64,000 nucleotides of DNA from Pseudooceanicola sp. HF7 (GTDB lineage: Bacteria; Pseudomonadota; Alphaproteobacteria; Rhodobacterales; Rhodobacteraceae): positions 1 to 64,000 of the forward strand of contig NZ_JAATOW010000010.1 of assembly GCF_011806405.1 (NCBI RefSeq), in the 5' to 3' direction. The position numbers and the translations under genes were made by a program. Below the pieces are notes generated by a model. The model was not told where the DNA came from. It did not search any database and saw only the letters and a program-made list of their open reading frames with translations. Below, piece after piece: positions 1 through 64,000 of this stretch (position 1 is its first letter; each line of letters starts with the position of its first letter).

Positions 1-877
1 GCACCATGCGATGCGCCATGACATCTCCGGCCAGCTCCGCGACATCCTCCGGCAGGGCATAATCGCGCCCCTGGATATGCGCCCGTGCCTTGGCCCCGGC
101 TGCCAGCGCAAGCGAGCCTCGCGGCGAAACCGCGTGTTCGATATCCTCGGCAAGCGGCCCGTCGCGCGTGGCGGTCACCAGCCTGACGATGTAATCGCGC
201 AGCTCCGGTGACAGATGCACCGCCATCGCCGCGCGCTGCGCCTCTTTCCGGGCGGCCAGAGCCAGGCGCGGCGGGGCGGCGGGCGTTTCTGCGCTTTCGG
301 CTTCGACCAGGTCCAGGATACGCCGTTCGGTCTGCGCATCCGGCAGCTCCAGCGTGGTGTAGAGCAGGAAGCGGTCCAGCTGGGCTTCGGGCAGCGGGAA
401 GGTGCCGTCATGTTCGATCGGGTTCTGGGTGGCGACCACAAGGAAGGGATCGGGCAGAGGATGCGTCTCGTTGCCGGCCGTCACCTGGTTCTCTGCCATG
501 GCCTCCAGCAGGGCGGATTGCACCTTTGGCGGGGCGCGGTTGATTTCATCGACCAGGACAAGGTTATGAAACACCGGGCCGGGGACAAATTCGAAGCTGC
601 CCGTCTGAGGGCGAAAGACCGGCGTGCCCGTCAGATCCGAGGGCATCAGGTCCGGCGTGCACTGGATCCGGGCAAAGCTGCCCTCCACCGCGCGCGACAG
701 CCATTTGACCGCGCGGGTCTTGGCCAGGCCCGGAGGCCCCTCGACCAGAAGGTGCCCCCCGGCGAGCAATGAAATCAACAGGCGTTCGATCAGCCGCTCA
801 TGGCCGATCAGCCCCTGCTCCAGATAGCCCGACAGCGCAGCGATCCCCTGTGGCGGGGTTTCGGACAAGGTGTCCAT
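1..877 (-). CDS. MoxR-family AAA+ ATPase (3' end outside window)
   Basis: AAA+ ATPase of the MoxR family, usually a chaperone that activates metalloenzymes or acts with von Willebrand A proteins. The reading frame is open to the left edge, so the C-terminus is missing. I see a Walker A motif GPPGLAKT at about residues 47-54, a Walker B LVLVDEINR at about 106-114, and a QNP sensor motif further on, all typical of MoxR. The ATG at 877 follows a good ribosome site (GGAGGGAGAGG). Family members normally precede DUF58 and VWA-domain genes; those would lie left of the window. Identity as MoxR is secure, the client is unknown. Confidence 0.9.
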   Translation of the reverse strand, partial: MDTLSETPPQGIAALSGYLEQGLIGHERLIERLLISLLAGGHLLVEGPPGLAKTRAVKWLSRAVEGSFARIQCTPDLMPSDLTGTPVFRPQTGSFEFVPGPVFHNLVLVDEINRAPPKVQSALLEAMAENQVTAGNETHPLPDPFLVVATQNPIEHDGTFPLPEAQLDRFLLYTTLELPDAQTERRILDLVEAESAETPAAPPRLALAARKEAQRAAMAVHLSPELRDYIVRLVTATRDGPLAEDIEHAVSPRGSLALAAGAKARAHIQGRDYALPEDVAELAGDVMAHRMV

Positions 878-1589
878 GGTTCCTCTCCCTCCGCCGGTCG
901 GGCGGCCTTCGCCGCGATGCTAGCCCATCGCCCCACCCCGGCCTATCTAGCCCAAAGTCGTACCGACCCTGGCGCGGCATGGGGGGTGCCTGGTTGGGAG
1001 AAACGAGCCTGTAGCGTGGGCCGAGACCGCTTGGTGGCCGACCTGAAGCGTCTGGAGGCGCGTGACACCAACGGCGCTTACTAAGTGAATTTACGGTTAA
1101 AAGCGCCCCTGTTGCGGAACCAAGGAATTGGTCTGATTTTCACGGTAGTTTCAAAGCTCAATAGGGCGACCAATTCCAACATTTCCAACGTTTCGAGAAA
1201 TAGCCTCCGGGCGCCATCGGGCACGTCAATTGTCAGCAAAATCAAAGAGGATAACCCGATCCGGTTTGCCTGTCGGTCCGATGAGAAGCGAGATACCAGG
1301 CACCGTCGTGAGAAAAATCTGAAAGCACCTCAGGTACGGCCAAGAATGGGCAATTTCCCACAGCTCTTCATGTCTGCGAAGTGGTCCAGCGGAAGTCCCG
1401 GCAAGCTCGGACCTGCGCGCCCTCACAGGCCCTCTGGTGTCCGATACAATCAACCGAACAATGTTGGCCGTGCGGCTGCTGGTTCATCTGAGAAGCTCCC
1501 TAAGTCGCTCTGACCAACCGGCTGGCCGGAGAAACTCGTTCAGAACAAAGCCACTGCAAAGACGTCCGGCCACCCTGCCCGCTTTATCA
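878..1589. other. Intergenic region without recognisable genes
   Basis: About 700 bases between the MoxR gene start and the repC end. The short open frames here have no recognisable protein features, and the G+C content falls towards the repC side. It probably holds the moxR promoter and plasmid replication or partition sequences next to the palindromes at 1590 and 1716. No RNA gene was recognised. Confidence 0.5.
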
Positions 1590-1605
1590 CTTAACAGCTG
1601 TTAAG
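1590..1605. repeat. 16-bp palindrome, candidate plasmid centromere (parS) copy 1
   Basis: Perfect 16-bp palindrome CTTAACAGCTGTTAAG, repeated exactly at 1716-1731. RepB centromere sites of repABC plasmids are 16-bp palindromes of the type GTTNNNNGCNNNNAAC. This sequence has the same length, the TT/AA flanks and the central GC, but with C/G at the outermost positions. Its place just beyond repC fits one of the known locations for par sites. Confidence 0.65.
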
Positions 1606-1715
1606 TCCTACGTGCCGCCACCAGCCAAAACACGCTACAACCCAAGAACTCAACGCACGCCATCCAGAAACACCTACGCAAACCAACACCCACGTCCAAA
1701 ACCCCATCCGGCCCA

Positions 1716-1731
1716 CTTAACAGCTGTTAAG
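1716..1731. repeat. 16-bp palindrome, candidate parS copy 2, containing the repC stop codon
   Basis: Second exact copy of CTTAACAGCTGTTAAG, 126 bp from the first (start to start). The TAA stop codon of repC (1727-1729, minus strand) lies inside it, so the site overlaps the end of the coding sequence. Two exact copies of a 16-bp palindrome this close together are unlikely by chance, which supports a binding site for RepB. Confidence 0.65.
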
Positions 1732-2938
1732 CCGCCTTCCGCCCCCCGTTCATCAGCGCCATGATCATCGGTCCGCAAGAGAACGCGCCTTCCGCCGCCT
1801 TGGCGCTCAGTGCGCGCAGGTAGCCCCCGGGCGAGCGGATTTCCGTGAACCGCTCCAGCATCGCCACCACGACGACAGCTGCCTGTTCCGGGCCCATAAG
1901 CCGGCAAGCCTCGTCCCAGGCAGAGCTGTTGATCCCCATCGCAGGCCGAACCTGGCTGGCGGCATTGAAAAGTTGATGCCAATGCCGGATCGGCCCTTCG
2001 TGGAAATCGTGGATGGAGGGACAGGCCGACAGGATCAACCTCAGGGGAATGCGTGGCATGGGCCGTTCGACCTCTTCCCCAGCCTCTTCCTCCGTCAGCG
2101 CCTCCTCTGGTCGGTCCTCGACCACGGTGCCGCAGGCCTGCTCCACCTGTTCAAATACAAGAGAGTCTTTATCTGAATTCTGATGGTGCTGCTCAGATTG
2201 ACGCGCAGTGGTGCTCAGATCCTCTGTTTCGGTGCCGTCGATCAGGGTTCTTGCCTGGTCCAGCGCGGCCTCCAGATCGATCCGCAGGGCGTTCAGATCG
2301 GCTTCGGTCAGCTTGCGCCGCAGGGCCCGGGCGCTCAGCGCGGCCTTGTCCGCGAAGTAGTCCCAGGCATCCTGGCCCGGGGTCAGCTCCGCGCCGTAGC
2401 TGGCAACGGCGGCCAGATCCCGGCGCATCAGGCTGACGCATTCCCGCAGGCGGCGCAGATGCTCTTCCGCCGCACGGATCTCTTCTGCGGCTGCGGTGAT
2501 TTCGGCGGCACGCCGGGGCAGGGGCGACAGGTCAAAGCCATAGGCCACCCGGGCCTCCCCAAGGCTGCGGCTGTAGCGCTTGCCATTGGGGCTGTCGCGG
2601 CGCTGGACAAAACCGGCCTCGATCAGCCGGGCCAGGTGGCGGCGCATGGTCGAACAGGCCATGCCGTTCAGCCGCTCGCAAAGCGCCTTGTTGGAGGGGT
2701 AGACGATCATCTGCGCCTCTCCGCCTAGCATGTCATCGGGATAAAAGCTGATAAGTCCCTGCAGGACAGTCAGCTCCCGTTCGGACAGGCCAAAGGCGGA
2801 TTGCGCCTTGGACAGCTCCCGAAACAGGGCCCACTTGTTGACCGGATGCGTGGCACCGGCCGCCTCGCGCCGCTCCGCTGCCTGCAATTGGACATGCGTG
2901 ATCGGTCGCTGAAACGACGAAAACGGGATGTATTCCAT
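1727..2938 (-). CDS. repC: Replication initiator RepC
   Basis: Replication initiator of a repABC plasmid. It binds the origin, which in characterised repABC plasmids lies inside repC itself. The 403-residue product begins MEYIPFSSFQRPITH, the typical start of Rhodobacterales RepC, followed by a winged-helix region with the characteristic stretch SPNGKRYSRS and an alpha-helical middle part. A GTG 36 bp upstream (2974) also keeps the frame open, but I prefer the ATG at 2938 by similarity to the family; neither start has a strong ribosome site. The gene is last in repA-repB-repC and is separated from repB by a leader holding the antisense RNA. Confidence 0.92.
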   Translation of the reverse strand: MEYIPFSSFQRPITHVQLQAAERREAAGATHPVNKWALFRELSKAQSAFGLSERELTVLQGLISFYPDDMLGGEAQMIVYPSNKALCERLNGMACSTMRRHLARLIEAGFVQRRDSPNGKRYSRSLGEARVAYGFDLSPLPRRAAEITAAAEEIRAAEEHLRRLRECVSLMRRDLAAVASYGAELTPGQDAWDYFADKAALSARALRRKLTEADLNALRIDLEAALDQARTLIDGTETEDLSTTARQSEQHHQNSDKDSLVFEQVEQACGTVVEDRPEEALTEEEAGEEVERPMPRIPLRLILSACPSIHDFHEGPIRHWHQLFNAASQVRPAMGINSSAWDEACRLMGPEQAAVVVVAMLERFTEIRSPGGYLRALSAKAAEGAFSCGPMIMALMNGGRKAA

Positions 2939-2988
2939 GTTTTTTGTCACGAAGGCAAAACTGTAGCGGCCCACGAAACGCTTTGCGC

Positions 2989-3110
2989 TTGCGGGTTGGA
3001 CATCGGCTCGCTAAAGTCAGAGGTGCGAAAACTGAGTTTTGTTGCGAGCTAGTCCCGTGACGAAACCACTCTTAAAGGTCTCGTGAAGCTGGCTTCTCGG
3101 GGCCTTTTTT
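2989..3110 (+). ncRNA. Counter-transcribed RNA between repB and repC (incompatibility RNA), with promoter and terminator
   Basis: repABC plasmids carry a small antisense RNA in the repB-repC gap that lowers RepC synthesis and gives incompatibility. Here the plus strand has TTGCGG (2989-2994), 17 bases, then TAAAGT (3012-3017), a plausible promoter. An intrinsic terminator follows: stem 3077-3089 pairing with 3092-3104, then six T at 3105-3110. The predicted RNA is about 85 nt and lies opposite the repC leader. The promoter assignment is an inference; the terminator is clear. Confidence 0.7.
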
Positions 3111-3154
3111 CTATCCTGCCTCTTGTCGTGCCTCCTTGTTTTTCACTGCTTCCC

Positions 3155-4072
3155 TCAATCTTCCGCCCGCTTGTAACGCGCGTGAAGCTCTTGCAGCAGG
3201 GCCGGGGCATTGCCTTCCAGCCAGCTGACGAATTTCGGGTCCTGCGCCTGCAGGTCAAGCTTCAGACGCTTGCCGCGGCTGCCGGTCTTGACCGTGGCGC
3301 GGCCCACGCCGGGGATTTCCTGGCCGCTCTCCGCCGTAGCGGGGGCAGGGCGCGCGGGCGCATTGGCCTGCGTCGCCGCCAAGGCGGCAAGAAAGGCCTG
3401 GTCAGAGGTCTCTCCGATAGTTTCGCCCTGCGCGCTTGCGGCGGCCTCCAGCAGGGGCGCGCGCTCTGCGCCCTCGGCCAGGGCGCGCTTCAGCTCTTCC
3501 CAGCGGGGGCGGCCGATGCCCGGTGCGGCGCCGATCGCGCGGATCAGGTCATCGCCCACCGTGCGCACCACGCTCAACATCTGTGAAACGCCGGCCTCTG
3601 TCAGGTTCAGAACCTCTGCCACGCCCTTGTTGCTGCGCTCACCCTCTGCCAGGTGGTCGCCTTCCAGCAGGGCAGAGGCTACCAGCGCGCGTTCGATGAA
3701 GCTCAGATCGCGGCGCGCCTGGTTCTCAAGCAGCTGATCTTTCAGGGCCTGGTCGTCTTCCAGCTCCGTGATGATCGCGCGGACGGGCTTGCCCAGCTGG
3801 CGGCAGGCCTCAAGCCGGCGCCGCCCGTAGATTAGGCTGTAACGGCCGCCTTCGGCCGGGCGCAGCAGGATCGGCACCCGCTGTCCGTTCCGCTCGACCG
3901 AGGCTTTCAGATCCGTCACATCGATTTGCAACCGGTCTTCCAACCGCCCGCCGGTATCGATCAGCGCCGGGTCGACCTCGGAAATGCCGCCGCGCAGACG
4001 CCGGTTTTCCCGAACGTCCGGCGCATTGTAGAGCGTGCTGAGCGCGGGGTTGAGTTTAGCCCTTCTTGCCAT
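3155..4072 (-). CDS. repB: Plasmid partition protein RepB (ParB family)
   Basis: Centromere-binding ParB-type protein for plasmid segregation, partner of RepA. The 305-residue product has the ParB N-terminal domain with the sequence YGRRRLEACRQLGKP, and a helix-turn-helix at about residues 147-165 (NKGVAEVLNLTEAGVSQML). The ATG at 4072 is preceded by GGAGGACGTG. A GTG at 4075 directly before it sits too close to the ribosome site. The start overlaps the repA end by 17 bp, consistent with coupled translation. The likely binding sites are the palindromes at 1590 and 1716. Confidence 0.93.
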   Translation of the reverse strand: MARRAKLNPALSTLYNAPDVRENRRLRGGISEVDPALIDTGGRLEDRLQIDVTDLKASVERNGQRVPILLRPAEGGRYSLIYGRRRLEACRQLGKPVRAIITELEDDQALKDQLLENQARRDLSFIERALVASALLEGDHLAEGERSNKGVAEVLNLTEAGVSQMLSVVRTVGDDLIRAIGAAPGIGRPRWEELKRALAEGAERAPLLEAAASAQGETIGETSDQAFLAALAATQANAPARPAPATAESGQEIPGVGRATVKTGSRGKRLKLDLQAQDPKFVSWLEGNAPALLQELHARYKRAED

Positions 4073-5261
4073 CACGTCCTCCGGTTCGGCCCCAGGTGTC
4101 CTGGATCAGCACGGCAATTTCATCGTTCACCGCGTTCATGGATTCCACGGCGCGGTCATAGGTGGTGCGGGTGAAATCCTTGCGGTCGACCTCGTACAGG
4201 GTCTGCTTGGTCAGGCCGGCGTCGGAAATCGCAGTGGATTCAACCATTTGGTTGGTCAGGACAGAGCGCCCGAACAGGCCGCGGATAAAGGCGATCATCT
4301 CTGTCTGCGGCGCATCGCCCACCTTGTAACGGGTCGGCAGGAACTTCAGCCACTCGTACCGCAGGTTGGCGCCCGCATCGCGGATCACGCCCAGCAGGTC
4401 AGAGGTCATCCGCAGGAACTGGCTCATGGACATCAGGTCCAGCATCTGAGGATGTACGGTCACCAGCACCCCGGTCGAGGCTGATAGCGCTGACATCGTC
4501 AGGAAGCCAAGCTGCGGCGGGCAGTCGATCACCACAACGTCGTAATCGGTGTCGACCTCGTCCAGCGCGTCCCGCACCCTTGAGAAAAAGGCCTTTGCCC
4601 CGCCAAGTGCGATGGCCGCCGGCGTCTCATGTTCGAATTCCATCAGCTCCAGGTTGCCGGGAATCAGGTCCAGACCGCGCATGTAGGTCTTGCGGATCAC
4701 GTCGCGGATCGGCAGCGGATCCTCGTAGGCGACCACGTCGTAAAGCGTGCCGCCCTCCATCAGGTCGATTTCCGGCTGAATGCCGTGCAGCGCAGAAAGA
4801 GAGGCCTGCGGATCCAGGTCGATGGCCAGCACGCGGTAGCCCTTCAGCGCCAGCCGCTGCGCCAGGTGGGCAGAGGTCGTGGTCTTGCCCGAGCCGCCCT
4901 TGAAGTTCACAACGGAGATCACCTGAAGCTCATCTCCGTCCCGGCGCCCGGGCACGTAAGTATTTGTCTTCTTGGCGTTTTTCTCAAGCGCGTGGCGGAT
5001 TTCCCAGATATCGTCCAGGGTGTAGCGCCGGTGGTTGCCGGCGGTCATGTCGACCTCGGGGATCTTTCCCTCGCGGTGCAGCTTGCGCAGGTAGGTGTGA
5101 TCGACACCCAGAAGCTCCGCCGCCTCTCCGCTGGTGAGGCTGCGCATGGCCTTCTTGGCATCGGGCGGAAAATGGGCTTCCCTCTGCGCATGCAGGTTGG
5201 CCGCAAGAAGCTCTGCGTAATGCCCGATGGCGATATCGAGGTCCTGATCTGTCTCTGTCAT
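4056..5261 (-). CDS. repA: Plasmid partition ATPase RepA (ParA family)
   Basis: ParA-type ATPase that moves plasmid copies apart together with RepB and represses the repABC promoter. The 401-residue protein has an N-terminal helix-turn-helix (about 42-64, SGEAAELLGVDHTYLRKLH), a deviant Walker A KGGSGKTT at 121-128 and a Walker B region VVVIDCPPQLGF, the standard RepA layout. The gene is first in the operon, with its promoter expected in the A+T-richer stretch at about 5265-5340. Length and domain order match full-length family members. Confidence 0.94.
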   Translation of the reverse strand: MTETDQDLDIAIGHYAELLAANLHAQREAHFPPDAKKAMRSLTSGEAAELLGVDHTYLRKLHREGKIPEVDMTAGNHRRYTLDDIWEIRHALEKNAKKTNTYVPGRRDGDELQVISVVNFKGGSGKTTTSAHLAQRLALKGYRVLAIDLDPQASLSALHGIQPEIDLMEGGTLYDVVAYEDPLPIRDVIRKTYMRGLDLIPGNLELMEFEHETPAAIALGGAKAFFSRVRDALDEVDTDYDVVVIDCPPQLGFLTMSALSASTGVLVTVHPQMLDLMSMSQFLRMTSDLLGVIRDAGANLRYEWLKFLPTRYKVGDAPQTEMIAFIRGLFGRSVLTNQMVESTAISDAGLTKQTLYEVDRKDFTRTTYDRAVESMNAVNDEIAVLIQDTWGRTGGRDGKKG

Positions 5262-5607
5262 ATCCCGCTCGATTCGTGGGCGCGGTTTTTCTCGGAACTC
5301 GCGCTATTTTTCGAGACTATTGCCTGCCGACCCGGAGTCGCGCAAGTGTTTTCCACCGGGATCGGGGTGGAACGGGGGCCTAACCCCCTTTCAACAGGGA
5401 AAAAGCTGCCCTGTCACGCCCCGTTTGGGCGGTGCCACCCGCAATCGCGCGAAAAAACCGCGCCCATGAGCAGGGCAGGGGGCCTGCACAGGGACGTACG
5501 ATTCGACGGCGGGGCAGGGGGCCAAAACCGGGCGGAGCGGCACGCGCGCGGGGCACGGCCCCCCTTGCGCGCCGCTTGTCGCTGCCGCTCCCGCGCGCAG
5601 GGAAGGG
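5262..5607. other. repA upstream region
   Basis: Some 345 bases between the repA start and the end of the flavoenzyme gene. The part next to repA is A+T-rich and should hold the repABC promoter. A small hairpin GGGGG/CCCCC (5374-5378 with 5384-5388) is followed by TTT and could end plus-strand transcripts weakly. No palindrome like the 1590/1716 pair was found here. Confidence 0.4.
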
Positions 5608-7644
5608 TCAGAGCATCCGCGTCAGGCGCAGGGCATCGTAGATCGCCGCATGGGTGTTGCGCGCGGCCACCGCATCGCCGATCCGGAACAGGCGGAAGCG
5701 GCCCGCCTCGTTCGGCGCAAGGCTTTGCGGGCGTCCTTCTGCCAGGGCCTCGTAATCCACCTCGCCAAGGTTGCGCGATAGGGGCTTGAGCGCGAAATAC
5801 ACATCGTCCAGCGGGCGCGTGCCATGGTTCACCACCACCTGGTCGACGATCCGCTCGCGGGTGACATCCCCGTAATCCGATCCCAGCACCGCCTTCAGCG
5901 CATTGCCCGCCTGCTCCACGGCGCGCAGCCGCCAGGTCACGGTAAAGGTGGTGTCCCGGGCCTGGAGCGCGCGCATGTAGGGCACCAGGTTCATGGCCAT
6001 GACCTCGGGGGCGAAACTGCGATCAGGCGTCACGATCTCCACCCGCGCCCCGGTGGCCGAGATCACATCCGCGGCCTGCAGCCCGGCGTGATCCCCCGCA
6101 TCGTCATAGACCAGCACGTTGCGCCCCGCCGCCACGTCGCCCGACAGGATATCCCAGGCAGAGACGACCAGCGCATTGCCCGCGCGCAGCACCTCCGTAT
6201 GGGGCATCCCGCCGGTGGCGACGATCACCTCGTCCGGGTCGGTGGCCAGGATATCCTCTGCCTCGGCATAGGTGTTGAAACGGAAGGTTACCCCGGCTTT
6301 CTCGCATTGCGCCAGCCGCCACGCGATGATGGAGGACATCTCCCGCCGGCGTTCCTGCAAGGCCGTCAGGCGGATCTGCCCGCCGGGCTGGTCCGCCGCC
6401 TCGAAGACGGTGACCAGGTGACCCCGGGCGGCGGCCACACGGGCGGCTTCCATCCCGGCGGGCCCCGCGCCCAGGATGGTCACGCGTTTCTGAGCCTCTG
6501 CCGGCGCGATGGCATGGGGCTGCTCTTCCTCGCGCCCTGTCGAGGGGTTGTGCAGGCAAAGCGCCATGCCGCCCTGGTAGATCCGGTCCAGGCAGTAGTT
6601 CGCGCCCACGCAGGGGCGGATGTCCTCTTCGCGGCCCTCGACGACCTTCCGCACCAGGTGGGGATCGGCCATATGGGCGCGGGTCATGCCCACCATGTCC
6701 AGCTTGCCGCTGGCGATGGCATGGCGGGCGGTGGCCACATCGGGGATCTTGGCCGCGTGAAAGGTGGGAAAATCGGTGGCGGCGCGGATCTCTCCAGCGA
6801 AATCCAGGTGCGGGGCGTTGCGCATCCCCTGTATCGGGATCACGTCGGTCAGGCCGGGATCGGTGTCGATGTGGCCGCGCACCACGTTCAGGAAATCCAC
6901 CAGCCCGCTGTCCTTGAGCTTCTGCGACATGGCCAGCCCCTCGGCCTTGCCGAACCCGCCAGGCAGACACTCGTCACCGCTGTAGCGCACGCCCACCAGG
7001 AACGCCTCGCCGCAGCGCCTGCGGATCTCGCGCAGCACGTCGAAGGCAAAGCGCATGCGGTTGTCCAGATCGCCGCCATAGGGCGCGTCAAGATCGTTGG
7101 TCAGGGGGGAAAAGAACTGATCCATCAGATGGCCATAGGCTTCAAGCTCGATGCCATCGAGCCCCGCCGCCTTCATCCGCTCGGCCGCGTCGCCGTAATC
7201 CTGGATGATGCGGGCGATGTCCCAATCCTCCATCTTCTTGGGAAAGGCCCGGTGCGCCGGCTCGCGCTCATGCCCCGGAGAGACCACCGGCAGCCAGTCC
7301 GCCTTGTCCCAGCGGGTGCGGCGGCCAAGGTGGGTAAGCTGGATCATCACCGCGCAGCCCTCGTCGTGGCACTCCTGCGTCAGCTTGGCCATGTGGCCCA
7401 CCACCTCGTCCTTCCAGGCCAGGATATTGTTGAACACCGGCGGGCTGTCCCGAGAGACAGAGGCAGAGCCGGCCGTCATCGTCAGCGCCACGCCCGCCCT
7501 GGCCCGCTCCCGGTGATAGGCCCGGTACCGCGCCTTGGGCATCCCGTCGTCGGGATAGGCCGGCTCATGACTGGTGATCATGATGCGGTTCTTCAGCGTC
7601 AGGTGTTTCAGCTGGTAGGGCTGCATGAGCGGATCATTGGACAT
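5608..7644 (-). CDS. Old-Yellow-Enzyme/trimethylamine-dehydrogenase-type demethylase, N-methylproline or dimethylglycine demethylase-like
   Basis: Two-part flavoenzyme of 678 residues: an N-terminal FMN TIM barrel (about 1-330), a short cysteine-containing linker, and a C-terminal pyridine-nucleotide-disulfide-type domain with the dinucleotide motif ILGAGPAG. This is the layout of trimethylamine dehydrogenase, 2,4-dienoyl-CoA reductase and the stachydrine/dimethylglycine demethylases. The cluster-binding region reads CVGANYC, with an alanine where trimethylamine dehydrogenase has its second cysteine, and one more Cys follows (LCLHNP). I chose the ATG at 7644 (MSNDPLMQPYQLKH) because upstream residues are not family-like and a GAGGT precedes it. 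It lies downstream of the tetR gene and shares an operator-like box with it. The exact N-methyl substrate cannot be read from sequence. Confidence 0.75.
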   Translation of the reverse strand: MSNDPLMQPYQLKHLTLKNRIMITSHEPAYPDDGMPKARYRAYHRERARAGVALTMTAGSASVSRDSPPVFNNILAWKDEVVGHMAKLTQECHDEGCAVMIQLTHLGRRTRWDKADWLPVVSPGHEREPAHRAFPKKMEDWDIARIIQDYGDAAERMKAAGLDGIELEAYGHLMDQFFSPLTNDLDAPYGGDLDNRMRFAFDVLREIRRRCGEAFLVGVRYSGDECLPGGFGKAEGLAMSQKLKDSGLVDFLNVVRGHIDTDPGLTDVIPIQGMRNAPHLDFAGEIRAATDFPTFHAAKIPDVATARHAIASGKLDMVGMTRAHMADPHLVRKVVEGREEDIRPCVGANYCLDRIYQGGMALCLHNPSTGREEEQPHAIAPAEAQKRVTILGAGPAGMEAARVAAARGHLVTVFEAADQPGGQIRLTALQERRREMSSIIAWRLAQCEKAGVTFRFNTYAEAEDILATDPDEVIVATGGMPHTEVLRAGNALVVSAWDILSGDVAAGRNVLVYDDAGDHAGLQAADVISATGARVEIVTPDRSFAPEVMAMNLVPYMRALQARDTTFTVTWRLRAVEQAGNALKAVLGSDYGDVTRERIVDQVVVNHGTRPLDDVYFALKPLSRNLGEVDYEALAEGRPQSLAPNEAGRFRLFRIGDAVAARNTHAAIYDALRLTRML

Positions 7645-7978
7645 CGGGGACCTCGTGAAGACCAAGCCTGGGGCTGATGTCGAGCGTTTCCGAAAATGTT
7701 CACTTGTGTCAATTAAAAGATCACCGGTGTTTGGGCTGGCGCAGGCAGCCCCTTGTGCGCCCACGAGCCCACTGGCAAAAGTTTCGACGGCGCTGCAGGG
7801 GGTTACGGTCCGTCAGCCCGCCGTTCAGACCAAATCAAGCTGGCAGGAAAACCGACTCCGAGTACCCCAAGCCTGACCCGTCCCGCCCAAGTCACGGGCA
7901 ACAGGGCAGGGGACCAGCCCCGACATGTTAAAGCCACAGGGCAGGGGCCTCGGGACAAGCCGCAGGTGGCGCGCGCCC
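7645..7978. other. Intergenic region between tetR and the demethylase gene
   Basis: About 330 bases containing the promoter of the flavoenzyme gene with its operator-like box at 7693-7713. Nothing else recognisable. Confidence 0.45.
7693..7713 (-). promoter_or_regulatory. TetR-type operator candidate in the demethylase promoter
   Basis: Pattern AAAATGT-N-CAC-N3-TGTC-N-AT on the plus strand, matched with identical spacing at 8654-8674 upstream of the tetR gene. On the coding (minus) strand it begins with TTGACA, a consensus -35 box, so a bound repressor would block polymerase. The site is 49 bp upstream of the flavoenzyme start. Confidence 0.6.
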
Positions 7979-8617
7979 TCAGCCCGCCTGCGCCGCGTAT
8001 CCGATCCGCGCCTTGAAGCGGGCCATCTCGGCCTCGGTCGGTCGCTGCCCGGTATAGACCTCGACGTAATGGGGATGGCGCTGCAGGCGCTCTTCCAGGC
8101 TTTCGGCCACGCGGGTCGCGATATAACCGATCTGGACCAGGTAGATCGTCCGCGCGCGCACATCGGCATCCTCCGCTCCGTGCCCCCAGCGGATCAGCAT
8201 CTGGCGCAGGGCCTCCAGGCGCCGCTCATCGGCCTGCTGAAGACGCGCCAGGACCTGCGGATCCTGCTGCGCCCAGGCCCGCACTGCGGTCTCGAGCGGG
8301 GCATCAAAGCTGTTCTGCGGCATGAAGATCGCGATGACATTCAGCATCGCCTCGGTCACGGTCGCGGCGTAGTCCTCTGTCGCGGCGATGAGCGGAAGGG
8401 TGGTGCTGCGCTCCCAGCGATCCAGCAATCCGGCCAGCAGCTCCTTTCGATCCTTGAAGAACCAGTAGAAGCTGGTGCGCGACAATTCCAGCGCATTGGC
8501 CAGCGGCATGATCTTCACCGCATCGACGCCCTTGTCGACCAGCGCGCCATAGGCCGCGTCCAGCCAAAGCTCCTGTGATCCGCGCCACCCGCGGGTCTGG
8601 GCCGTGTCTTCGCTCAT
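7979..8617 (-). CDS. TetR/AcrR-family transcriptional regulator
   Basis: One-component repressor of 212 residues with the N-terminal TetR helix-turn-helix (ELSRTSFYWFFKDRKELLAGL, about residues 43-63) and a helical ligand-binding C-terminal domain. The ATG at 8617 gives the family's usual length; upstream frame is non-coding in character. The gene is on the same strand as the demethylase-like gene and just upstream of it, and a shared 21-bp box in both promoters suggests it controls that gene and itself. The ligand may be the substrate of the flavoenzyme. Confidence 0.88.
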   Translation of the reverse strand: MSEDTAQTRGWRGSQELWLDAAYGALVDKGVDAVKIMPLANALELSRTSFYWFFKDRKELLAGLLDRWERSTTLPLIAATEDYAATVTEAMLNVIAIFMPQNSFDAPLETAVRAWAQQDPQVLARLQQADERRLEALRQMLIRWGHGAEDADVRARTIYLVQIGYIATRVAESLEERLQRHPHYVEVYTGQRPTEAEMARFKARIGYAAQAG

Positions 8618-8653
8618 GGGACTTTCCGCCGGTTGCCGCGCCACATTGTCCAC

Positions 8654-8674
8654 AAAATGTGCACCCCTGTCGAT
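8654..8674 (-). promoter_or_regulatory. TetR-type operator candidate in the tetR promoter
   Basis: Same pattern as at 7693-7713. On the minus strand, TCGACA and GACAAT stand 17 bp apart and form a reasonable promoter overlapping the box, 37 bp upstream of the tetR start. Autoregulation is inferred. Confidence 0.6.
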
Positions 8675-8739
8675 ACACCGCGCAAAACCCGCTGGCACGC
8701 CAACCCGCGCCTTTCTTCTTGCCGGCAAACTCCGGGGGA

Positions 8740-8793
8740 GACGCCCGAAAGGGGCATCGAGCCCCTCTCGGGCGTCGGGGGCAGAGCCCCCGC
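8740..8793. repeat. Long inverted repeat followed by a second G/C hairpin
   Basis: GACGCCCGA (8740-8748) pairs with TCGGGCGTC (8768-8776), and inside it AGGGGC (8750-8755) pairs with GCCCCT (8761-8766). This makes a nearly continuous 16-bp stem with a 5-base loop. A second hairpin GGGGGC/GCCCCC follows at once. No T-run follows on either strand. It may be a dispersed palindromic element of the host genome or a structured RNA. Confidence 0.5.
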
Positions 8794-8831
8794 CAGCGCT
8801 TAACCCGGGCCTAACGCCCCGTTCGCCGCGC

Positions 8832-8886
8832 ACCGACGTAATACCGACGCAGTACCGACGTGAAACAGACGTCCCACCGACAGCCA
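8832..8886 (+). repeat. Five 11-bp direct repeats
   Basis: ACCGACG recurs at exact 11-bp steps starting at 8832, 8843, 8854, 8865 (as ACAGACG) and 8876 (as ACCGACA). Repeats in helical phase are typical of arrays bound by a regulator or a replication protein. There is no gene across them. Function unknown. Confidence 0.6.
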
Positions 8887-9498
8887 TTTCAGTGGGTCAA
8901 TCGGGGCTCCAGACCGCCTCGGAACGTCCCGCTGAAACGCTCCAGGATGGACGGGATTTGAACGGATCGCGGAGCCTGCCAAGCGATGGCGCGGTCGACT
9001 TCAGCAGCACAGCTGCGTGTCAGGGGCGCGCCAAAAATCGGGTCATTTCGTGCCGCCAATCGACGCCTCGAGTCATGCCTCCCCGGCCGGTAAAGTCCCT
9101 CAATTTCATAGCGGACACTGTGCAAGGCAACCGAGGTCATCACGGCCGGTTTCGGGCTGCGCCCACGCCTTGGCAAGGTTGCGTCTACCCAGCCAAACGC
9201 CCCTCCTCGCCAAAGGGGCGGCGTTTTTGTGCCTCGTGAGTACTTCGCAGTTTCCTGCGCAGCCGAAACTCTTGTGCGCGATGCGACCACACCCGTTCTT
9301 TGAATCCCCTGGCGTGAGTGGGGAGATCGGTCGTGCATCACGATCGAGGTTCCGGGATCCGAGTAAGCGCGTCGTTCCAATAACATCGAAGGTTTTTCAG
9401 AGAACACAACACGCCGCTCCCCCCTCCATATTGCGGCGCACGGCCTCTCGCCCCCTGCCGCGCAATTTTGCTTGCGTGTTCCCAAGAGAATCTGCATG
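8887..9498. other. Non-coding stretch upstream of the kinase-like gene
   Basis: Frames are open on both strands here, but the predicted products have no recognisable features and their composition is unlike the neighbouring genes. The region holds a plus-strand terminator (9198-9228) and ends at the IclR box at 9499. Confidence 0.45.
9198..9228 (+). terminator. Intrinsic terminator with no gene upstream
   Basis: CGCCCCT (9198-9204) pairs with AGGGGCG (9214-9220), and five T follow shortly after at 9224-9228. No protein gene ends upstream on this strand, so it may end an unrecognised small RNA or insulate the downstream operon. Confidence 0.55.
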
Positions 9499-9523
9499 GT
9501 TTCATTATGCGAACAAAAGTCCG
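9499..9523 (+). promoter_or_regulatory. IclR-regulon box 1
   Basis: 25-bp site with half-sites GTTTCA (weak), CGAACA and AGTCCG in the arrangement N6-N5-N6-N2-N6 shared by all boxes in this island. It ends 21 bp before the GTG start of the kinase-like gene. The spacer TTATG lies where several boxes carry a -10-like TTAT. Confidence 0.65.
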
Positions 9524-9544
9524 ACAAAATTGGCTGAGGTCCGA

Positions 9545-10627
9545 GTGTCACGTCTGGGGCTGATCATCAACCCTGTCGCCGGCCTTGGCGGCGCGATGGG
9601 GCGCAAGGGCAGTGACGAAACCGACATCGCCCAACGCGCCACCGCCGAAGGGCGGGTTTCCCAGGCACCGCACCGCGCGGCCCGGGCGCTGGCGGCATTC
9701 CGCGCCCAAAGCGATGCCCCCGTCCTGGCCGGCCCGGTCCTGCCGGACGGCGACGCGGCACAGGCCTTCGGCCCCGGCGCGCTGACGCAAACGGCCAAGG
9801 ACACCCTGGCAACGGTCCAGGCGATGCAGGGGCAGGTGGACCTCATCCTCTTTGCTGGCGGCGACGGCACCGCCCGCGACATCTGCGCCGCCAACGAGAC
9901 GGGCATCCCGATCCTGGGCATCCCCTCCGGGGTCAAGATGCAGTCCGGGGTTTTCGCCCGCAGCCCCGAGCGCGCCGGGCGGCTGTCCGCGGCCTTCCTG
10001 GCCGATCCCCGACGGCGCACCGAGATGGTCGAGATCCTTGATCTGGACGAAGCGGCGCGGCGGGACGGACGGCTGTCGGCCCAGCTTTACACGGTGGCCC
10101 GCACAGCGCTGGACCGGCAGGGCGCGCGGCAGAACCCGAAGGCGGGCAGCACCGATCCGGTGGGTGACCTGGACGCGGCGCTGGCGGCCTACGTGGCCGA
10201 GATGGAGCCCGATACCCTTTATATTCTTGGGCCGGGCACCACGATGAAGGCGCTGAAGGACAGGCTGGGCGGCGGGTCGTTGTTGGGCGTGGACCTTGCC
10301 GAAGGCGGCCGCCTTACCGGGATCGACCTGGACGACACCGCGCTTCTGGCGCGGGTCAGGGGGCGGCGCGTGCGAGTCGTCCTGACCGTGGTCGGGGGGC
10401 AGGGTTTCCTGCTGGGCCGCGGCAACCAGCAGATCTCGTCTCAGGTTCTTCGCGCGGCGGGGCTGCCGCCCATCGACGTGATCTGCGGCGCAGAGAAACT
10501 GGCGGGGCTGACCCCGCAGGAACTGACAATCGACACGGGCGATCCGACGCTGGACGGCACGCTTGCGGGATACTGGCCGGTCATTACCGGCGCGGGCCGC
10601 AAGCAGGTCGTGCGCGTCGTAGCCTGA
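9545..10627 (+). CDS. ATP-NAD kinase-like protein (COG3199 type)
   Basis: Member of the NAD-kinase/AcoX-like family of 360 residues. It opens with GLIINPVAGLGG and carries the nucleotide-binding motif AGGDGTARD (about residues 99-107), both typical of COG3199 proteins, whose reaction is not well established. I start at the GTG at 9545, preceded by TGAGG; the longer upstream frame encodes nothing family-like. It is followed 20 bp later by the GcvPA-like gene and shares its promoter and IclR box. Close linkage suggests it makes or repairs a cofactor, or phosphorylates a metabolite, for the GcvP-like enzyme; that is inference. Confidence 0.8.
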   Translation: MSRLGLIINPVAGLGGAMGRKGSDETDIAQRATAEGRVSQAPHRAARALAAFRAQSDAPVLAGPVLPDGDAAQAFGPGALTQTAKDTLATVQAMQGQVDLILFAGGDGTARDICAANETGIPILGIPSGVKMQSGVFARSPERAGRLSAAFLADPRRRTEMVEILDLDEAARRDGRLSAQLYTVARTALDRQGARQNPKAGSTDPVGDLDAALAAYVAEMEPDTLYILGPGTTMKALKDRLGGGSLLGVDLAEGGRLTGIDLDDTALLARVRGRRVRVVLTVVGGQGFLLGRGNQQISSQVLRAAGLPPIDVICGAEKLAGLTPQELTIDTGDPTLDGTLAGYWPVITGAGRKQVVRVVA

Positions 10628-10647
10628 AACAAGGACAGGAGAGGGTG

Positions 10648-12027
10648 ATGAAACCGCATCCATGGATGGCGAATTCCGGCGGCACGGCCAAGCAAGAGAT
10701 GCTGGCCGCGCTTGGGGCAAGCTCGGTCGAGGCGCTCTTCGCGCAGATCCCCGAGGATCACTACATGAAGGGGCCGCTGGACCTGCCGCCGCAATTGTCC
10801 TCCGAGGTCGCGCTGGCGCGGCACCTCGACGACATGATGGGCCGCAACACGGTGTTTCCGGCGGGATCGTGTTTCCGCGGGGCCGGGGCCTGGCCGCATT
10901 ACGTACCCGCCATCTGCGATGAGGTCGTGGGCCGCTACGAGTGGCAGACCTCTGTCTTCGGCGCGCCGACCTCGGATCATGGCCGTAACCAGGCCTGGTT
11001 CGAATTCACCAGCCAGATCGGAGCGCTGGTGGAAATGGATTTCGTCGGACTGCCGGTCTATTCCTGGGGCTGCGCGGTGGGACATGCGGTGCGCATGGCA
11101 TCGCGCATCACCGGGCGCCGCAAGGTGGTCGTGCCGCAGGTCATGGATCCGGAGCGCCGCATGGTGCTTGAGACCTATTGCGAACCCACAGAGATGGCCC
11201 GCCATATCGAGATCGTGACCGTCGCACTCGGCCCGGACGGGTGCGTCGACCGTGACGACCTGCGGGCCAAGATCGAGGGCGCGGCGGCGCTCTATATCGA
11301 AACCCCCGGCTACCTGGGCGTGATCGACGCCGATCCGGGCGAACTCTGCGACATCGCGCGGGCCGCCGGTGCCGAGGCGATCGTGGGTGTCGATCCGCTG
11401 TCCCTGGGATTGCTCGAAGCGCCAGGCGCCTATGGTGCGACCATCGCCGTTGGTCCGACCCAGCCTCTGGGCGTGCACATGTACGCGGGCGGCGGCGTCG
11501 GCGGTTTCATCGCCTCGCCCGACGAGGAACGCTATGCGCGGGAATACAACACACTGAACGTCTCGATCTCTCAGACGCGGGAAGCGGGCGAATTCGGCTT
11601 TGGCCTCGCCCTGTTCCACCAGTCATCCTACGGGATGCGCGACGAGGGCAAGGATTGGACCGGGAACTCGGTCTACCTCTGGGCGTTGGCGAACGCGGCC
11701 TACATGTCGGCCATGGGCCCCGAGGGCTTTGCCGAGGTCGGTCGGCTGATCATGGCCCGCGCCCGCGCCGCCGCCGAGGCGCTGAATGCGCTGGAGGGCG
11801 TTTCGGTCGACCTGACGCAGCCGGTCTTCAAGGAATTCGTTGCCCGCTTCGACAAGGCGGTGCCCCAAGTCAATGCAAGCCTGCGCGCCGCCGGGATCCT
11901 GGGCGGCAAGGACCTGACCGGAGAGCCCGGGATCGAGGGGAACGCGGCGCTCTTCTGCGTGACCGAAGTGCATACCCAAACTGATATCGACCGCCTGGTC
12001 CAAGCCGTGAAGGAGGCCATCGCATGA
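10648..12027 (+). CDS. GcvPA-like protein, divergent paralogue of glycine decarboxylase subunit 1
   Basis: The 459-residue product aligns along its length with the N-terminal half of glycine decarboxylase P-protein: IPEDHYMKGPLDLPP near the start, then RGAGAWPHYVP matching the GAG-HY-P motif. However, the strongly conserved TPYQPE-SQG block of true GcvP is replaced by FGAPTSDHGRNQ, and the following ASL-DGATA region by LPVYSWGCAVGHA. The start is the ATG at 10648, six bases after AGGAG; a GTG directly before it is too close. The stop overlaps the next start (ATGA). It presumably forms a heterodimer with the GcvPB-like protein. I doubt that it decarboxylates glycine in the standard cleavage system. 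Confidence 0.78.
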   Translation: MKPHPWMANSGGTAKQEMLAALGASSVEALFAQIPEDHYMKGPLDLPPQLSSEVALARHLDDMMGRNTVFPAGSCFRGAGAWPHYVPAICDEVVGRYEWQTSVFGAPTSDHGRNQAWFEFTSQIGALVEMDFVGLPVYSWGCAVGHAVRMASRITGRRKVVVPQVMDPERRMVLETYCEPTEMARHIEIVTVALGPDGCVDRDDLRAKIEGAAALYIETPGYLGVIDADPGELCDIARAAGAEAIVGVDPLSLGLLEAPGAYGATIAVGPTQPLGVHMYAGGGVGGFIASPDEERYAREYNTLNVSISQTREAGEFGFGLALFHQSSYGMRDEGKDWTGNSVYLWALANAAYMSAMGPEGFAEVGRLIMARARAAAEALNALEGVSVDLTQPVFKEFVARFDKAVPQVNASLRAAGILGGKDLTGEPGIEGNAALFCVTEVHTQTDIDRLVQAVKEAIA

Positions 12028-13568
12028 CCGCCCCAATCAAGGATTTCGCCAAGAGATCAAACGGATATCGTGCTGCCAAATGGTCCGAGCCTGTGGTGAT
12101 GCAGATGACGGGCACCGGCCGCCGTGGCGTGGTCTTCGAAGACGCGCCCGCGCCTGCGCTGCCAGGGAAATCCGCGCGCAAGGCCGCTCCGGCCTTGCCG
12201 GAGGTTACCGAGCATGATGCCCTGCGCCACTACCTGCACCTCAGCCAGATGACGCTTGGCATGATGGGGATATCGCTCTTCGGCACCTGCACGATGAAAT
12301 ACAACCCGCGCATCGGTGAGCGCGCCAGCCTGGATCACCTGCGGGGGCTGCATCCCCTGCAAGAGGCCGAGACGCTTCAGGGCGTGCTGGAGATGTATGA
12401 CAATTTCAGCGACTTCCTCTGCGAAGTCAGCGGCATGGACCAGTTCGTCTTCCAGGCGGGCGGCGGGGCGGATGCCGCTTATACCCATGCCTGCGTGACG
12501 CGGGCCTACCACGCCAGCCGGGGCGAGTTGCAGCAGCGCGACCAGATCATCACCACGATCCAGACCCATCCCTGCTCGCCCGCCACCGCGAACACCGCCG
12601 GCTTCGAGGTGATTACCCTGTCGCTCGAGGAAAACGGCTATCCCTCGATCGAGCAGCTGAAGTCCGTCGTGGGGCCGCGTACGGCGGCGCTGATGGTGAA
12701 CAACCCGGACGACATGGGCATCTACAATCCGGACATCAAGGAATGGGTGCGCATCGTGCACGAGGCCGGGGGCCTGTGCTTCTATGACCATGCGAATTTC
12801 AACGGCGTGATGACCCGTCTGCGCGCGCGCGAACTCGGTTTCGATGCCTGCATGTACATGCTGCACAAGACCTTCGGTGCGCCGAAGGGCGGGGGCGGCC
12901 CGGCTGTAGGCGCCTATGGCTGCGCCGAACACCTGGTGCCCTTCCTGCCGGGGCCGGTCGTGGTAAAGGACGGGGGCAGCTACCGCCTGGACGCGGATCG
13001 CCCCCAAAGTATCGGCCGCGTGCGCGAATTCTGGGGCAACGCGCCTCAGGTTCTCAAGGCCTATGCCTGGGCGCGCGCCATGGGCGCGGAGGGGCTGCGT
13101 GAGGCCGCGGATATCTCCGTCCTGTCCAACAATTACATGGACTGGCGGCTTGCCCAGGTGAGGGGCGTCAGCCGCTCCAATCCGGGCATAGACGCGCCCC
13201 GGATGGAGATGACACGCCATTCCGTCGAACAGGTGACGGAGGAGACTGGCTGTTCCATCTTCGACATCTCGATGCGGATGACGGACTTCGGCATCGATGC
13301 GCTTTGGCTCAGCCACGAACCCTTCCTGGTGCCCGAGCCGTTCACGCCAGAGGCGGGCGAGCTTTGGTCGAAGGAGGATATCGACTACTGGATCGACGTT
13401 CTGGAGCACGTGATCGGCGAAGCCTATGCAGATCCGGAGATCGTCAAGACCGCGCCGCACAATGCCGCCATCCACCAGCTGACCAGCGCGCTGGATGAAC
13501 CCGATGTCTGGGCGACCACCTGGCGCGCCTATGAGCGCAAGCATCGCAAGCAGATGGCAGCCGAATAG
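12024..13568 (+). CDS. GcvPB-like PLP enzyme, divergent paralogue of glycine decarboxylase subunit 2
   Basis: PLP-dependent fold-type I protein of 514 residues. The cofactor lysine is visible at residue 282 in HKTFGAPKGGGGP, as in GcvPB, and GTCTMKYNP matches the GSCTMKLN motif. Other hallmarks differ: HGTNPASA is replaced by HPCSPATA, TYPSTHGVYE by NNPDDMGIYN, and the C-terminal EPTESE by PEPFTPEAG. No lipoyl carrier (gcvH) or aminomethyltransferase (gcvT) is in the window. The likely role is a PLP decarboxylation or C-C cleavage on a substrate other than glycine, together with the GcvPA-like subunit. Confidence 0.78.
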   Translation: MTAPIKDFAKRSNGYRAAKWSEPVVMQMTGTGRRGVVFEDAPAPALPGKSARKAAPALPEVTEHDALRHYLHLSQMTLGMMGISLFGTCTMKYNPRIGERASLDHLRGLHPLQEAETLQGVLEMYDNFSDFLCEVSGMDQFVFQAGGGADAAYTHACVTRAYHASRGELQQRDQIITTIQTHPCSPATANTAGFEVITLSLEENGYPSIEQLKSVVGPRTAALMVNNPDDMGIYNPDIKEWVRIVHEAGGLCFYDHANFNGVMTRLRARELGFDACMYMLHKTFGAPKGGGGPAVGAYGCAEHLVPFLPGPVVVKDGGSYRLDADRPQSIGRVREFWGNAPQVLKAYAWARAMGAEGLREAADISVLSNNYMDWRLAQVRGVSRSNPGIDAPRMEMTRHSVEQVTEETGCSIFDISMRMTDFGIDALWLSHEPFLVPEPFTPEAGELWSKEDIDYWIDVLEHVIGEAYADPEIVKTAPHNAAIHQLTSALDEPDVWATTWRAYERKHRKQMAAE

Positions 13569-13572
13569 GCCA

Positions 13573-13606
13573 AAAGAAACCGGCGCGCGGATGGACCGCG
13601 CGCCGG
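13573..13606 (-). terminator. Hairpin between convergent operons
   Basis: CCGGCGCGCGG (13580-13590), loop ATGGA, CCGCGCGCCGG (13596-13606): a perfect 11-bp stem. On the minus strand it is followed by TTTCTTTT, a good terminator for the operon ending at 13665. It may also end gcvPB-like transcripts. Confidence 0.75.
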
Positions 13607-13664
13607 GTGATACTGCCTGAAACCTGCGGGCACCGTGATCAGGCCAGCAGGGCCACACCGCCCT

Positions 13665-14375
13665 TCAGATGAAGGTTTCGAGCCGGGTATTGACCACAAG
13701 TTCGGGAAGGCTGGCCTGGTTCGGCAAGGCCAGCACCATCGCCACGATCTCGGCCACATCCGCCGGTTGCAGGCGCTTGTCCTTGGGCGTGACGCCGGGC
13801 ACGTCTGCGATCATGTCGGTGTCGATCGCGCCGGGGCAGATCGCGGTGCCGCGCAGACCCTCGTCCCAGCCCTGGAAGCGCACCGCCTGGGTCATCGCCA
13901 GAAGCGCGCCCTTTGTCATCACGTAGCCCAGAGAGGCAGAGGGATCGCGATAGCGCTTCGCATCGGTTGAGGCGATGGAGACGACGCGCCCTTGGCCGGA
14001 AGCCTTGAGGTGGGGCAGGGCGGCGCGGATCAGCAGGAACGGTGCCTTGGTGTTGACCGTCCACAGGTCATCCAGGTCAGGCTCTGTCCCGCGGGAGAAA
14101 TCCACCATCTTGAGGATGCCGGCATTGTTGATCAGGGCGTCGGGGGCGCCCATCTCGGCCACGGTGGTATCGACCCAGGCCTGGGCCGTTGCGGGCTCGT
14201 GCGCATCGAAGCGAAAGCCGCGCAGCTGTGCGGGATCGGCATCCGGAAAGGCCTGGGCCAGCCGCTCGGGTTGGCGCAGGCCGACGGACACGCGATGTCC
14301 GTCGGCAAGGCAGCGGGCGGTGATGGCGGCGCCAAGGCCCCGCGCACCGCCCGAGATCATGACAAGGCGCGTCAT
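13665..14375 (-). CDS. SDR-family oxidoreductase
   Basis: Short-chain dehydrogenase of 236 residues with the NAD(P) motif GGARGLGAA, the structural NNAG motif and the catalytic YVMTK, so probably active. It is last in the operon starting with the binding-protein gene at 21859, and its start overlaps the stop of the preceding SDR by one base. The final residues are not of the usual DGG type. Substrate unknown; an alcohol or oxo acid from the aminotransferase/aldolase steps is likely. Confidence 0.85.
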   Translation of the reverse strand: MTRLVMISGGARGLGAAITARCLADGHRVSVGLRQPERLAQAFPDADPAQLRGFRFDAHEPATAQAWVDTTVAEMGAPDALINNAGILKMVDFSRGTEPDLDDLWTVNTKAPFLLIRAALPHLKASGQGRVVSIASTDAKRYRDPSASLGYVMTKGALLAMTQAVRFQGWDEGLRGTAICPGAIDTDMIADVPGVTPKDKRLQPADVAEIVAMVLALPNQASLPELVVNTRLETFI

Positions 14376-15157
14376 CAGAACAGGCCCTGGTAGACGCCGC
14401 CATCGTTGATGATGTTCTGGCCTACGATGAACCCGGCCTGGTCCGAGCACAGGAAGGTGACAAGATCACCGCATTCCTTGGGATCGGCGAAGCGTCGGGC
14501 CGGTACGCTCTGGATCCGGTTCTCTACGATGGCCTCGTAGGTGGTGTTGCCGCGCCGCGCGTGGTTGTGCAGGTTGGTGTGCAGCGCGTCCGTGTCGAAG
14601 AAGCCCGGGCAGACGGTGTTGATCGTCACGTTGTCGCGCACGGTTTCCTTGACCAGCGAGGCGATCGCCCCGGACAGCGCCAGCCGCGCCGAATGCGAAT
14701 GCGCGAAATGCGGCTGCGGGAACTTGATGAAACTGACCGAGATATTGACGATCCGCCCGAACTTGCGCTCGCGCATGCCCGGAAGCACGCCGGTGATCAT
14801 TTCGAGCGAAGAGAAGAAATGCGCGTTGAACCATTCGTCCCAGTCGGCGCGGGTCCACTCCTCGTATTCGCCGGGGATCTGGCGCACGCCGGGATTGGTC
14901 ACGAGGATATCTGCCCCCTCTCCCTTTGCCAGGATCTCTGCGCGGCCCTCTGCACTGCTGAAGTCGGCGGCCACGGTGGTGACCTTCACCCCGTGTTTGT
15001 CGCGGATCTCATCGGCCGTGGCCTCGAGCGCCTCGGCGCTGCGGGCGTTCATCACCAGATCGACGCCCTCTGCGGCCAGGGAAAACGCGCAGGCCCGTCC
15101 CAGGCCCTTGCTTGCGGCCGAGACGATGGCACGGCGACCCTTGAGTCCCATATCCAT
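14375..15157 (-). CDS. SDR-family protein lacking the usual catalytic Tyr-x3-Lys
   Basis: Rossmann-fold SDR of 260 residues with SAASKGLGRA at the cofactor site, VTNPG where most SDRs have NNAG, and a C-terminal NDGGVYQG. The segment where YxxxK is expected reads AHSHSARLAL, with no tyrosine or lysine in the right places. SDR subfamilies with SNGARAGL-like sequence at this position exist. The start at 15157 lies after AAAGGAATTCCC. It could be a non-redox SDR, a binding protein, or an enzyme with a different mechanism. Confidence 0.8.
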   Translation of the reverse strand: MDMGLKGRRAIVSAASKGLGRACAFSLAAEGVDLVMNARSAEALEATADEIRDKHGVKVTTVAADFSSAEGRAEILAKGEGADILVTNPGVRQIPGEYEEWTRADWDEWFNAHFFSSLEMITGVLPGMRERKFGRIVNISVSFIKFPQPHFAHSHSARLALSGAIASLVKETVRDNVTINTVCPGFFDTDALHTNLHNHARRGNTTYEAIVENRIQSVPARRFADPKECGDLVTFLCSDQAGFIVGQNIINDGGVYQGLF

Positions 15158-15221
15158 GGGGAATTCCTTTCTGTGGTCGTTGCTGTTCGGGCGGCCAGGA
15201 GCCGCCCTTTCTCTGTCGCGA

Positions 15222-16139
15222 TCAGGCGCAGTTCTGGCCTGTTGCGAGGATGCGGTCCAGCCCGGCATGCAGTTCGGCCAGGGCTTTGCCTTCCGTCGGT
15301 TGCAGCGGGGCACGCGGCAGGCCACCGCCCGGCAGGCCAAGATAATCCATCGCGGCCTTGGTCGCAGGGTAAAGCGTGCGCCCCCCGCTGACAAAGAGGT
15401 CGGTCAGGTCGCGGGCCCGTGCCTGAACCTGCCAGGCGGCCTCGGTATCGCCGCGCTGCACCATGGACCAGATGTCCAGAAGATCTGTCCAGATGTTGGG
15501 GAAGCAATCCACCAGCCCGTCGCAACCGGCCAGCATGGCCGGCACGCCGATAGTCGAGGATGGGCCGCAGAAGACGCGGATGCGGTCCCGGGTCAGGGTC
15601 AGCGTGCGGTGGAAGTTCAGCCAGTCGCCCGAGCTTTCCTTGATCGCCACGACATTCTCGAGATCAGCAAGTTCATCCACGATCTCTGGCGTCAGGGCGT
15701 TCCCCGCATTGCCCGGGATGTTGTAAAGCACCACCGGCAGCGGAGCGGCATCGCTGATCGCGCGGAAATGCGCGACGATCTCGGCGCGGGACAGGTGCAC
15801 GAAGTAGGGCGGCAGGACCAGCACGCCGTCGGCGCCTGCCTCTGCGGCGTCTTCCATGCCGGAAATCACGTCGCGCGGTGTGATCCCGGCGGCGCCCACG
15901 ATGGCGGTGCCTTCAGTGCCTGCGGCCTGTCGCGTGGTGGCATAGATGGCGCGCCGCTCGTCTGGACGCAGGGCCCAGAATTCGCCGGTGCAGCCTGCTG
16001 CCAGGACGCCGGTGGCGCCGGCAGAGATCAACCGCTGGATGTTGGCGGCCAGGCCCTCATGGTCAACCTCGTCCTTCGCGGTGAAAGGCGTGGTGATCGC
16101 GGGCATGGGGCCGGACCAGGTGATCGTATTTCTGTCCAA
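15222..16139 (-). CDS. Dihydrodipicolinate-synthase/N-acetylneuraminate-lyase family protein (1)
   Basis: Class I aldolase-type TIM barrel of 305 residues. The Schiff-base lysine is at 167 (AIKESS), the catalytic tyrosine at 139 (LYNIPG), and the carboxylate-binding motif GCTGE at 49-53. These residues define enzymes that add to or cleave pyruvate-like keto acids or deaminate cyclic imino acids. It lies between the aminotransferase and SDR genes in an IclR-box operon, so a catabolic lyase or dehydratase role is more likely than lysine biosynthesis. Confidence 0.85.
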   Translation of the reverse strand: MDRNTITWSGPMPAITTPFTAKDEVDHEGLAANIQRLISAGATGVLAAGCTGEFWALRPDERRAIYATTRQAAGTEGTAIVGAAGITPRDVISGMEDAAEAGADGVLVLPPYFVHLSRAEIVAHFRAISDAAPLPVVLYNIPGNAGNALTPEIVDELADLENVVAIKESSGDWLNFHRTLTLTRDRIRVFCGPSSTIGVPAMLAGCDGLVDCFPNIWTDLLDIWSMVQRGDTEAAWQVQARARDLTDLFVSGGRTLYPATKAAMDYLGLPGGGLPRAPLQPTEGKALAELHAGLDRILATGQNCA

Positions 16140-16156
16140 TGTATTATCCTCGTAAC

Positions 16157-17554
16157 TTACAGCGGCGCCAGCGCATCTTCGGCGCGCAGGGCATCGCAGA
16201 CTGACCCTGCGGCCTTGCGAACGGTCGAGACGGCAAGGTCGATCTCTTCCGGAGTGATGATGAAGGGCGGGGAGAAGCTGATCGCGTCGCCACTGGGCAG
16301 GGCGCGGCTGATGACACCCTCCTGCATGGCCGCGCGCACGATGCGCGGTCCGACCTGAAGGGCCGGGTCAAAGCGCTGCCAGCCGTCGGCCGTGGGGCGG
16401 GCGAACTCGACCGCGGCCATCAGGCCCTTGCCGCGCGTCTCTGCGACGATGGGAAGATCGCCAAAGGCCTTTGCGAGGGCGGCATTCAGGTAATCGCCCA
16501 TCTCGCCAGCGCGGGCGACCAGGTTGTCTTCTTCGACGATGTCCAGGTTGGCCAGCGCCGCGGCGGCCATGATCGGGTGCGCGGTGTAGGTGTAGCCGTG
16601 TCCGAAGGCGCCGAATTTCGCCGCGCCCTCGCCAGAGATCACCTGCCAGACCGCGTCGCCCACCAGGACGCCCGAAAGCGGCGCATAACCGGAGGTGATG
16701 CCCTTGGCGACGGACATCAGGTCCGGCTTGATCTCCATGCGTTCGGAGCCAAACCAGGTGCCAAGGCGGCCAAAGCCACAGATTACCTCGTCGGCGATCA
16801 GCAGAACATCGTGGCGGTCGAGGACCTCCCGGATGGCGGGGAAATAGCCTTCGGGGGGGACGATCACGCCGCCCGCGCCCATCACCGGCTCCGCGATGAA
16901 GGCGCCGACCGTTTCGGGGCCCTCGGCCAGGATTAGGTCTTCAAGCTCCTGCGCCAGTCGCGCCGTGAAGGTGGCATCGTCTTCGCCGGGGTGGCGGGTC
17001 CAGATATTGTGCGGGGCACTGACGTGGCGGATCATCGGCAAGGGCAGGTCAAAGCCCGCATGCAGCCCCGGCAGCCCCGTCAGGCCGCCCGAAAGCACCG
17101 TCACACCGTGATAGCCACGGTCGCGGGCGATGATCTTCTTCTTCTCCGGCTTGCCGCGGGCATTGTTGTAATACCACACGATCTTGGCCTGGGTGTCGTT
17201 GGCATCCGACCCGGATGCGCCGAAGAACACCTTTGAAAAGCCCTTAGGGGCCTTTGAGATGACGCGCTCTGCAAGGATCGCGGCGGGTTCCGTCGCCATG
17301 GAGCTGAAGCCGTGGAAGTAGCTCAGCTTGCGGGCCTGGTCGGCCAGCGCATCTGCGATACGCTCCTGGCCGTAGCCGACGTTGACGCACCAAAGCCCTG
17401 CCATCGCATCAAGGTAGCGGTTGCCCGCGTCATCGGTGATCCAGCTGCCTTCGGCGGTGCGTGCCATCATCTGGGCACCGCTCTGCTCGTGCGTTTGCGC
17501 CATGCTGAAGGGATGGAAGACATATCGCCTATCCAGGTCGCGGGTCTCGTTCAT
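16157..17554 (-). CDS. Class III omega-aminotransferase
   Basis: PLP-dependent aminotransferase of 465 residues, similar to beta-alanine/putrescine--pyruvate aminotransferases. Visible elements are GASGSDAN for phosphate binding (112-119), the cofactor-contacting D255 in IADEVICG, and the Schiff-base K284 in SVAKGITSGY. It probably moves a terminal or omega amino group from the imported compound to pyruvate. Gene order is CUT1-type transporter, aminotransferase, aldolase-family gene, SDR, SDR, with gaps of under 70 bp, so the imported solute should reach this enzyme. Confidence 0.88.
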   Translation of the reverse strand: MNETRDLDRRYVFHPFSMAQTHEQSGAQMMARTAEGSWITDDAGNRYLDAMAGLWCVNVGYGQERIADALADQARKLSYFHGFSSMATEPAAILAERVISKAPKGFSKVFFGASGSDANDTQAKIVWYYNNARGKPEKKKIIARDRGYHGVTVLSGGLTGLPGLHAGFDLPLPMIRHVSAPHNIWTRHPGEDDATFTARLAQELEDLILAEGPETVGAFIAEPVMGAGGVIVPPEGYFPAIREVLDRHDVLLIADEVICGFGRLGTWFGSERMEIKPDLMSVAKGITSGYAPLSGVLVGDAVWQVISGEGAAKFGAFGHGYTYTAHPIMAAAALANLDIVEEDNLVARAGEMGDYLNAALAKAFGDLPIVAETRGKGLMAAVEFARPTADGWQRFDPALQVGPRIVRAAMQEGVISRALPSGDAISFSPPFIITPEEIDLAVSTVRKAAGSVCDALRAEDALAPL

Positions 17555-17579
17555 GCCCGGCCTCCTCTTTTGTTTGTGT

Positions 17580-18689
17580 TCATTTCGCCCGCATCGGGAT
17601 GACCGCTGCAGGGGTTTCGTCGAGGTTCAGGCGTGTGCCGTTTTCGCTCGCTTCGAAGAGATGGATCGCCGCGGGATCGAAACGCAGGGCGACCTTCTGG
17701 CCAACATCCAGCTTGCGCGCAGCCTCGACCCGCGCGCTGATGCGGGTCTGGTCGGGCAGTTCCAGCGTGACGATGGTCTCGTGGCCGGTGTTCTCGGCCA
17801 GACGGACCGTGGCGGGCAGCCCATCGCCGCTGCCGATGGCGACGAATTCGGGGCGTACGCCCAGCACCACAGGCCCATCTGCCAGGCTGTCGACAAAGTC
17901 GGCCCGGTTGAACGGGATGCGATGCCCGGAGATGACGATGTGGTCCCCTTCGGCGGTGCCGTCGATCTGGTTCATCGGCGGGGTGCCGATGAAGCCTGCG
18001 ACAAAGCGGTTGGCGGGGCGGTTGTAGATCGCGTCAGGCGTGTCGAACTGCTGGACCCGGCCGCCGTGCATCACCGCGATGCGGTTGGCCATGGTCATCG
18101 CTTCCAGCTGGTCGTGGGTGACGTAAACCATGGTCTTGCCCAGGCGGGCGTGCAGCTCGATCAGCTCTGCCCGCATGTAGCTGCGCAGCTTGGCATCCAG
18201 GTTGGACAGGGGTTCGTCCAGCAGGAAGACCTGCGGATCACGCACCAGCGCGCGCCCCAGGGCCACCCGCTGTTGCTGCCCGCCCGACAGCTGCTTGGGC
18301 TTGCGGTCAAGCAGCGCTTCGAGTTGCAGCAGCTCGGCGGCCTTTTGCACCGCTTCGGCGCGGGCCTTACCCTTGATCCCGCGCTTTTTCAGCGGGTAGG
18401 CGATGTTTTCGCCCACGGTCATGTGCGGGTAGAGCGCATAGGATTGAAACACCATGGCGATGTCGCGCTTGCCCGGCGCCAGGTCGTTGATCACCCGGTC
18501 TCCGATCCGGATCTCGCCCGAGGTGGGGAATTCCAGCCCGGCCAGCATCCGCAGGGTCGTGGACTTGCCACAGCCGGATGGCCCAAGCAGGGCGACGAAC
18601 TCACCGTCGTGGATGTCGAGGTCCAGCTTTTCGAGAGCGACGAAGCTGCCGAACCGCTTGTGGACGTCTTTGAAGATTACATTGGCCAA
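17580..18689 (-). CDS. ABC transporter ATPase, sugar type (UgpC/MalK family)
   Basis: ATP-hydrolysing subunit of a CUT1-type importer, 369 residues. Walker A is GPSGCGKS (36-43), the signature LSGGQQQR, Walker B VFLLDEP, and the C-terminal half is a MalK-type regulatory TOBE domain. The start is a TTG at 18689 preceded by AAGGA; no in-frame ATG is usable. It serves the permeases encoded directly upstream. Confidence 0.88.
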   Translation of the reverse strand: MANVIFKDVHKRFGSFVALEKLDLDIHDGEFVALLGPSGCGKSTTLRMLAGLEFPTSGEIRIGDRVINDLAPGKRDIAMVFQSYALYPHMTVGENIAYPLKKRGIKGKARAEAVQKAAELLQLEALLDRKPKQLSGGQQQRVALGRALVRDPQVFLLDEPLSNLDAKLRSYMRAELIELHARLGKTMVYVTHDQLEAMTMANRIAVMHGGRVQQFDTPDAIYNRPANRFVAGFIGTPPMNQIDGTAEGDHIVISGHRIPFNRADFVDSLADGPVVLGVRPEFVAIGSGDGLPATVRLAENTGHETIVTLELPDQTRISARVEAARKLDVGQKVALRFDPAAIHLFEASENGTRLNLDETPAAVIPMRAK

Positions 18690-18706
18690 TTCATGTTCCT
18701 TTGTAT

Positions 18707-19534
18707 TCAGCCCTTGACGCCGCCAGCTCCGAAGCCGCTGGTCAGGTAGCTTTGGAGGAAAGCGAACACGACGATGAGCGGCAGGCTCATCATCACCGAT
18801 GCCGCCATGAGCAGGGACCATTCGATGTTGAACGCGGAGATGAGCATGGACATCACGCCGGTGGTCAGCGGCGAAACCGCGTCTGAATTGACCAGCACAA
18901 GCGCGTAGAGATACTCGTTCCACGAGAGGATGAAGGTGAAGAGCGCGGTGGAGATGATCCCCGGCAGTAACTGCGGGAAGATCACGTCGCGAAAGGCGCC
19001 CATCCGGCTGGCCCCGTCCACAAGGGCCGCGTTCTCCAGGTCCACCGGGATGCCCTCCATGAAGGAGCGCAGCAGCCACAGCGCATAGGGCAGGGCAAAG
19101 GTGGTATGGGCGAGGATCAGCGAGAAGAGCGTGTTGGATAGGCCCAGGCTGACCATCATCAGATAGAGCGGGATGATCAGCACCACCGATGGCAGCAGGT
19201 AGGTGAACAACACCAGCATCGCCAGAGTCTCGCGGCCACGGTAGCGGAACCGGACAAGGCTGTAGGCCCCCAGGGTTCCCAGCCCCACCACGAAGACGGT
19301 CGTGGTACTGGCCAGCACCACCGAGTTCCGGAAGTAGCGCAGGAAGGGCGTTTCGCTGAGCAGCCGCCAGTAGTGTTCGAAGGTGACGGTTTCGGGCACC
19401 CAGGTGGGCGGGATCCGGAACAGCTCGGTCTGCGGCTTGAGCGACGTTACGATCATCCAGAGCAGCGGAAAGGAGATCAGCAGCACCAGCGACCAGGTGA
19501 TCAGGTTCAGAAGAACAGGTCGGACAAGTTTCAT
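18707..19534 (-). CDS. ABC transporter permease, MalG/UgpE type
   Basis: Inner-membrane subunit of 275 residues with about six transmembrane helices and the EAA-type loop (EGIPVDLENAALVDGASRMG). The ATG at 19534 overlaps the stop of the preceding permease gene (ATGA), which fixes the start; a much longer upstream frame is spurious. Confidence 0.9.
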   Translation of the reverse strand: MKLVRPVLLNLITWSLVLLISFPLLWMIVTSLKPQTELFRIPPTWVPETVTFEHYWRLLSETPFLRYFRNSVVLASTTTVFVVGLGTLGAYSLVRFRYRGRETLAMLVLFTYLLPSVVLIIPLYLMMVSLGLSNTLFSLILAHTTFALPYALWLLRSFMEGIPVDLENAALVDGASRMGAFRDVIFPQLLPGIISTALFTFILSWNEYLYALVLVNSDAVSPLTTGVMSMLISAFNIEWSLLMAASVMMSLPLIVVFAFLQSYLTSGFGAGGVKG

Positions 19535-20445
19535 GCCTTTTCCTTCGTCTGGCGAATGTAGAGGACCATGAAGACGAGCATCACCAGCATCATGCCGACG
19601 GAATAGGCCGCGGCCTGTCCCATCTGGTTCAGCCCGAAGGCCTCCTGGTAGACGAGCAGGGACAGCGTCTGCGTGGAGGTCACGGGGCCGCCACCGGTCA
19701 GCAGGTACAGCAGGTCGAATTCCTTGAAGTCCCAGATCGCGCGCAACAGGATGATCACGGTCAGAATGGACCGCAGCTGCGGCAAGGTCACGTCCCAGAA
19801 GCGGGCGATCGGTCCTGCGCCGTCGATGCGGGCGGCCTCGTAGAGGTTTTCCGGGATCGTCTGCAGACGCGCCAGAACGGCGATCACGACAAAGGGAAAG
19901 TACTTCCAGGCCCCCACGAGGATCACGCCGATCATCGCGTTGGGCATCGATCCCAGCCAGTCCAGCGGCATGTCGATGATGCCAAGCTGCATGAGGCCCT
20001 GGTTCAGCGCGCCGTAAAGGTCGTTGAACAGCCATTTCCAGACCAGGACGGCCACGACGGTGGACAGGAAGTAGGGAAACAGCACCAGGCTGCGCGCCAG
20101 GGATCGAAACCAGATGTTCTGGTGCAGGAGCAGGGCAATGCCGACACCTGCCACGATCTGAAGCGTCAGCGTGCCGACGGTCCAGACGATGGTGACGCGC
20201 AGCGAGCTCCAGAAGGCCTTGCCAGTCAGCAGCTCGATATAGTTGTCAGCCCCGACGAAGCCGCCTTGCAGGGTCGGGGTGTAGATCTGGAACACCGACA
20301 GGTAGAGCGCCGCCAGAAGCGGATAGACGATCACCAGCAGGAAGACGAGGATCGTGGGCGTGATCAGCACCACGCCAAGACGCGCATAGGCACGTTCCAG
20401 CGGCGACAGACCGTTGCGGGGAGGGTCGGTGGTCAACGTGGTCAT
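19531..20445 (-). CDS. ABC transporter permease, MalF/UgpA type
   Basis: Inner-membrane subunit of 304 residues with about six transmembrane helices and the EAA loop (IPENLYEAARIDGAGPIARF). The start MTTLTTDPP at 20445 is chosen because it precedes the conserved membrane part. It pairs with the MalG-type permease. Confidence 0.9.
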   Translation of the reverse strand: MTTLTTDPPRNGLSPLERAYARLGVVLITPTILVFLLVIVYPLLAALYLSVFQIYTPTLQGGFVGADNYIELLTGKAFWSSLRVTIVWTVGTLTLQIVAGVGIALLLHQNIWFRSLARSLVLFPYFLSTVVAVLVWKWLFNDLYGALNQGLMQLGIIDMPLDWLGSMPNAMIGVILVGAWKYFPFVVIAVLARLQTIPENLYEAARIDGAGPIARFWDVTLPQLRSILTVIILLRAIWDFKEFDLLYLLTGGGPVTSTQTLSLLVYQEAFGLNQMGQAAAYSVGMMLVMLVFMVLYIRQTKEKA

Positions 20446-20468
20446 GGAAAGTCCCGAAGATGAGGGGG

Positions 20469-20497
20469 CCGGCCGCAGGTGAAACACCCGCAGCCGG
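20469..20497 (-). promoter_or_regulatory. Stem-loop between binding-protein and permease genes
   Basis: On the minus strand a 13-bp stem with two G-U pairs and a TTT loop sits between the binding-protein stop and the MalF-type start, with no following T-run. Such structures commonly protect upstream mRNA so that the binding protein is made in excess. Two other ABC operons in the window have the same feature. Confidence 0.6.
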
Positions 20498-20521
20498 ACG
20501 GAGTGGTGACAGTCGGGGCGC

Positions 20522-21859
20522 TTAGGCGCCCATGATGTCCTCGATTCGGCTGGCGGTTTCGCCCAGCACCACATCGACGTTTTCATCGTTCAGCACGACG
20601 CGCTGGACCATCTCTGCGATCACGCCGGAGTTCACGACTTCGCCGGCGCGGGTGTTGGGCTGGTGCTCCGGGCTTTCCCAACCCAGGTTGAAGCCGTTCG
20701 CGGCGGCTTCGGACATCAGATCGACTTCGGCCCTGTACTTCTCGATGATCGGATCGTTCAGGTAGTCCGGGTCCTGCGCGATGGTCTTGAGCACCGGCAG
20801 GACGTGACCCGGGGCGGCGTGCAGCTGCTGGATGTAGCCCTCGGGATCATAGAGGAAGGCCGCGAACTGCTTGGTCGCTTCCATGTTCGACGCCTGCTTG
20901 GGGATGAACACTGACGGGAAGTCGTTGAAGGTCCAAGGCGCGATATCCCGGGATTTCGTCGGGTAGGTGTCGCAGGTGATGTGATCCGCGATGGCGGGGT
21001 TCTGGTTGTTGACGTTGACCAGAACGCGGCCGGTATAGACGCCGGTGGCGCAGGCGCCGGACACGAAGGCCGTCAGGCTGTCGCCCCAGCTGTAGTTGGT
21101 GGCCCCCGGCGGGCAGTACTCGCGCATGGCCTTGTAGAATTCCAGCGCGTCGCGGGTTTCCTGGCTGTCGATGGCCACCTCGAGATCGGGCGAGAAGACC
21201 ATGCCGCCCGCCTGGTGGATGACACCGATGAAGATCAGCGAAGTCATCGAATTGCGCCCGTAGGGCAGGGGCGCGCCGTAGATGCCACCGCCCTGCATTT
21301 TACTACAGGCGGACAGAAGTTCGTCCCACGTGCGTGGATTGGCCTCGATCCCGGCCTTTTCCATCAGGTCCTTGCGCAGCCAGATCACATTGGCCGAGGA
21401 GTTGCCGATGGAGGTGCCGGCGTATTGTCCCTTGTCGATCTCGTAGATCCGGTTGACGCCGTCGTAGAATTTCTCGGGGCCGATCATCTCGATCACGTCG
21501 TTGAAGGGCTCCAGCAGACCGTTGCGCCAGTAGTTCGACACGGCGAAGCTGGGCAGGTGGGTCACGACGTTCGGAACGTCTCCGCTGGCAAAAGCCGCTG
21601 CCAATTGAGGGGCGTAGCCTTCGTCCGAGGTCTTTTCGAACACGACTTTGATATTCGGCTGCGCGGCTTCGAAGTTGGCGATCTGGGTTCGGTAAGCCGC
21701 CATTTGCTCTGGCGATGATTGAGGCGACCACCAGCGCAGGGTGATCTTCTCTTGCGCCAGGATCCGGCGCGGCATGAGGGCCGCGGCGCCGGCCGCTGCC
21801 ATTCCGGTAAGAACCGTGCGACGCGGCAGTCCCGCGTTCGTCATTTTATTGGTGGTCAT
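20522..21859 (-). CDS. ABC transporter substrate-binding protein (extracellular family 1), Tat-exported
   Basis: Periplasmic solute-binding protein of 445 residues, MalE/UgpB class. The N-terminus carries a twin-arginine signal (LPRRTVLTG, then a hydrophobic stretch ending ILA-Q), so it is probably exported folded. The ATG at 21859 follows GGGAG. It is the first gene of the operon running to 13665 and is preceded by IclR box 2. The family binds sugars or glycerol-phosphodiesters, but the enzymes in this operon suggest a nitrogen-containing solute. Confidence 0.9.
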   Translation of the reverse strand: MTTNKMTNAGLPRRTVLTGMAAAGAAALMPRRILAQEKITLRWWSPQSSPEQMAAYRTQIANFEAAQPNIKVVFEKTSDEGYAPQLAAAFASGDVPNVVTHLPSFAVSNYWRNGLLEPFNDVIEMIGPEKFYDGVNRIYEIDKGQYAGTSIGNSSANVIWLRKDLMEKAGIEANPRTWDELLSACSKMQGGGIYGAPLPYGRNSMTSLIFIGVIHQAGGMVFSPDLEVAIDSQETRDALEFYKAMREYCPPGATNYSWGDSLTAFVSGACATGVYTGRVLVNVNNQNPAIADHITCDTYPTKSRDIAPWTFNDFPSVFIPKQASNMEATKQFAAFLYDPEGYIQQLHAAPGHVLPVLKTIAQDPDYLNDPIIEKYRAEVDLMSEAAANGFNLGWESPEHQPNTRAGEVVNSGVIAEMVQRVVLNDENVDVVLGETASRIEDIMGA

Positions 21860-21880
21860 AAGACACTCCCATGTTGGCGA

Positions 21881-21905
21881 TGTCCGCATATCGAACATAT
21901 GTCCG
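21881..21905 (-). promoter_or_regulatory. IclR-regulon box 2
   Basis: Half-sites TGTCCG, CGAACA and TGTCCG in the common 25-bp arrangement, read on the plus strand. It lies 21 bp upstream of the binding-protein start and within the gene gap that also contains the iclR promoter. Confidence 0.75.
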
Positions 21906-21935
21906 GATTATTGCTTCGACATGTTTCAGATCGCA

Positions 21936-21955
21936 AGTGTTTTTTGCGAAACACT
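21936..21955. promoter_or_regulatory. Inverted repeat in the iclR leader
   Basis: AGTGTTT (21936-21942) and AAACACT (21949-21955) form a perfect 7-bp inverted repeat between boxes 2 and 9. It could be a further operator or a hairpin in the iclR leader. Confidence 0.4.
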
Positions 21956-21993
21956 CGGATGAAGGAGGGTTCCTATGCGCCATTTGTGGTGTT

Positions 21994-22018
21994 AGTTCGG
22001 AGCGCGAACAAAAAAATG
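21994..22018 (+). promoter_or_regulatory. IclR-regulon box 9, probably autoregulatory
   Basis: AGTTCG, 5 bases, CGAACA: a GTTCG/CGAAC inverted repeat with the same spacing as the other boxes but lacking the third half-site. It ends 8 bp before the iclR start, a position suited to autorepression. Confidence 0.55.
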
Positions 22019-22026
22019 GATCTCAG

Positions 22027-22878
22027 ATGGCGAAACCTGCAAAGACCAGCTCCGTTCAGGCCGCGAGCGACACGCGCCTTGGCACCGTCACAGCCGAAGC
22101 TGGAGACGAGAATGACAAGCTGTCCAGCCGGGACTTCGTCAGTTCGCTGTCCCGGGGGCTGGAAATCCTGTCCAGCTTCAGCCGCACCTCTAAGAAGATG
22201 ACGCTGTCCGAAGTTGCCGCGGAAACCGGGATGAGCCGCGCCACGGCGCGTCGTTTCCTGCTGACCCTGGTCAAGGAAGGCTACGTCATAACGGACGGCA
22301 AGTTGTTCGACCTGACGCCGAAGGTCCTGGACCTCGGGTTTTCCGTGCTGTCCAAGATCGGGATCTGGGATCGTGCCCGCCCCTTCATGGAGCGCCTGTC
22401 CGAACAGACCGGCGAAAGCTGCACGGCCGCTATCCTGGACGGGCTGGACGTGGTCTATGTGGCCGGTGTCCAGGCGCACAACATCATCAGTGTCGGGATC
22501 ACCGTGGGCAGCCGGCAATCGGCCTTTTATACCGCGAATGGTCGTGTCCTGCTGGCGTCACAGCCAGAGGAAAACTGGGACGGCATCATCGCCAATGCCC
22601 GGCTGGTGCCGCGCACTCGTCACAGCGTGACCAACAAGGCCGAGCTGCGCGCGACCCTGGAAACTGTGCGCGATCAAGGCTGGGCCCTGGTCGATCAGGA
22701 GCTGGAAGAGGGGCTGCTGTCGATCGCGATCCCGCTGAAGTTCCGGTCCGGTGTTCTGGCAGGGTCGATCAATATCGCCGTTCCGTCGATCCGGGCCACA
22801 CGTGACACGATGGTGGATGTCTACCTGCCGAAGCTGCGTGAAACCGCGGAAGACATTCAGAAGTCCCTGGCGCACTGA
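22027..22878 (+). CDS. IclR-family transcriptional regulator, PcaR/PcaU-like
   Basis: Regulator of 283 residues with a winged helix-turn-helix at about 58-88 (TLSEVAAETGMSRATARRFL) and a C-terminal IclR effector-binding domain from about 100. Family members of the PcaU/PobR/PcaR branch sense small catabolic intermediates. It is the only IclR gene in the window and lies in the middle of the catabolic island. The nine 25-bp boxes from 9.5 to 44.3 kb are its best candidate targets. I start at MAKPAKTSS; an upstream extension is not family-like. Whether it represses, activates or does both cannot be told. Confidence 0.88.
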   Translation: MAKPAKTSSVQAASDTRLGTVTAEAGDENDKLSSRDFVSSLSRGLEILSSFSRTSKKMTLSEVAAETGMSRATARRFLLTLVKEGYVITDGKLFDLTPKVLDLGFSVLSKIGIWDRARPFMERLSEQTGESCTAAILDGLDVVYVAGVQAHNIISVGITVGSRQSAFYTANGRVLLASQPEENWDGIIANARLVPRTRHSVTNKAELRATLETVRDQGWALVDQELEEGLLSIAIPLKFRSGVLAGSINIAVPSIRATRDTMVDVYLPKLRETAEDIQKSLAH

Positions 22879-22887
22879 TCGCGCAAG

Positions 22888-22909
22888 GCTGGCGGTCAGG
22901 CCCGCCAGC
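22888..22909. terminator. Hairpin between iclR and the convergent oxidase gene
   Basis: GCTGGCGG (22888-22895) pairs with CCGCCAGC (22902-22909). It starts 10 bases after the iclR stop and overlaps the stop of the convergent oxidase gene. There is no clear T-run, so termination is likely but weak. Confidence 0.45.
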
Positions 22910-24014
22910 GCGCCGGTGCATAGGGCGCAGGGTCGACGGGCGGGGTCAGGCCAAGTGCCAGGCTGACTGCCGTACGGCCTGTTATCGGGCCCAGCGTGTA
23001 ACCGGCATCACCAGGAAGCGCGAAGAACACGCGGCTGCCATGCGAGGCCGGGCCGATCGTCGACTTGCCGTCCACGGGCGTGTTGTAACCCGCCCAGGTC
23101 CTCAGCACGCGCAACCCGCCGATGCCCGGCGCGATCTGTGCCGCAAGGGCCACATTGCCCAGAAGGCTGGTCTTGCGGATGCCGGGCGCCTGCCGGTCCG
23201 CGGTGGCGGTCCGGGCCTCCCACCCGCCGCCGATCACCACCTGGCCCGAACGGAACTGCTTGAGCGTGATGGGACGTTCGGCGTGCTGGACAAGATGGTG
23301 GATCCGGTATTCCCCGGCCTCGGTGATGTTCATGTGCAGCGGTTCCGGCGGGGTGGACAGGTTCAGGCCCAGCCGTCCGGCCAGCGCACCTGCGCCCCAG
23401 GCAGCTGCGATCAGGATCGCGTCGGCGGCATAGGCGCGGGCACCATGAGCGACCGGGTGCGGGCCGTCCTCGATACCCGTGATCCGGTCATGAACGTGAC
23501 GCACCCCAAGCGCATCCAGCGCGGCGCGCATCTTGCGGTTGGCGACGAGCGGGTTCAGTTTTCCTTCGTTGCGACACAGCTCTGCACCGGCGATCTGCTC
23601 AGACAGCCAGGGGGCCAGCGCGTGAAGCGCGTCCCGGTTCAGAATCTCGACGTCCAGTCCCTTGCGCGCTTCGCGCCCTGCCTTCTCATGCAGGAACTCC
23701 AGCTGCGCCGGGGTCTCTGCCAGCATCAGCCCGCCCTCGCGGGTCAGCTCCACCCCGCCCAGCCTGGCATCCAGCGCTTCCCATTCGCCCACCGCTGCCA
23801 GGTAGAGCGGCAGGGAGCTTTCAAGGTTGTCCGCCAGATGCGGGTTGAGCCGCAGGAACCGGCTTTGCATCTGGACATGCAGGCTTCCGGCGTTGGCGTG
23901 GGAGCCGGCGTTGCGCTGCGCATCGACGATGGTCACGCGCGCGCCCGCTTCGGCGGCGACCAAGGCGGCCACCTGCCCGGTGATGCCGCCCCCGATGATT
24001 AGCAGGTCGGTCAT
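22896..24014 (-). CDS. DadA/opine-oxidase-type FAD oxidoreductase (1)
   Basis: D-amino-acid-oxidase-family flavoprotein of 372 residues beginning with the FAD motif IIGGGITGQVAALVAAEAG. It resembles the catalytic B subunit of opine oxidases and hydroxyproline dehydrogenases, which oxidise a C-N bond of a secondary amine. Its ATG overlaps the stop of the upstream 2Fe-2S flavoprotein gene (ATGA), and the two products probably form one complex. The operon is HACDH-like gene, A-like subunit, this gene, under box 3. Confidence 0.82.
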   Translation of the reverse strand: MTDLLIIGGGITGQVAALVAAEAGARVTIVDAQRNAGSHANAGSLHVQMQSRFLRLNPHLADNLESSLPLYLAAVGEWEALDARLGGVELTREGGLMLAETPAQLEFLHEKAGREARKGLDVEILNRDALHALAPWLSEQIAGAELCRNEGKLNPLVANRKMRAALDALGVRHVHDRITGIEDGPHPVAHGARAYAADAILIAAAWGAGALAGRLGLNLSTPPEPLHMNITEAGEYRIHHLVQHAERPITLKQFRSGQVVIGGGWEARTATADRQAPGIRKTSLLGNVALAAQIAPGIGGLRVLRTWAGYNTPVDGKSTIGPASHGSRVFFALPGDAGYTLGPITGRTAVSLALGLTPPVDPAPYAPARWRA

Positions 24015-25654
24015 TCAGGATCGTCCAGCAGCGCCTCGGCGGCGGTGATCGCGGCAATGTCCACCGGCTTGATCGGGACGCGTGGTGCGAAATACGACAG
24101 GTCTTCGAGCGGCAGACCCTGGCGACGTGCCATGATGCCTGCCACCGCCGGTGCGCAATAGCGGCCCTGGCAGCGGCCCATACCGATGCGCGTGGCCCGT
24201 TTCAGAGCGCCGATATCGGTTGGGTCATCCGTGAGCGCGGCATCCAGCTGTGCCTTGGTCACCTCTTCACAACGACAGATGTGCGTTTCCGGAGCGGCCT
24301 CTTCAGGCAAGGGCAGCCTGGCGGAATAGAGTCGCCAGAGTGCATCCTGAAAGCCCCGGTGACGGCGCAATGCGCTGTCGTCATCCGGTCGGGAGCTGGC
24401 GCCGGTGGCGGCCCGGCCCGCGATGTGGCCTTCGACCATTGCGGCGGGGGCCCCGCCCAGACCGCAGCAGTCACCCACCGCGTAAACCCCGGGAACCGTC
24501 GTCTCGCAGGTGGAAGAGCGCGTTACCCGCAGGTGGTCGAAACGCGCGTCGTAGGTCATGTCGCAGCCCAGCAGGCGCAGGATCTCGTTAGAGGGCTGAA
24601 AGCCGTAGTTCAGCAGCACCGCGTCGGCCTCGACTTGGGCCGGGCGCCCGCGGGCAGAATACTCGACCATAAGCGCGCTGTTCTGCGCGTGGATGGCGTG
24701 GGGCAGGGCGTCATGGGTGACACGTACTCCGTATCGGCGCAGGCGGGCCAGCATGGTGAAGCCCTTGCGGGTCAACCCGGTATCCCGCCGTGCCATGTCC
24801 AGCGCCGCGAAGGGGCGGGTCGCGGGTGCCGGCGCGGCCTCGGCCAGGACGACGATCTCGGCGCCGCCCGCGGTCAGTTCCTGCGCAACCTGTGCGACGA
24901 GCGGGCCATTGCCGAACAGCGCGACGCGCTTGCCGGGCAGGGTGCGATAGCTTCGCCACAAGGTCTGGGCGGCGCCGACCGTCATCACGCCGGGCAGCGT
25001 CCAGCCGGGGATCATCGCGGGACGTTCATAGGCGCCCGTTGCCACGATCAGACGATCGGGCGCGATGGCATAGACGGCCTCGGGGCTGGTGGCCATGATC
25101 TCTGGCCCGTCGAAGGCGCCCCAGACCTCTGTCTGAGACAAGAGCGTGACGCCGGCCTCTCGAGCCCTGCGCTGCAACTCACGACCTTCGCTTTGCTGCG
25201 GATCCAGCGGGGCCTTCTGCGTGTCGGCGGATTGCTTGAAATACTGGCCGCCGGGCACCTTGCGTTCGTCCAGCAGCACGACCTCGGCCCCTGCGTCACG
25301 CGCGGCGATGGCGGCAGACAGGCCACCTGCGCCTCCGCCGATGACCAGCACCTCCGGGGTCAGGCGTTTGGGGGTCAGGCTGCGCGGAGCGGGCGGCGTC
25401 AGTGGCGGGCGCGCCACCTGCGTTTCGACCTTCATGCCCTCACGGACGGGGGTCATGCAGGCGCGCTGGTTGGGTTGCCCGTCCACGGTGACAAGGCAAT
25501 CCTGGCAGACCCCCATGCCGCAGAAGATACCGCGCTTGGCCTCTGTATCGGTCTGGCGGAAGGCGCGATGCCCGGCGGCGGTCAGCGCGGCGGCAACGAC
25601 GTCGGTGCTGGCGCAGGTGATTTCTTGTCCGTCAAAGGTAAAGCGGCGGGTCAT
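24011..25654 (-). CDS. Opine-oxidase A-like / HcnB-like 2Fe-2S flavoprotein
   Basis: A 547-residue fusion. An N-terminal 2Fe-2S ferredoxin domain (CGMGVCQDC, with a fourth Cys in NQRACMTP) is followed by an FAD/NAD(P) domain (VIGGGAGGLSAA) and a C-terminal BFD-like [2Fe-2S] region with CRCEEV and GRCQGRYC. Enzymes built this way pass electrons from a DadA-like partner, as in opine oxidase OoxAB, HcnBC and LhpEF. The start at 25654 overlaps the upstream stop. Substrate type is inferred only from its partner. Confidence 0.85.
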   Translation of the reverse strand: MTRRFTFDGQEITCASTDVVAAALTAAGHRAFRQTDTEAKRGIFCGMGVCQDCLVTVDGQPNQRACMTPVREGMKVETQVARPPLTPPAPRSLTPKRLTPEVLVIGGGAGGLSAAIAARDAGAEVVLLDERKVPGGQYFKQSADTQKAPLDPQQSEGRELQRRAREAGVTLLSQTEVWGAFDGPEIMATSPEAVYAIAPDRLIVATGAYERPAMIPGWTLPGVMTVGAAQTLWRSYRTLPGKRVALFGNGPLVAQVAQELTAGGAEIVVLAEAAPAPATRPFAALDMARRDTGLTRKGFTMLARLRRYGVRVTHDALPHAIHAQNSALMVEYSARGRPAQVEADAVLLNYGFQPSNEILRLLGCDMTYDARFDHLRVTRSSTCETTVPGVYAVGDCCGLGGAPAAMVEGHIAGRAATGASSRPDDDSALRRHRGFQDALWRLYSARLPLPEEAAPETHICRCEEVTKAQLDAALTDDPTDIGALKRATRIGMGRCQGRYCAPAVAGIMARRQGLPLEDLSYFAPRVPIKPVDIAAITAAEALLDDPE

Positions 25655-26586
25655 GACTGTGTCCCTTGCAGGATTTTCCGCCGTCCGTCCAGCAGGCGGG
25701 CCAGAGCCTCTTCGCGCCATATGCGGCGGTCGGGCAGCGCGGCCTCTGACAGTACGGCGCGGCGTTCGGCCTCTACCCGGTCGACCAGTGCGGGGGGCCA
25801 ATCGGGTGCCTTTTCGCCCCGGTCGCGGCCGATGGCGGCATAGGCTGGCCCCAGTCGTTCTGCGTGGCCGCGCACCCCGCCGGCGGTGTTCAGGTCGGCT
25901 GTTTCGAACGGGCCGGACAGCGCCCAGCGGGGGCCAAGCCCGTCGCGCACCAGCCGGTCCAGCGCATCAACGCTGATCACCTTTTCATCGACCAGCCGGT
26001 AGGCCTCGCGCAGAAGGGCGGATTGCAGGCGGTTGAAGACGAAGGCCGGGACTTCGTGGCCAAGGCGGGCGGGGTCATAGCCACCTTGCCGGAACAGCGT
26101 CTCGGCGCGATCCAGTGTCGTGGCGGTGGTCCCCGGAGCGGGAACAAGCTCCAGGACCCGCAGCAGGCTGGGGGGGTTGGCAGGGTGGGCGACAAGGCAG
26201 CGCGCCTGGTCAGCTGGGTCCGGCAGGATTTGCGACATCGGAATGGCAGAGGAGGCGGTGGCCAGGACGGTCGTCTCGCTGCGCGCAATCAGATCGGCGA
26301 ACAGGGCCTGCTTGGCGTCGAGCCGTTCGGGTCCGGCTTCGATTACCAGGGGATCCGTGATGCGGTCCGGCAGGGCGGCGCCGTAGGTCGCGGTGCCGCG
26401 CGGCGTGTCCAGTCCCGCCAGTGCCATGGCCCTGGCGTGGCGACCGATGAGGTCTGGTGCTGCGTCCCGGGCCGGTTGCGCAGGATCGCAGAGCGTCACG
26501 TCGAAACCCGCGGCCATGAACGCCGCGGCGAAGCCGGTGCCGATGGGCCCGGCTCCCAGGATGAGAACCGTTCGCGCGTCATTCAT
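25651..26586 (-). CDS. 3-hydroxyacyl-CoA-dehydrogenase-family oxidoreductase
   Basis: NAD-binding dehydrogenase of 311 residues with LGAGPIGTGFAAAFMAAG at the N-terminus and a helical C-terminal domain, like L-gulonate or L-carnitine dehydrogenases and small 3-hydroxybutyryl-CoA dehydrogenases. The length suits a single-function enzyme acting on a beta-hydroxy acid rather than a fatty-acid oxidation multienzyme. First gene of its operon, 17 bp downstream of IclR box 3. Confidence 0.78.
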   Translation of the reverse strand: MNDARTVLILGAGPIGTGFAAAFMAAGFDVTLCDPAQPARDAAPDLIGRHARAMALAGLDTPRGTATYGAALPDRITDPLVIEAGPERLDAKQALFADLIARSETTVLATASSAIPMSQILPDPADQARCLVAHPANPPSLLRVLELVPAPGTTATTLDRAETLFRQGGYDPARLGHEVPAFVFNRLQSALLREAYRLVDEKVISVDALDRLVRDGLGPRWALSGPFETADLNTAGGVRGHAERLGPAYAAIGRDRGEKAPDWPPALVDRVEAERRAVLSEAALPDRRIWREEALARLLDGRRKILQGTQS

Positions 26587-26603
26587 GTTGCTCGACTCCC
26601 TAG

Positions 26604-26628
26604 TGTTCGTTATGTGAACAATTGTGCG
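26604..26628 (+). promoter_or_regulatory. IclR-regulon box 3 (divergent promoters)
   Basis: Half-sites TGTTCG, TGAACA and TGTGCG. It lies between two divergent genes, 17 bp from the HACDH-like start and 41 bp from the SDR start. TTGCTC (26588-26593) is 16 bases before TTATGT (26610-26615), so a plus-strand -10 element is inside the box. Confidence 0.78.
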
Positions 26629-26669
26629 AAATGTCGAATGGCGTCAAGAGCGCCGGAAAGGGAAAGCCG

Positions 26670-27431
26670 ATGTTGAAGGGCAAGACGGTGCTTGTCACGG
26701 GCGCCTCCAAGGGAATTGGACAGCAGATCGCCCGAGAGGTTGCAGCCCGTGGAGCGCGGGTCGTGGCGCATTACGGCCGGGATCGCGCGGGCGCCCAAGC
26801 GGCCCTGGAGGGCGTGGCTGAGGAGCGTGCGATCCTGTTGCAAGGGGATCTTGCCGCGCCCGGTGGCGCTGAAGAGATCTTTGCAAAGGCGGTGGAGCTA
26901 ACCGGCGGCCTGGATGGCATGGTCAACAACGCGGCGGTCATGCGCTTTGCCGGCGGCATCGACGATACGGATGAAGACTGGGCCGATGTCTGGTCCGAAA
27001 CCTTCCAGGTCAACGTGTTCGCGGCCTCGATCCTTCTCCGGCAGGCGGTGCGGCATTTCCGTGAGCGCGGTGGCGGTGAGATCGTCGGGATTTCCAGCTG
27101 GGCCGCGCAGAAAGGTGTCACCAATCCGCAGACCATCGCCTATGCCGCGTCGAAAGCGGCCTTCAAGGCTGCCTTGCAGACTGTCGCAACCGGCTATGCC
27201 CGTGATGGTATCCGCACTTACATCATCGCACCTGGTGTCGTGGACACCAAGATGAGCCGAGATTTTGCTGAAAGCCAGGGCGGGCGCCATGTTGTTGAAG
27301 ACCGGTTGACCATGGGGGCGTTCGTGCCGCCGTCGGACATCGCCGCGCTGGCCGCCTTCTGCCTGTCGGGCCAGTGCCACCACCTGTCCGGCGCGACGCT
27401 GGACGTGAACGGGGCCAGCTACATTCGCTGA
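26670..27431 (+). CDS. SDR-family oxidoreductase, FabG-like
   Basis: NAD(P)-dependent short-chain dehydrogenase of 253 residues: GASKGIGQ cofactor motif, NNAA, catalytic serine in GISSWAAQ and YAASK, and C-terminal LDVNGASYIR. Start MLKGKTVLVTG at 26670. Transcribed alone from the divergent promoter controlled by box 3; it could work on the product of the opine-oxidase-like set. Confidence 0.88.
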   Translation: MLKGKTVLVTGASKGIGQQIAREVAARGARVVAHYGRDRAGAQAALEGVAEERAILLQGDLAAPGGAEEIFAKAVELTGGLDGMVNNAAVMRFAGGIDDTDEDWADVWSETFQVNVFAASILLRQAVRHFRERGGGEIVGISSWAAQKGVTNPQTIAYAASKAAFKAALQTVATGYARDGIRTYIIAPGVVDTKMSRDFAESQGGRHVVEDRLTMGAFVPPSDIAALAAFCLSGQCHHLSGATLDVNGASYIR

Positions 27432-27515
27432 GACCGGCTGAAAGAGGCAGCTAGACGACCCCGTCCCTGAAGGTCCCGCTGTGCTGTTTCACCTTTTTCG
27501 TGACGTTTAGAGCTG

Positions 27516-27541
27516 ACCGGCGCCGTGTTACCGGCGCCGGT
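27516..27541. terminator. Hairpin between convergent genes
   Basis: ACCGGCGCC (27516-27524) pairs with GGCGCCGGT (27533-27541). No T-run follows on either strand, so this may be a transcript end stabiliser or a weak two-way terminator. Confidence 0.45.
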
Positions 27542-27555
27542 TCATGTTCTTGGGG

Positions 27556-28659
27556 TCAGGACGCAAGCTTCAGATAGAACGCATAGAGCTTTGGCAGGAT
27601 CGACGCGGGCTCCGGATGTCCCAGTTTTTGCGCGGCGTGATACGGCCAGGCAGGGTCGCTCAGCATGCCACGGGCCAGCGCAACAAGGTCGGCCTTGCCC
27701 TCTGCCACGATGCTGTTGGCCAGCTCGGGGTCGCTTATCATGCCGACGGCCACGGTCGGAAGGCCGGTGTCCTGGCGTATACGCTCTGCGAAGGGAACCT
27801 GGAAACCCGGCTCCGGCTTTTGCTGGGTCAGCCGCATGCCAGCCGGGATCCCCCCGCCCGAGGCATCGATCATGTCGACCCCTTCGGCGCGCAGGGCATG
27901 GCTGAGGGCGACGGTGTCGTACAGCGTCAGCCCGCCGCCTTCGCCATCGACGCAGGAGGCGCGGTAAAGAAGCGGCATGTCGTCCGGCAGCGCGGCCCGC
28001 ACGGCCCGGGCTACTTCAACCGGAAGGCGCATCCGGTTTTCCACCGGCCCGCCATAGTCATCGGTGCGACGGTTGGAGTACGGCGACATGAATTCATGCA
28101 GCAGGTAGCCATGGGCGCCGTGGATCTCTACGCCGTCGAAGCCGGCCTCGATGGCACGTCGGGCGGCGGCGGCGAAATCGCGGATCACACCCTCGATCCC
28201 GGCAGCATCAAGCGCCTGGGGGGTATGCCAGCCTTCGCGGGCGGGCAGGGCAGAGGGCGCGAAGGTCTGCCAGGCCGGTCCTGATCCCTGTGGATCCAGA
28301 GGACCCGCCCCGTCCCAGGGCCGCTTGGTCGAGGCCTTGGCCCCGGCGTGGTTGATCTGCACGAAGACAGGAATGCCTTGCGCACGGTATAGGTCTGTGA
28401 CCTCGCGCCATGCGGCGACCTGTGCATCATTGTAAAGCCCCGTGCAACCGGGGCTGATGCGGCCCTCTGGACTGATGCCCGTCGCCTCCACCACGACCGA
28501 GCCAACGCCCGAGGTGGCATAGCGCCCGTGGTGCGCGCGGTGCCAGGCATTGGGCACACCGTCGATGGCCTGGTACTGGCACATCGGTGCCAGCATGATC
28601 CGGTTGGGAAAGGTGACGCCGCGCAGTTGAAAGGGCGTGAATAGCGGAATGTCTGTCAT
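27556..28659 (-). CDS. Old-Yellow-Enzyme ene-reductase, NamA/YqjM type
   Basis: FMN-dependent NAD(P)H:flavin oxidoreductase of 367 residues, a single TIM barrel with N-terminal LFTPFQLRGVTFPNRIMLAP and the substrate-binding pair in HGAHGYLLHEF. This class reduces activated C=C bonds of enals, enones or unsaturated imino acids. The start overlaps the aldolase-family gene stop (ATGA); it ends the operon that begins at 30438 under box 4. Confidence 0.87.
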   Translation of the reverse strand: MTDIPLFTPFQLRGVTFPNRIMLAPMCQYQAIDGVPNAWHRAHHGRYATSGVGSVVVEATGISPEGRISPGCTGLYNDAQVAAWREVTDLYRAQGIPVFVQINHAGAKASTKRPWDGAGPLDPQGSGPAWQTFAPSALPAREGWHTPQALDAAGIEGVIRDFAAAARRAIEAGFDGVEIHGAHGYLLHEFMSPYSNRRTDDYGGPVENRMRLPVEVARAVRAALPDDMPLLYRASCVDGEGGGLTLYDTVALSHALRAEGVDMIDASGGGIPAGMRLTQQKPEPGFQVPFAERIRQDTGLPTVAVGMISDPELANSIVAEGKADLVALARGMLSDPAWPYHAAQKLGHPEPASILPKLYAFYLKLAS

Positions 28660-29594
28660 GCCGCCCTGCTTTCGAGTTCGTCCATAAGCTTGTCAAGCTC
28701 ATCCATGATGCCCTTCAACCGTTCGGCCTTGGCCAGATCTTCAGCGCCGAGCGAGGCAAAGGTGGTCAGCGGGGGACGGACGTCACCAACCGGGTAGCCC
28801 GCCTTGGCCGCCAGCGCCTTGGAATAACACTGATGCCCGTAGGTTGGGTGGCCTTCGGCGATGACGTGTTCGATCACCGTGATGTGGCGCTGAATGCGCT
28901 TGGCATCCTCGATCCGGCCGGCCTCCAGAAGCTCCCAGATCCTGGTAGAGGCGCGCGGGATGTAATTGCCGAAGGGGTTCACGTATCCCACAGCGCCCAG
29001 AAGGAAGCTTTCCACGATCCGCTCGCCGGCAAATACATTCATGACGCCTTCGGTCTCTTCGACGATGTCGTAGACGCGGGCGACGTCCATCGACGCCTCC
29101 TTGATGTGGCGGACGGTGTCGAATTCGCGGGTCAGGCGGCCGACCAGTTTCGCGGACATGTCGACGTTGGAGGTGACCGGGTTGTTATAGAGCATGATCG
29201 GAAGATCGCAGGTCCGGGTTATCGTGTCGTAATAGCCGACGATCTCGTCCTCGGTCGGGGTGTAATAGTAGGGTGGGATGATCATCAGGCCCTGGGCACC
29301 GGCGTCCTGCGCTTCGCGCGCATAGCGGGCGGCGGTCGGGGAATGCGCGTTCGCGGCCCCCACCAGCACGTCGATGCGGCCATCCACATGGGCGACCGTA
29401 TCCTCGATATAGCGGCGACGCTCATCGTCGGTGACGGTCAGGAACTCGCCCGATGTACCAAGGATGATGATCCCGGGCGCGCCTTGCGCGATCTGCCAGT
29501 CGACAAAGCGGCGGTTGGCAGCAAGGTCGATATCGCCACCATCCTCGGTAAAGGGCGTGACATTTACCGAGTAGCTTCCACGAAACTCTTTCAT
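28656..29594 (-). CDS. Dihydrodipicolinate-synthase family protein (2)
   Basis: Class I aldolase-type enzyme of 312 residues with GTSGE (46-50), Tyr136 (LYNNP) and Schiff-base Lys165 (HIKEAS). It differs clearly from the first family member at 15222, so the two probably act on different keto acids. This family includes the Pyr4H2C deaminase of hydroxyproline catabolism as well as sugar-acid dehydratases and aldolases. It is in the operon TIM barrel, aldolase, ene-reductase. Confidence 0.84.
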   Translation of the reverse strand: MKEFRGSYSVNVTPFTEDGGDIDLAANRRFVDWQIAQGAPGIIILGTSGEFLTVTDDERRRYIEDTVAHVDGRIDVLVGAANAHSPTAARYAREAQDAGAQGLMIIPPYYYTPTEDEIVGYYDTITRTCDLPIMLYNNPVTSNVDMSAKLVGRLTREFDTVRHIKEASMDVARVYDIVEETEGVMNVFAGERIVESFLLGAVGYVNPFGNYIPRASTRIWELLEAGRIEDAKRIQRHITVIEHVIAEGHPTYGHQCYSKALAAKAGYPVGDVRPPLTTFASLGAEDLAKAERLKGIMDELDKLMDELESRAA

Positions 29595-29607
29595 ATCTCT
29601 CTCCGGA

Positions 29608-30438
29608 TTACAGCGCGGCCCAGCCGTGGTCGGCGAGGATGGCGTGGGATTTGCGATAGTCGCCATCAGGGTCGTTGGCGGGATCATTGGCGTCGGCGAT
29701 GATTTCCAGAACGGTCATCTTGTCGTAGCCAATGTCTTTCAGGGCCTGCAGGGTGGGGCCGGGATCGACGATTCCGGTGCCCAGGCATTCGTGCTTGAAG
29801 ACATCCGCCGGCGTATCCGAAATGTGCACGTTCTCGACCAGGTCGCCCAGCATCCGGATCGCCTCGGCCGGGTCCTCCTTGATGTAGATCGAGTTGCAGA
29901 CATCGAAGTTCACGCCCACATCACCGATCCGCTCGCAGAGCTCCTTCATGTCCAGGGCGGTGGGGCGATGCGTGAAGGGAACGTTTTCCAGCAGGATGCG
30001 GACATTGGCGCCTTTGGCGTGCTCCACCACCTTTTGCGCGCTCTCGACGAACCAGTCGTCCAGCCAGGTCTTGGGCGGATCGATCAGCCCGCCATGGGGC
30101 CCCGGGATCATTACCACGTAGGGGCACGACAGATCCGCAGCCAGGTCGATGGTCTCGCGATAGCGATCCACCGTGTAATCGCGCATCAGGCGGTCCGGAG
30201 CGTTGGGGTTGTTATCGATCAGCGGATAGCAAAGGGACGTGATCCGAGCGCCTTCGCCATCCAGCCAGGACTTGTAGGCGCGAACGTCGTTGCGCGACAG
30301 CTCTGCAGGCCAGCAATGCGGCGGAAAGATCATCAGCTCGAAATTGCGGTAGCCCAGCCCGCGCAGGTGGCGCAAGGAGTCCAGCCCGGTTTTCGAGTAG
30401 AGATGCGGAAAAGTACTGGCGGCGACTTCTAGTGCCAT
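29608..30438 (-). CDS. Sugar-phosphate isomerase/epimerase-family TIM barrel
   Basis: Xylose-isomerase-like TIM barrel of 276 residues. Metal-ligand candidates are seen in RILLENVPF, NFDVCNS, NVHISDT and VLEIIA, so a divalent-metal isomerase or epimerase is likely. The ATG at 30438 is preceded by a purine-rich AGG; longer upstream frame is not family-like. First gene after box 4 on this strand. Substrate unknown; such proteins also act on keto acids and inositols. Confidence 0.78.
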   Translation of the reverse strand: MALEVAASTFPHLYSKTGLDSLRHLRGLGYRNFELMIFPPHCWPAELSRNDVRAYKSWLDGEGARITSLCYPLIDNNPNAPDRLMRDYTVDRYRETIDLAADLSCPYVVMIPGPHGGLIDPPKTWLDDWFVESAQKVVEHAKGANVRILLENVPFTHRPTALDMKELCERIGDVGVNFDVCNSIYIKEDPAEAIRMLGDLVENVHISDTPADVFKHECLGTGIVDPGPTLQALKDIGYDKMTVLEIIADANDPANDPDGDYRKSHAILADHGWAAL

Positions 30439-30470
30439 TGGGGGGAACCTCCGTGTCAGTAAAATCTGTA

Positions 30471-30495
30471 TGTTCATTATGCGGACAAAAGTTAG
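30471..30495 (+). promoter_or_regulatory. IclR-regulon box 4 (divergent promoters)
   Basis: TGTTCA, TTATG, CGGACA, AA, AGTTAG: third half-site weak. A further half-site-like TATATCGAACATA follows at 30496-30508, so two regulators might bind. It separates the TIM-barrel operon (32 bp away) from the divergent FAD oxidoreductase (39 bp away). Confidence 0.7.
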
Positions 30496-30534
30496 TATAT
30501 CGAACATAAGAGAGTCTTCAACGGGGATTTGTTC

Positions 30535-31653
30535 ATGCGCTACGATCTTGCGATCATCGGCGGGGGGTTGGCTGGAACGGCTACCGCATATTATGCGGCG
30601 CGCGCCGGGGCGCGGGTGATCTTGCTGGAGCGACGGGATTTGAACCTGGGCGCGTCCGGGTCAAATGCGGGGTCAATCCACGCGCAGATCCCCTTCGACC
30701 CGTTCCGCAATCTCGGGGCCGATTGGGCGCGCCGTTATGCCGAGGTGCTCCCACTTTTCATAAAGTCGATCGACCTTTGGGCGGGGCTCGAAAAGGAGCT
30801 GGGCGGAGAGCTCGGTTTTGTCGGCAAGGGCGGCTTGATGGTGGCCGGGTCAAAGGCCGAGCTAGAGATGCTGCAAGAGAAATCCGCCATCGAACGGGCG
30901 CAGGGTTTGCGCATCGATATCTGGAGCGCGCAGGACCTTTCCGAACAGGCGCCCTTCTTGACGAAGGGCTTTCCGGGCGGTGCCTTTTGTCCCATCGAAG
31001 GCAAGGCCGACCCGTTCCGTGTCGCGCCCCTGTTTGCCAGCCGTGCCATCGAAGCGGGGACGGCGCTACGCCGCAATGCCCCGGTCACGGCAATTGACCG
31101 TGAAAACGGGGGATTCGTCATTACAGCGGGCGGCACCCCCGTTCACGCTGCCCGTGTCGTCAATGCCGCCGGCGCACAGGCGGCGGAAGTGGCAGCGATG
31201 TTGGGCGTTTCCGTCCCGATCGAAGCCCATGCCATCCAGGTCAGTGTCACCGAGAAACGCCCCCCTCTGCTGCCATGGCTCCTGTACTTCACGTCCGAGA
31301 AGCTGACCCTGAAACAGGCCGCCGAGGGCGGCTTTCTGATTGGCGGTGGATGGCCCGCGCGCATGCGCGGCGGCCCGGTGGTCGATCACCGATCGACCCT
31401 GCGCAACCTCGCCTTGGCGCAGCGCCTTGTGCCGGCGCTGGCCGATGTCCAGATCGTGCGCAGTTGGGCCGCCATGGTGAACGGGACGCCCGATTGGCGG
31501 CCCGTCTTGGGCGAGGTGCCGCAAGTTCCGGGCTTCTTCCTTAACCTTTTCCCCTGGATGGGCTTCACCGCCGGGCCCGTGGTGTCAAAGGCCATCGCGG
31601 CGCTGTCGCTTGGCATGACGCCTGACGTGGATCTGGCACCCTTTTCGCTCTGA
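30535..31653 (+). CDS. DadA/opine-oxidase-type FAD oxidoreductase (2)
   Basis: Second DAO-family flavoprotein of 372 residues, the same length as the one at 22896, starting MRYDLAIIGGGLAGTATAYYAARAG. It has no adjacent A-type subunit of its own. The ATG at 30535 follows GGGGA. It may share the single OoxA-like protein encoded at 24011, or act as a simple oxidase or dehydrogenase. Controlled by box 4. Confidence 0.82.
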   Translation: MRYDLAIIGGGLAGTATAYYAARAGARVILLERRDLNLGASGSNAGSIHAQIPFDPFRNLGADWARRYAEVLPLFIKSIDLWAGLEKELGGELGFVGKGGLMVAGSKAELEMLQEKSAIERAQGLRIDIWSAQDLSEQAPFLTKGFPGGAFCPIEGKADPFRVAPLFASRAIEAGTALRRNAPVTAIDRENGGFVITAGGTPVHAARVVNAAGAQAAEVAAMLGVSVPIEAHAIQVSVTEKRPPLLPWLLYFTSEKLTLKQAAEGGFLIGGGWPARMRGGPVVDHRSTLRNLALAQRLVPALADVQIVRSWAAMVNGTPDWRPVLGEVPQVPGFFLNLFPWMGFTAGPVVSKAIAALSLGMTPDVDLAPFSL

Positions 31654-31678
31654 TGAGCCTTTGGTTGGCGAACTTTTG

Positions 31679-31720
31679 TTGCCAAATGCGCAAGGTGTTC
31701 GTTATACGAACAAATGTACG
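31679..31720 (+). promoter_or_regulatory. Promoter overlapping IclR-regulon box 5
   Basis: The best copy of the motif (31696-31720): TGTTCG, TTATA, CGAACA, AA, TGTACG, with TGTTCGT/ACGAACA a perfect inverted repeat. TTGCCA (31679-31684) is 17 bases before TTATAC (31702-31707), which places the -10 element inside the operator. Bound regulator would cover the promoter. It ends 18 bp before the aldehyde dehydrogenase start. Confidence 0.78.
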
Positions 31721-31738
31721 CAAAAATAGGAGAGTCGC

Positions 31739-33178
31739 ATGTCGGACTGGATGCGTCAGACCAACCTGATCGGTGGAGCATGGGTAGGGGCCGATAACGG
31801 AGGCACGATAGACGTCACCGACCCCTCCAGCGGAGAGGTCATCGGACAGGTGCCTAATTCCGGCGCGGCCGAAACCCGCCGGGCCATCGAAGCCGCCCAC
31901 GCGGCCTTCCCCGCCTATGCTGCAAAGACGGTGACAGAGCGCGCCGCGCTGCTGCGGGCGCTGGCGGCGGAAATCACTGCGAACGCCGAGGATCTTGCGC
32001 GCATCCTGACGATGGAGCAGGGAAAGCCGCTGGCCGAAGCCCGGGGAGAGGTGATGTCTTCGGCGGCCTATGTGCAATGGTTCGCAGAAGAGGCGCGCCG
32101 CACCCGAGGTGAGGTCATCCCGTCGCCCTGGCCCAATCGACGCCTGATGACGACCAAGCATCCCGTCGGCGTCGTCGCAGCTATCACGCCGTGGAACTTT
32201 CCCAGCTCCATGCTGGCACGCAAACTGGGGCCGGCCTTGGCGGCGGGTTGCCCGGTTGTGGTGAAACCGGCAACAGCGACCCCCTATAGCGGGCTTGCCT
32301 GGGGAATTCTGGCAGAGCGCGCCGGCTTCCCGCCAGGGGTGGTCAACATCCTGACCGGTTCGGCCCGCGCCATCGGCGGAGAGATCATGGACAACCCCCT
32401 GGTGCGCAAGGTCACGTTCACCGGGTCGACGGAGATCGGCAAGGAGCTGCTGCGCGGTGCCGCCGGAACGGTGAAGAAGGTCAGCATGGAACTGGGGGGC
32501 AACGCCCCCTTCATCGTGTTTGACGACGCGGATGTCGACCGGGCCGTGGATGGCGCCATGATTGCCAAGTTCCGCAACGCCGGGCAAACCTGCATCTGTT
32601 CAAACCGCGTCTACGTCCAAGCTGGCATCTACGACACCTTTGTCGAGCGGCTGGCGGAACGTGCGAAGGCGCTGAACGTCGCGCCGGGCCTCGAAGAGGG
32701 TGCGGAACAAGGCCCGCTGGTCGACGCCCCCGCCTTGGAAAAGATCTCTGAGTTGGTGAAGGACGCCGTGGACAAGGGCGGGCGTGTGCTGGCCGGCGGG
32801 AGAGCGCATGAACGCGGCGGGCTGTTCTATACCCCGACCGTCATCGCCGACGCCACGCCGCAAATGCGCGTCACCCAGGAAGAGATCTTCGGCCCTGTTG
32901 CCCCGGTCTACCGTTTCGAGACCGAGGAAGAGGTCATCGCCATGGCCAATGACACGGTCTACGGGCTTGCCGCCTATGCCTATACCGGCGACCTGGGGCG
33001 CGCGTTCCGGCTTCAGGACGGGTTGGAATACGGGCTGATCGGTATCAATGAAGTGCTGATCGTGACCCCGGAAATCCCCTTCGGCGGTCTGAAGGAATCC
33101 GGCATGGGCAAGGAAGGCGGCTGGCAGGGCCTCGATGACTATCTCGAAACCCGGTACACCTGCATCGGCGGATTGTGA
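31739..33178 (+). CDS. NAD(P)-dependent aldehyde dehydrogenase, succinate-semialdehyde-dehydrogenase type
   Basis: Aldehyde dehydrogenase of 479 residues, GabD-like. The catalytic cysteine is C285 in GQTCICSN and the general base E251 in MELGGN. The TCIC pair of cysteines is typical of succinate-semialdehyde dehydrogenases. It oxidises a semialdehyde, such as succinate or alpha-ketoglutarate semialdehyde, to an acid. ATG preceded by AGGAGAG. The SDR at 33400 may be cotranscribed across a 220-bp gap. Confidence 0.88.
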   Translation: MSDWMRQTNLIGGAWVGADNGGTIDVTDPSSGEVIGQVPNSGAAETRRAIEAAHAAFPAYAAKTVTERAALLRALAAEITANAEDLARILTMEQGKPLAEARGEVMSSAAYVQWFAEEARRTRGEVIPSPWPNRRLMTTKHPVGVVAAITPWNFPSSMLARKLGPALAAGCPVVVKPATATPYSGLAWGILAERAGFPPGVVNILTGSARAIGGEIMDNPLVRKVTFTGSTEIGKELLRGAAGTVKKVSMELGGNAPFIVFDDADVDRAVDGAMIAKFRNAGQTCICSNRVYVQAGIYDTFVERLAERAKALNVAPGLEEGAEQGPLVDAPALEKISELVKDAVDKGGRVLAGGRAHERGGLFYTPTVIADATPQMRVTQEEIFGPVAPVYRFETEEEVIAMANDTVYGLAAYAYTGDLGRAFRLQDGLEYGLIGINEVLIVTPEIPFGGLKESGMGKEGGWQGLDDYLETRYTCIGGL

Positions 33179-33399
33179 GCACAGGTTTCCCTTGGGGATG
33201 ATGGCGTCAAGTCGCTGAGATAGCTTGAGTTTCCACCGACCTCTAAATGACCAGACTGCCCTGTCGAGGATGGCGCCGCACCCGTGGCGCCTTCACCTCA
33301 ACAGGAGCGTGAGCGGGACCTGGGATAGCCTGCGTGTCCTAAACCGCAGTGGCGGCAGCTGCGCCCATTCCGCACAGAAAGCATCGAAAGGACGCCGAC

Positions 33400-34152
33400 A
33401 TGATCACGCTTGAAGGCAAAACCGCGCTTGTCACGGGCGGCGCTCAGGGCCTGGGCCGGGCCATCGCCAAGACCCTCGCGCAGGCCGGGGCCTCTGTCTG
33501 CGTGCTGGACCTGCCCGACGTGCTGTCCCGGGTCGAATTGCCCAAGGGCTGGCACCGTCTTCCCTTGGATCTGACCGCCCCTGATGTCGAAACGAACCTG
33601 CTTGACGGTCTGGCCGAGCTGGGAGCGCTGGACATCCTGATTGCCAATGCCGGACGCGTGCCGCCCTGGCGGCGGATCGAGGCATTGGACATGGAGGAGT
33701 GGGACGCGGCCTTTACCCTGAACGTGCGGGCCGTTGCGCTATGCCTGAAATGCGCCACACCGTGCCTGCGCCTATCGCGGGGGGCAGTGGTGCTCATGGC
33801 ATCGATCAACGGGTACAAGGCCCATCCCGACCAGGCTCTTTACACCACAACGAAACACGCGGTCCTCGGATTGGCGCGCTCGGCCGCTCAGGACTTGGGA
33901 CGGTACGGGGTGCGCGTCAATGCTCTGGCACCGGGGCCGGTGATGACCGATGCCTTGCGCGGACGGATCGAGGCGCGCGCGGCCAAGGGCGGCACGTCGA
34001 TGGAACAGGCCATTGCGGAGCTGTCCGCCGAAACGGCTCTGGGCCGGCTGGTGACCGAGGAAGACGTCGCAAATGCCGCGTGCTTCCTTGCATCGCCACT
34101 GGCGGCCGGGATCACCGGAACCTGCCTGCCGATCGAAGCTGGCTTGCGTTGA
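33400..34152 (+). CDS. SDR-family oxidoreductase
   Basis: Short-chain dehydrogenase of 250 residues with GGAQGLGRA, the structural IANAG motif and the catalytic YTTTK. Start MITLEGKTALVTGG at 33400 after AAAGGA. It lies behind the aldehyde dehydrogenase and may act on the alcohol or oxo compound that feeds it. No box of its own was seen. Confidence 0.85.
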   Translation: MITLEGKTALVTGGAQGLGRAIAKTLAQAGASVCVLDLPDVLSRVELPKGWHRLPLDLTAPDVETNLLDGLAELGALDILIANAGRVPPWRRIEALDMEEWDAAFTLNVRAVALCLKCATPCLRLSRGAVVLMASINGYKAHPDQALYTTTKHAVLGLARSAAQDLGRYGVRVNALAPGPVMTDALRGRIEARAAKGGTSMEQAIAELSAETALGRLVTEEDVANAACFLASPLAAGITGTCLPIEAGLR

Positions 34153-34501
34153 GGCGCTACCTTGCGCGTGCCTCCATTTCGCTGACCGGGGCAGGTTATT
34201 CTGGACAGCCTCTAATAGAGATTATGTTAATAGAATTGGTTGGGCCGTTAATACCCGGCTCGCTTAGCGGCGCCGAGCAAGCCTTATGGTTTCGTGGTCG
34301 CAGCGCATTCCGTTCGGTATGCGCGACATGGCTCTTCATTTCGTCACAGAAAGGTTGAGTAAGTCGACCTTTGCGGAGCTAGTCGAGGCGTAGCGCGCCG
34401 CGGTAGGCCTTTGCGGGAAGCAAATTCGTGGTAGGACCAGGGCAAGGGTTTGTCTTGCTCCGAGGGACTAGCTTGAGGTGTTTAGCTGCTACCCTAGTTT
34501 A
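34153..34501. other. Intergenic region between convergent genes
   Basis: About 350 bases, richer in A+T than the genes around. No gene or clear terminator was seen; a weak AAAGGT/ACCTTT inverted repeat lies at about 34350. The composition suggests decayed or foreign sequence. Confidence 0.4.
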
Positions 34502-35464
34502 TTATTCCGCGTGATGGCAGCGCACTCGGGTTGCGCCGATCCTTCGAGTTTCCGGGACCACGCTGCGGCACAGGTCCGTCGCCAGCGGGCAGCGCGGATG
34601 GTAGTGGCATCCAGGAGGCGGATTGATAGCATCGGGGATTTCGCCCTTGGGTGGTTCGACTTCGCGGCCAAAGGCGTCCATGCGCGGCGCGGCCGCAAAC
34701 AGCATCTGCGTATAGGGATGCTTGGGCTCTGCGAAAAGACGATCACGCGGCGCCTCTTCGACGAGTGCGCCCAGGTACAACACGCCGATCCGATCTGCCA
34801 TGTGCTGCACAACGGTCAGATCGTGACTGATGAACAGGTAGGTCAGCCCCATCTCTTCGCGCAGGTCCGACATCAGGTTCAGGACTTGGCTTTGAACGCT
34901 GACATCCAGCGCGCTGGTCGGTTCGTCGCAGATGATGATCCTGGGATGAGAGGCCAAGGCGCGTGCGATGCAGATCCGTTGCCTTTGCCCACCGGAGAAT
35001 TCATGCGGGAACTTGCCGGCATCCGCCGCGGACAGGCCCACCTGTTCCAGAAGGCGCTCGGCAAGGCCGTCAGTCGCGACGCCCCGGATGGCGACGGGCT
35101 CTGCGATGATGTCGCGCACCTTCCAGCGCGGGTTGAGCGAGGCATAGGGATCCTGAAAGATCATCTGCAAGTTGCGCCTGGCTTCTGCAGCTTGCTCCGC
35201 GCCTGTGGAGACGATGTCGATGCCATTCACTTCGACCACGCCCGAAGAGGCCGGGACCAAGCCGGCCACGATGCGCCCGATGGTGGACTTGCCCGAGCCG
35301 CTTTCGCCGACCAGCGCGTAGACACTGTTTTCCGGGATTTCCAGGCTGACGTCATCCACGGCACGCAGCGTGGCGCGGGGAAGCCGCTCGATCACGCGGT
35401 TCAGCCAGGGTTTTGAGACGTCGAAATCGCGGGTCAGCGACTTCAGTCTTATGCTCGCGCTCAT
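34502..35464 (-). CDS. Dipeptide/oligopeptide ABC transporter ATPase, DppF type
   Basis: ATPase subunit of 320 residues with Walker A GESGSGKS, signature FSGGQRQR, Walker B IIICDEP and the C-terminal oligopeptide-ABC extension with cysteines (HPRCPLATDLC). The start overlaps the DppD stop (ATGA). Last gene of the operon from 42626. Confidence 0.92.
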   Translation of the reverse strand: MSASIRLKSLTRDFDVSKPWLNRVIERLPRATLRAVDDVSLEIPENSVYALVGESGSGKSTIGRIVAGLVPASSGVVEVNGIDIVSTGAEQAAEARRNLQMIFQDPYASLNPRWKVRDIIAEPVAIRGVATDGLAERLLEQVGLSAADAGKFPHEFSGGQRQRICIARALASHPRIIICDEPTSALDVSVQSQVLNLMSDLREEMGLTYLFISHDLTVVQHMADRIGVLYLGALVEEAPRDRLFAEPKHPYTQMLFAAAPRMDAFGREVEPPKGEIPDAINPPPGCHYHPRCPLATDLCRSVVPETRRIGATRVRCHHAE

Positions 35465-36447
35465 GCCGGGGTCTCCTCTGGCTGGTGCATCGGGAACCAG
35501 CAAGCTGCGCGGCCATCGCAGGCGGTCAGGCTGGGCCCGGGCGCCTGACGACAGCGCACTTCGGCCCGGTCGCAACGTGGATGAAAGGGGCAGCCCTCCG
35601 GCAGTGCATCCAGACGCGGCATGGACCCGGGGATCTGCCGCAGGCGCCGTTGCCCTCGGGATGCATCCGGCGTCGAGGCCATCAACCCGGTGGTATAGGG
35701 ATGGCGGGCGCGGCCCACCACGTCGCGCACCGGCCCCAGCTCTGCCAGGCGACCGGCGTACATGACGGCGACGCGATCGGCGGCCTCTGCAATCACGCCC
35801 ATGTCATGGGTCACCAGCATCACGGCCACGCCACGTTCGCGGCATAGGCGTTTCAGCAGGGCGATGATCTGCGCCTGCACGCTGACATCCAGCGCCGTCG
35901 TGGGTTCATCCGCGATCACCAGTTCGGGTTCGGCACAGAGCGCCAGCGCGATCACCACGCGCTGCCGCATGCCACCGGAAAACTCGTGAGGGTAGCTGCC
36001 AATCCTCTGGCGCGCGGCTGGAATGCCAACTTCGTCCAGCGCGGCCACCGCCCGGTTCAGCGCCTTTGCCCGGCTGACGGGCAGGTGCTCAAGGATCGTT
36101 TCGGTCAATTGGTCGCCGACGGTCAGCAAGGGGTTCAACGAGGTCAGCGGATCCTGGAAGATCATGCCCATCCGCCGTCCACGCAGGCGGCGCAGGGCCT
36201 CTCCCTTCAGATGGTGGATCGGCTCTCCGGTCAGCAGGATCTCACCCGATGCAATGCGCGCGGGTCGATCCAGGAGCCCGATGACGGCGTTGCCTGTCAT
36301 CGACTTGCCGGCGCCGGATTCGCCCACGACGCCCAGGATTTCCCCCTTCGTGATATCGTAGCTCACGCCATCGACGGGCCGCAGGATGCCCCGGCGGGTG
36401 GGGATTTCGACCACAAGGTCGCGCACAGAAAGAACGGGTTCGCTCAT
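35461..36447 (-). CDS. Dipeptide/oligopeptide ABC transporter ATPase, DppD type
   Basis: ATPase subunit of 328 residues: Walker A GESGAGKS, signature FSGGMRQR, Walker B LVIADEPTTALD, C-terminal HPRCDRAEVRC. ATG at 36447 preceded by AAGGAGAAAGAG. Confidence 0.92.
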   Translation of the reverse strand: MSEPVLSVRDLVVEIPTRRGILRPVDGVSYDITKGEILGVVGESGAGKSMTGNAVIGLLDRPARIASGEILLTGEPIHHLKGEALRRLRGRRMGMIFQDPLTSLNPLLTVGDQLTETILEHLPVSRAKALNRAVAALDEVGIPAARQRIGSYPHEFSGGMRQRVVIALALCAEPELVIADEPTTALDVSVQAQIIALLKRLCRERGVAVMLVTHDMGVIAEAADRVAVMYAGRLAELGPVRDVVGRARHPYTTGLMASTPDASRGQRRLRQIPGSMPRLDALPEGCPFHPRCDRAEVRCRQAPGPSLTACDGRAACWFPMHQPEETPA

Positions 36448-36458
36448 CTCTTTCTCCT

Positions 36459-37412
36459 TCAGCGCAGGCGGGGGTTCAGGGCGTCGCGCAGCCAGTCCCC
36501 CAGGAGGTTGATCGACAGCGCCAGGGCCAAGAGGGTCAGGGCCGGGAACAGCAGGATCCACCACTCACCCGAGAACATGAAGCCCTGCCCGATCCGGATC
36601 AGCGTCCCCAGGCTGGGCTTGGTGGGAGGCGCGCCGACGCCGAGGAATGACAGTGTTGCCTCGGCGATGATCGCCAGCGCGAGAGAGATCGTGGCGATCA
36701 CCAGCACCGGGTTCAACACGTTTGGCAGGATGTGGCGCAGCATGATAGAGAAGGGCTTTCGCCCGATCAGTCGCGCGGCCTGCACGTAGTCCCGGCGCTT
36801 CTCCACCAGCGTGGCGCCCCGCACGACGCGGGCGAATTGCACCCAGTCGCTGAGGCCAATGGCGAGGATCAGCACCCAGATCGCCATCTGGTCGCGGTAG
36901 GCGGGCGGGGTGATGCCCTTGGCAACACCAAAGATCAGCATTGCCACAAGGATCGCCGGAAAGGTCAGCTGGATGTCGGCCACCCGCATGATGAGCGCTT
37001 CGACCCAACCACCGAGGTAGCCCGCCAGGAGCCCCAGGATCACCCCGATTACCAATGCCAGCAGCACCGCTGAGAATCCCACGAACAGCGAGATCCGCAT
37101 CCCGTAGAGGATCGTTGACAACACGTCCCGCCCCTGGTCATCGGTGCCCAGCAGGAACATGTCCTGCGTGAAGGCATTGGGCCGACCCGGCGGCGTAAAG
37201 CCGTTCATCAGGTTCAGCGACCCCGGGTCGAACGGATCATGCGGGGCAATCAGGGGCGCAAAGACCGCTGACAACACGAGGATCACCACCACAGCGGCCG
37301 AGACCATCGCCACGGGCGTGTGCCGGAATGACCATGCCAGGTCACTGTCCCAGGCGCGGGCCAGCCGGCTTGGCTCGCTTGGCGGCAAAGTTTCGGTTGG
37401 TCTGTCTTGCAT
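36459..37412 (-). CDS. Dipeptide ABC transporter permease, DppC type
   Basis: Inner-membrane permease of 317 residues with the typical N-terminal hydrophilic segment, a first helix around VSAAVVVILVLSAVFAPLIA and the DppC motif GTDDQGRDVLS. I use the ATG at 37412, one base after the DppB stop; a GTG at 37439 is possible. Confidence 0.9.
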   Translation of the reverse strand: MQDRPTETLPPSEPSRLARAWDSDLAWSFRHTPVAMVSAAVVVILVLSAVFAPLIAPHDPFDPGSLNLMNGFTPPGRPNAFTQDMFLLGTDDQGRDVLSTILYGMRISLFVGFSAVLLALVIGVILGLLAGYLGGWVEALIMRVADIQLTFPAILVAMLIFGVAKGITPPAYRDQMAIWVLILAIGLSDWVQFARVVRGATLVEKRRDYVQAARLIGRKPFSIMLRHILPNVLNPVLVIATISLALAIIAEATLSFLGVGAPPTKPSLGTLIRIGQGFMFSGEWWILLFPALTLLALALSINLLGDWLRDALNPRLR

Positions 37413-37413
37413 T

Positions 37414-38397
37414 TCAGTGGCCTCCGGCCTTGCCGTCAATCCGCAAGCGGGGATCGATGGCGAAATAGAGCAGATCGACGATCAGGTTGATGGCCACGAA
37501 CATGACAGAGATCATCATCAGGTAGGCGGCCATCACTGGGATATCGACGAACTGGATCGCGTTGATGAAAAGCAGGCCGACGCCGGGCCACTGGAATACC
37601 GTCTCGGTGATGATGGCAAAGGCGATGATGCTACCCAGCTGCAGGCCGGTAATAGTGATCACCGGCACCAGCGTGTTCTTCAGCGCATGGCGGAAATTGA
37701 TTGCCCGTTCGCGCAGGCCGCGGGCACGACTGAACCGGATGTAATCCATCCGCAGCACTTCCAGCATCTCCGTGCGCACCAGCCGCATGATCAGGGTCAT
37801 CTGATACAGGCCCAGGGTGATCGCCGGCAGAACCAGCGCCTTCAGCCCGCTTTGCGTCAGGAAGCCGGTGCTCCATCCGCCCAAGTTGACCACGTCGCCG
37901 CGCCCGAAGGAGGGCAGCCAGCCCAGCTCGACCGAGAACACATAGATCAGGAGGATGCCGATCAGGAAGGTGGGAAGCGACACGCCGATCAGCGACACGG
38001 TCATGATGACGTTGGCCGCCGCCCCGCGCCGTCGGATGGCCGTGAAGATCCCAAAGCCGATGCCCCCAAGAAGGGCGAGGAGCCCCGACACGGCGGCGAG
38101 CTCCAGTGTCGCGGGCAGGCGTTCGGCGAGGATCTCAGACACGGGCCGGCCCTGCCGATAGCTCAGCCCGAAGTTGCCTTGCACGGCCTGTTCAAGGAAC
38201 TTCCAGTACTGCACGGCAAAGGGGCGATCCAGCCCCAGCTGGTCGCGCAGGCGGTCCACATCGGCTTGCGTGCGTTCCTGGCCCAGCATGTTCTCTACCG
38301 GATCGCCGACGAAGCTGAACATGGAAAAGGCGACAAAGCCGGTCACGAGCAGGACAAGAACGGACTGCGCCACGCGACGGATGATATAGGCAAGCAT
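37414..38397 (-). CDS. Dipeptide ABC transporter permease, DppB type
   Basis: Inner-membrane permease of 327 residues with a DppB-type start (MLAYIIRRVAQSVLVLL) and EAA loop (RMDYIRFSRARGL). It pairs with DppC. Confidence 0.92.
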   Translation of the reverse strand: MLAYIIRRVAQSVLVLLVTGFVAFSMFSFVGDPVENMLGQERTQADVDRLRDQLGLDRPFAVQYWKFLEQAVQGNFGLSYRQGRPVSEILAERLPATLELAAVSGLLALLGGIGFGIFTAIRRRGAAANVIMTVSLIGVSLPTFLIGILLIYVFSVELGWLPSFGRGDVVNLGGWSTGFLTQSGLKALVLPAITLGLYQMTLIMRLVRTEMLEVLRMDYIRFSRARGLRERAINFRHALKNTLVPVITITGLQLGSIIAFAIITETVFQWPGVGLLFINAIQFVDIPVMAAYLMMISVMFVAINLIVDLLYFAIDPRLRIDGKAGGH

Positions 38398-38437
38398 AAG
38401 GCTGGCGTATCCCGACAGGAATGAAACTGGATGGACG

Positions 38438-38470
38438 CGCCAGGCGGCAAGCTTGGCCTGCCGCCTGGCG
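38438..38470 (-). promoter_or_regulatory. Stem-loop between DppA- and DppB-type genes
   Basis: Perfect 12-bp inverted repeat CGCCAGGCGGCA (38438-38449) and TGCCGCCTGGCG (38459-38470) just downstream of the binding-protein gene, without a T-run. Probably protects the dppA part of the message. Confidence 0.65.
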
Positions 38471-38489
38471 TCACGAGGTGCAGTCTAGC

Positions 38490-40061
38490 TTACTCGACCG
38501 AGAAATACTTGAGCTTCACCTGGTCGTCCGCATCCACCGCAGCGCCGACGCTGGTCTTCATCGCCCAGTTCAGGACCTGGTGGTGGATCGGCAGATAGAC
38601 TGCGTCAGCCTTGGCCATGGCCCACATCTCATCGATCATCGCGTCACGTTTCTCAAGGTCCACCTCGGCGGCAATCGCCTTGGTCATCTCGTCTAGCTTC
38701 TCGTTGGAATAGTGGGTGCCGTTCCAGGTGCCGTAGAGCTCGCCCTTGGTGTGATAGAGGAAGTTGAAGATGTACTCAGAGTCGTAGCTCGGCACGCCCC
38801 AGCCCAACATGTAGAAATCGGATTCAACACCGCTGATCAGGGGGAAGTGCTGTGCCTTGGGCTGCGCGTTCAGGTTCACGGTGACGCCGATCTGCGCCAT
38901 CATGCCGACAACCGCCTGGCAGATCGCCTCGTCATTGACGTAGCGGTCGTTCGGGCAATCCAGCTGCACCGTAAAGCCATCGCCCCAGCCCGCTTCGGAA
39001 AGTTTGGCCTTGGCTGCCGCGACATCTGTCGCGGGCATGCTGTTCAGCTCTTCGCTCCACCCGTTCACGAACGGAGGCATGATGACGCCCGCCGGGATCG
39101 ACTGGCCACGCATCACGACCTGTTTGATGGCATCGCGGTTGATCGCCATGTTCATCGCTTCGCGCACGGCCTTGTCCGCCATCGGGTTGCCCCCTTCTGG
39201 CGTTCCGTTCACAAGTTCGTCCGAGGTATTCAGACCGAAGAAGATCACGCGGTTCTGCGGAGAGGATACGATCTTCAGGCCCGGGTCCTGTTCGATGCGC
39301 TGAAGGTCCTGAACCGGCACATCCTGGATGAAGTCCACCTCACCCGAGAACAGGGCCGCCATCCGGGTCGATGGGTTCTGGATCGGCGTATAGACGATAT
39401 CGCTGTAACCGATCGGGTAGGTGTCCTTGCCCCAATAGCCGTCAAACGCCGTCATCTCGGTCTTCACGTCGGCCTCGCGGCTGACCAGCTTGTAGGCCCC
39501 GGTTCCGTTGACGTTGCGCGAGGCATAGGTTTCATCGCCGCCCTCGACGTCCTGCACGTGGACGGTGTCATTTGCCTCGGCCCAATCCTTGTCGATGATC
39601 AGGATGTTCGGCAGCGCAGCGGGCAACAGCGGGTTCGGCCCCTTGGTGGTGATCCGCACCTCATAGTCGCTCACAGCTTCTACCGAAGCGACCGAGGAGA
39701 TCAGGCCCTTCATGTCGGAATTCTCCGACAGGGCGCGCTCTAGGGAAAAAACCACGTCCTCTGCCGTGAAATCCGCCCCGTCGTGGAATTTCACACCTTC
39801 GCGCAGGGTGAAGTTCCAGACGTCGGGATTGTCCGAGCTCACGCTCCAATCAGTCGCCAGCGCGCCTTCAAGCTCGCCAGCGGGATTGCGCAGAACCAGA
39901 GGCTCCATCATCTGGTGCATCAGCGCCAGGGTGGGTCCTTCGTTCTGGGCGTGCGGATCCAAGGTCAGCGCATCGCCGGAGCGTGCCCATCGAAGCGTTT
40001 CGGCCTGCGCCATCGTCATCGACAATGTCAGTGCCGTTGCGGCCAGAAGCATGTTCTTCAT
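38490..40061 (-). CDS. Dipeptide-type ABC transporter substrate-binding protein (SBP family 5)
   Basis: Periplasmic binding protein of 523 residues with a Sec signal peptide (about 1-20, ending AQA-E), and the family-5 pattern beginning LRWARSGDALTLDPHAQNEG. Members bind peptides, opines, nickel or N-acylated compounds. It follows the two hydrolase genes, so it probably delivers their substrate. Confidence 0.92.
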   Translation of the reverse strand: MKNMLLAATALTLSMTMAQAETLRWARSGDALTLDPHAQNEGPTLALMHQMMEPLVLRNPAGELEGALATDWSVSSDNPDVWNFTLREGVKFHDGADFTAEDVVFSLERALSENSDMKGLISSVASVEAVSDYEVRITTKGPNPLLPAALPNILIIDKDWAEANDTVHVQDVEGGDETYASRNVNGTGAYKLVSREADVKTEMTAFDGYWGKDTYPIGYSDIVYTPIQNPSTRMAALFSGEVDFIQDVPVQDLQRIEQDPGLKIVSSPQNRVIFFGLNTSDELVNGTPEGGNPMADKAVREAMNMAINRDAIKQVVMRGQSIPAGVIMPPFVNGWSEELNSMPATDVAAAKAKLSEAGWGDGFTVQLDCPNDRYVNDEAICQAVVGMMAQIGVTVNLNAQPKAQHFPLISGVESDFYMLGWGVPSYDSEYIFNFLYHTKGELYGTWNGTHYSNEKLDEMTKAIAAEVDLEKRDAMIDEMWAMAKADAVYLPIHHQVLNWAMKTSVGAAVDADDQVKLKYFSVE

Positions 40062-40112
40062 CGGTTTAGTCTCCCTGTTATCTTTATTGTCCCGGTCAGG
40101 TGGGTGTGATTG

Positions 40113-41210
40113 TCAGGCCCCGTCTCCCGCGAGGCGCACGGCGCGGGGAAGCGAGGACAGAACCTCCACCCCTTCCGCGCCCATGATCACGATGTCCTCA
40201 AGGCGGATCCCGAAGCGGCCCGGAATGTAGATGCCCGGCTCTATCGAGAAGACCATTCCTTCCTGCAGAACGGTCTGTGAAGAGGACGTCAGGTAGGGCG
40301 GCTCATGGACCTCTAGCCCCAGCCCGTGGCCGGTACGGTGCACGAAGTACTCGCCATAGCCGGCATCGGTAATGACCTTGCGCGCTGCATCGTCGACTTC
40401 ATGCGCCCTGACACCCGGCCGCGCGGCCGCCGCGGCCGCCTGCCAGGCGCGCTCGACCACGTCATGCACCTCCTGGTAGCCCTCGGGCAGGCTGCCCACC
40501 GCGGCCATGCGCGTGATGTCGCTGGGATAGCCGCCGAAGCCCGCCCCGATGTCAAAAACGATCGCATCGCCCTCTTCCAGCACCCGGTCACCGGTGGCGT
40601 GATGCGGAAAGGCGCCGTTCGGGCCGCTAGCACAAAGAGTGAAGGCCACGGCTGCGCCCTCTTCTGCGAAGCTGTCGCGCATTGCCTGGGCCACCTGCGA
40701 TTCCGTCAGGCCGGGCCGGATTGCGGAAAAACCGGCTTCCATCGCGCGGTCCGCTACCGCCGCGCTGCTGCGCAAGGCTGCCAGCTCGGTCTCGTCCTTG
40801 ATCATGCGCAGCGCCCCGATCAGGCCGTCGGCAAAGACCGGCTCTGCCCTGTCGAAGGTCCTTATGAGCGGAAGTGAGAAATCGGTGCGCATGGTTTCGT
40901 CCAGAACCAGCTGCGTCACGTTGCCGACCTTCTGCGCCAGGGTGCGCAGGGCCTCTTCGGGGCCGTCCTCGTCGCGCCAGGTGATCAGCGGCAGCCCGGC
41001 ATTGGCGCCGGCCTGTTCGGCATTGACCGACGGCACGATGAAATGCGCACTGTCGCGCCCGATAGCCAGGAGCGTCAGCCGCTCGTCCGGATGCGGATGC
41101 CAGCCCAGCACCCAGTGCATATGGGCGCCGGGGCCCAAGGCAACGAGCTCTGCGCCCTGTTCGGTCATGGCCGCGCGAACGGCGGCCAGTTTGTCATCGG
41201 TTCGGCTCAT
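40113..41210 (-). CDS. M24-family Xaa-Pro dipeptidase-like metallohydrolase
   Basis: Pita-bread metallopeptidase of 365 residues. Metal ligands are present: two Asp in FDIGAGFGGYPSDITR, His in HRTGHGLGLEVHEPPY, and Glu in SIEPGIY and RLEDI. So it should be an active dinuclear enzyme of the prolidase/creatinase type, cleaving Xaa-Pro or related imide bonds in the cytoplasm. M24 relatives also include ectoine hydrolase and creatinase. Cotranscribed with the M20 gene and Dpp transporter. Confidence 0.86.
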   Translation of the reverse strand: MSRTDDKLAAVRAAMTEQGAELVALGPGAHMHWVLGWHPHPDERLTLLAIGRDSAHFIVPSVNAEQAGANAGLPLITWRDEDGPEEALRTLAQKVGNVTQLVLDETMRTDFSLPLIRTFDRAEPVFADGLIGALRMIKDETELAALRSSAAVADRAMEAGFSAIRPGLTESQVAQAMRDSFAEEGAAVAFTLCASGPNGAFPHHATGDRVLEEGDAIVFDIGAGFGGYPSDITRMAAVGSLPEGYQEVHDVVERAWQAAAAAARPGVRAHEVDDAARKVITDAGYGEYFVHRTGHGLGLEVHEPPYLTSSSQTVLQEGMVFSIEPGIYIPGRFGIRLEDIVIMGAEGVEVLSSLPRAVRLAGDGA

Positions 41211-41219
41211 GGTGTCTCC

Positions 41220-42626
41220 TTAGGCCGCGCGGGGCCGGGTATCCGGCGTGAGCGGGCTTTGGTAGGGTGTTTTCTGGAGGCGCGCGTCGAAATCAGCGCG
41301 CGCTTCGGCCAGCACTTTAGTATCGGTCAGAAGCTCGGCGGCGGCGGCCGCCAACGCTTTGCTGACTTGGGTCATCGCCTTGTGCGCGGCCGGTGCCTTG
41401 CCTTGCGCAGTGGTCTGCCAGGTGTGCAGCGGCGTTCCGATCGCCATGGTGCCCCCGCCCAGCTGAGCAAAGGGGACCTTCCAGCTGATATCGCCCAGAT
41501 CGGTCGAGCCCAGCATCGGAACGCCACGTGTCTCGTAAGGGACGACGAAATCGCAGATGGGGGCATCGGTGGGCTCCACGCCGGAAGCCAGGAAGGAGGC
41601 TTCGATATCCGCATCCGTGAGGGTTCCCTGGATCCGGCGGGCGAAGTCCCTGTCGGCATCGTCGAATTGTGCCGGCCCGACCGCTTCGAGGTGGCGTTGC
41701 AAGAGCCGATAGAGCGGCGGGTTATCCAGCATCTCTGACATGGCCGAGATGAAATCGACCTCAACGCTGGTCTCCGTCATCGTCGCCGCGCCCCGCGCGA
41801 CGTTGGTCACCCGCTCCACCAGGCTTTGCATGTCGCGACGCTTGAGCGACCGGACCGAGTAGCGCACCGTGGCACGCTCCTGCACGACATTGGGAGCTAT
41901 CCCGCCGGAATCCGTTACCGCGTAATGCATCCGGCTGTCCTGCGGTACATGTTCGCGCAGGTAGTTCACGCCGACATTCATCAATTCCACCGCGTCTAGC
42001 GCGCTGCGACCCAGATGCGGAGAAACTGCGGCATGGGACGTGCGTCCTTTGAAGTGGAAATCCACCATCGCCACGGCCAGTGTCAGCGGCGGGATGATGC
42101 CGTTGAAGTTCGTCGGATGCCAGGACATCGCCGCATCGACGTCATCGAAAACCCCGTCACGCACCATGAAGGTCTTGGCGGCGCCGCCCTCTTCGGCGGG
42201 GCAGCCATAGTAGCGCACCCGACCCGGCAGGCCGTTGGCCTCCAGCCAGTCCTTGACCGCCGTTGCCGCCAGTAATGCGCCCGCGCCCAACAGGTTGTGC
42301 CCGCACCCGTGACCGCTGCCGCCCTGTTCGACCGGAGTGGGCTGATCCACACCAGCCTGCTGGCTGAGCCCTGGTAGCGCATCGTATTCCCCGAGGATCG
42401 CGATGACCGGGCCGCCCTGCCCTGCCTCGCCCATGACCGCCGTCTCGATCCCCGCGACTGCTTCGGTCACGCGGAATCCTTGTTGCTCGAGCATCTCGCG
42501 ATGGGCCGCGGCCGATCGCTTTTCCTGATACAGCAGTTCCGGCGTTTCCCAGACGCGATCCGCCAAGTTGCAGAACCCGTCCTTCTTTGCCTCGACAAAG
42601 GACCAGAGCGCGTTTTCGTTGCTCAT
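41220..42626 (-). CDS. M20-family amidohydrolase, AbgB-like
   Basis: Metal-dependent amidohydrolase of 468 residues similar to the p-aminobenzoyl-glutamate hydrolase B subunit: ILGEYDALPGLSQ, GHGCGHNLLG, and EEGGAAK. The family removes an acyl or aminobenzoyl group from an amino acid. The start MSNENALWSF at 42626 is chosen because the longer frame runs through the IclR box. First gene of the seven-gene hydrolase and Dpp operon. Confidence 0.86.
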   Translation of the reverse strand: MSNENALWSFVEAKKDGFCNLADRVWETPELLYQEKRSAAAHREMLEQQGFRVTEAVAGIETAVMGEAGQGGPVIAILGEYDALPGLSQQAGVDQPTPVEQGGSGHGCGHNLLGAGALLAATAVKDWLEANGLPGRVRYYGCPAEEGGAAKTFMVRDGVFDDVDAAMSWHPTNFNGIIPPLTLAVAMVDFHFKGRTSHAAVSPHLGRSALDAVELMNVGVNYLREHVPQDSRMHYAVTDSGGIAPNVVQERATVRYSVRSLKRRDMQSLVERVTNVARGAATMTETSVEVDFISAMSEMLDNPPLYRLLQRHLEAVGPAQFDDADRDFARRIQGTLTDADIEASFLASGVEPTDAPICDFVVPYETRGVPMLGSTDLGDISWKVPFAQLGGGTMAIGTPLHTWQTTAQGKAPAAHKAMTQVSKALAAAAAELLTDTKVLAEARADFDARLQKTPYQSPLTPDTRPRAA

Positions 42627-42664
42627 GATGGCAGCCTTCCAGTTGATTGAATTCTTTTTATTTC

Positions 42665-42689
42665 GCGACATTTGTTCGCATGTCGCACG
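42665..42689 (-). promoter_or_regulatory. IclR-regulon box 6
   Basis: Read on the minus strand: CGTGCG, ACATG, CGAACA, AA, TGTCGC. It sits 38 bp upstream of the M20 gene and is the only box for the seven-gene operon down to 34502. Confidence 0.72.
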
Positions 42690-43532
42690 TTGTGTCAAGC
42701 ATTCCAGGTGGCGCATCGAATTCGTATGCCCTTCTTCGATGGTCACGTCGGGGCAAGGGTTTTGGGCCGGTGAAAAGGCGTCGCCGTGCTGTGCGTTGCA
42801 ACGCACGGCGCAGGTATTGACTGAAGTGCGAGGAAGGCCCGAAAGGTACGTGCAGAGCGTTTGTGGCAGGGCCTGTCACGGCTTCTCTTGTGAAATCCGC
42901 CCTCAGACGAGTTCTCAAGCGATCCTTAACCTGAGCCTGCGATGTGTCCTGCGTCCGAGCGCGAACGAACACGTCCAAGTCAGGGACATCCTTAAGATGG
43001 CAGGCATCGTTGGTGGCTTCTCTTCTCAGCCAGAAAGCGAACAGAGAGGCCATCCGAACTTCGGGTCGCGAGGCGCGGCCTATGCCAAATTCTTCTCTTG
43101 CTAAAGCAAACTTCGCGCCTTCGTGCTCTTTGAAAGAGTTGGGCCTTGGATCGAAACCGGCGAGCCATAGGTGCTTGGCAAGCAGCGCGCCGCAAACGTT
43201 CTGGTGGTTCATTACGCGGCTCTTATTGGGCACCTCGCAGAGCAAGGCGGTAAATCGCCATAGCTTCGAGGCCCTCGCCTCATGATCTGCCATCTGCGCA
43301 GATACGCGACAGTCGATCATCTTTAGGGAGCTGGGCCGCTTGGCCTGCACATGCGTCATGACAGGCGGGTCAAAAGCCAATCCGTCGGCGACCTGCCGAT
43401 CAGTCGCCGCCGCTCGGGGATTGCTCCTGGTTTGCGCAGTCGCTCGACCAAACTGCCAGATTTGGCGGTTGGGAAATACAGTCAGAGCAGGGTTGTCTTG
43501 AGGAGAGAGCAAGGGCCACCTATAATATTCTG
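42690..43532. other. A+T-richer stretch without convincing genes
   Basis: Open frames exist on both strands (for example a minus-strand frame of about 300 codons ending in box 6), but none has recognisable domains, and the composition differs from the real genes of the window. I read it as a decayed gene or foreign insert. No inverted-repeat ends or transposase motifs were identified. Confidence 0.45.
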
Positions 43533-43557
43533 CGAACATTTGTTCACATGATAGATT
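43533..43557 (-). promoter_or_regulatory. IclR-regulon box 7 (no clear target gene)
   Basis: Read on the minus strand: TGAACA, AA, TGTTCG at the normal spacing; the first half-site is absent. A TATAAT (43521-43526, plus strand) lies beside it. Downstream sequence on either side has no recognised gene, so it may mark a lost transcription unit. Confidence 0.55.
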
Positions 43558-44257
43558 GTGAGGCAAGCTTTTTCAAAGGATCAGATTGCGGCGCCAGTTT
43601 CACCAGCATCCTCGGCATACACTTGGCGAACTTGAAAGCGTAGCGGTCTGCGGGGGCCACGTCATCGCCGCACATCAATCGGGCAACCCCGCTAAGACGT
43701 CGCTCGCGCCAACGACGATTGCGGTAGGCCAATCGAGACAACAGAGCTTCCTATCGCCTTGTCTCTTCCGCACCCTCACTAGTGCCGTAAGTGTGTCGGC
43801 CAAGCCATCTAAGTGTTTCCGGCGCAATGGGCGGTGGTCTGTGGCTTGGGTCTAAGTAGTGATCGGCCTCACTCAGGAGGATGACATGATCGCGCTTTGA
43901 CCTGGGGCGCCTAAACAGATTCGCCTTTGCCTACATGCCACCCATGCAGCCTGCACTAGAAGCCCAATATGTGGTCGCTCTCAGCTAGCAGACCTTCGCC
44001 ATCGCTGAGAAGGCCATGCGCGTACCGAGATAGGCATGTCCTCCAGGGTCGGGCGCTGCGACCGGGTGAGTGCCTCGTGGCTGAATAGATTCGTACATAA
44101 GTTCACTTTACTCGGGACTTCTTAGCCTTTTTTGTAAAGCGGTAGCTGCGGCTAATACCCTGGAGATAAGGCAGATATGCCATTCTGTAGAAGCGCCTTA
44201 GGGAGATTTGTCGAAAAAAATGTTGACCGATCTCTGCTGCGCAATCAAACTAAATAA
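43558..44257. other. Non-coding stretch upstream of the amino-acid transporter
   Basis: About 700 bases, A+T-richer, with only short open frames of no recognisable type. It looks like degraded sequence. TTGACC at 44223 may be part of the transporter promoter. Confidence 0.4.
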
Positions 44258-44282
44258 CGGACAAATGTCCGTATAACGAACA
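44258..44282 (+). promoter_or_regulatory. IclR-regulon box 8
   Basis: Read on the minus strand: TGTTCG, TTATA, CGGACA, TT, TGTCCG, a near-perfect copy. It is 43 bp upstream of the amino-acid-binding protein gene on the plus strand. Confidence 0.78.
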
Positions 44283-44325
44283 ATGCGTGCCCTACCAGCG
44301 CCGCAGTCCCGACAGGAGAGAGACA

Positions 44326-45132
44326 ATGAAAAACTGGCTTATCGCAGGCGTTGCAGCCCTTGGCCTGACCATGGGTGCAGCACCGCAGGTCGAGGCAAAG
44401 TCGCTTGAAGATATCCTTTCCGACGGCACCATCCGCATCGGCATCAACCCGAACTTTCCCAACATGAGCACCCGCGACGAGGATGGCACTTGGCAGGGGT
44501 TCGACATCGAGATTGGCGCGATGATCGCCGATAAGCTGGGTGTCGAGGTCGAATGGGTGCCCACCGAGACCGCGCAGCGCGTACCCTTTCTGGTCTCGGA
44601 TCGCATCGACGTTTCCATGGGCGCGCTCACCCGCAACTCCGAACGCGCCAAGCTGATCGACTTCACCGTGCCCCTGCACACAGAGGTTCTGGCCGTGCTC
44701 GCCACCGACAAGATCGAAGGCGAGACCTGGGAGGATTTCGACAAGGACGGCGTCGTGCTGGCGAACATGCGTGGCAACTGGACCGTCGGCTGGATCGAAG
44801 AGAACATGCCCAACGTGGAGATTGAGCTGGTCGACAGCATCGCCGACACAGTGCGCATGGTGGCGCAGGGCCGTGCCGACGCCATCGTCGAGAACGTCGA
44901 CTTCTTCATGGGCTTCACCAAGAACCACGAGAGCGTCAACTGGCGCGTGGTGCCGGAACCGATCTTCGTCGCCTATTGCGGGCTTGGCGTCAGCCAGGGC
45001 AATGAAAACCTGACCGAAGCGCTGAACATCATCCTGTATGACCTGCATTCCTCGGGCGCGGTCAAGGCCGTCTGGGAAGACAACTACGGCGCTCCCATGC
45101 TGCGTGAAGTGCCCGTCACCCCGTTCTTCTGA
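44326..45132 (+). CDS. Polar amino-acid ABC transporter substrate-binding protein (SBP family 3)
   Basis: Periplasmic binding protein of 268 residues with a Sec signal (about 1-24, ending VEA-K) and the family-3 fold: GTIRIGINPNFP, then GFDIEIGAMIADKLG and a central RVPFLVSDRID-MGALT region. Binds a polar amino acid or opine. The ATG at 44326 follows AGGAGAG. First gene of a four-gene importer operon. Confidence 0.9.
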   Translation: MKNWLIAGVAALGLTMGAAPQVEAKSLEDILSDGTIRIGINPNFPNMSTRDEDGTWQGFDIEIGAMIADKLGVEVEWVPTETAQRVPFLVSDRIDVSMGALTRNSERAKLIDFTVPLHTEVLAVLATDKIEGETWEDFDKDGVVLANMRGNWTVGWIEENMPNVEIELVDSIADTVRMVAQGRADAIVENVDFFMGFTKNHESVNWRVVPEPIFVAYCGLGVSQGNENLTEALNIILYDLHSSGAVKAVWEDNYGAPMLREVPVTPFF

Positions 45133-45148
45133 TCTTTTCGGATCCGAC

Positions 45149-45171
45149 GGGGCGCGGAGCTGCCGCGCCCC
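45149..45171 (+). promoter_or_regulatory. Stem-loop between binding-protein and permease genes
   Basis: GGGGCGCGG (45149-45157), loop AGCTG, CCGCGCCCC (45163-45171): perfect 9-bp stem, no T-run. Third case in the window of a strong hairpin directly behind a binding-protein gene. Confidence 0.65.
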
Positions 45172-45201
45172 AGTCCTTCCCAAGCACAGCCGAAAGCCTG
45201 C

Positions 45202-45879
45202 ATGGACTACAATTTTCAATTCAACGTCGTCTGGCGCAACTTCGACGCTTTGCTCAGCGGTGCGTGGCTCACCCTTCAACTTGGTGTCTTCGCGTTTTCA
45301 GCCGGTTGCCTGATCGGCCTTGTCGGCGCTGCCTGTCTCAGTTTTGCGCCCCGCCCCCTGCGCTGGCTGGTGCAGGCCTTCGTGATCTTCATCACCAACA
45401 CGCCTGCGCTGATCCAGATCTACTTCCTGTACTTCGGTCTGCCTGAATTCGGCATTCGCTGGTCCAACGAGGCCTGCGTCTTGATCGGCCTGACGCTGAA
45501 CGCGGGCGCCTACCTGACGATGATCCTGCGCGCCGGTTTCCTCTCGGTGCGCGCCAACGAAATGGAGGCGGGCGAGACCATGGGCTTGTCGCTGCCACAG
45601 CGCATCCGCTACATCGTCGTGCCGCATATCGCGAAGTCCATCTACCCGGCGCTGGCCAACTTCTTCATCGTGATCCTGGTCATGGGCACTTCGGTCGGTG
45701 CGGTGATCGGCGTTGATGAGCTGACAGGCCAGGCAATCAACCTGTCCACCGTGAACTATCGCTGGCTGGAATACTTCACCGTGGCGGCGCTGATGTATGT
45801 CGTGCTGACTTTCATCGCCTCGATCGGGCTGGCCTTGCTGGGCCGCTGGGCCTTCCGCGTCAAGGCGAGGATCTTCTGA
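45202..45879 (+). CDS. Polar amino-acid ABC transporter permease (1)
   Basis: HisM/HisQ-type inner-membrane permease of 225 residues, five or so helices, with the EAA loop (RANEMEAGETMGLSLPQRIR). Stop and next start overlap (TGATG). Confidence 0.9.
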   Translation: MDYNFQFNVVWRNFDALLSGAWLTLQLGVFAFSAGCLIGLVGAACLSFAPRPLRWLVQAFVIFITNTPALIQIYFLYFGLPEFGIRWSNEACVLIGLTLNAGAYLTMILRAGFLSVRANEMEAGETMGLSLPQRIRYIVVPHIAKSIYPALANFFIVILVMGTSVGAVIGVDELTGQAINLSTVNYRWLEYFTVAALMYVVLTFIASIGLALLGRWAFRVKARIF

Positions 45880-46542
45880 TGGACCGTATTCTGTCGCAAC
45901 TCCCCGACTTCTTCGCCTGGAAGAACCTCGTCCTGCTTGGGGAATCCGCGTTTCTGACCCTGTCGATGACATTGCTTGGCTGCCTGATCGGTTTCAGCCT
46001 GGCTCTGGTACTGGTCTACCTGCGCACTGCGCCCGGCCGATGGGCGCTGCCGCTCCGTGCCCTCTGCATCGCTTATGTTGAGATCTTCCGGCGCATCCCC
46101 TTCCTTGTGGTCATCTACCTAGTGTTATTCTTCATCCAGACGATCGCGTCTGATGTCTCGCTTTTCAGCATCGCGGTCATCTCGATCTGCATCTACGCCG
46201 TGGCCTATACCGCCGAGATCATCCGCGGCGGCATCGACTCCGTACCCCGCACCCAGATCGAAGCCGCCCAGACGATGAACCTCAGCCGGTTCCAGGCCAT
46301 GCGTCTGTGCATCCTGCCCCAGGCGTTGCCGGTCATCGTGCCGCCCGCCATCGCCTTTGCCGTCAGCTTCATCAAGGACACCGCGCTGGTCAGCCAGATC
46401 GGGGTGTTCGAGTTGACCTTTCGCGGCAAGGAGCTGAACAACCAGGGTTATTCCGGCGTCCTGGTCTTCGGAACCATCGCGCTTTGCTATTTCCTCATGT
46501 CCTTCCCCCTCAGCCTGCTTGGCCAACACCTGGAGAAACGAT

Positions 46543-47277
<735 letters not shown>

Positions 47278-47550
47278 ACGACCGCCGCTGTTACCGGCCC
47301 AAATCACATTGGCGCCCGCGTCGACCCCGTTCGCGCAGGGCCGGCGAGCTCTGGATCGCCCCCGTTGCCTTCATTGCCTGCCATCATGCGCGATCCCTGT
47401 GGCAGAACGGATTGATCGGCCCATCACCCCGCAGCTCTTGTTAGAGTTAGGCGGTATCGACTACCGGTCGATACCCTGTTCGAAGACGATCTGACGGCCA
47501 GCGGCCATCCGAGGCGACCGCTCGCTACAGCCCATGCGAATGCTTAGTCG

Positions 47551-47581
47551 AAAGAAAACGGGCCGCCCCAAGGGCGGCCCG
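47551..47581 (-). terminator. Intrinsic terminator of the OmpA-like gene
   Basis: CGGGCCGCCC (47559-47568) pairs with GGGCGGCCCG (47572-47581); on the minus strand TTTTCTTT follows. About 30 nt beyond the gene's stop codon. Confidence 0.85.
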
Positions 47582-47612
47582 ATCTTATTCTGTCCTCAGC
47601 TCTTAAGGCGTG

Positions 47613-49547
47613 TTAGCCGTTCAGAAGCGCGGTGACGCGGCGGACGGCAGCGCGGCGGTTGACCTCGGATGCAGAGGATGTCTGCACCTTAAGATCGCTT
47701 TCACCGTAGCCCTGCACCACCATGTTCTCCGGCGGGACGTCGAAGTACTCCGTCAGAGCCAGCGCAAGGCTTTCCGCGCGGCGGTCCGACAGGGCAAGAT
47801 TGTAGCTTGCCTGGCCAACGGCGTCGGTGTGACCTTCGACAAGGAAGACCTCGCCGGGGTTCTTGGCGATCATGGCCGACATCGCCTTGCCAAGTGCGGC
47901 CAAGTCGCGGGCCTCTTCCGGGCGGATCACGGCAGAGCCGGTGGCGAAGTTCACGCCCTCAACGGCGATTTCCGGCACCAGTTTGCGCACCGCGCCGATG
48001 TCCCGGATCTGGCTCAGCGAATAGGCGCGATCGGGATTGTAGGCTGCGCGCTCAAGCGCTGCTTCCAGATCGTCGACAGAGCCGTTCCGGTAATCGATGG
48101 ACTTGGTCTCGGCCTGCGGCAGGTCGCGCACGTTCACGGATTGGAAGGTTCGCGTGTCATCGAACAGGACGACTTGCTCACCGTTCGGCAGCACGCGCGA
48201 GCGGCGCAGCACGGTCCCGTCGGCGGCGCGCACAGTCACGATCTGCGTGCCGTCTTCGCGAGTCACGGTTGAGCGGGTGGAACCATCGTTGAACGCTTCG
48301 GTGCGCACATCGCTGCCCGGCTGACGCAGCAGGGTGTCGTCATCCTTCAGCAGAACATAGCGGCCATCGTCCTGTTCCAGAACCACGCGGTCACCGGAGT
48401 TGCTGACCACCTTGTCGCCGTTGTTCAGCAGCGAGCCGACAGCGTAAGCACCAAGGCCTGCCAGAGCAGCTTTGCCTATGGTTTCAAAGACTTCGCTGCC
48501 CTTATCCTCTGACGTGGATTCATTCACCTTGGTGGAGAATTCCTCGTCCGAGGAGCGCGCGGTCTCTTCGGTCACGGTTTCGGTCACCACGTCTTCTGCC
48601 TCTGCATCGGCGGCAGCGGCTGCGGAGGTGACGCGCTCTTCCTGGCGGCTTTCCTGGCTGGCGGCTTCAGCTTCGGCCTTGGCGCGCTGCTCTTCTTCCG
48701 TCAGGGGCGTCGCCTCTTCGGCAGCGGACTGATCGCTGGCTTCAGCGGTCGCGCTATCCTCGGTTGCTGCCTCATCGGCCGTGACTTCGGTGGTCGCCTC
48801 GGCCTCTACTGCAGTGTCGTCTTCGGCGGCAGTCACCTGTTCCTGAGTGAGTTCGGTTTCGGTGGCGGCAGGATCTTCCTTGGGCTGCTGAGCTTGCTCA
48901 ACGGCTTCGGTCTCGGGCGGGCGCGGGGTCGTTTCCGGTGCGGCATCGCCTGTGTCGCCAATCTCACCAGAGGCTTCAGACGTGGTGTCGGCCTCGGCAG
49001 CATCGCCAGTTGCTGCGTCGGTCTCCGCGGCAATCTGGGACGGATCCTTGGGCTTCGGCGAGGTTTCGGCGGCAGACGGCGCGTCGGCTTCAGCCTGAGT
49101 GGTGCCTTCGCTGGTCACCGGGTCTTCTTCGGTAGCGGGAGATTCTGCTGCTTGAGCGCCTGCAGGCTGCTCATCGGTGGCGGTTGCAGCCGTATCAGCG
49201 GGTGCATCGGCCTGCGGAGCTTCTTGCGCCGTGTCCTGAGCGGCCTCAGCCTCGGGGGCTTCAGTTGCGGGAACCTCAGCAGTTTCAGCTCCGGCCTCCG
49301 GCTCTGCCTCCTGCACCGTTTCGGCAACGGCGTCGTCAAGCGCCTGTTTCTGGGCGGCCTCTGCCTGCTCTTCCAGCAGCTTCTGGCGCTCCTCTGGCGT
49401 CAAATCTGCAAGGTTGGGGTCGATCTGGCCTTCTGCCTGAACCTGCGCCTGCCCGGTGGCATCTGCCTGGGCAAGAACAGGGCCGGGAAGGGCGACGGTA
49501 ATGCTGAGCGCGATTGCGGTCGTGCTTTTCAGAATCCTGCGGGTCAT
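47613..49547 (-). CDS. OmpA-family outer-membrane protein with long acidic Ala/Glu/Thr-rich region
   Basis: 644 residues: signal peptide (about 1-26, ending VLA-Q), a long low-complexity part rich in Ala, Glu, Thr and Pro (about 30-340), a middle region with repeated short beta motifs, and a C-terminal OmpA peptidoglycan-binding domain (about 530-644; NFATGSAVIRPE, VEGHTDAVG, LSDRRAESL). There is no N-terminal beta barrel, so it is probably a periplasmic or surface protein anchored to the cell wall. ATG at 49547 follows GGAGGAAAGG. Confidence 0.85.
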   Translation of the reverse strand: MTRRILKSTTAIALSITVALPGPVLAQADATGQAQVQAEGQIDPNLADLTPEERQKLLEEQAEAAQKQALDDAVAETVQEAEPEAGAETAEVPATEAPEAEAAQDTAQEAPQADAPADTAATATDEQPAGAQAAESPATEEDPVTSEGTTQAEADAPSAAETSPKPKDPSQIAAETDAATGDAAEADTTSEASGEIGDTGDAAPETTPRPPETEAVEQAQQPKEDPAATETELTQEQVTAAEDDTAVEAEATTEVTADEAATEDSATAEASDQSAAEEATPLTEEEQRAKAEAEAASQESRQEERVTSAAAAADAEAEDVVTETVTEETARSSDEEFSTKVNESTSEDKGSEVFETIGKAALAGLGAYAVGSLLNNGDKVVSNSGDRVVLEQDDGRYVLLKDDDTLLRQPGSDVRTEAFNDGSTRSTVTREDGTQIVTVRAADGTVLRRSRVLPNGEQVVLFDDTRTFQSVNVRDLPQAETKSIDYRNGSVDDLEAALERAAYNPDRAYSLSQIRDIGAVRKLVPEIAVEGVNFATGSAVIRPEEARDLAALGKAMSAMIAKNPGEVFLVEGHTDAVGQASYNLALSDRRAESLALALTEYFDVPPENMVVQGYGESDLKVQTSSASEVNRRAAVRRVTALLNG

Positions 49548-49760
49548 CGTCTTTCCTTTCCTCCACCACCTGGGCGGTCTTCCCAATCACAACGCGCGGA
49601 AAGGCATGACGGTTCACGCTATTGCACAGCCCTATGGCGGGTTGTCGCCTATGACGCGCGCAAGTCTCTGAAAAGGATATGGATTTCGGAATGTGACCTG
49701 AGGGTCTGATGGCTTTGGACCCGGAACCGAAGGTATCGTGCTTGCGACTTGCAGTCCCAA

Positions 49761-49802
49761 AAACACTTGGGCCCGGAACGCGTAAGTCGCATTCCGGGCC
49801 CA
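49761..49802 (-). terminator. Terminator of the Mrp antiporter operon
   Basis: TGGGCCCGGAA (49768-49778) and TTCCGGGCCCA (49792-49802) form a perfect 11-bp stem. On the minus strand AAGTGTTTTT follows. It lies 36 bp beyond the mrpG stop. Confidence 0.8.
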
Positions 49803-49837
49803 GGTCATCGTCATCTAAACCGCCTTCGCGGCCAGGC

Positions 49838-50218
49838 TCAGCCTTGAATGCTGTCGGCCACGTTGGGCGGGCTATCGTTGGTCGCCCAGCCCTTCTTGCC
49901 GTCCGTTTCCGGGAGCGCGATCTTGCCCTTCTTCTCGATCAGCAGCGTCTTGGCGATGAAGTTGGCCGAGACGGGAGCGGTCAGGAACAGGAAGAGCGTG
50001 ATCAGAAGCTCATGAAAGCTGAGAGAGCCTTCGATGAAATAGAAGTAGATCATGGAGGCGACAAGCACGCCGCCGACGCCCAGCGTCGTCGCCTTGGTGG
50101 GCGCATGAAGGCGCTGCATCGTGTCACGCAGCTTGAGTAGGCCAAAAGAGCCGACAAGCCCGAAGATTCCTGCGATCACAAGGCAAAAGGTAACAAGGAT
50201 TTCTGCGATCTGGTCCAT
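49838..50218 (-). CDS. mrpG: Mrp Na+/H+ antiporter subunit G
   Basis: Small membrane protein of 126 residues with three helices and the MnhG/PhaG motif KLRDTMQRLHAPTKATTLG. Essential small subunit of the Mrp complex. Last gene in the operon. Confidence 0.92.
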   Translation of the reverse strand: MDQIAEILVTFCLVIAGIFGLVGSFGLLKLRDTMQRLHAPTKATTLGVGGVLVASMIYFYFIEGSLSFHELLITLFLFLTAPVSANFIAKTLLIEKKGKIALPETDGKKGWATNDSPPNVADSIQG

Positions 50219-50227
50219 TGTCCGCTC

Positions 50228-50497
50228 CTATTCGATGATGTCGCCGCGCAGGACGAAGCGGCAATAGGCTACGGTTGAAACAAAGCCGACCATGGCCACC
50301 AGCATGGCGGCCTCGAAGTACATCTCTGTGCCGTTGCGGATCCCGTATAGCACTAGAAGGGCGATGACGTTGATCACCATGGTGTCGAGCGCCAGGATCC
50401 GGTCCGCCGAGTTCGGCCCCTTGACGATCCGCCAGAGGTTCATCAGCAGGCCAAGCCCGAAGCAGGCGATGGCGAAAGCAACTGCAATGGCAATCAT
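50228..50497 (-). CDS. mrpF: Mrp Na+/H+ antiporter subunit F
   Basis: 89-residue membrane protein with MnhF motif GPNSADRILALDTMVINVIA and three helices. Its start overlaps the mrpE stop (ATGA). Confidence 0.92.
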   Translation of the reverse strand: MIAIAVAFAIACFGLGLLMNLWRIVKGPNSADRILALDTMVINVIALLVLYGIRNGTEMYFEAAMLVAMVGFVSTVAYCRFVLRGDIIE

Positions 50498-50985
50498 TGG
50501 AAGATCTCCTTCAGCCGGCGTTCGTAGCGGTTCTTGATATCGTCCCGCGTGCCCTCGGGATCATCGGTGTGCAGGCAATGCACCAGGATCTCGCTGGCGT
50601 CGGCCGACAGCATGGCAGAGACTGTGCCCGGAGTCATGGTGATCGTCCCCGCCAGAACCGTGATCGCCTCGGGCGAGGTCAGCTCCATCGGAACGACCAC
50701 CCAACAGGTTTTCAGGTCGGCGTTGCGTTTGAACAGGATGATCATTGCCACTTGGACGTTGGCCACGACGATGTCCCAAAGCACCACGAGGATGTATTCG
50801 ATCACCTTGAGGGGCCGGCGGACCCTGGCCTGGTTGGGCCAGTAAGGGCCGGTCAGTGCCGGCACCAGAACGCCCAGGATCGCCCCCAGGATGAGGTTGC
50901 CGAGCGAGTAGTGGTTGACCAGCATCAGCCAGACAAGAACCAGGCTGATGCTTAGAAGCGGGTGCGGGATCAGACGTTTAAGCAT
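50494..50985 (-). CDS. mrpE: Mrp Na+/H+ antiporter subunit E
   Basis: 163-residue membrane protein. The ATG at 50985 directly follows the mrpD stop (one-base gap). Motif ITMTPGTVSAMLS is typical of MnhE. Confidence 0.92.
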   Translation of the reverse strand: MLKRLIPHPLLSISLVLVWLMLVNHYSLGNLILGAILGVLVPALTGPYWPNQARVRRPLKVIEYILVVLWDIVVANVQVAMIILFKRNADLKTCWVVVPMELTSPEAITVLAGTITMTPGTVSAMLSADASEILVHCLHTDDPEGTRDDIKNRYERRLKEIFQ

Positions 50986-50986
50986 C

Positions 50987-52513
50987 TCAGCCTTCCTCTC
51001 CGGTGCCCAGGACCGCGCCGATGTAATCACTGCGTTCGAACAGCTGGACAGAGGTCGCTTCCAGGTAGTTGGTCGTCGGTCCTGCCAGCACGGCCAGCAG
51101 CCCCAGAAGAAGCAGCGCGGTCAACGCCGGCATGACCTCCATCGCGCGGGCGGCGGGCGGCGGGACGGTGCCTTCCGGCAGGTCGGGGACGGGCTCTGCG
51201 GTGGATTTCCAGAACAGCATGCTGCCGGCGCGGGCAAAGCCCACGATGGTCAGCAGGGAGCCGGTCAGCACCGCGACCCAGGCCCAGACGATAAGGTCCG
51301 GCTGGCGGATGGTGTCCAGGATCAGAAGCTTGCCAAGGAACCCGCTGAGCGGCGGCATCCCCGCTACGGCAATTGCCGCGCCGAAGAAGAGTGCCGAGAA
51401 CAGGCCGTTCTGCACCGTGACCGGCATTGCTTGCAGGTTGTCCGTGCCGCGCCGGGTGATCACCAGATCGGCGACAAGGAACAGCGCCGCGGCGGCAAGG
51501 GTGGAATGTACCAGGTAGTAGAGCGCGGCGGTCGTGGCCTCGGGCGTGAAGACCGCCACGGCGACCATCAGCGTACCCATCGACCCGACGACAGAGAAAC
51601 CCGCCAGCGGCATCAGGCGCCGAGCGCCCAACACGCCGATGCCACCCAGGGCGATGGTCACGATGGCCGCCGGGAACAGCCAGTCCCCGATCATGCCGTC
51701 CAGTGCCGGCATGTCCGGACCGAAGACCACCGTGTGGATGCGGATGATCGCGTAGGCGCCGACCTTGGTCATGATGGCAAAGAGCGCGGCAACCGGGGCG
51801 GGCGCATTCGCATAGCTGGCCGGCAGCCAGAATTGCAGCGGGAAGAGCGCGGCCTTGATGGCGAAGACCACCATCAGCAGCATGGCGGCAACTCGGACCA
51901 GGCCGGCTTCCTCGGGCGGGATCTCTGCCACGCGCACGGCCAGATCAGCGATGTTCAGTGTCCCGACAGAGGCATAGAGCGTCCCGAGTGCAAAGAGGAA
52001 CAGGGTGGAGCCGGCAAGGTTCATGACCACGTATTGCAGCCCGGCTTGAAGCCGTTCCTTGCCGCCCGAATGGATCATGAGCCCGTAGGAGGCGATCAGC
52101 AGAACTTCGAAGAAGACGAAGAGGTTGAAGGCATCCCCGGTCAGGAAGGCTCCGCAGATGCCCATCAGCTGGAACTGGAACAGCGCGTGGAAATGCCGCC
52201 CCTTGTTGTCCCAGCCGGTGGCGACCGCGTGGATCACGACCAGCACGGCCAGCACCGCTGTCAGGAAGACCATCATCGCGGAAAGGCGGTCCAGCACCAG
52301 CACGATGCCGAAGGGCGCGGCCCAGTCGCCCAGGAAATAGACCTCTGTTTCTCCGCTGCTGGCAGAGATCAGAAGACCGGTTGCGATGCCGGCAAGCAGA
52401 AGCGTGCCGGCGACCGAGGCGATGCGCGCCAGGGTGATGTCGTGCCGCATGACATAGCCGATCAGCGGCGCCAGCAGGGCTGGCAGCAGGACAGGAGCGA
52501 TGATCCAGTTCAT
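50987..52513 (-). CDS. mrpD: Mrp Na+/H+ antiporter subunit D
   Basis: 508-residue polytopic protein of the NuoM/MrpD family; conserved proton-channel sequence around FVFFEVLLIASYGL and ALFPLQFWLPASYANAPAPV. Overlaps mrpC by four bases. Confidence 0.92.
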   Translation of the reverse strand: MNWIIAPVLLPALLAPLIGYVMRHDITLARIASVAGTLLLAGIATGLLISASSGETEVYFLGDWAAPFGIVLVLDRLSAMMVFLTAVLAVLVVIHAVATGWDNKGRHFHALFQFQLMGICGAFLTGDAFNLFVFFEVLLIASYGLMIHSGGKERLQAGLQYVVMNLAGSTLFLFALGTLYASVGTLNIADLAVRVAEIPPEEAGLVRVAAMLLMVVFAIKAALFPLQFWLPASYANAPAPVAALFAIMTKVGAYAIIRIHTVVFGPDMPALDGMIGDWLFPAAIVTIALGGIGVLGARRLMPLAGFSVVGSMGTLMVAVAVFTPEATTAALYYLVHSTLAAAALFLVADLVITRRGTDNLQAMPVTVQNGLFSALFFGAAIAVAGMPPLSGFLGKLLILDTIRQPDLIVWAWVAVLTGSLLTIVGFARAGSMLFWKSTAEPVPDLPEGTVPPPAARAMEVMPALTALLLLGLLAVLAGPTTNYLEATSVQLFERSDYIGAVLGTGEEG

Positions 52514-52872
52514 TGTGCGTCGGGCTCCCCGCTCAGGGCGTCTTCGTCTTCATGGATGTCCAGCTTGTCGTTCCCGCGCTCCAGGTAGGCCCCAAGGGAG
52601 ACCATCACCAGCACGGCCGTCATCCCGAAGGAAATCACGATGGCGGTCAGCACCAGCGCCTGCGGCAGCGGGTCGGTGTAGCCCGCGATCCCGTCACCAT
52701 GCAGGATCGGCGGCTCATCCACGGTAAGCCCGCCGGAAGAGAAGATGAACAGGTTCACCGCGTAGGAGAGCAGGGCCAGGCCCAGGATCACGGCAAAGGC
52801 ACGCAGGCGCAGGATCAGGTAGACCCCCCCGGCGGTCAGCGTGGCGATGGAGCTTGCAATGACGATCTCCAT
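52510..52872 (-). CDS. mrpC: Mrp Na+/H+ antiporter subunit C
   Basis: 120-residue NuoK-like subunit with three helices. It starts one base after the mrpA stop. Confidence 0.92.
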   Translation of the reverse strand: MEIVIASSIATLTAGGVYLILRLRAFAVILGLALLSYAVNLFIFSSGGLTVDEPPILHGDGIAGYTDPLPQALVLTAIVISFGMTAVLVMVSLGAYLERGNDKLDIHEDEDALSGEPDAQ

Positions 52873-52873
52873 G

Positions 52874-55735
52874 TCAGCTCTCCTCCCTTGTCTGGCGGAC
52901 CCTGTCGGATGGATCGTAATCCATCGGCTCGGTGTTGACGGTCTCTCCGGCGTGGCGGGCGATCCGCGACAGGCTGTAGAGCATCAGCATGACGGCCCCC
53001 AGCACGGTCAGGAAGACTCCCAGGTCGAAGGCCATGGCCGAGGCCAGCTCGAATTCCTCGATCGGATCCCAGTGGACGTAGCCGAATGTGCTGGTCAGGA
53101 ACGGCAGCCCCCAGAGGAAGGCGGCACAGCCCGTCAGCCCGGCGATCACGACACCGAAGCCGATCATGGCATGGTATTCGATCCGCTGGCGTGCCTGGGT
53201 CCAGGCAAAGCCCGAGGCCATGTATTGCATCAGAAGCGCGATGGCGATGACCAGACCGGCCACGAAGCCGCCACCCGGTTCATTGTGCCCGCGCAGGAAG
53301 ATGTAGACGCCCACCATGGTGGCGATGGGCAGCATGAGCCGCGTGCTCACAACCATCATCAGCGGGTGGCGATCGCGCGACAGGTCATCGGAAAAGTCCA
53401 TGTTGCGCAGGCGCTTGCCCGCGGGACCGGACAGAAGCGCCTCCATCAGGGCAAAGATGATCAGCCCGGCGATACCCAGCACGATGATCTCCCCGTAGGT
53501 ATCGTAGCCACGGAAGTCGACCAGGACAACGTTGACAACGTTGTGGCCGCCGCCGCCCTTGTAGGAATTGGCCAGGAAGTAATCAGAGATGGTGTCGATG
53601 TCGCGCCGCATGAAGGCATAGGACAGCAGACCGACGCCCGCACCGGCCCCGATGGCAATCACCCCGTCACGCACACGGCGGAACATGCCGCTTTCGATGG
53701 GCGTATCCTTGGGCATGTAGTGCAGCGCCAGCAGAAGCAGCATGATCGTCACCGTCTCGACCGAGATCTGGGTCAGCGCCAGGTCAGGTGCAGAGAGGTA
53801 GACGAAGGCGGCAGAGACCATCAGCCCGATGATCCCGATCACCACCAGGGCCCGGAAGCGCTGGCGATGCAGCAGCACGACCGAGAGCGTGCCGGCGATC
53901 AGCAGAAGCCAACCAACGGCTGCCATCGGCGGGATCGGCAGGTTCGGGCGATTCACCTGCGCCATGCCGCCCCCCTGCCAGGCCGCGAAGCCAAGCAGGA
54001 CCGTCGCGAAGACGAAGATCGCCAGGTAGCGGGTCATCGCGCCGTTGTGCAGTCCTTCGGTGATGCGCCGGGCCAGGGCCGCGATGCTTTCGACGAGGCC
54101 GTCGAAGATCACCTTTGCCTCCGGGCGCGGCAGCGCGGCCCAGCCCCGGCTGAGCGGAGAGTAAAGCGCCAGCACGATCAGGCCGCCCACGACGGCGGTG
54201 AGGGACATGTAAAGCGCCGGCGTCAGCCCGTGCCAGATTGCCAGGTGGGTATGGATGCTTGCACCGGTGACGGCACTTGCAGCAACGTCCACGATGGGTT
54301 CGGCGACGAAGGGGAACAGCCCGATCACCATGACCAGCACCACCAGCAGCGCGGGCGAGGCCCACATGCCGAAGCCCGGATCATGGGGCTTGTGGGGGTA
54401 GTCGTCCCGCACCGGCCCGAAGAAGACATGTGCGATGAAGCGGAAGGAATAGGCCGCCGAGAGCAGGGCGCCCAGGGTGGCCGCGATCGGCACCAGGTAC
54501 TGGTTGCCCGCCCAGACCGTATGCGCGGCTTCTTCCAGCATCAATTCCTTGGTCAGGAAGCCGTTTGTCAGCGGGATCCCGGCCATGGACAGCGCCGCCA
54601 GCGAGGCGATCACGAAGGTCACGGGCATCAGCGTGCGCAGCCCGCCAAGGCGGCGAATGTCGCGCGTGTGTGCCTCGTGGTCGATGATCCCCGCGCTCAT
54701 GAAAAGCGCGGCCTTGAAGGTCAGGTGAACGATGATGTGGAACACCGCCGCCGTTGCCGCGGCCTCCGTGCCGAGGCCCAACAGGAAGGTCAGGAAGCCC
54801 AGGTGACTGACGGTGGAAAAGGCCAAAAGCGATTTCAGATCGTTGCGGAAAATGGCGATGCAGGCGGCCATGACCATGGTGAACAGGCCGACGGAGGCGA
54901 CAATGTAGAACCAAGCCTCGGTTCCCGAAAGGACCGGCCACATGCGGGCCATCAGGAAGATCCCCGCCTTCACCATGGTGGCGGAGTGCAGGTAGGCCGA
55001 AACCGGCGTCGGCGCGGCCATGGCATGGGGCAGCCAGAAGTGGAACGGGAACTGCGCGGACTTGGTGAAAGCGCCCAGAAGGATCAGGATCAGCGCCGGC
55101 ATGTACCAGTCAGAGGACCGGATCAGCTCACCTTGCTGCAGGATATCGGTCAGGTTGTAGCTGCCCACGATATTGCCAAGGATTAACATGCCACCGATCA
55201 TCGCCAGCCCGCCTGCACCCGTCACGGCCAATGCCATGCGCGCGCCCTGACGACCTTCGGGAAGGTGCTTCCAATAGCCGATCAGCAGGAAGGAGGAGAG
55301 CGAGGTGAGCTCCCAGAAGATCAGCAAAAGCAGGATGTTATCCGACAGGACGATGCCCAGCATCGCACCCTGGAAGAGCAGCAGGTAGGTGTAGAACTGC
55401 CCCATCGGATCTTCGCCAGACAGGTAGAACCGCGCATAGAGGATGATCAGCAGCCCGACGCCCAGGATCATGCAGGCAAAGAGAAAGCCCAGCCCGTCCA
55501 GGAAGAAACTGGCCGAAAGGCCCAGTTGCGGCAGCCAGTCGATCTGCGTCTGCACCACCCCGCCCGAGAAAACGGTGGGAGCATGGACCAGCAGGATGGC
55601 CAGCGCCAGAGCGGGCGGCACTGCCGCGAATGTCGCGCAGGCATTTCGCCCCGCCCGGATCATCACGCCTGGGATGAGAGCGCCGATAAACGGCAGCAGC
55701 GCGATGATCAGCAGTAGGTTTCCCCCGTCGTTCAT
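52874..55735 (-). CDS. mrpA: Mrp Na+/H+ antiporter subunit A with fused subunit B
   Basis: 953-residue protein: NuoL-like part with proton-channel motifs (WELTSLSSFLLIGYW, QFPFHFWLPHAMAAPTPVSAYL abbreviated by its key lysine-free FHFWLPHA core) in the first half, then the MrpA-specific and MrpB-like C-terminal domains (GHNEPGGGFVAGL). The A-B fusion is usual in proteobacteria. First gene of mrpACDEFG. The complex exports Na+ for pH and salt tolerance, as expected in a marine organism. Confidence 0.92.
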   Translation of the reverse strand: MNDGGNLLLIIALLPFIGALIPGVMIRAGRNACATFAAVPPALALAILLVHAPTVFSGGVVQTQIDWLPQLGLSASFFLDGLGFLFACMILGVGLLIILYARFYLSGEDPMGQFYTYLLLFQGAMLGIVLSDNILLLLIFWELTSLSSFLLIGYWKHLPEGRQGARMALAVTGAGGLAMIGGMLILGNIVGSYNLTDILQQGELIRSSDWYMPALILILLGAFTKSAQFPFHFWLPHAMAAPTPVSAYLHSATMVKAGIFLMARMWPVLSGTEAWFYIVASVGLFTMVMAACIAIFRNDLKSLLAFSTVSHLGFLTFLLGLGTEAAATAAVFHIIVHLTFKAALFMSAGIIDHEAHTRDIRRLGGLRTLMPVTFVIASLAALSMAGIPLTNGFLTKELMLEEAAHTVWAGNQYLVPIAATLGALLSAAYSFRFIAHVFFGPVRDDYPHKPHDPGFGMWASPALLVVLVMVIGLFPFVAEPIVDVAASAVTGASIHTHLAIWHGLTPALYMSLTAVVGGLIVLALYSPLSRGWAALPRPEAKVIFDGLVESIAALARRITEGLHNGAMTRYLAIFVFATVLLGFAAWQGGGMAQVNRPNLPIPPMAAVGWLLLIAGTLSVVLLHRQRFRALVVIGIIGLMVSAAFVYLSAPDLALTQISVETVTIMLLLLALHYMPKDTPIESGMFRRVRDGVIAIGAGAGVGLLSYAFMRRDIDTISDYFLANSYKGGGGHNVVNVVLVDFRGYDTYGEIIVLGIAGLIIFALMEALLSGPAGKRLRNMDFSDDLSRDRHPLMMVVSTRLMLPIATMVGVYIFLRGHNEPGGGFVAGLVIAIALLMQYMASGFAWTQARQRIEYHAMIGFGVVIAGLTGCAAFLWGLPFLTSTFGYVHWDPIEEFELASAMAFDLGVFLTVLGAVMLMLYSLSRIARHAGETVNTEPMDYDPSDRVRQTREES

Positions 55736-55995
55736 TGCCTCGCCTTTTTTGAGATCATTCTTTGGTTACCGTTGATACCAAGCGGGGGGTGGTGGGCAAG
55801 AGTACGCTGGTGCTTTTTTGCCCCCTTTTCGGTCAGGAAACCCTTGTTACGCGACTACCCCGCGGAATTGTGATCGCGCAGTGATGTCGGACAGGAATTC
55901 CGCATGTCGGAAGGCTTCTCGTATCCACCTCGCCGCTGTTCTTCGAGGGCCCACGGACAGCCCTTCGGAAAGGCCATGCGCCCCGCTTGCCCGGC

Positions 55996-57021
55996 CTATT
56001 GCCCCCGGGCCTGGCGCAGGGTCTCAACCGGGTTGCAGCCGTACTTGCGCCGGTAATCCGCCGTAAGCCGACCAAGGTGGCTGAAGCCCCAGCGGGTGGC
56101 AGCCTCGGTCACCGTGGTTTCAGGTGTCGGGTTGGACAGATCCGCCCATAACTTTTGCAGGCGGAAATCGCGCAGGCGCTCCATCGGGGACATGTTGCGG
56201 TGCGTACGGAAGGTGACCTGCAGTGTCCGGCTGGAGGTCCCGGCCGCCTGGGCGATATCGGCAAGGCTCAGGGGCTCGCCCAGGTTCGCCTCCATGAAAC
56301 GTTCGGCCTGGCGGATGATGCGGGGGCTGGGACCCCTGCCCGTCTCGCCGTGTCGCGACAGGTTGGATGGCAGGGTTTCCAGCAGGCCCAGGATCAGCGT
56401 GCGCTCCAGTTCTCTCGACAGCAGGCTCGCATCGCCGATTACCACATGACCCATGTCGGCTTCGCGGCTGATGTGGAAGATGAGCTCCAGCAGATCGCGC
56501 CCCGTGCCTTGGCGCAGGTCGGTCGGCCCCCTGAAGCGCAGGGCGGACTCGCCTGGCAGTCCGAAATGCGCCCGGGCGAGGGACGTGATAAATGCCCGGT
56601 CCAGCTGCAGCATTATCTGCGCGCAGCCATCGCTCCAGATCATCGAGGTTTCCACATCCGGGTTGAGCACCGCCCCGCTCCCGCCGCCGATGACATAGTG
56701 ATCCGCCCCGTTCGTTACGGAGGCAAAGCCGCGCAACGGTACCTGCAGCAGGTAAAAGGACTCCAGCGCCCCCGGCACGATCTGTGCCTTCGCGCCATAG
56801 GTCATGAAGTTAACCGAAAGCTGCGCGCCATCCAGCCGGTTGTGGGTCACGCGCATGGGATCCCGTCCGATACGCTCCAGCCGATGATCGCAATATACCC
56901 GGGAGACCCGGTCGCGTGCCTCGTCCAGCTCCCCAGTCACGAATAGCGGATGCGCGGACAGGGGCGTTGCCGCCTGGGCCGGGTTGGCCCTTTGGGGAAA
57001 GGGGTTCGCAAGCTGTGTCAC
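55996..57021 (-). CDS. AraC-family transcriptional regulator
   Basis: 341 residues: an N-terminal ligand-binding domain (about 20-210) and a C-terminal AraC double helix-turn-helix (about 235-335; SLADIAQAAGTSSRTLQVTF, WGFSHLGRLTADYRRKYG). Divergent from the SDR/monooxygenase operon and therefore its likely regulator, probably sensing the aromatic substrate. Confidence 0.88.
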   Translation of the reverse strand: MTQLANPFPQRANPAQAATPLSAHPLFVTGELDEARDRVSRVYCDHRLERIGRDPMRVTHNRLDGAQLSVNFMTYGAKAQIVPGALESFYLLQVPLRGFASVTNGADHYVIGGGSGAVLNPDVETSMIWSDGCAQIMLQLDRAFITSLARAHFGLPGESALRFRGPTDLRQGTGRDLLELIFHISREADMGHVVIGDASLLSRELERTLILGLLETLPSNLSRHGETGRGPSPRIIRQAERFMEANLGEPLSLADIAQAAGTSSRTLQVTFRTHRNMSPMERLRDFRLQKLWADLSNPTPETTVTEAATRWGFSHLGRLTADYRRKYGCNPVETLRQARGQ

Positions 57022-57089
57022 AGATGAATGTTATTCCTGAAATACATTTCTGCGCAATCCGGATGATCGCTGCGGCAAGCGGATAGCGC

Positions 57090-57135
57090 GCGCTTCGAAG
57101 CGCCCTGCATGATTGCTGATCATGAAAAACAGCAA
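57090..57135. promoter_or_regulatory. Inverted repeats in the araC-SDR divergent region
   Basis: A perfect 14-bp palindrome GCGCTTCGAAGCGC (57090-57103) and a second inverted repeat TTGCTG/CAGCAA (57113-57118 with 57130-57135) lie just upstream of the SDR start. They are candidate sites for the AraC regulator or for promoter control. Confidence 0.45.
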
Positions 57136-57150
57136 CACAGGGCAAGGTAA

Positions 57151-57924
57151 ATGCGTGGATTGACGGACAAGGTGGCCATCGTTCCGGGTGGCTCGACCAA
57201 GATCGGAGCGGCTGTCGTTGCGGCGTTCCGGTCCCATGGGGTGCGGGTTGTCGTCGCCGATATCGATGATTCCGGCAAGGCGCTGGAGGGGGATGGCGTC
57301 ACCTTCATCAAGGCGGACCTGCGATTGGACGCAGACGTGCAGGCCATGGTTGCCACAGCGGTGGACACTTACGGGCGGCTCGATTTTCTGGTGAACGTGG
57401 CCGCGACCTACCTGGACAACGGCGCCGAAAGCACCCGCGCCGAATGGCTTGAGGCGCTGGACGTGAACCTTGTCGGTTCCGTCATGCTGATGCAGGCGGC
57501 GCGCAAGGAACTGGCCCGGACCAAGGGGGCGATCGTCAACTTCGGCTCCATCTCTGCCCGCGTCGCGCAGACTGGGCGCTGGCTTTACCCGGTCAGCAAG
57601 GCCGCGATCCTGCAGTTGACCCGCAACCAGGCCATGGACCTTGCGCCGGATGGGATCCGCGTCAACGCGGTATCGCCCGGCTGGACCTGGTCCAACATCA
57701 TGGACGAGCTGAGCAAGGGCGACCGCGAGAAAACCGACAAGGTCGGCGCGGATTTCCACCTGTTCGCCCGTGTGGGCGATCCCGAGGAAGTCGCCAGTGC
57801 CATCATGTTCCTCTGCTCGGACGAGGCAAGCTTTGTCACCGGCACCGATCTTCGGGTGGACGGCGGCTACACCGCGATGGGTCCGGAACAGGCCGTTCCG
57901 GCCATCCCGCGGCTGATCGACTGA
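57151..57924 (+). CDS. SDR-family oxidoreductase of the monooxygenase operon
   Basis: 257 residues with cofactor region GGSTKIGAA, VNVAA, YPVSK catalytic pair and C-terminal RVDGGYTAMG. In indole-degradation clusters of the iif/ind type an SDR gene also accompanies the monooxygenase, where it acts on the oxygenated indole. The start follows AAGG. Confidence 0.85.
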   Translation: MRGLTDKVAIVPGGSTKIGAAVVAAFRSHGVRVVVADIDDSGKALEGDGVTFIKADLRLDADVQAMVATAVDTYGRLDFLVNVAATYLDNGAESTRAEWLEALDVNLVGSVMLMQAARKELARTKGAIVNFGSISARVAQTGRWLYPVSKAAILQLTRNQAMDLAPDGIRVNAVSPGWTWSNIMDELSKGDREKTDKVGADFHLFARVGDPEEVASAIMFLCSDEASFVTGTDLRVDGGYTAMGPEQAVPAIPRLID

Positions 57925-57954
57925 AACCAGAATAAAAGACAGGGAGACAAGACA

Positions 57955-59184
57955 ATGAAAAAGATCACCATTATCGGCGGTGGCCAATCCGGCCTGCAAC
58001 TGGCCATCGGCCTTCTGCAAAACGGCTACGAGGTCACCGTGATCCAGGACCGCACTGGTGAAGAGATCGCCGCCGGTCGCGTACTGTCATCGCAGTGCCA
58101 GTTTGATGCGGCGCTAAACACCGAGCGGCGTCTGGGGTTGTCCTTCTGGGAAGACAGCTGCCCGCCGGTCGAAGGGATCTCCTTCACCGTGCCGGCACCG
58201 GACGGGCCCGGCAAGGCCATTGGATGGGCCGCGCGCCTTGATGCCCGGGCCATGTCCGTGGATCAGCGCGTGAAGATGCCCCGCTGGCTGGCGGAGTTCG
58301 AGACCCTGGGCGGCAAGCTTGTCATTGCCTCCGCCGATATCGCGATGCTGGAGGCCGAGGCGCGCAAATCCGACCTTGTCATCGTAGCCTCGGGCAAGGG
58401 TGAGATCGGCAAGCTCTTCGAGCGCGACGCCGAAAAGAGCATGTTCGACGCGCCTCAGCGGGCGCTTGCCCTGACCTATGTCCACGGGATGACACCGCGT
58501 CCGGACTATTCTGCCGTGTCCTTCAACCTGATCCCCGGTGTTGGCGAATACTTCGTCTTCCCTGCGCTGACCACGACCGGCCCTTGCGAGATCATGGTCT
58601 TCGAAGGGCATCCCGGCGGCCCGATGGATTGCTGGAAGGACGCAAAGACCGCCGCAGACCACCTGGCCATGTCCAAGGACATCCTGAACACCTTCCTGCC
58701 CTGGGAGGCCGAGCGCTGCCGCAACATCGAGCTGACTGATGAGAACGGTCGCCTGGCGGGGCGCTTTGCGCCAACGGTGCGCAAGCCCATCGGCGTGCTC
58801 CCCTCGGGTGCGAAGGTGCTGGGGCTGGGCGATACCGTCTGCCTGAACGATCCGATTACGGGCCAGGGCGCGAACAACGCGGCGAAGGCGGCGGATATCT
58901 ACCTGGATGCGATCTTGGCACAGGGCGACAAACCCTTCGATGCGACCTTCATGCAGGGCGCCTTTGATCGCTACTGGGCCTATGCGGAATGGGTCGTGCG
59001 CTGGACGAACATGATGCTTCTGCCGCCGCCGCCCTTCGTGCTGGACATCATGGGGGCGGCACAGGTTCTGCCCGGCCTTGCCCCGCGCATCGCCAATGGC
59101 TTCGACGATCCGCGCGACTTCTTCCCCTGGTTCGCGGAAGAGGCGGCGGCAAAGGCCTACATGTCAGAGCTGGAAGCCGCATGA
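57955..59184 (+). CDS. Styrene/indole monooxygenase-type FAD monooxygenase (StyA/IifC-like)
   Basis: Two-component flavoprotein monooxygenase oxygenase subunit of 409 residues. The FAD motif IIGGGQSGLQLAIGLLQNGY is at the N-terminus and the StyA-type sequence LGLGDTVCLNDPITGQGANN in the second half. These enzymes epoxidise styrene or indole using FADH2 supplied by a separate reductase, encoded immediately downstream. Gene order AraC, SDR, StyA-like, reductase resembles indole-oxidation clusters more than styrene operons (no isomerase or aldehyde dehydrogenase here). Confidence 0.85.
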   Translation: MKKITIIGGGQSGLQLAIGLLQNGYEVTVIQDRTGEEIAAGRVLSSQCQFDAALNTERRLGLSFWEDSCPPVEGISFTVPAPDGPGKAIGWAARLDARAMSVDQRVKMPRWLAEFETLGGKLVIASADIAMLEAEARKSDLVIVASGKGEIGKLFERDAEKSMFDAPQRALALTYVHGMTPRPDYSAVSFNLIPGVGEYFVFPALTTTGPCEIMVFEGHPGGPMDCWKDAKTAADHLAMSKDILNTFLPWEAERCRNIELTDENGRLAGRFAPTVRKPIGVLPSGAKVLGLGDTVCLNDPITGQGANNAAKAADIYLDAILAQGDKPFDATFMQGAFDRYWAYAEWVVRWTNMMLLPPPPFVLDIMGAAQVLPGLAPRIANGFDDPRDFFPWFAEEAAAKAYMSELEAA

Positions 59185-59675
59185 TGCCGGTCGATAGAGA
59201 TGCGTTCCGCCAGGCGATGGGGCTGTTCCCCGGTGCCGTCACGCTGATCACCACGGGCCGAGGCGAAGGCCGCCGGGGGATCACCGCCACCGCCGTCTGC
59301 TCGGTCACGGACACGCCACCCACCCTGCTGGCCTGCGTGAACCGCAAGACGGGCACCTGCGCGGAAATCCTGAAAAGCGGTCACTTCTCCGTCCAGCTTT
59401 TGGGCGCCGACCAGACAGAGATCGCGCTGACCTTCGCCGGGGCAAAGGGCCAGGCGGGCGCGGAAAAGTTCGACTCCGCGCTTTGGTCCGAATGTTCGCT
59501 GGGCCTGCCAAGGGTCGATGGCGCGCTAGCCTCTCTCTCCTGTGTCGTGGAAAACACGATGCAGTCGGGCAGCCACCAGGTCTTCTTCGGTCGGATCGAA
59601 GGTATCCATGCCGGGGCGGGTGAAGCGCTGATCTATGCCCAGTCCCGCTTCCGCAGACTTGAAGCGGTGGCCTGA
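59181..59675 (+). CDS. Flavin reductase, StyB/IifD-like
   Basis: 164-residue NADH:flavin reductase of the HpaC/StyB family (FRQAMGLFPGAVTLITT, ITATAVCSVTDTPPTLLACVN). It supplies reduced flavin to the monooxygenase. Start ATG at 59181 overlaps the monooxygenase stop (ATGA); a second ATG follows at 59184. Confidence 0.88.
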   Translation: MMPVDRDAFRQAMGLFPGAVTLITTGRGEGRRGITATAVCSVTDTPPTLLACVNRKTGTCAEILKSGHFSVQLLGADQTEIALTFAGAKGQAGAEKFDSALWSECSLGLPRVDGALASLSCVVENTMQSGSHQVFFGRIEGIHAGAGEALIYAQSRFRRLEAVA

Positions 59676-59692
59676 CTCCCCGCCTGACAAGG

Positions 59693-59726
59693 AATGGGCG
59701 CTTTCGTCAGATCGAAAGCGCCCATT
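59693..59726. terminator. Bidirectional terminator
   Basis: AATGGGCGCTTTCG (59693-59706) and CGAAAGCGCCCATT (59713-59726) form a perfect 14-bp stem with a 6-base loop between two convergent genes. Only short T or A runs follow. Confidence 0.75.
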
Positions 59727-59763
59727 TCACATCAAGGAAAGGCGGCGAGCTTGCGTAGGGACT

Positions 59764-60999
59764 TCACGAAAGCTGCGCCCCGGGGCTGAGGGCCTCATGA
59801 AGTGGGCTTTCTTGACCCGCCATGGCATCTGCCAGAAGGGTTCCGGTGGTGGGGCCAAGCGTGAAGCCCTGATGACCGTGGCCGAAATTGGCCCAAAGGC
59901 CGGGCTGACCCGGCAGGGCGCCAACCATGGGCAGCATCCCCGGCAGGCAAGGGCGTGTGCCGTACCATTGCGGTTCTTCCAGCCGCGGGCCCAGTTCAAT
60001 AAGTGCATCGACCGCCGCTTCGGCCCGGGAAATCTGGCGAGGCGCCGAAGGGGAATCCTGTGCCACGAGCGCCGCGCCGCTGGTCATGCGCAGCCCTGCG
60101 CGCATGTTCGACAGGACGACGCCGTTGGCAAGGTCAAGGAAAGGGCGCTTCGGGCGCAGGGGGGCGTCATAATGGGCGTGGTAGCCGCGCTTCAGGATCA
60201 TCGGCACCCGCAGACCGAAGCGGCGCAGGTACGTGCCGGTCCAGGGACCAAGACACAAGACCACCTGCTGCGCCGTGACGGTCCCGTCCGGCTCATCGAT
60301 GCTCCAGCCGTCCGTCCCGCGTTGAAGGGTTTCGGCATCGGCTGTCAGGATCTCTCCGCCGCGCTTCTGGAACAGCCGTGCATAGGCCTGGGTCAGGCCA
60401 CCGGGGTCCGAGACGCTCCAACTGTCGGAGTAATGAATGACGCCCGCCGGGGTAAGGCGCAGGGAGGGCTCCTCTGCCCGCCAGACGGCCCCGTCCAGCA
60501 AGCGAGAGGTAACGCCATGATCGCTGCGCAACCGGTCCGCTTCCGCCGCCGCCGCATCAAGGGTGGCTTGGTCGCGGCAGAGGATGGCCAAGCCGTCCCG
60601 GCTGACCAATTTCTCTGATCCGGAGGCGGTGATCAGGGGCTGGTGGTCCTCCGTCGCGCGGCGGGTCAGCTGGCTGTAGCTGGCAGAGATCGCGCGATGT
60701 CGAGCCGGGGCAGACGCCCGGTAATAGCGCCAAAGGGCCGGCGCCATACGCCGCACACCATTGATCGAAAAGGTCAGGTCGTTGCTGAGCCCAAGCCCGA
60801 AACGCATCAGGGTCGCCAGATCACGCGGCATGGCATAGGGCTCTGCCGCTTCGACCTGGATGATGCCCGCATTGCCATGGCTGGTTTCCAGGCCCGGAGC
60901 GCGGCGGTCTGCCAGGATGACCTGGTGGCCGTGCGCCTGCAGCGCCAGCGCGGTAGAAACGCCAACCATGCCAGCGCCAAGAACAAGGACGTCGGACAT
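59764..60999 (-). CDS. DadA-type FAD-dependent D-amino-acid dehydrogenase-like protein (3)
   Basis: 411-residue DAO-family flavoprotein with LVLGAGMVGVSTALALQAHG at the N-terminus and the DadA-like C-terminal NFGHGHQGFTLGPTTG. It oxidises a D-amino acid or secondary amine and passes electrons to quinones. I start at 60999 (MSDVLVLG), after AAAGGCGG. It is clearly a separate branch from the two opine-oxidase-like proteins and has no IclR box. Confidence 0.82.
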   Translation of the reverse strand: MSDVLVLGAGMVGVSTALALQAHGHQVILADRRAPGLETSHGNAGIIQVEAAEPYAMPRDLATLMRFGLGLSNDLTFSINGVRRMAPALWRYYRASAPARHRAISASYSQLTRRATEDHQPLITASGSEKLVSRDGLAILCRDQATLDAAAAEADRLRSDHGVTSRLLDGAVWRAEEPSLRLTPAGVIHYSDSWSVSDPGGLTQAYARLFQKRGGEILTADAETLQRGTDGWSIDEPDGTVTAQQVVLCLGPWTGTYLRRFGLRVPMILKRGYHAHYDAPLRPKRPFLDLANGVVLSNMRAGLRMTSGAALVAQDSPSAPRQISRAEAAVDALIELGPRLEEPQWYGTRPCLPGMLPMVGALPGQPGLWANFGHGHQGFTLGPTTGTLLADAMAGQESPLHEALSPGAQLS

Positions 61000-61512
61000 C
61001 TGCCCGCCTTTCGGATGTTTCTCCAGGGACTTTGCCCGGTTGAAAGCGCACGGCTGTGCGGTCTTGGAGGCCAAGACGTCGCGCGCCGGAAGCGCCCTGC
61101 CCCGCTGACACTCACCCGGTATTCCATCCCGGTCAATAGAAGGTGCCGCCTTGCCAGTAGCCAGCAGCGTGCGCCTGGCGTTCTTTCAGAGACCGACGAC
61201 TGAAAGACGGCAGGAATACTTCAAGCTGACGCAATCCGTGGTCCAATCACACCTACCGCAATCAGAGGTCTGCTCCCGGAATTTCATTCATGTTTGAAGA
61301 TAATTCTCGCGTCTTGGATACACCATTTGCTCGGCTGACGTCCGGCCGTTGATCGTCAGATGCGTCGCGTATGCGGCCTGCCTGCGCCAAAATGTGCCAT
61401 TGGATGTGCCGTCAGGCGCGATGATTTTACTTGAAGTATAAAATACTTTGTGGGAGGGTTGCTTGACCTTGCCAGGCAGGGCCACAGACCCTCAATTTCT
61501 CGGGAGGAAATC
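61000..61512. other. Intergenic region with a promoter palindrome
   Basis: About 510 bases between the divergent DadA-like and cupin genes. The only clear signal is the 15-bp inverted repeat at 61434. No gene recognised. Confidence 0.45.
61434..61448 (+). promoter_or_regulatory. Inverted repeat AAGTAT-AAA-ATACTT upstream of the cupin operon
   Basis: Perfect 6-bp inverted repeat with a 3-base spacer, rich in A+T, overlapping a TATAAAAT-like stretch, 64 bp upstream of the cupin start. GntR-type regulators use operators of this style, but no such gene is in the window. Confidence 0.5.
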
Positions 61513-61938
61513 ATGACCGATAAGGTTGTTCCAGTTGTCACCCGCGGCGCCGAGCTTGGCGACAACACGCTGCAATCCGGCGAATGCGTCCGGAAATCCG
61601 GCGTCAGCCCGCAACACACCCCCGCCACCAAGATCTGGTTCGGCCGTGTCAGCAATGAACCGGGCCACCGCTCGCCGCCTCACCACCATGAGGAATGCGA
61701 AACCGGCGGCTACGTGCTGAAAGGCCACGGCCGGATCTACTTCGGCGAAGACTACAAGGAATACATCGACATGTTCGAGGGCGACTTCGTCTTCGTGCCG
61801 CCCTACATGCCCCATGTCGAAGTCAACATGTCCACCACGGAAGAGCTGGTATGGCTGACCTGCCGCACTCCGGACAACCTTGTGACCAATCTGCCGGACG
61901 TTCCCGACGAAGCGCTTGAAGGCTACCGCCGCGCGTGA
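61513..61938 (+). CDS. Cupin-domain protein
   Basis: 141-residue single-domain cupin. Motif 1 is visible as GHRSPPHHHEECETGGYVLKG (three His and a Glu for metal binding), motif 2 around FEGDFVFVPPYMPHVEVN. Small cupins like this act as isomerases, dioxygenases or sensor proteins; I cannot say which. ATG at 61513 follows GGGAGGAAATC. First of three genes on this strand. Confidence 0.8.
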   Translation: MTDKVVPVVTRGAELGDNTLQSGECVRKSGVSPQHTPATKIWFGRVSNEPGHRSPPHHHEECETGGYVLKGHGRIYFGEDYKEYIDMFEGDFVFVPPYMPHVEVNMSTTEELVWLTCRTPDNLVTNLPDVPDEALEGYRRA

Positions 61939-61951
61939 GTTGTATGACGTG

Positions 61952-61975
61952 AGCGGGTGGGGCCTGTGCCCCGCC
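61952..61975 (+). other. Intercistronic hairpin
   Basis: CGGGTGGGGC (61952-61961) and GCCCCGCCCG (61966-61975) form a 10-bp stem with one G-U pair between the cupin and FAH-family genes. No T-run, so it may slow decay of the cupin message rather than end transcription. Confidence 0.5.
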
Positions 61976-62001
61976 CGTCTACGGCAAGAAAGGAAGACAT
62001 C

Positions 62002-62844
62002 ATGAAACTGCTTCGCTACGGCCCCGTGGGCGCTGAAAAGCCCGGGCTTCTGGATGCCGAAGGCAAGATGCGCGACATCTCGGCCATCGTTCCGGATATC
62101 GACGGTGCGGCGCTGACGCCCGAAGGGCTTGCGCGGATCGCTGCCGCTGATCTGGCCAGCCTGCCGCTGGTAGAAGGCGAGCCGCGTATCGGGTCCGCCA
62201 TCGCGCGGCCGGGCAAGTTCCTCTGCGTGGGTCTGAACTATTCCGACCACGCCAAGGAAACCGGCAAGGAACCCCCCGCGGAACCGATCCTCTTCATGAA
62301 GGCTACCTCGGCGCTCTGCGGACCCAATGATGATGTCGAGATCCCCCGCGGCTCGGACCGCACCGACTGGGAAGTCGAGCTGGGCATCGTGATCGGCAGC
62401 CGTGCAAAGTATGTCTCTGAAGAAGAGGCGCTGGATTACGTGGCCGGCTATGCGCTGGTCAACGACGTTTCCGAACGCCGCTTCCAGTCCGAACGCGGCG
62501 GCCAGTGGGTCAAGGGCAAGAGCCACGACACCTTCGGCCCGGTCGGTCCCTGGATGGTCACCAAGGACGAGATCGCGGATGTGCAGGACATCGCCCTGTG
62601 GCTGGACGTGGACGGCGAACGCCGCCAGACCGGCAACACCAACACGATGATCTTCGGCGTGGCGCATCTTGTGCATTACATCTCCCAGTTCATGACGCTG
62701 GAACCGGGTGACATCATCGCCACGGGCACGCCTCCGGGTGTGGGCCTTGGGATGAAGCCGCCGACCTTCCTCTCCGAAGGCCAGGTCGTGACCCTGGGCG
62801 CTGCGGGACTTGGCGAACAACGCCAGGTCATGGTGCAGGCATGA
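62002..62844 (+). CDS. Fumarylacetoacetate-hydrolase-family protein
   Basis: 280-residue FAH-family protein beginning MKLLRYGPVGAEKPGLLDAEG, with metal-binding region DWEVELGIVIG and NDVSERRFQ. Close in style to 2,4-diketo-3-deoxy-L-fuconate hydrolases, often labelled ureidoglycolate lyase. The next gene is an SDR of the matching dehydrogenase type. Exact sugar acid or keto acid not determined. Confidence 0.83.
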   Translation: MKLLRYGPVGAEKPGLLDAEGKMRDISAIVPDIDGAALTPEGLARIAAADLASLPLVEGEPRIGSAIARPGKFLCVGLNYSDHAKETGKEPPAEPILFMKATSALCGPNDDVEIPRGSDRTDWEVELGIVIGSRAKYVSEEEALDYVAGYALVNDVSERRFQSERGGQWVKGKSHDTFGPVGPWMVTKDEIADVQDIALWLDVDGERRQTGNTNTMIFGVAHLVHYISQFMTLEPGDIIATGTPPGVGLGMKPPTFLSEGQVVTLGAAGLGEQRQVMVQA

Positions 62845-63650
62845 GCGTCGACTTCCAAAAGGCCAAGGCTGCACTGACGGACCTGTCAGGCAAGACGGCC
62901 ATCGTGACAGGCGGTGCCCGTGGCCAGGGCGCCGTGGAAACGGAGCTTCTGGCCACCGCCGGTGCCTCCGTGTTGATCTGCGATGTCCTGGAAGAAGAAG
63001 GGCAGGCCCTTGAGGCCCGCCTGACCGCCGATGGGTTGCAGGCCAAGTTCCTCAAGCTCGACGTGACCTCCGAAGCGGGTTGGGCCGAGGCCATGGACCT
63101 GGTCAAGGACTGGACCGGCCGGCTGGATATCCTGGTCAACAATGCCGGGATCATCAACCGCAAGATCATCCGGGACATGTCCGTGGATGAATGGCGCAAG
63201 GTGCTGGACGTGAACGCGACCGGCGCTTTCATCGGCACCAAGCTGGCTGCGCCCCTGATGGCGGAAACCGGCGGCGGGAGCATCATCAACATCTCCTCCA
63301 ACAGCGGTTTCTCCGGTCACTACGATCCGGCCTATACCTCTTCGAAATGGGCATTGCGTGGTCTGACCCGGACGGCCGCGATGGAATTCGCCGAGGAAGG
63401 CATCCGGGTCAATGCGATCTGCCCCGGCCTGATCGTGACCGATCTGAACCGTGGTTCGGCGCACCTGGGCCCGATGATCGGCATGACGCCGATGCAGCGC
63501 GCCGGTGAAGCCGACGAGGTCGCCCAACTGGTGCTCTTCCTGGCTTCCGACGGCTCCGGCTTCATCACCGGTGAGGATTTCGTGGTCGACGGCGGGTTCA
63601 CCGCCGGATCCGGATACCGCCGCGTGGCGAAGGAAACCGGCATCCTCTGA
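62841..63650 (+). CDS. SDR-family oxidoreductase
   Basis: 269 residues with GGARGQGAV, NNAG, catalytic YTSSK and a C-terminal VDGGFTAGSGY. Start overlaps the FAH stop (ATGA). Together with the FAH-family protein it could oxidise then hydrolyse a 2-keto-3-deoxy sugar acid, a pattern known from non-phosphorylative L-fucose or L-rhamnose degradation. Confidence 0.87.
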   Translation: MSVDFQKAKAALTDLSGKTAIVTGGARGQGAVETELLATAGASVLICDVLEEEGQALEARLTADGLQAKFLKLDVTSEAGWAEAMDLVKDWTGRLDILVNNAGIINRKIIRDMSVDEWRKVLDVNATGAFIGTKLAAPLMAETGGGSIINISSNSGFSGHYDPAYTSSKWALRGLTRTAAMEFAEEGIRVNAICPGLIVTDLNRGSAHLGPMIGMTPMQRAGEADEVAQLVLFLASDGSGFITGEDFVVDGGFTAGSGYRRVAKETGIL

Positions 63651-63659
63651 AAATGAAAA

Positions 63660-63686
63660 GGCCCCGACTTTCCGAAAGTCGGGGCC
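63660..63686. terminator. Bidirectional intrinsic terminator
   Basis: GGCCCCGACTTT (63660-63671) and AAAGTCGGGGCC (63675-63686), loop CCG. Followed by TCTTT on the plus strand and TTTTCATTTTC on the minus strand, so it ends both the SDR and the MarR gene transcripts. Confidence 0.88.
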
Positions 63687-63704
63687 TCTTTGATTGCTTC
63701 GAGA

Positions 63705-64000
63705 TTACTTGGCGGCTTTCTGGCGGACATCCAGCATGATGGAGATCCCCCGCGCCGCATCCGCTTCCGAGACATTGTGGAACATCTCGTCGATCCAGCG
63801 CAGATGCTCGACCGTCATTTCATCCATCAAGGTGCGCCCCTTGTCGGTGATGCGCACCAGGAAGGCGCGGCGATCCGTGGCCAGGTTCTGGCGCTCTGCA
63901 AGGCCTTCGGACACAAGGCGGTCGACGACGCCGGTCACATTGCCGTTGGAAACGACAAGGTGCTGTGACAGCTCGCTCATCTTCATGCCGGCGGGCTCTG
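63705..64000 (-). CDS. MarR-family transcriptional regulator (5' end outside window)
   Basis: C-terminal part of a MarR regulator. The recognition helix and wing are seen in MSELSQHLVVSNGNVTGV and RQNLATDRRAFLVRIT. The frame continues upstream beyond the right edge (PAG before MKMSEL), so about the first 50 residues are missing. Confidence 0.87.
   Translation of the reverse strand, partial: EPAGMKMSELSQHLVVSNGNVTGVVDRLVSEGLAERQNLATDRRAFLVRITDKGRTLMDEMTVEHLRWIDEMFHNVSEADAARGISIMLDVRQKAAK

Follow-up and report, generated by a model that had tools for sequence, protein, structure and literature searches.

The closest solved relatives of the two GcvP-like subunits described here are those of the split P-protein GcvPA/GcvPB of Thermus thermophilus (PDB 1WYT), which, like the present pair, is a two-gene, fold type I enzyme with a PLP lysine, a His and an Asp. 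The contact between P-protein and H-protein has been predicted by docking, at a segment of the former (PMC7259800). A kinase-like neighbor is described for acetoin operons, where acoX or 'ATP-NAD kinase' is encoded with acoABC (PMC9676059, PMC6722718). AcoX is, like the kinase-like protein below, a predicted NAD-kinase-like protein beside an enzyme that cleaves a small metabolite.

Gene organization and distribution

Three adjacent genes (the trio) were analyzed in the window, the whole 64,000-nucleotide stretch of DNA under study (Table 1). On re-check, their span (9545-13568), their order and the PLP lysine K282 all agree with the original prediction, and the gene ahead of the GcvP-like pair, which had been placed there as COG3199-like, indeed matches Pfam NAD_kinase and NAD_kinase_C; COG3199 is the name that we take to apply to it. 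The start of the subunit 2 reading frame overlaps the end of the subunit 1 frame by 4 nt. A genome-contig search found 158 relatives, so the trio is not a one-off, and the family extends over Alpha-, Beta- and Gammaproteobacteria, Actinomycetota, Bacteroidota and one haloarchaeon. In the six RefSeq plasmid records examined, the pair is named GcvPA/GcvPB and carries glycine-catabolism GO terms; as database names for the pair these are probably wrong. Among the matches listed by a literature search, whose scope excluded most subscription journals, none described a GcvP-like enzyme together with a COG3199 kinase.

Table 1 Features of the trio region (coordinates in the window).
Feature	Coordinates	Strand	Evidence
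Motif before trio, TTTCATTATGCGAACAAAAGTCCGAC	9500..9525	+	41.1 bits
COG3199/AcoX-like kinase-fold protein P0001, 360 aa	9545..10627	+	Pfam domains, fold model
GcvPA-like subunit 1, P0002, 460 aa	10645..12027	+	Pfam GDC-P 149.5 bits; PDB 1wyt_A E 1.8e-51
GcvPB-like subunit 2, P0003, 514 aa, PLP lysine K282	12024..13568	+	PDB 1wyt_B E 1.1e-77
Two short-chain dehydrogenases and DapA-family lyase (15222-16139)	13665..16139	-	clusters c19, c13, c17; DHDPS Pfam
Class III (omega) aminotransferase	16157..17554	-	Aminotran_3 296.5 bits
Sugar-type ABC transporter (ATPase, two permeases, solute-binding protein)	17580..21898	-	clusters c15, c18
IclR-family regulator, true start probably later	21871..22878	+	IclR_C 133.8 bits, HTH_IclR 59.2 bits
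FAD amine oxidoreductase, Hcn/SoxA-like [2Fe-2S] oxidoreductase, 3HCDH-family dehydrogenase	22896..26586	-	clusters c4, c9; 3HCDH domain match in the window
Short-chain dehydrogenase (26622-27431) with motif (26605)	26605..27431	+	dehydrogenase by eye
OYE-like oxidoreductase (by eye), second DapA-family lyase, TIM-barrel isomerase	27556..30507	-	domain matches
Second FAD amine oxidoreductase (DAO)	30529..31653	+	DAO 203.4 bits
Aldehyde dehydrogenase (31739-33178) with motif (31697)	31697..33178	+	Aldedh 552.4 bits
Peptide-type ABC transporter (by eye), M24 and M20 hydrolases	34502..42688	-	Peptidase_M24, M20 matches
Amino-acid-type ABC transporter (by eye; 44287-47277) with motif (44256)	44256..47277	+	ORFs

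Linkage between the kinase-like gene and the pair was assessed in a single draw of 295 family genomes, with the 5-6 best first-look candidates scored per genome. Of the 295, 13 were found to have the kinase; these are also the ones with subunit 1, and in all 13 the two genes are adjacent on one strand. A genome-neighborhood search, as proposed with the original prediction, likewise found kinase and pair kept together: the kinase is present in 77 of 81 trio loci, just upstream of the pair in 76, and in five of the six annotated plasmid loci. Pairwise distances (2850 pairs, kinship ignored) are correlated between kinase and subunit 1 (r 0.870), between kinase and subunit 2 (r 0.843) and between the subunits (r 0.923). 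In two Actinomycetota MAGs with the PLP pair (L066 and L079), the kinase was unrecognizable with the same profile that finds it in the 295-genome survey, the MAG search itself having no positive control, and beside the pair on a haloarchaeal plasmid it is absent within 12 kb on either side. Some lineages thus do without the kinase.

Phylogeny and active-site motifs

Canonical P-proteins would be expected to enclose the trio proteins in a phylogeny if the latter were ordinary glycine decarboxylases. When the phylogeny suggested by the original prediction was run, with a quick method on alternate trio rows and 12 of the 21 fused ones, the trio proteins instead fell outside canonical GcvPA/GcvPB, as a clade of their own with SH-aLRT 100 in both subunit trees (unrooted and with long-branch warnings); all 41 trio rows lie on one side of that branch. 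The NCBIfam cut-offs are passed for both GcvPA (390 of 364 bits) and GcvPB (486 of 441 bits), but many fused canonical P-proteins pass the GcvPB cut-off too, and this model therefore does not discriminate. Among the matches listed, full-length split P-proteins score 581-742 bits on it, versus 485 for subunit 2 of the window.

The trio pair has the P-protein fold with its PLP lysine, His and Asp. K282, H182 and D255 are invariant across 81 trio, 31 split and 21 fused rows, and by sequence the PLP site is intact; we take H182 to stack on the PLP ring and D255 to have its usual role there. Of the columns conserved in split enzymes, 49 in subunit 2 hold a different but equally strictly conserved residue in 81 trio proteins, and so do 29 in subunit 1 in 80 trio proteins; fused enzymes agree with the split ones in 33 of the 49 and 18 of the 29. 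The canonical rows were 31 split (subunit 2) or 26 split (subunit 1, 25 plus Thermus) and 21 fused. Own-genome duplicate loci, duplicate or partial fused hits and hits of <380 or <350 aa were left out, and the length filter cost the subunit 1 alignment one trio locus.

The rewritten columns include the YTPYQPE loop and the HGTNPA motif. By Thermus numbering, canonical Y95, T96, P97, Y98, Q99 and E101 occur in 100% of the 26 split and of the 21 fused rows. The replacement of TPYQPE-SQG that had been predicted for subunit 1 holds: the window reads VFG-APTSDHG, with G106, S110 and D111 at 100% in 80 trio rows. The same is true of HGTNPASA in subunit 2, which is replaced by HPxxPATA, with P183 at 100% in the trio (where the window has S185, 69% of the family has N). 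For the third block, TYPSTHGVYE, the trio does differ (NNPDDMGIYNP, with D229, D230, Y234, N235 and P236 at 100%), but the reference had been of the fused type, and split enzymes read TNP-(S/N)TLG-F-E. The canonical pocket motifs (YTPYQPE..SQG, HGTNPA and TLG.FE) are thus not those of the trio, whose replacements are largely equally conserved. The H-protein contact segment, REQHIRR.KA.SN in canonical rows, is QxSYGxR...DW in the trio; human residue numbers were placed on it with what we take to be the human sequence. The structural model of subunit 2 (pLDDT 70.6) is too weak for pocket analysis, and the pocket contacts are therefore read from the alignment.

The kinase-like protein

P0001 (Pfam NAD_kinase 52.9 bits, NAD_kinase_C 36.9 bits) belongs to the NAD_kinase/COG3199 superfamily by its domains and its GGDGT motif; GGDGTARD and GRGNQ are invariant in 34 kinase sequences. 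It does not score as an NAD kinase proper, the best equivalog score being 18 of 309 bits, and a different gene in the window's genome also belongs to the NAD_kinase_C family. A search with the P0001 model (pLDDT 87.5) in Foldseek gave no match at E 0.001 or better. In a VIA re-alignment of residues 1-200 only, diacylglycerol kinases were best (Z 12.3) and NAD kinases reached about 11, with non-kinases near these scores (a substrate-binding protein at Z 11.3, PurE at about 10). Diacylglycerol and NAD kinases both phosphorylate hydroxyl groups.

Glycine cleavage partners

A glycine decarboxylase works with gcvH and gcvT products, and neither gene is associated with trio loci. The absence of both from the window, which the original prediction reported, was confirmed: there is no GcvH match, and what matches GcvT does so at chance level (E 0.33). 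The genome has one gcvT-gcvH-gcvP set elsewhere, on contig 15, with the three genes together. In the fetched flanks of 81 trio loci, GcvH was found at none and GcvT as one weak match. The gcvH gene is nevertheless present in 39 of 40 trio genomes tested, so in these 39 gene content is compatible with H-protein use by the trio. In the remaining genome, the draft of Histidinibacterium aquaticum, neither gcvH nor canonical gcvP was found, nor any gcvT over the cut-off; because the three adjoin in the window's genome, a single assembly gap could hide them all. Lipoyl/biotinyl domains were found in 4 of 4 genomes tested, with 10 matches in Histidinibacterium.

Neighboring genes and regulation

Trio contexts vary, with FAD amine oxidoreductases, DapA-family lyases, 3HCDH and short-chain dehydrogenases recurring. 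Neighbors were clustered by single linkage and annotated by one representative each, the window being clustered only to 26 kb, and the ATPase and the other permease of the sugar-type transporter were identified by eye. Clusters c19, c13 and c17 are common to 12, 15 and 16 of 80 loci, respectively; the class III aminotransferase cluster occurs at 28 of the 80, an SSADH-like aldehyde dehydrogenase cluster at 13, and both at 10. Loci such as L053 and L057 have no aminotransferase, aldehyde dehydrogenase, DAO or DapA genes, and the annotated clusters, as represented, include no lipoyl-domain gene. Hydroxyproline-, ectoine- and opine-like routes were considered, and we know of no pathway that fits these neighbors.

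An 'IclR box' had been asserted to precede the trio, and this is supported by a matrix learned from the trio promoters of 15 other genomes, for which the maximum in 100 simulated windows was 16.9 bits. In the window and at 15 other loci, the motif core precedes the predicted start of the kinase gene by 18-48 nt. Matches in the window number eight, seven of them before genes. Besides the trio site, they lie at 21882 in the IclR regulator region (17.4 bits); at 26605 (33.7 bits) and 31697 (34.5 bits), ahead of the short-chain and aldehyde dehydrogenase genes; at 30472 (29.1 bits), ahead of the DAO gene and in the 5' part of the longest frame of the preceding group; at 42663 (21.2 bits), with an in-frame ATG of the M20 gene about 40 nt downstream; at 44256, a near-palindromic site scored on the minus strand (18.8 bits); and at 43531, with no clear gene after it. 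Second sites at other loci score 13-29 bits, some under the best simulated score. These eight sites, seven preceding genes, suggest that the trio is probably part of a regulon extending about 47 kb, and the motif would be bound by the window's IclR protein.

Discussion

Taken at the sequence level, the trio is linked, forms a separate clade, keeps the PLP residues, has rewritten pocket motifs, lies at GcvH-free loci and has a shared motif. In the explanation that we prefer, with a probability of about one half for the whole, it is one functional unit: an H-protein-independent, heterodimeric PLP decarboxylase or lyase for a non-glycine amino acid, acting in an IclR-controlled pathway on a kinase-phosphorylated substrate. 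The two GcvP-like subunits would form a fold-type-I PLP enzyme, kin to split glycine decarboxylase, that would have given up glycine and the lipoyl H-protein. Its PLP-stabilized carbanion would come from a different amino acid, which most likely is decarboxylated or loses a beta-substituent, and the enzyme would serve a pathway that handles amine- or amino-acid-like solutes. The COG3199 protein would act as a kinase that uses ATP, its target most likely being a hydroxyl on the substrate or on a precursor, so that the PLP enzyme's substrate would be a phosphorylated compound, and the resulting amine or aldehyde could go to the region's omega-aminotransferase and aldehyde dehydrogenase. A narrower version, a previously undescribed system in which the kinase phosphorylates a hydroxylated amino acid and the lipoyl-free heterodimer then decarboxylates it or eliminates phosphate, is put forward tentatively, at well under even odds.

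The pair might instead be a new non-glycine enzyme whose kinase does not make the substrate; the kinase would then provide NADP(H), act on a cofactor or on a downstream product by phosphorylating it, or have a regulatory role toward the pair. The NAD kinase domains of P0001, the abundance of oxidoreductases in the region and the pairs lacking a detected kinase (two MAGs) or an adjacent one (the haloarchaeal plasmid) are consistent with such a role, as is acoX, also a predicted NAD kinase, adjoining the unrelated acetoin dehydrogenase genes (PMC6722718, PMC9676059). The poor equivalog score and the separate NAD_kinase_C gene speak against it, however, and adjacency in 13 of 13 genomes exceeds what general NADPH supply needs; on balance we consider it rather unlikely. 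Transfer of the carbanion from a non-glycine substrate to the lipoyl carrier of a 2-oxoacid dehydrogenase complex, rather than to GcvH, appears improbable: the P-protein fold is kept by homology and lipoyl/biotinyl domains are present in all four genomes, but the annotated neighbor clusters lack a lipoyl-domain gene and the putative H-protein-binding segment is replaced.

Least probable, and very much so, is that the pair serves as another P-protein for glycine cleavage, diverged in its active site and using the genome's single detected H-protein. The NCBIfam cut-offs, the RefSeq plasmid names and the presence of gcvH in 39 of the 40 trio genomes would suit it. Yet the GcvPB model also admits fused enzymes and, among the matches listed, ranks split ones well above subunit 2; neither the pocket motifs nor the predicted H-protein contact segment (PMC7259800) is preserved; and the clade is separate. 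The 81 loci without GcvH and Histidinibacterium, whose draft has the trio and no detected canonical set, also speak against it. Together with the consistent adjacency, they support the claim of a separate PLP system tied to a kinase-like protein.

If the preferred explanation is true, the kinase lineage gains a function and the P-protein fold a second, lipoyl-free reaction type. Metabolic models built from records of the trio family may misplace glycine cleavage, because these records carry glycine decarboxylase annotation. The probable regulon and its motif point to genes for deletion and to transporters to follow toward the substrate.

Compared with split GcvPA/GcvPB, the trio has a rewritten glycine/lipoyl pocket and H-protein segment, forms a separate clade, and has no gcvT or gcvH beside it but a kinase neighbor at most loci. 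Whereas AcoX accompanies a thiamin-diphosphate acetoin dehydrogenase, the trio kinase pairs with a PLP enzyme. In PduX/CobD, and in hydroxylysine kinase with 5-phosphohydroxylysine phospho-lyase, a hydroxy-amino compound is first phosphorylated by a kinase and then undergoes decarboxylation or elimination by a fold-type-I PLP enzyme. These pairs involve other kinase families and other PLP subfamilies, and the trio would resemble them by analogy of logic only.

Trio genes and the genome's glycine cleavage set

The trio consists of P0001, a kinase-fold protein matching Pfam NAD_kinase and NAD_kinase_C, the GcvPA-like P0002 (subunit 1), matching GDC-P, and the GcvPB-like P0003 (subunit 2), for which Aminotran_5 is the sole Pfam match and PDB 1wyt chain B is matched at E 1.1e-77. 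The P0002 and P0003 ORFs overlap by 4 nt. Elsewhere in this genome, contig 15 carries one gcvT-gcvH-gcvP set and contig 12 another NAD_kinase_C-family gene. Among 22 genomes of the genus, a separate trio-type GcvPB was found only here; the remaining genomes have a fused P-protein, in pieces in one of them.

Features of the window, with scores of the regulatory motif
Feature	Position	Strand	Score (bits)	Context
Trio genes	9545-13568	+		P0001, P0002, P0003
Motif	9500		41.1	before trio
Motif	31697		34.5	before aldehyde dehydrogenase
Motif	26605		33.7	before 3HCDH/dehydrogenase pair
Motif	30472		29.1	before TIM-barrel/FAD-oxidoreductase pair
Motif	43531-43556	minus	23.4	strong copy, without clear gene behind
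Motif	42663	minus	21.2	before M20-M24-peptide-transporter run
Motif	44256	minus	18.8	before amino-acid-type transporter
Motif	21882		17.4	between sugar-binding protein and iclR genes
repABC-like ORFs	1727-5261			resemble plasmid replication/partition genes (by eye)
Antiporter-like ORFs	50987-55735			resemble Mrp/Mnh-type sodium/proton antiporter subunits (by eye)

Relationship to canonical P-proteins

The 80 best of 158 trio relatives from a genome scan were retained. The GcvPB alignment comprised 81 trio, 31 split (two-gene) and 21 fused (single-chain) rows, and the GcvPA alignment 80, 26 and 21; in both, Thermus was placed with the split enzymes and one row from the window's own genome with the fused. 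A column was counted as switched when at least 85% of split P-proteins share one residue and at least 85% of trio rows share a different one. This gives 49 columns in subunit 2, in 33 of which the fused enzymes have the split residue, and 29 in subunit 1, where this holds for 18. From Thermus to the window, subunit 2 shows, among others, H272 to K288, T214 to D230, H261/N263 to M277/M279 and H375 to R393; subunit 1 shows P97 to G106, E139 to H147 and S317/N318 to D337/W338. The PLP site keeps its lysine, histidine and aspartate.

In trees of the two subunits (84 and 79 rows), the check proposed with the original prediction, a branch with SH-aLRT 100 sets the trio apart from split and fused enzymes. 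The trio proteins exceed the NCBIfam GcvPA and GcvPB cut-offs; the GcvPB model is also passed by many fused enzymes, and full-length split proteins among the 150 matches listed score 581-742 bits, versus 485 for P0003. Judged by sequence, the trio is a family of its own.

Linkage and fold of the kinase

The kinase is present in 77 of 81 loci, in 76 of them directly upstream of the PLP pair (68 on the same strand, 8 on the opposite). Two of the four loci where it was not found (L039, L067) are truncated by a contig end. At loci L066 and L079, the kinase's usual place is taken by a phosphotriesterase-family gene (assigned by domain scan in L079, by the same cluster in L066), and a search of both genomes found no kinase. 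Among 295 genomes of the window's family, kinase and subunit 1 occur in the identical 13, where the two are co-oriented with 28-182 nt between their reported ends. Five of six plasmid loci examined carry the kinase, the exception being haloarchaeal. This survey bears out the coupling originally proposed: on gene neighbourhood, the kinase belongs with the PLP pair.

The predicted kinase structure has a pLDDT of 87.5. Re-alignment of residues 1-200 ranked diacylglycerol kinases best (Z 12.3) and NAD kinases at about 11, with some unrelated folds close below the kinases. Curated NAD-kinase models scored P0001 far under cut-off.

H-protein and lipoyl partner

For the human P-protein, docking on homology models predicts Q366, I372, R373 and K376 at the H-protein interface, and Y161, Y164, T894 and W897 are given as active-site residues (PMC7259800). 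By our placement, these residues map to the REQHIRR-KA-SN segment, to the YTPYQPE loop and to the APT-W region. The loop tyrosines are absent in the trio, and the REQHIRR-KA-SN segment reads QxSYGxR...DW, with the trio's own invariants Q326, S328, R332, D337, W338 and G340.

No GcvH was found in any of the 81 trio loci (flanks of up to 10 kb for the 80 fetched loci); 39 of 40 trio-bearing genomes encode one somewhere. The one in which none was found is the draft genome of Histidinibacterium aquaticum, whose single GcvPB-type match has the position and score of the trio's. No GcvT exceeded the cut-off there (best 140 of 235.85 bits; 323-326 bits in three comparison genomes), and other lipoyl/biotinyl domains are present (10 matches). 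Since this genome is a draft, the absence is strong, not final. We infer that the trio's PLP pair works without a lipoyl H-protein.

Regulatory motif and probable regulon

The IclR box originally noted before the trio is real: it is recovered by a 26-bp matrix built from trio promoters of 15 other genomes, with the window excluded. In 100 first-order Markov windows, no match reached 18 bits (maximum 16.9). Seven of the eight window sites precede genes, although several annotations were made by eye and start codons are provisional. Thirteen of the 15 matrix loci have a weaker second site between the binding-protein and iclR genes, as in the window; the other two (L011, L015) end short of this boundary. 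At loci L004 and L006, an ORF was called only on the binding-protein side of this site. Site position and recurrence suggest that the IclR protein binds the motif.

Plasmids and atypical loci

The window has repABC-like ORFs, the ParA/RepA-like cluster (c33) also occurs near the trio in further loci, and close bacterial relatives of the trio lie on seven plasmid records (60-90% identity); the trio may be mobile on plasmids. A Natronosalvus halobius plasmid (L146, 10484-13536) carries a haloarchaeal PLP pair, with subunit 2 at 53.5% identity, an M20 hydrolase upstream and no kinase in the 25 kb examined; an M24 peptidase and peptide transporter nearby resemble genes at 34-43 kb in the window. 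L006, recorded as Enemella evansiae (Actinomycetota), has subunits 85-92% identical to the roseobacter trio and the same neighbours, and is perhaps a mislabelled or contaminated assembly. Subunits from Pedobacter petrophilus (L068) share 87-92% identity with their counterparts in Sphingomonas, Luteimonas and Aurantimonas, and its kinase is only 74% identical to the nearest; recent horizontal transfer is likely, with a kinase that evolves faster or is of different origin.

Proposed function and novelty

The PLP residues are retained, the pocket is rewritten and polar, and no lipoyl partner was found, which suggests an amino acid other than glycine as the substrate; the PLP pair may decarboxylate it. 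Class III aminotransferases and SSADH-like aldehyde dehydrogenases, as a class, convert primary amines to acids. They occur together in 10 of 80 loci, in keeping with a decarboxylase that releases an amine for further processing. Because relatives of the kinase phosphorylate hydroxyls, its presence suggests a phosphorylated substrate: the kinase would supply a phosphate on a hydroxyl and the PLP pair would use the phosphate-bearing compound. At some other loci a TetR regulator or acyl-CoA synthetase adjoins the trio, so the surrounding pathway differs between loci.

No description of a GcvP-like enzyme with a COG3199 kinase was found among the papers listed in full-text literature searches. 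The fold and domains are already known; what looks new is the combination of the kinase with a GcvP-like pair and its putative lipoyl-free use.
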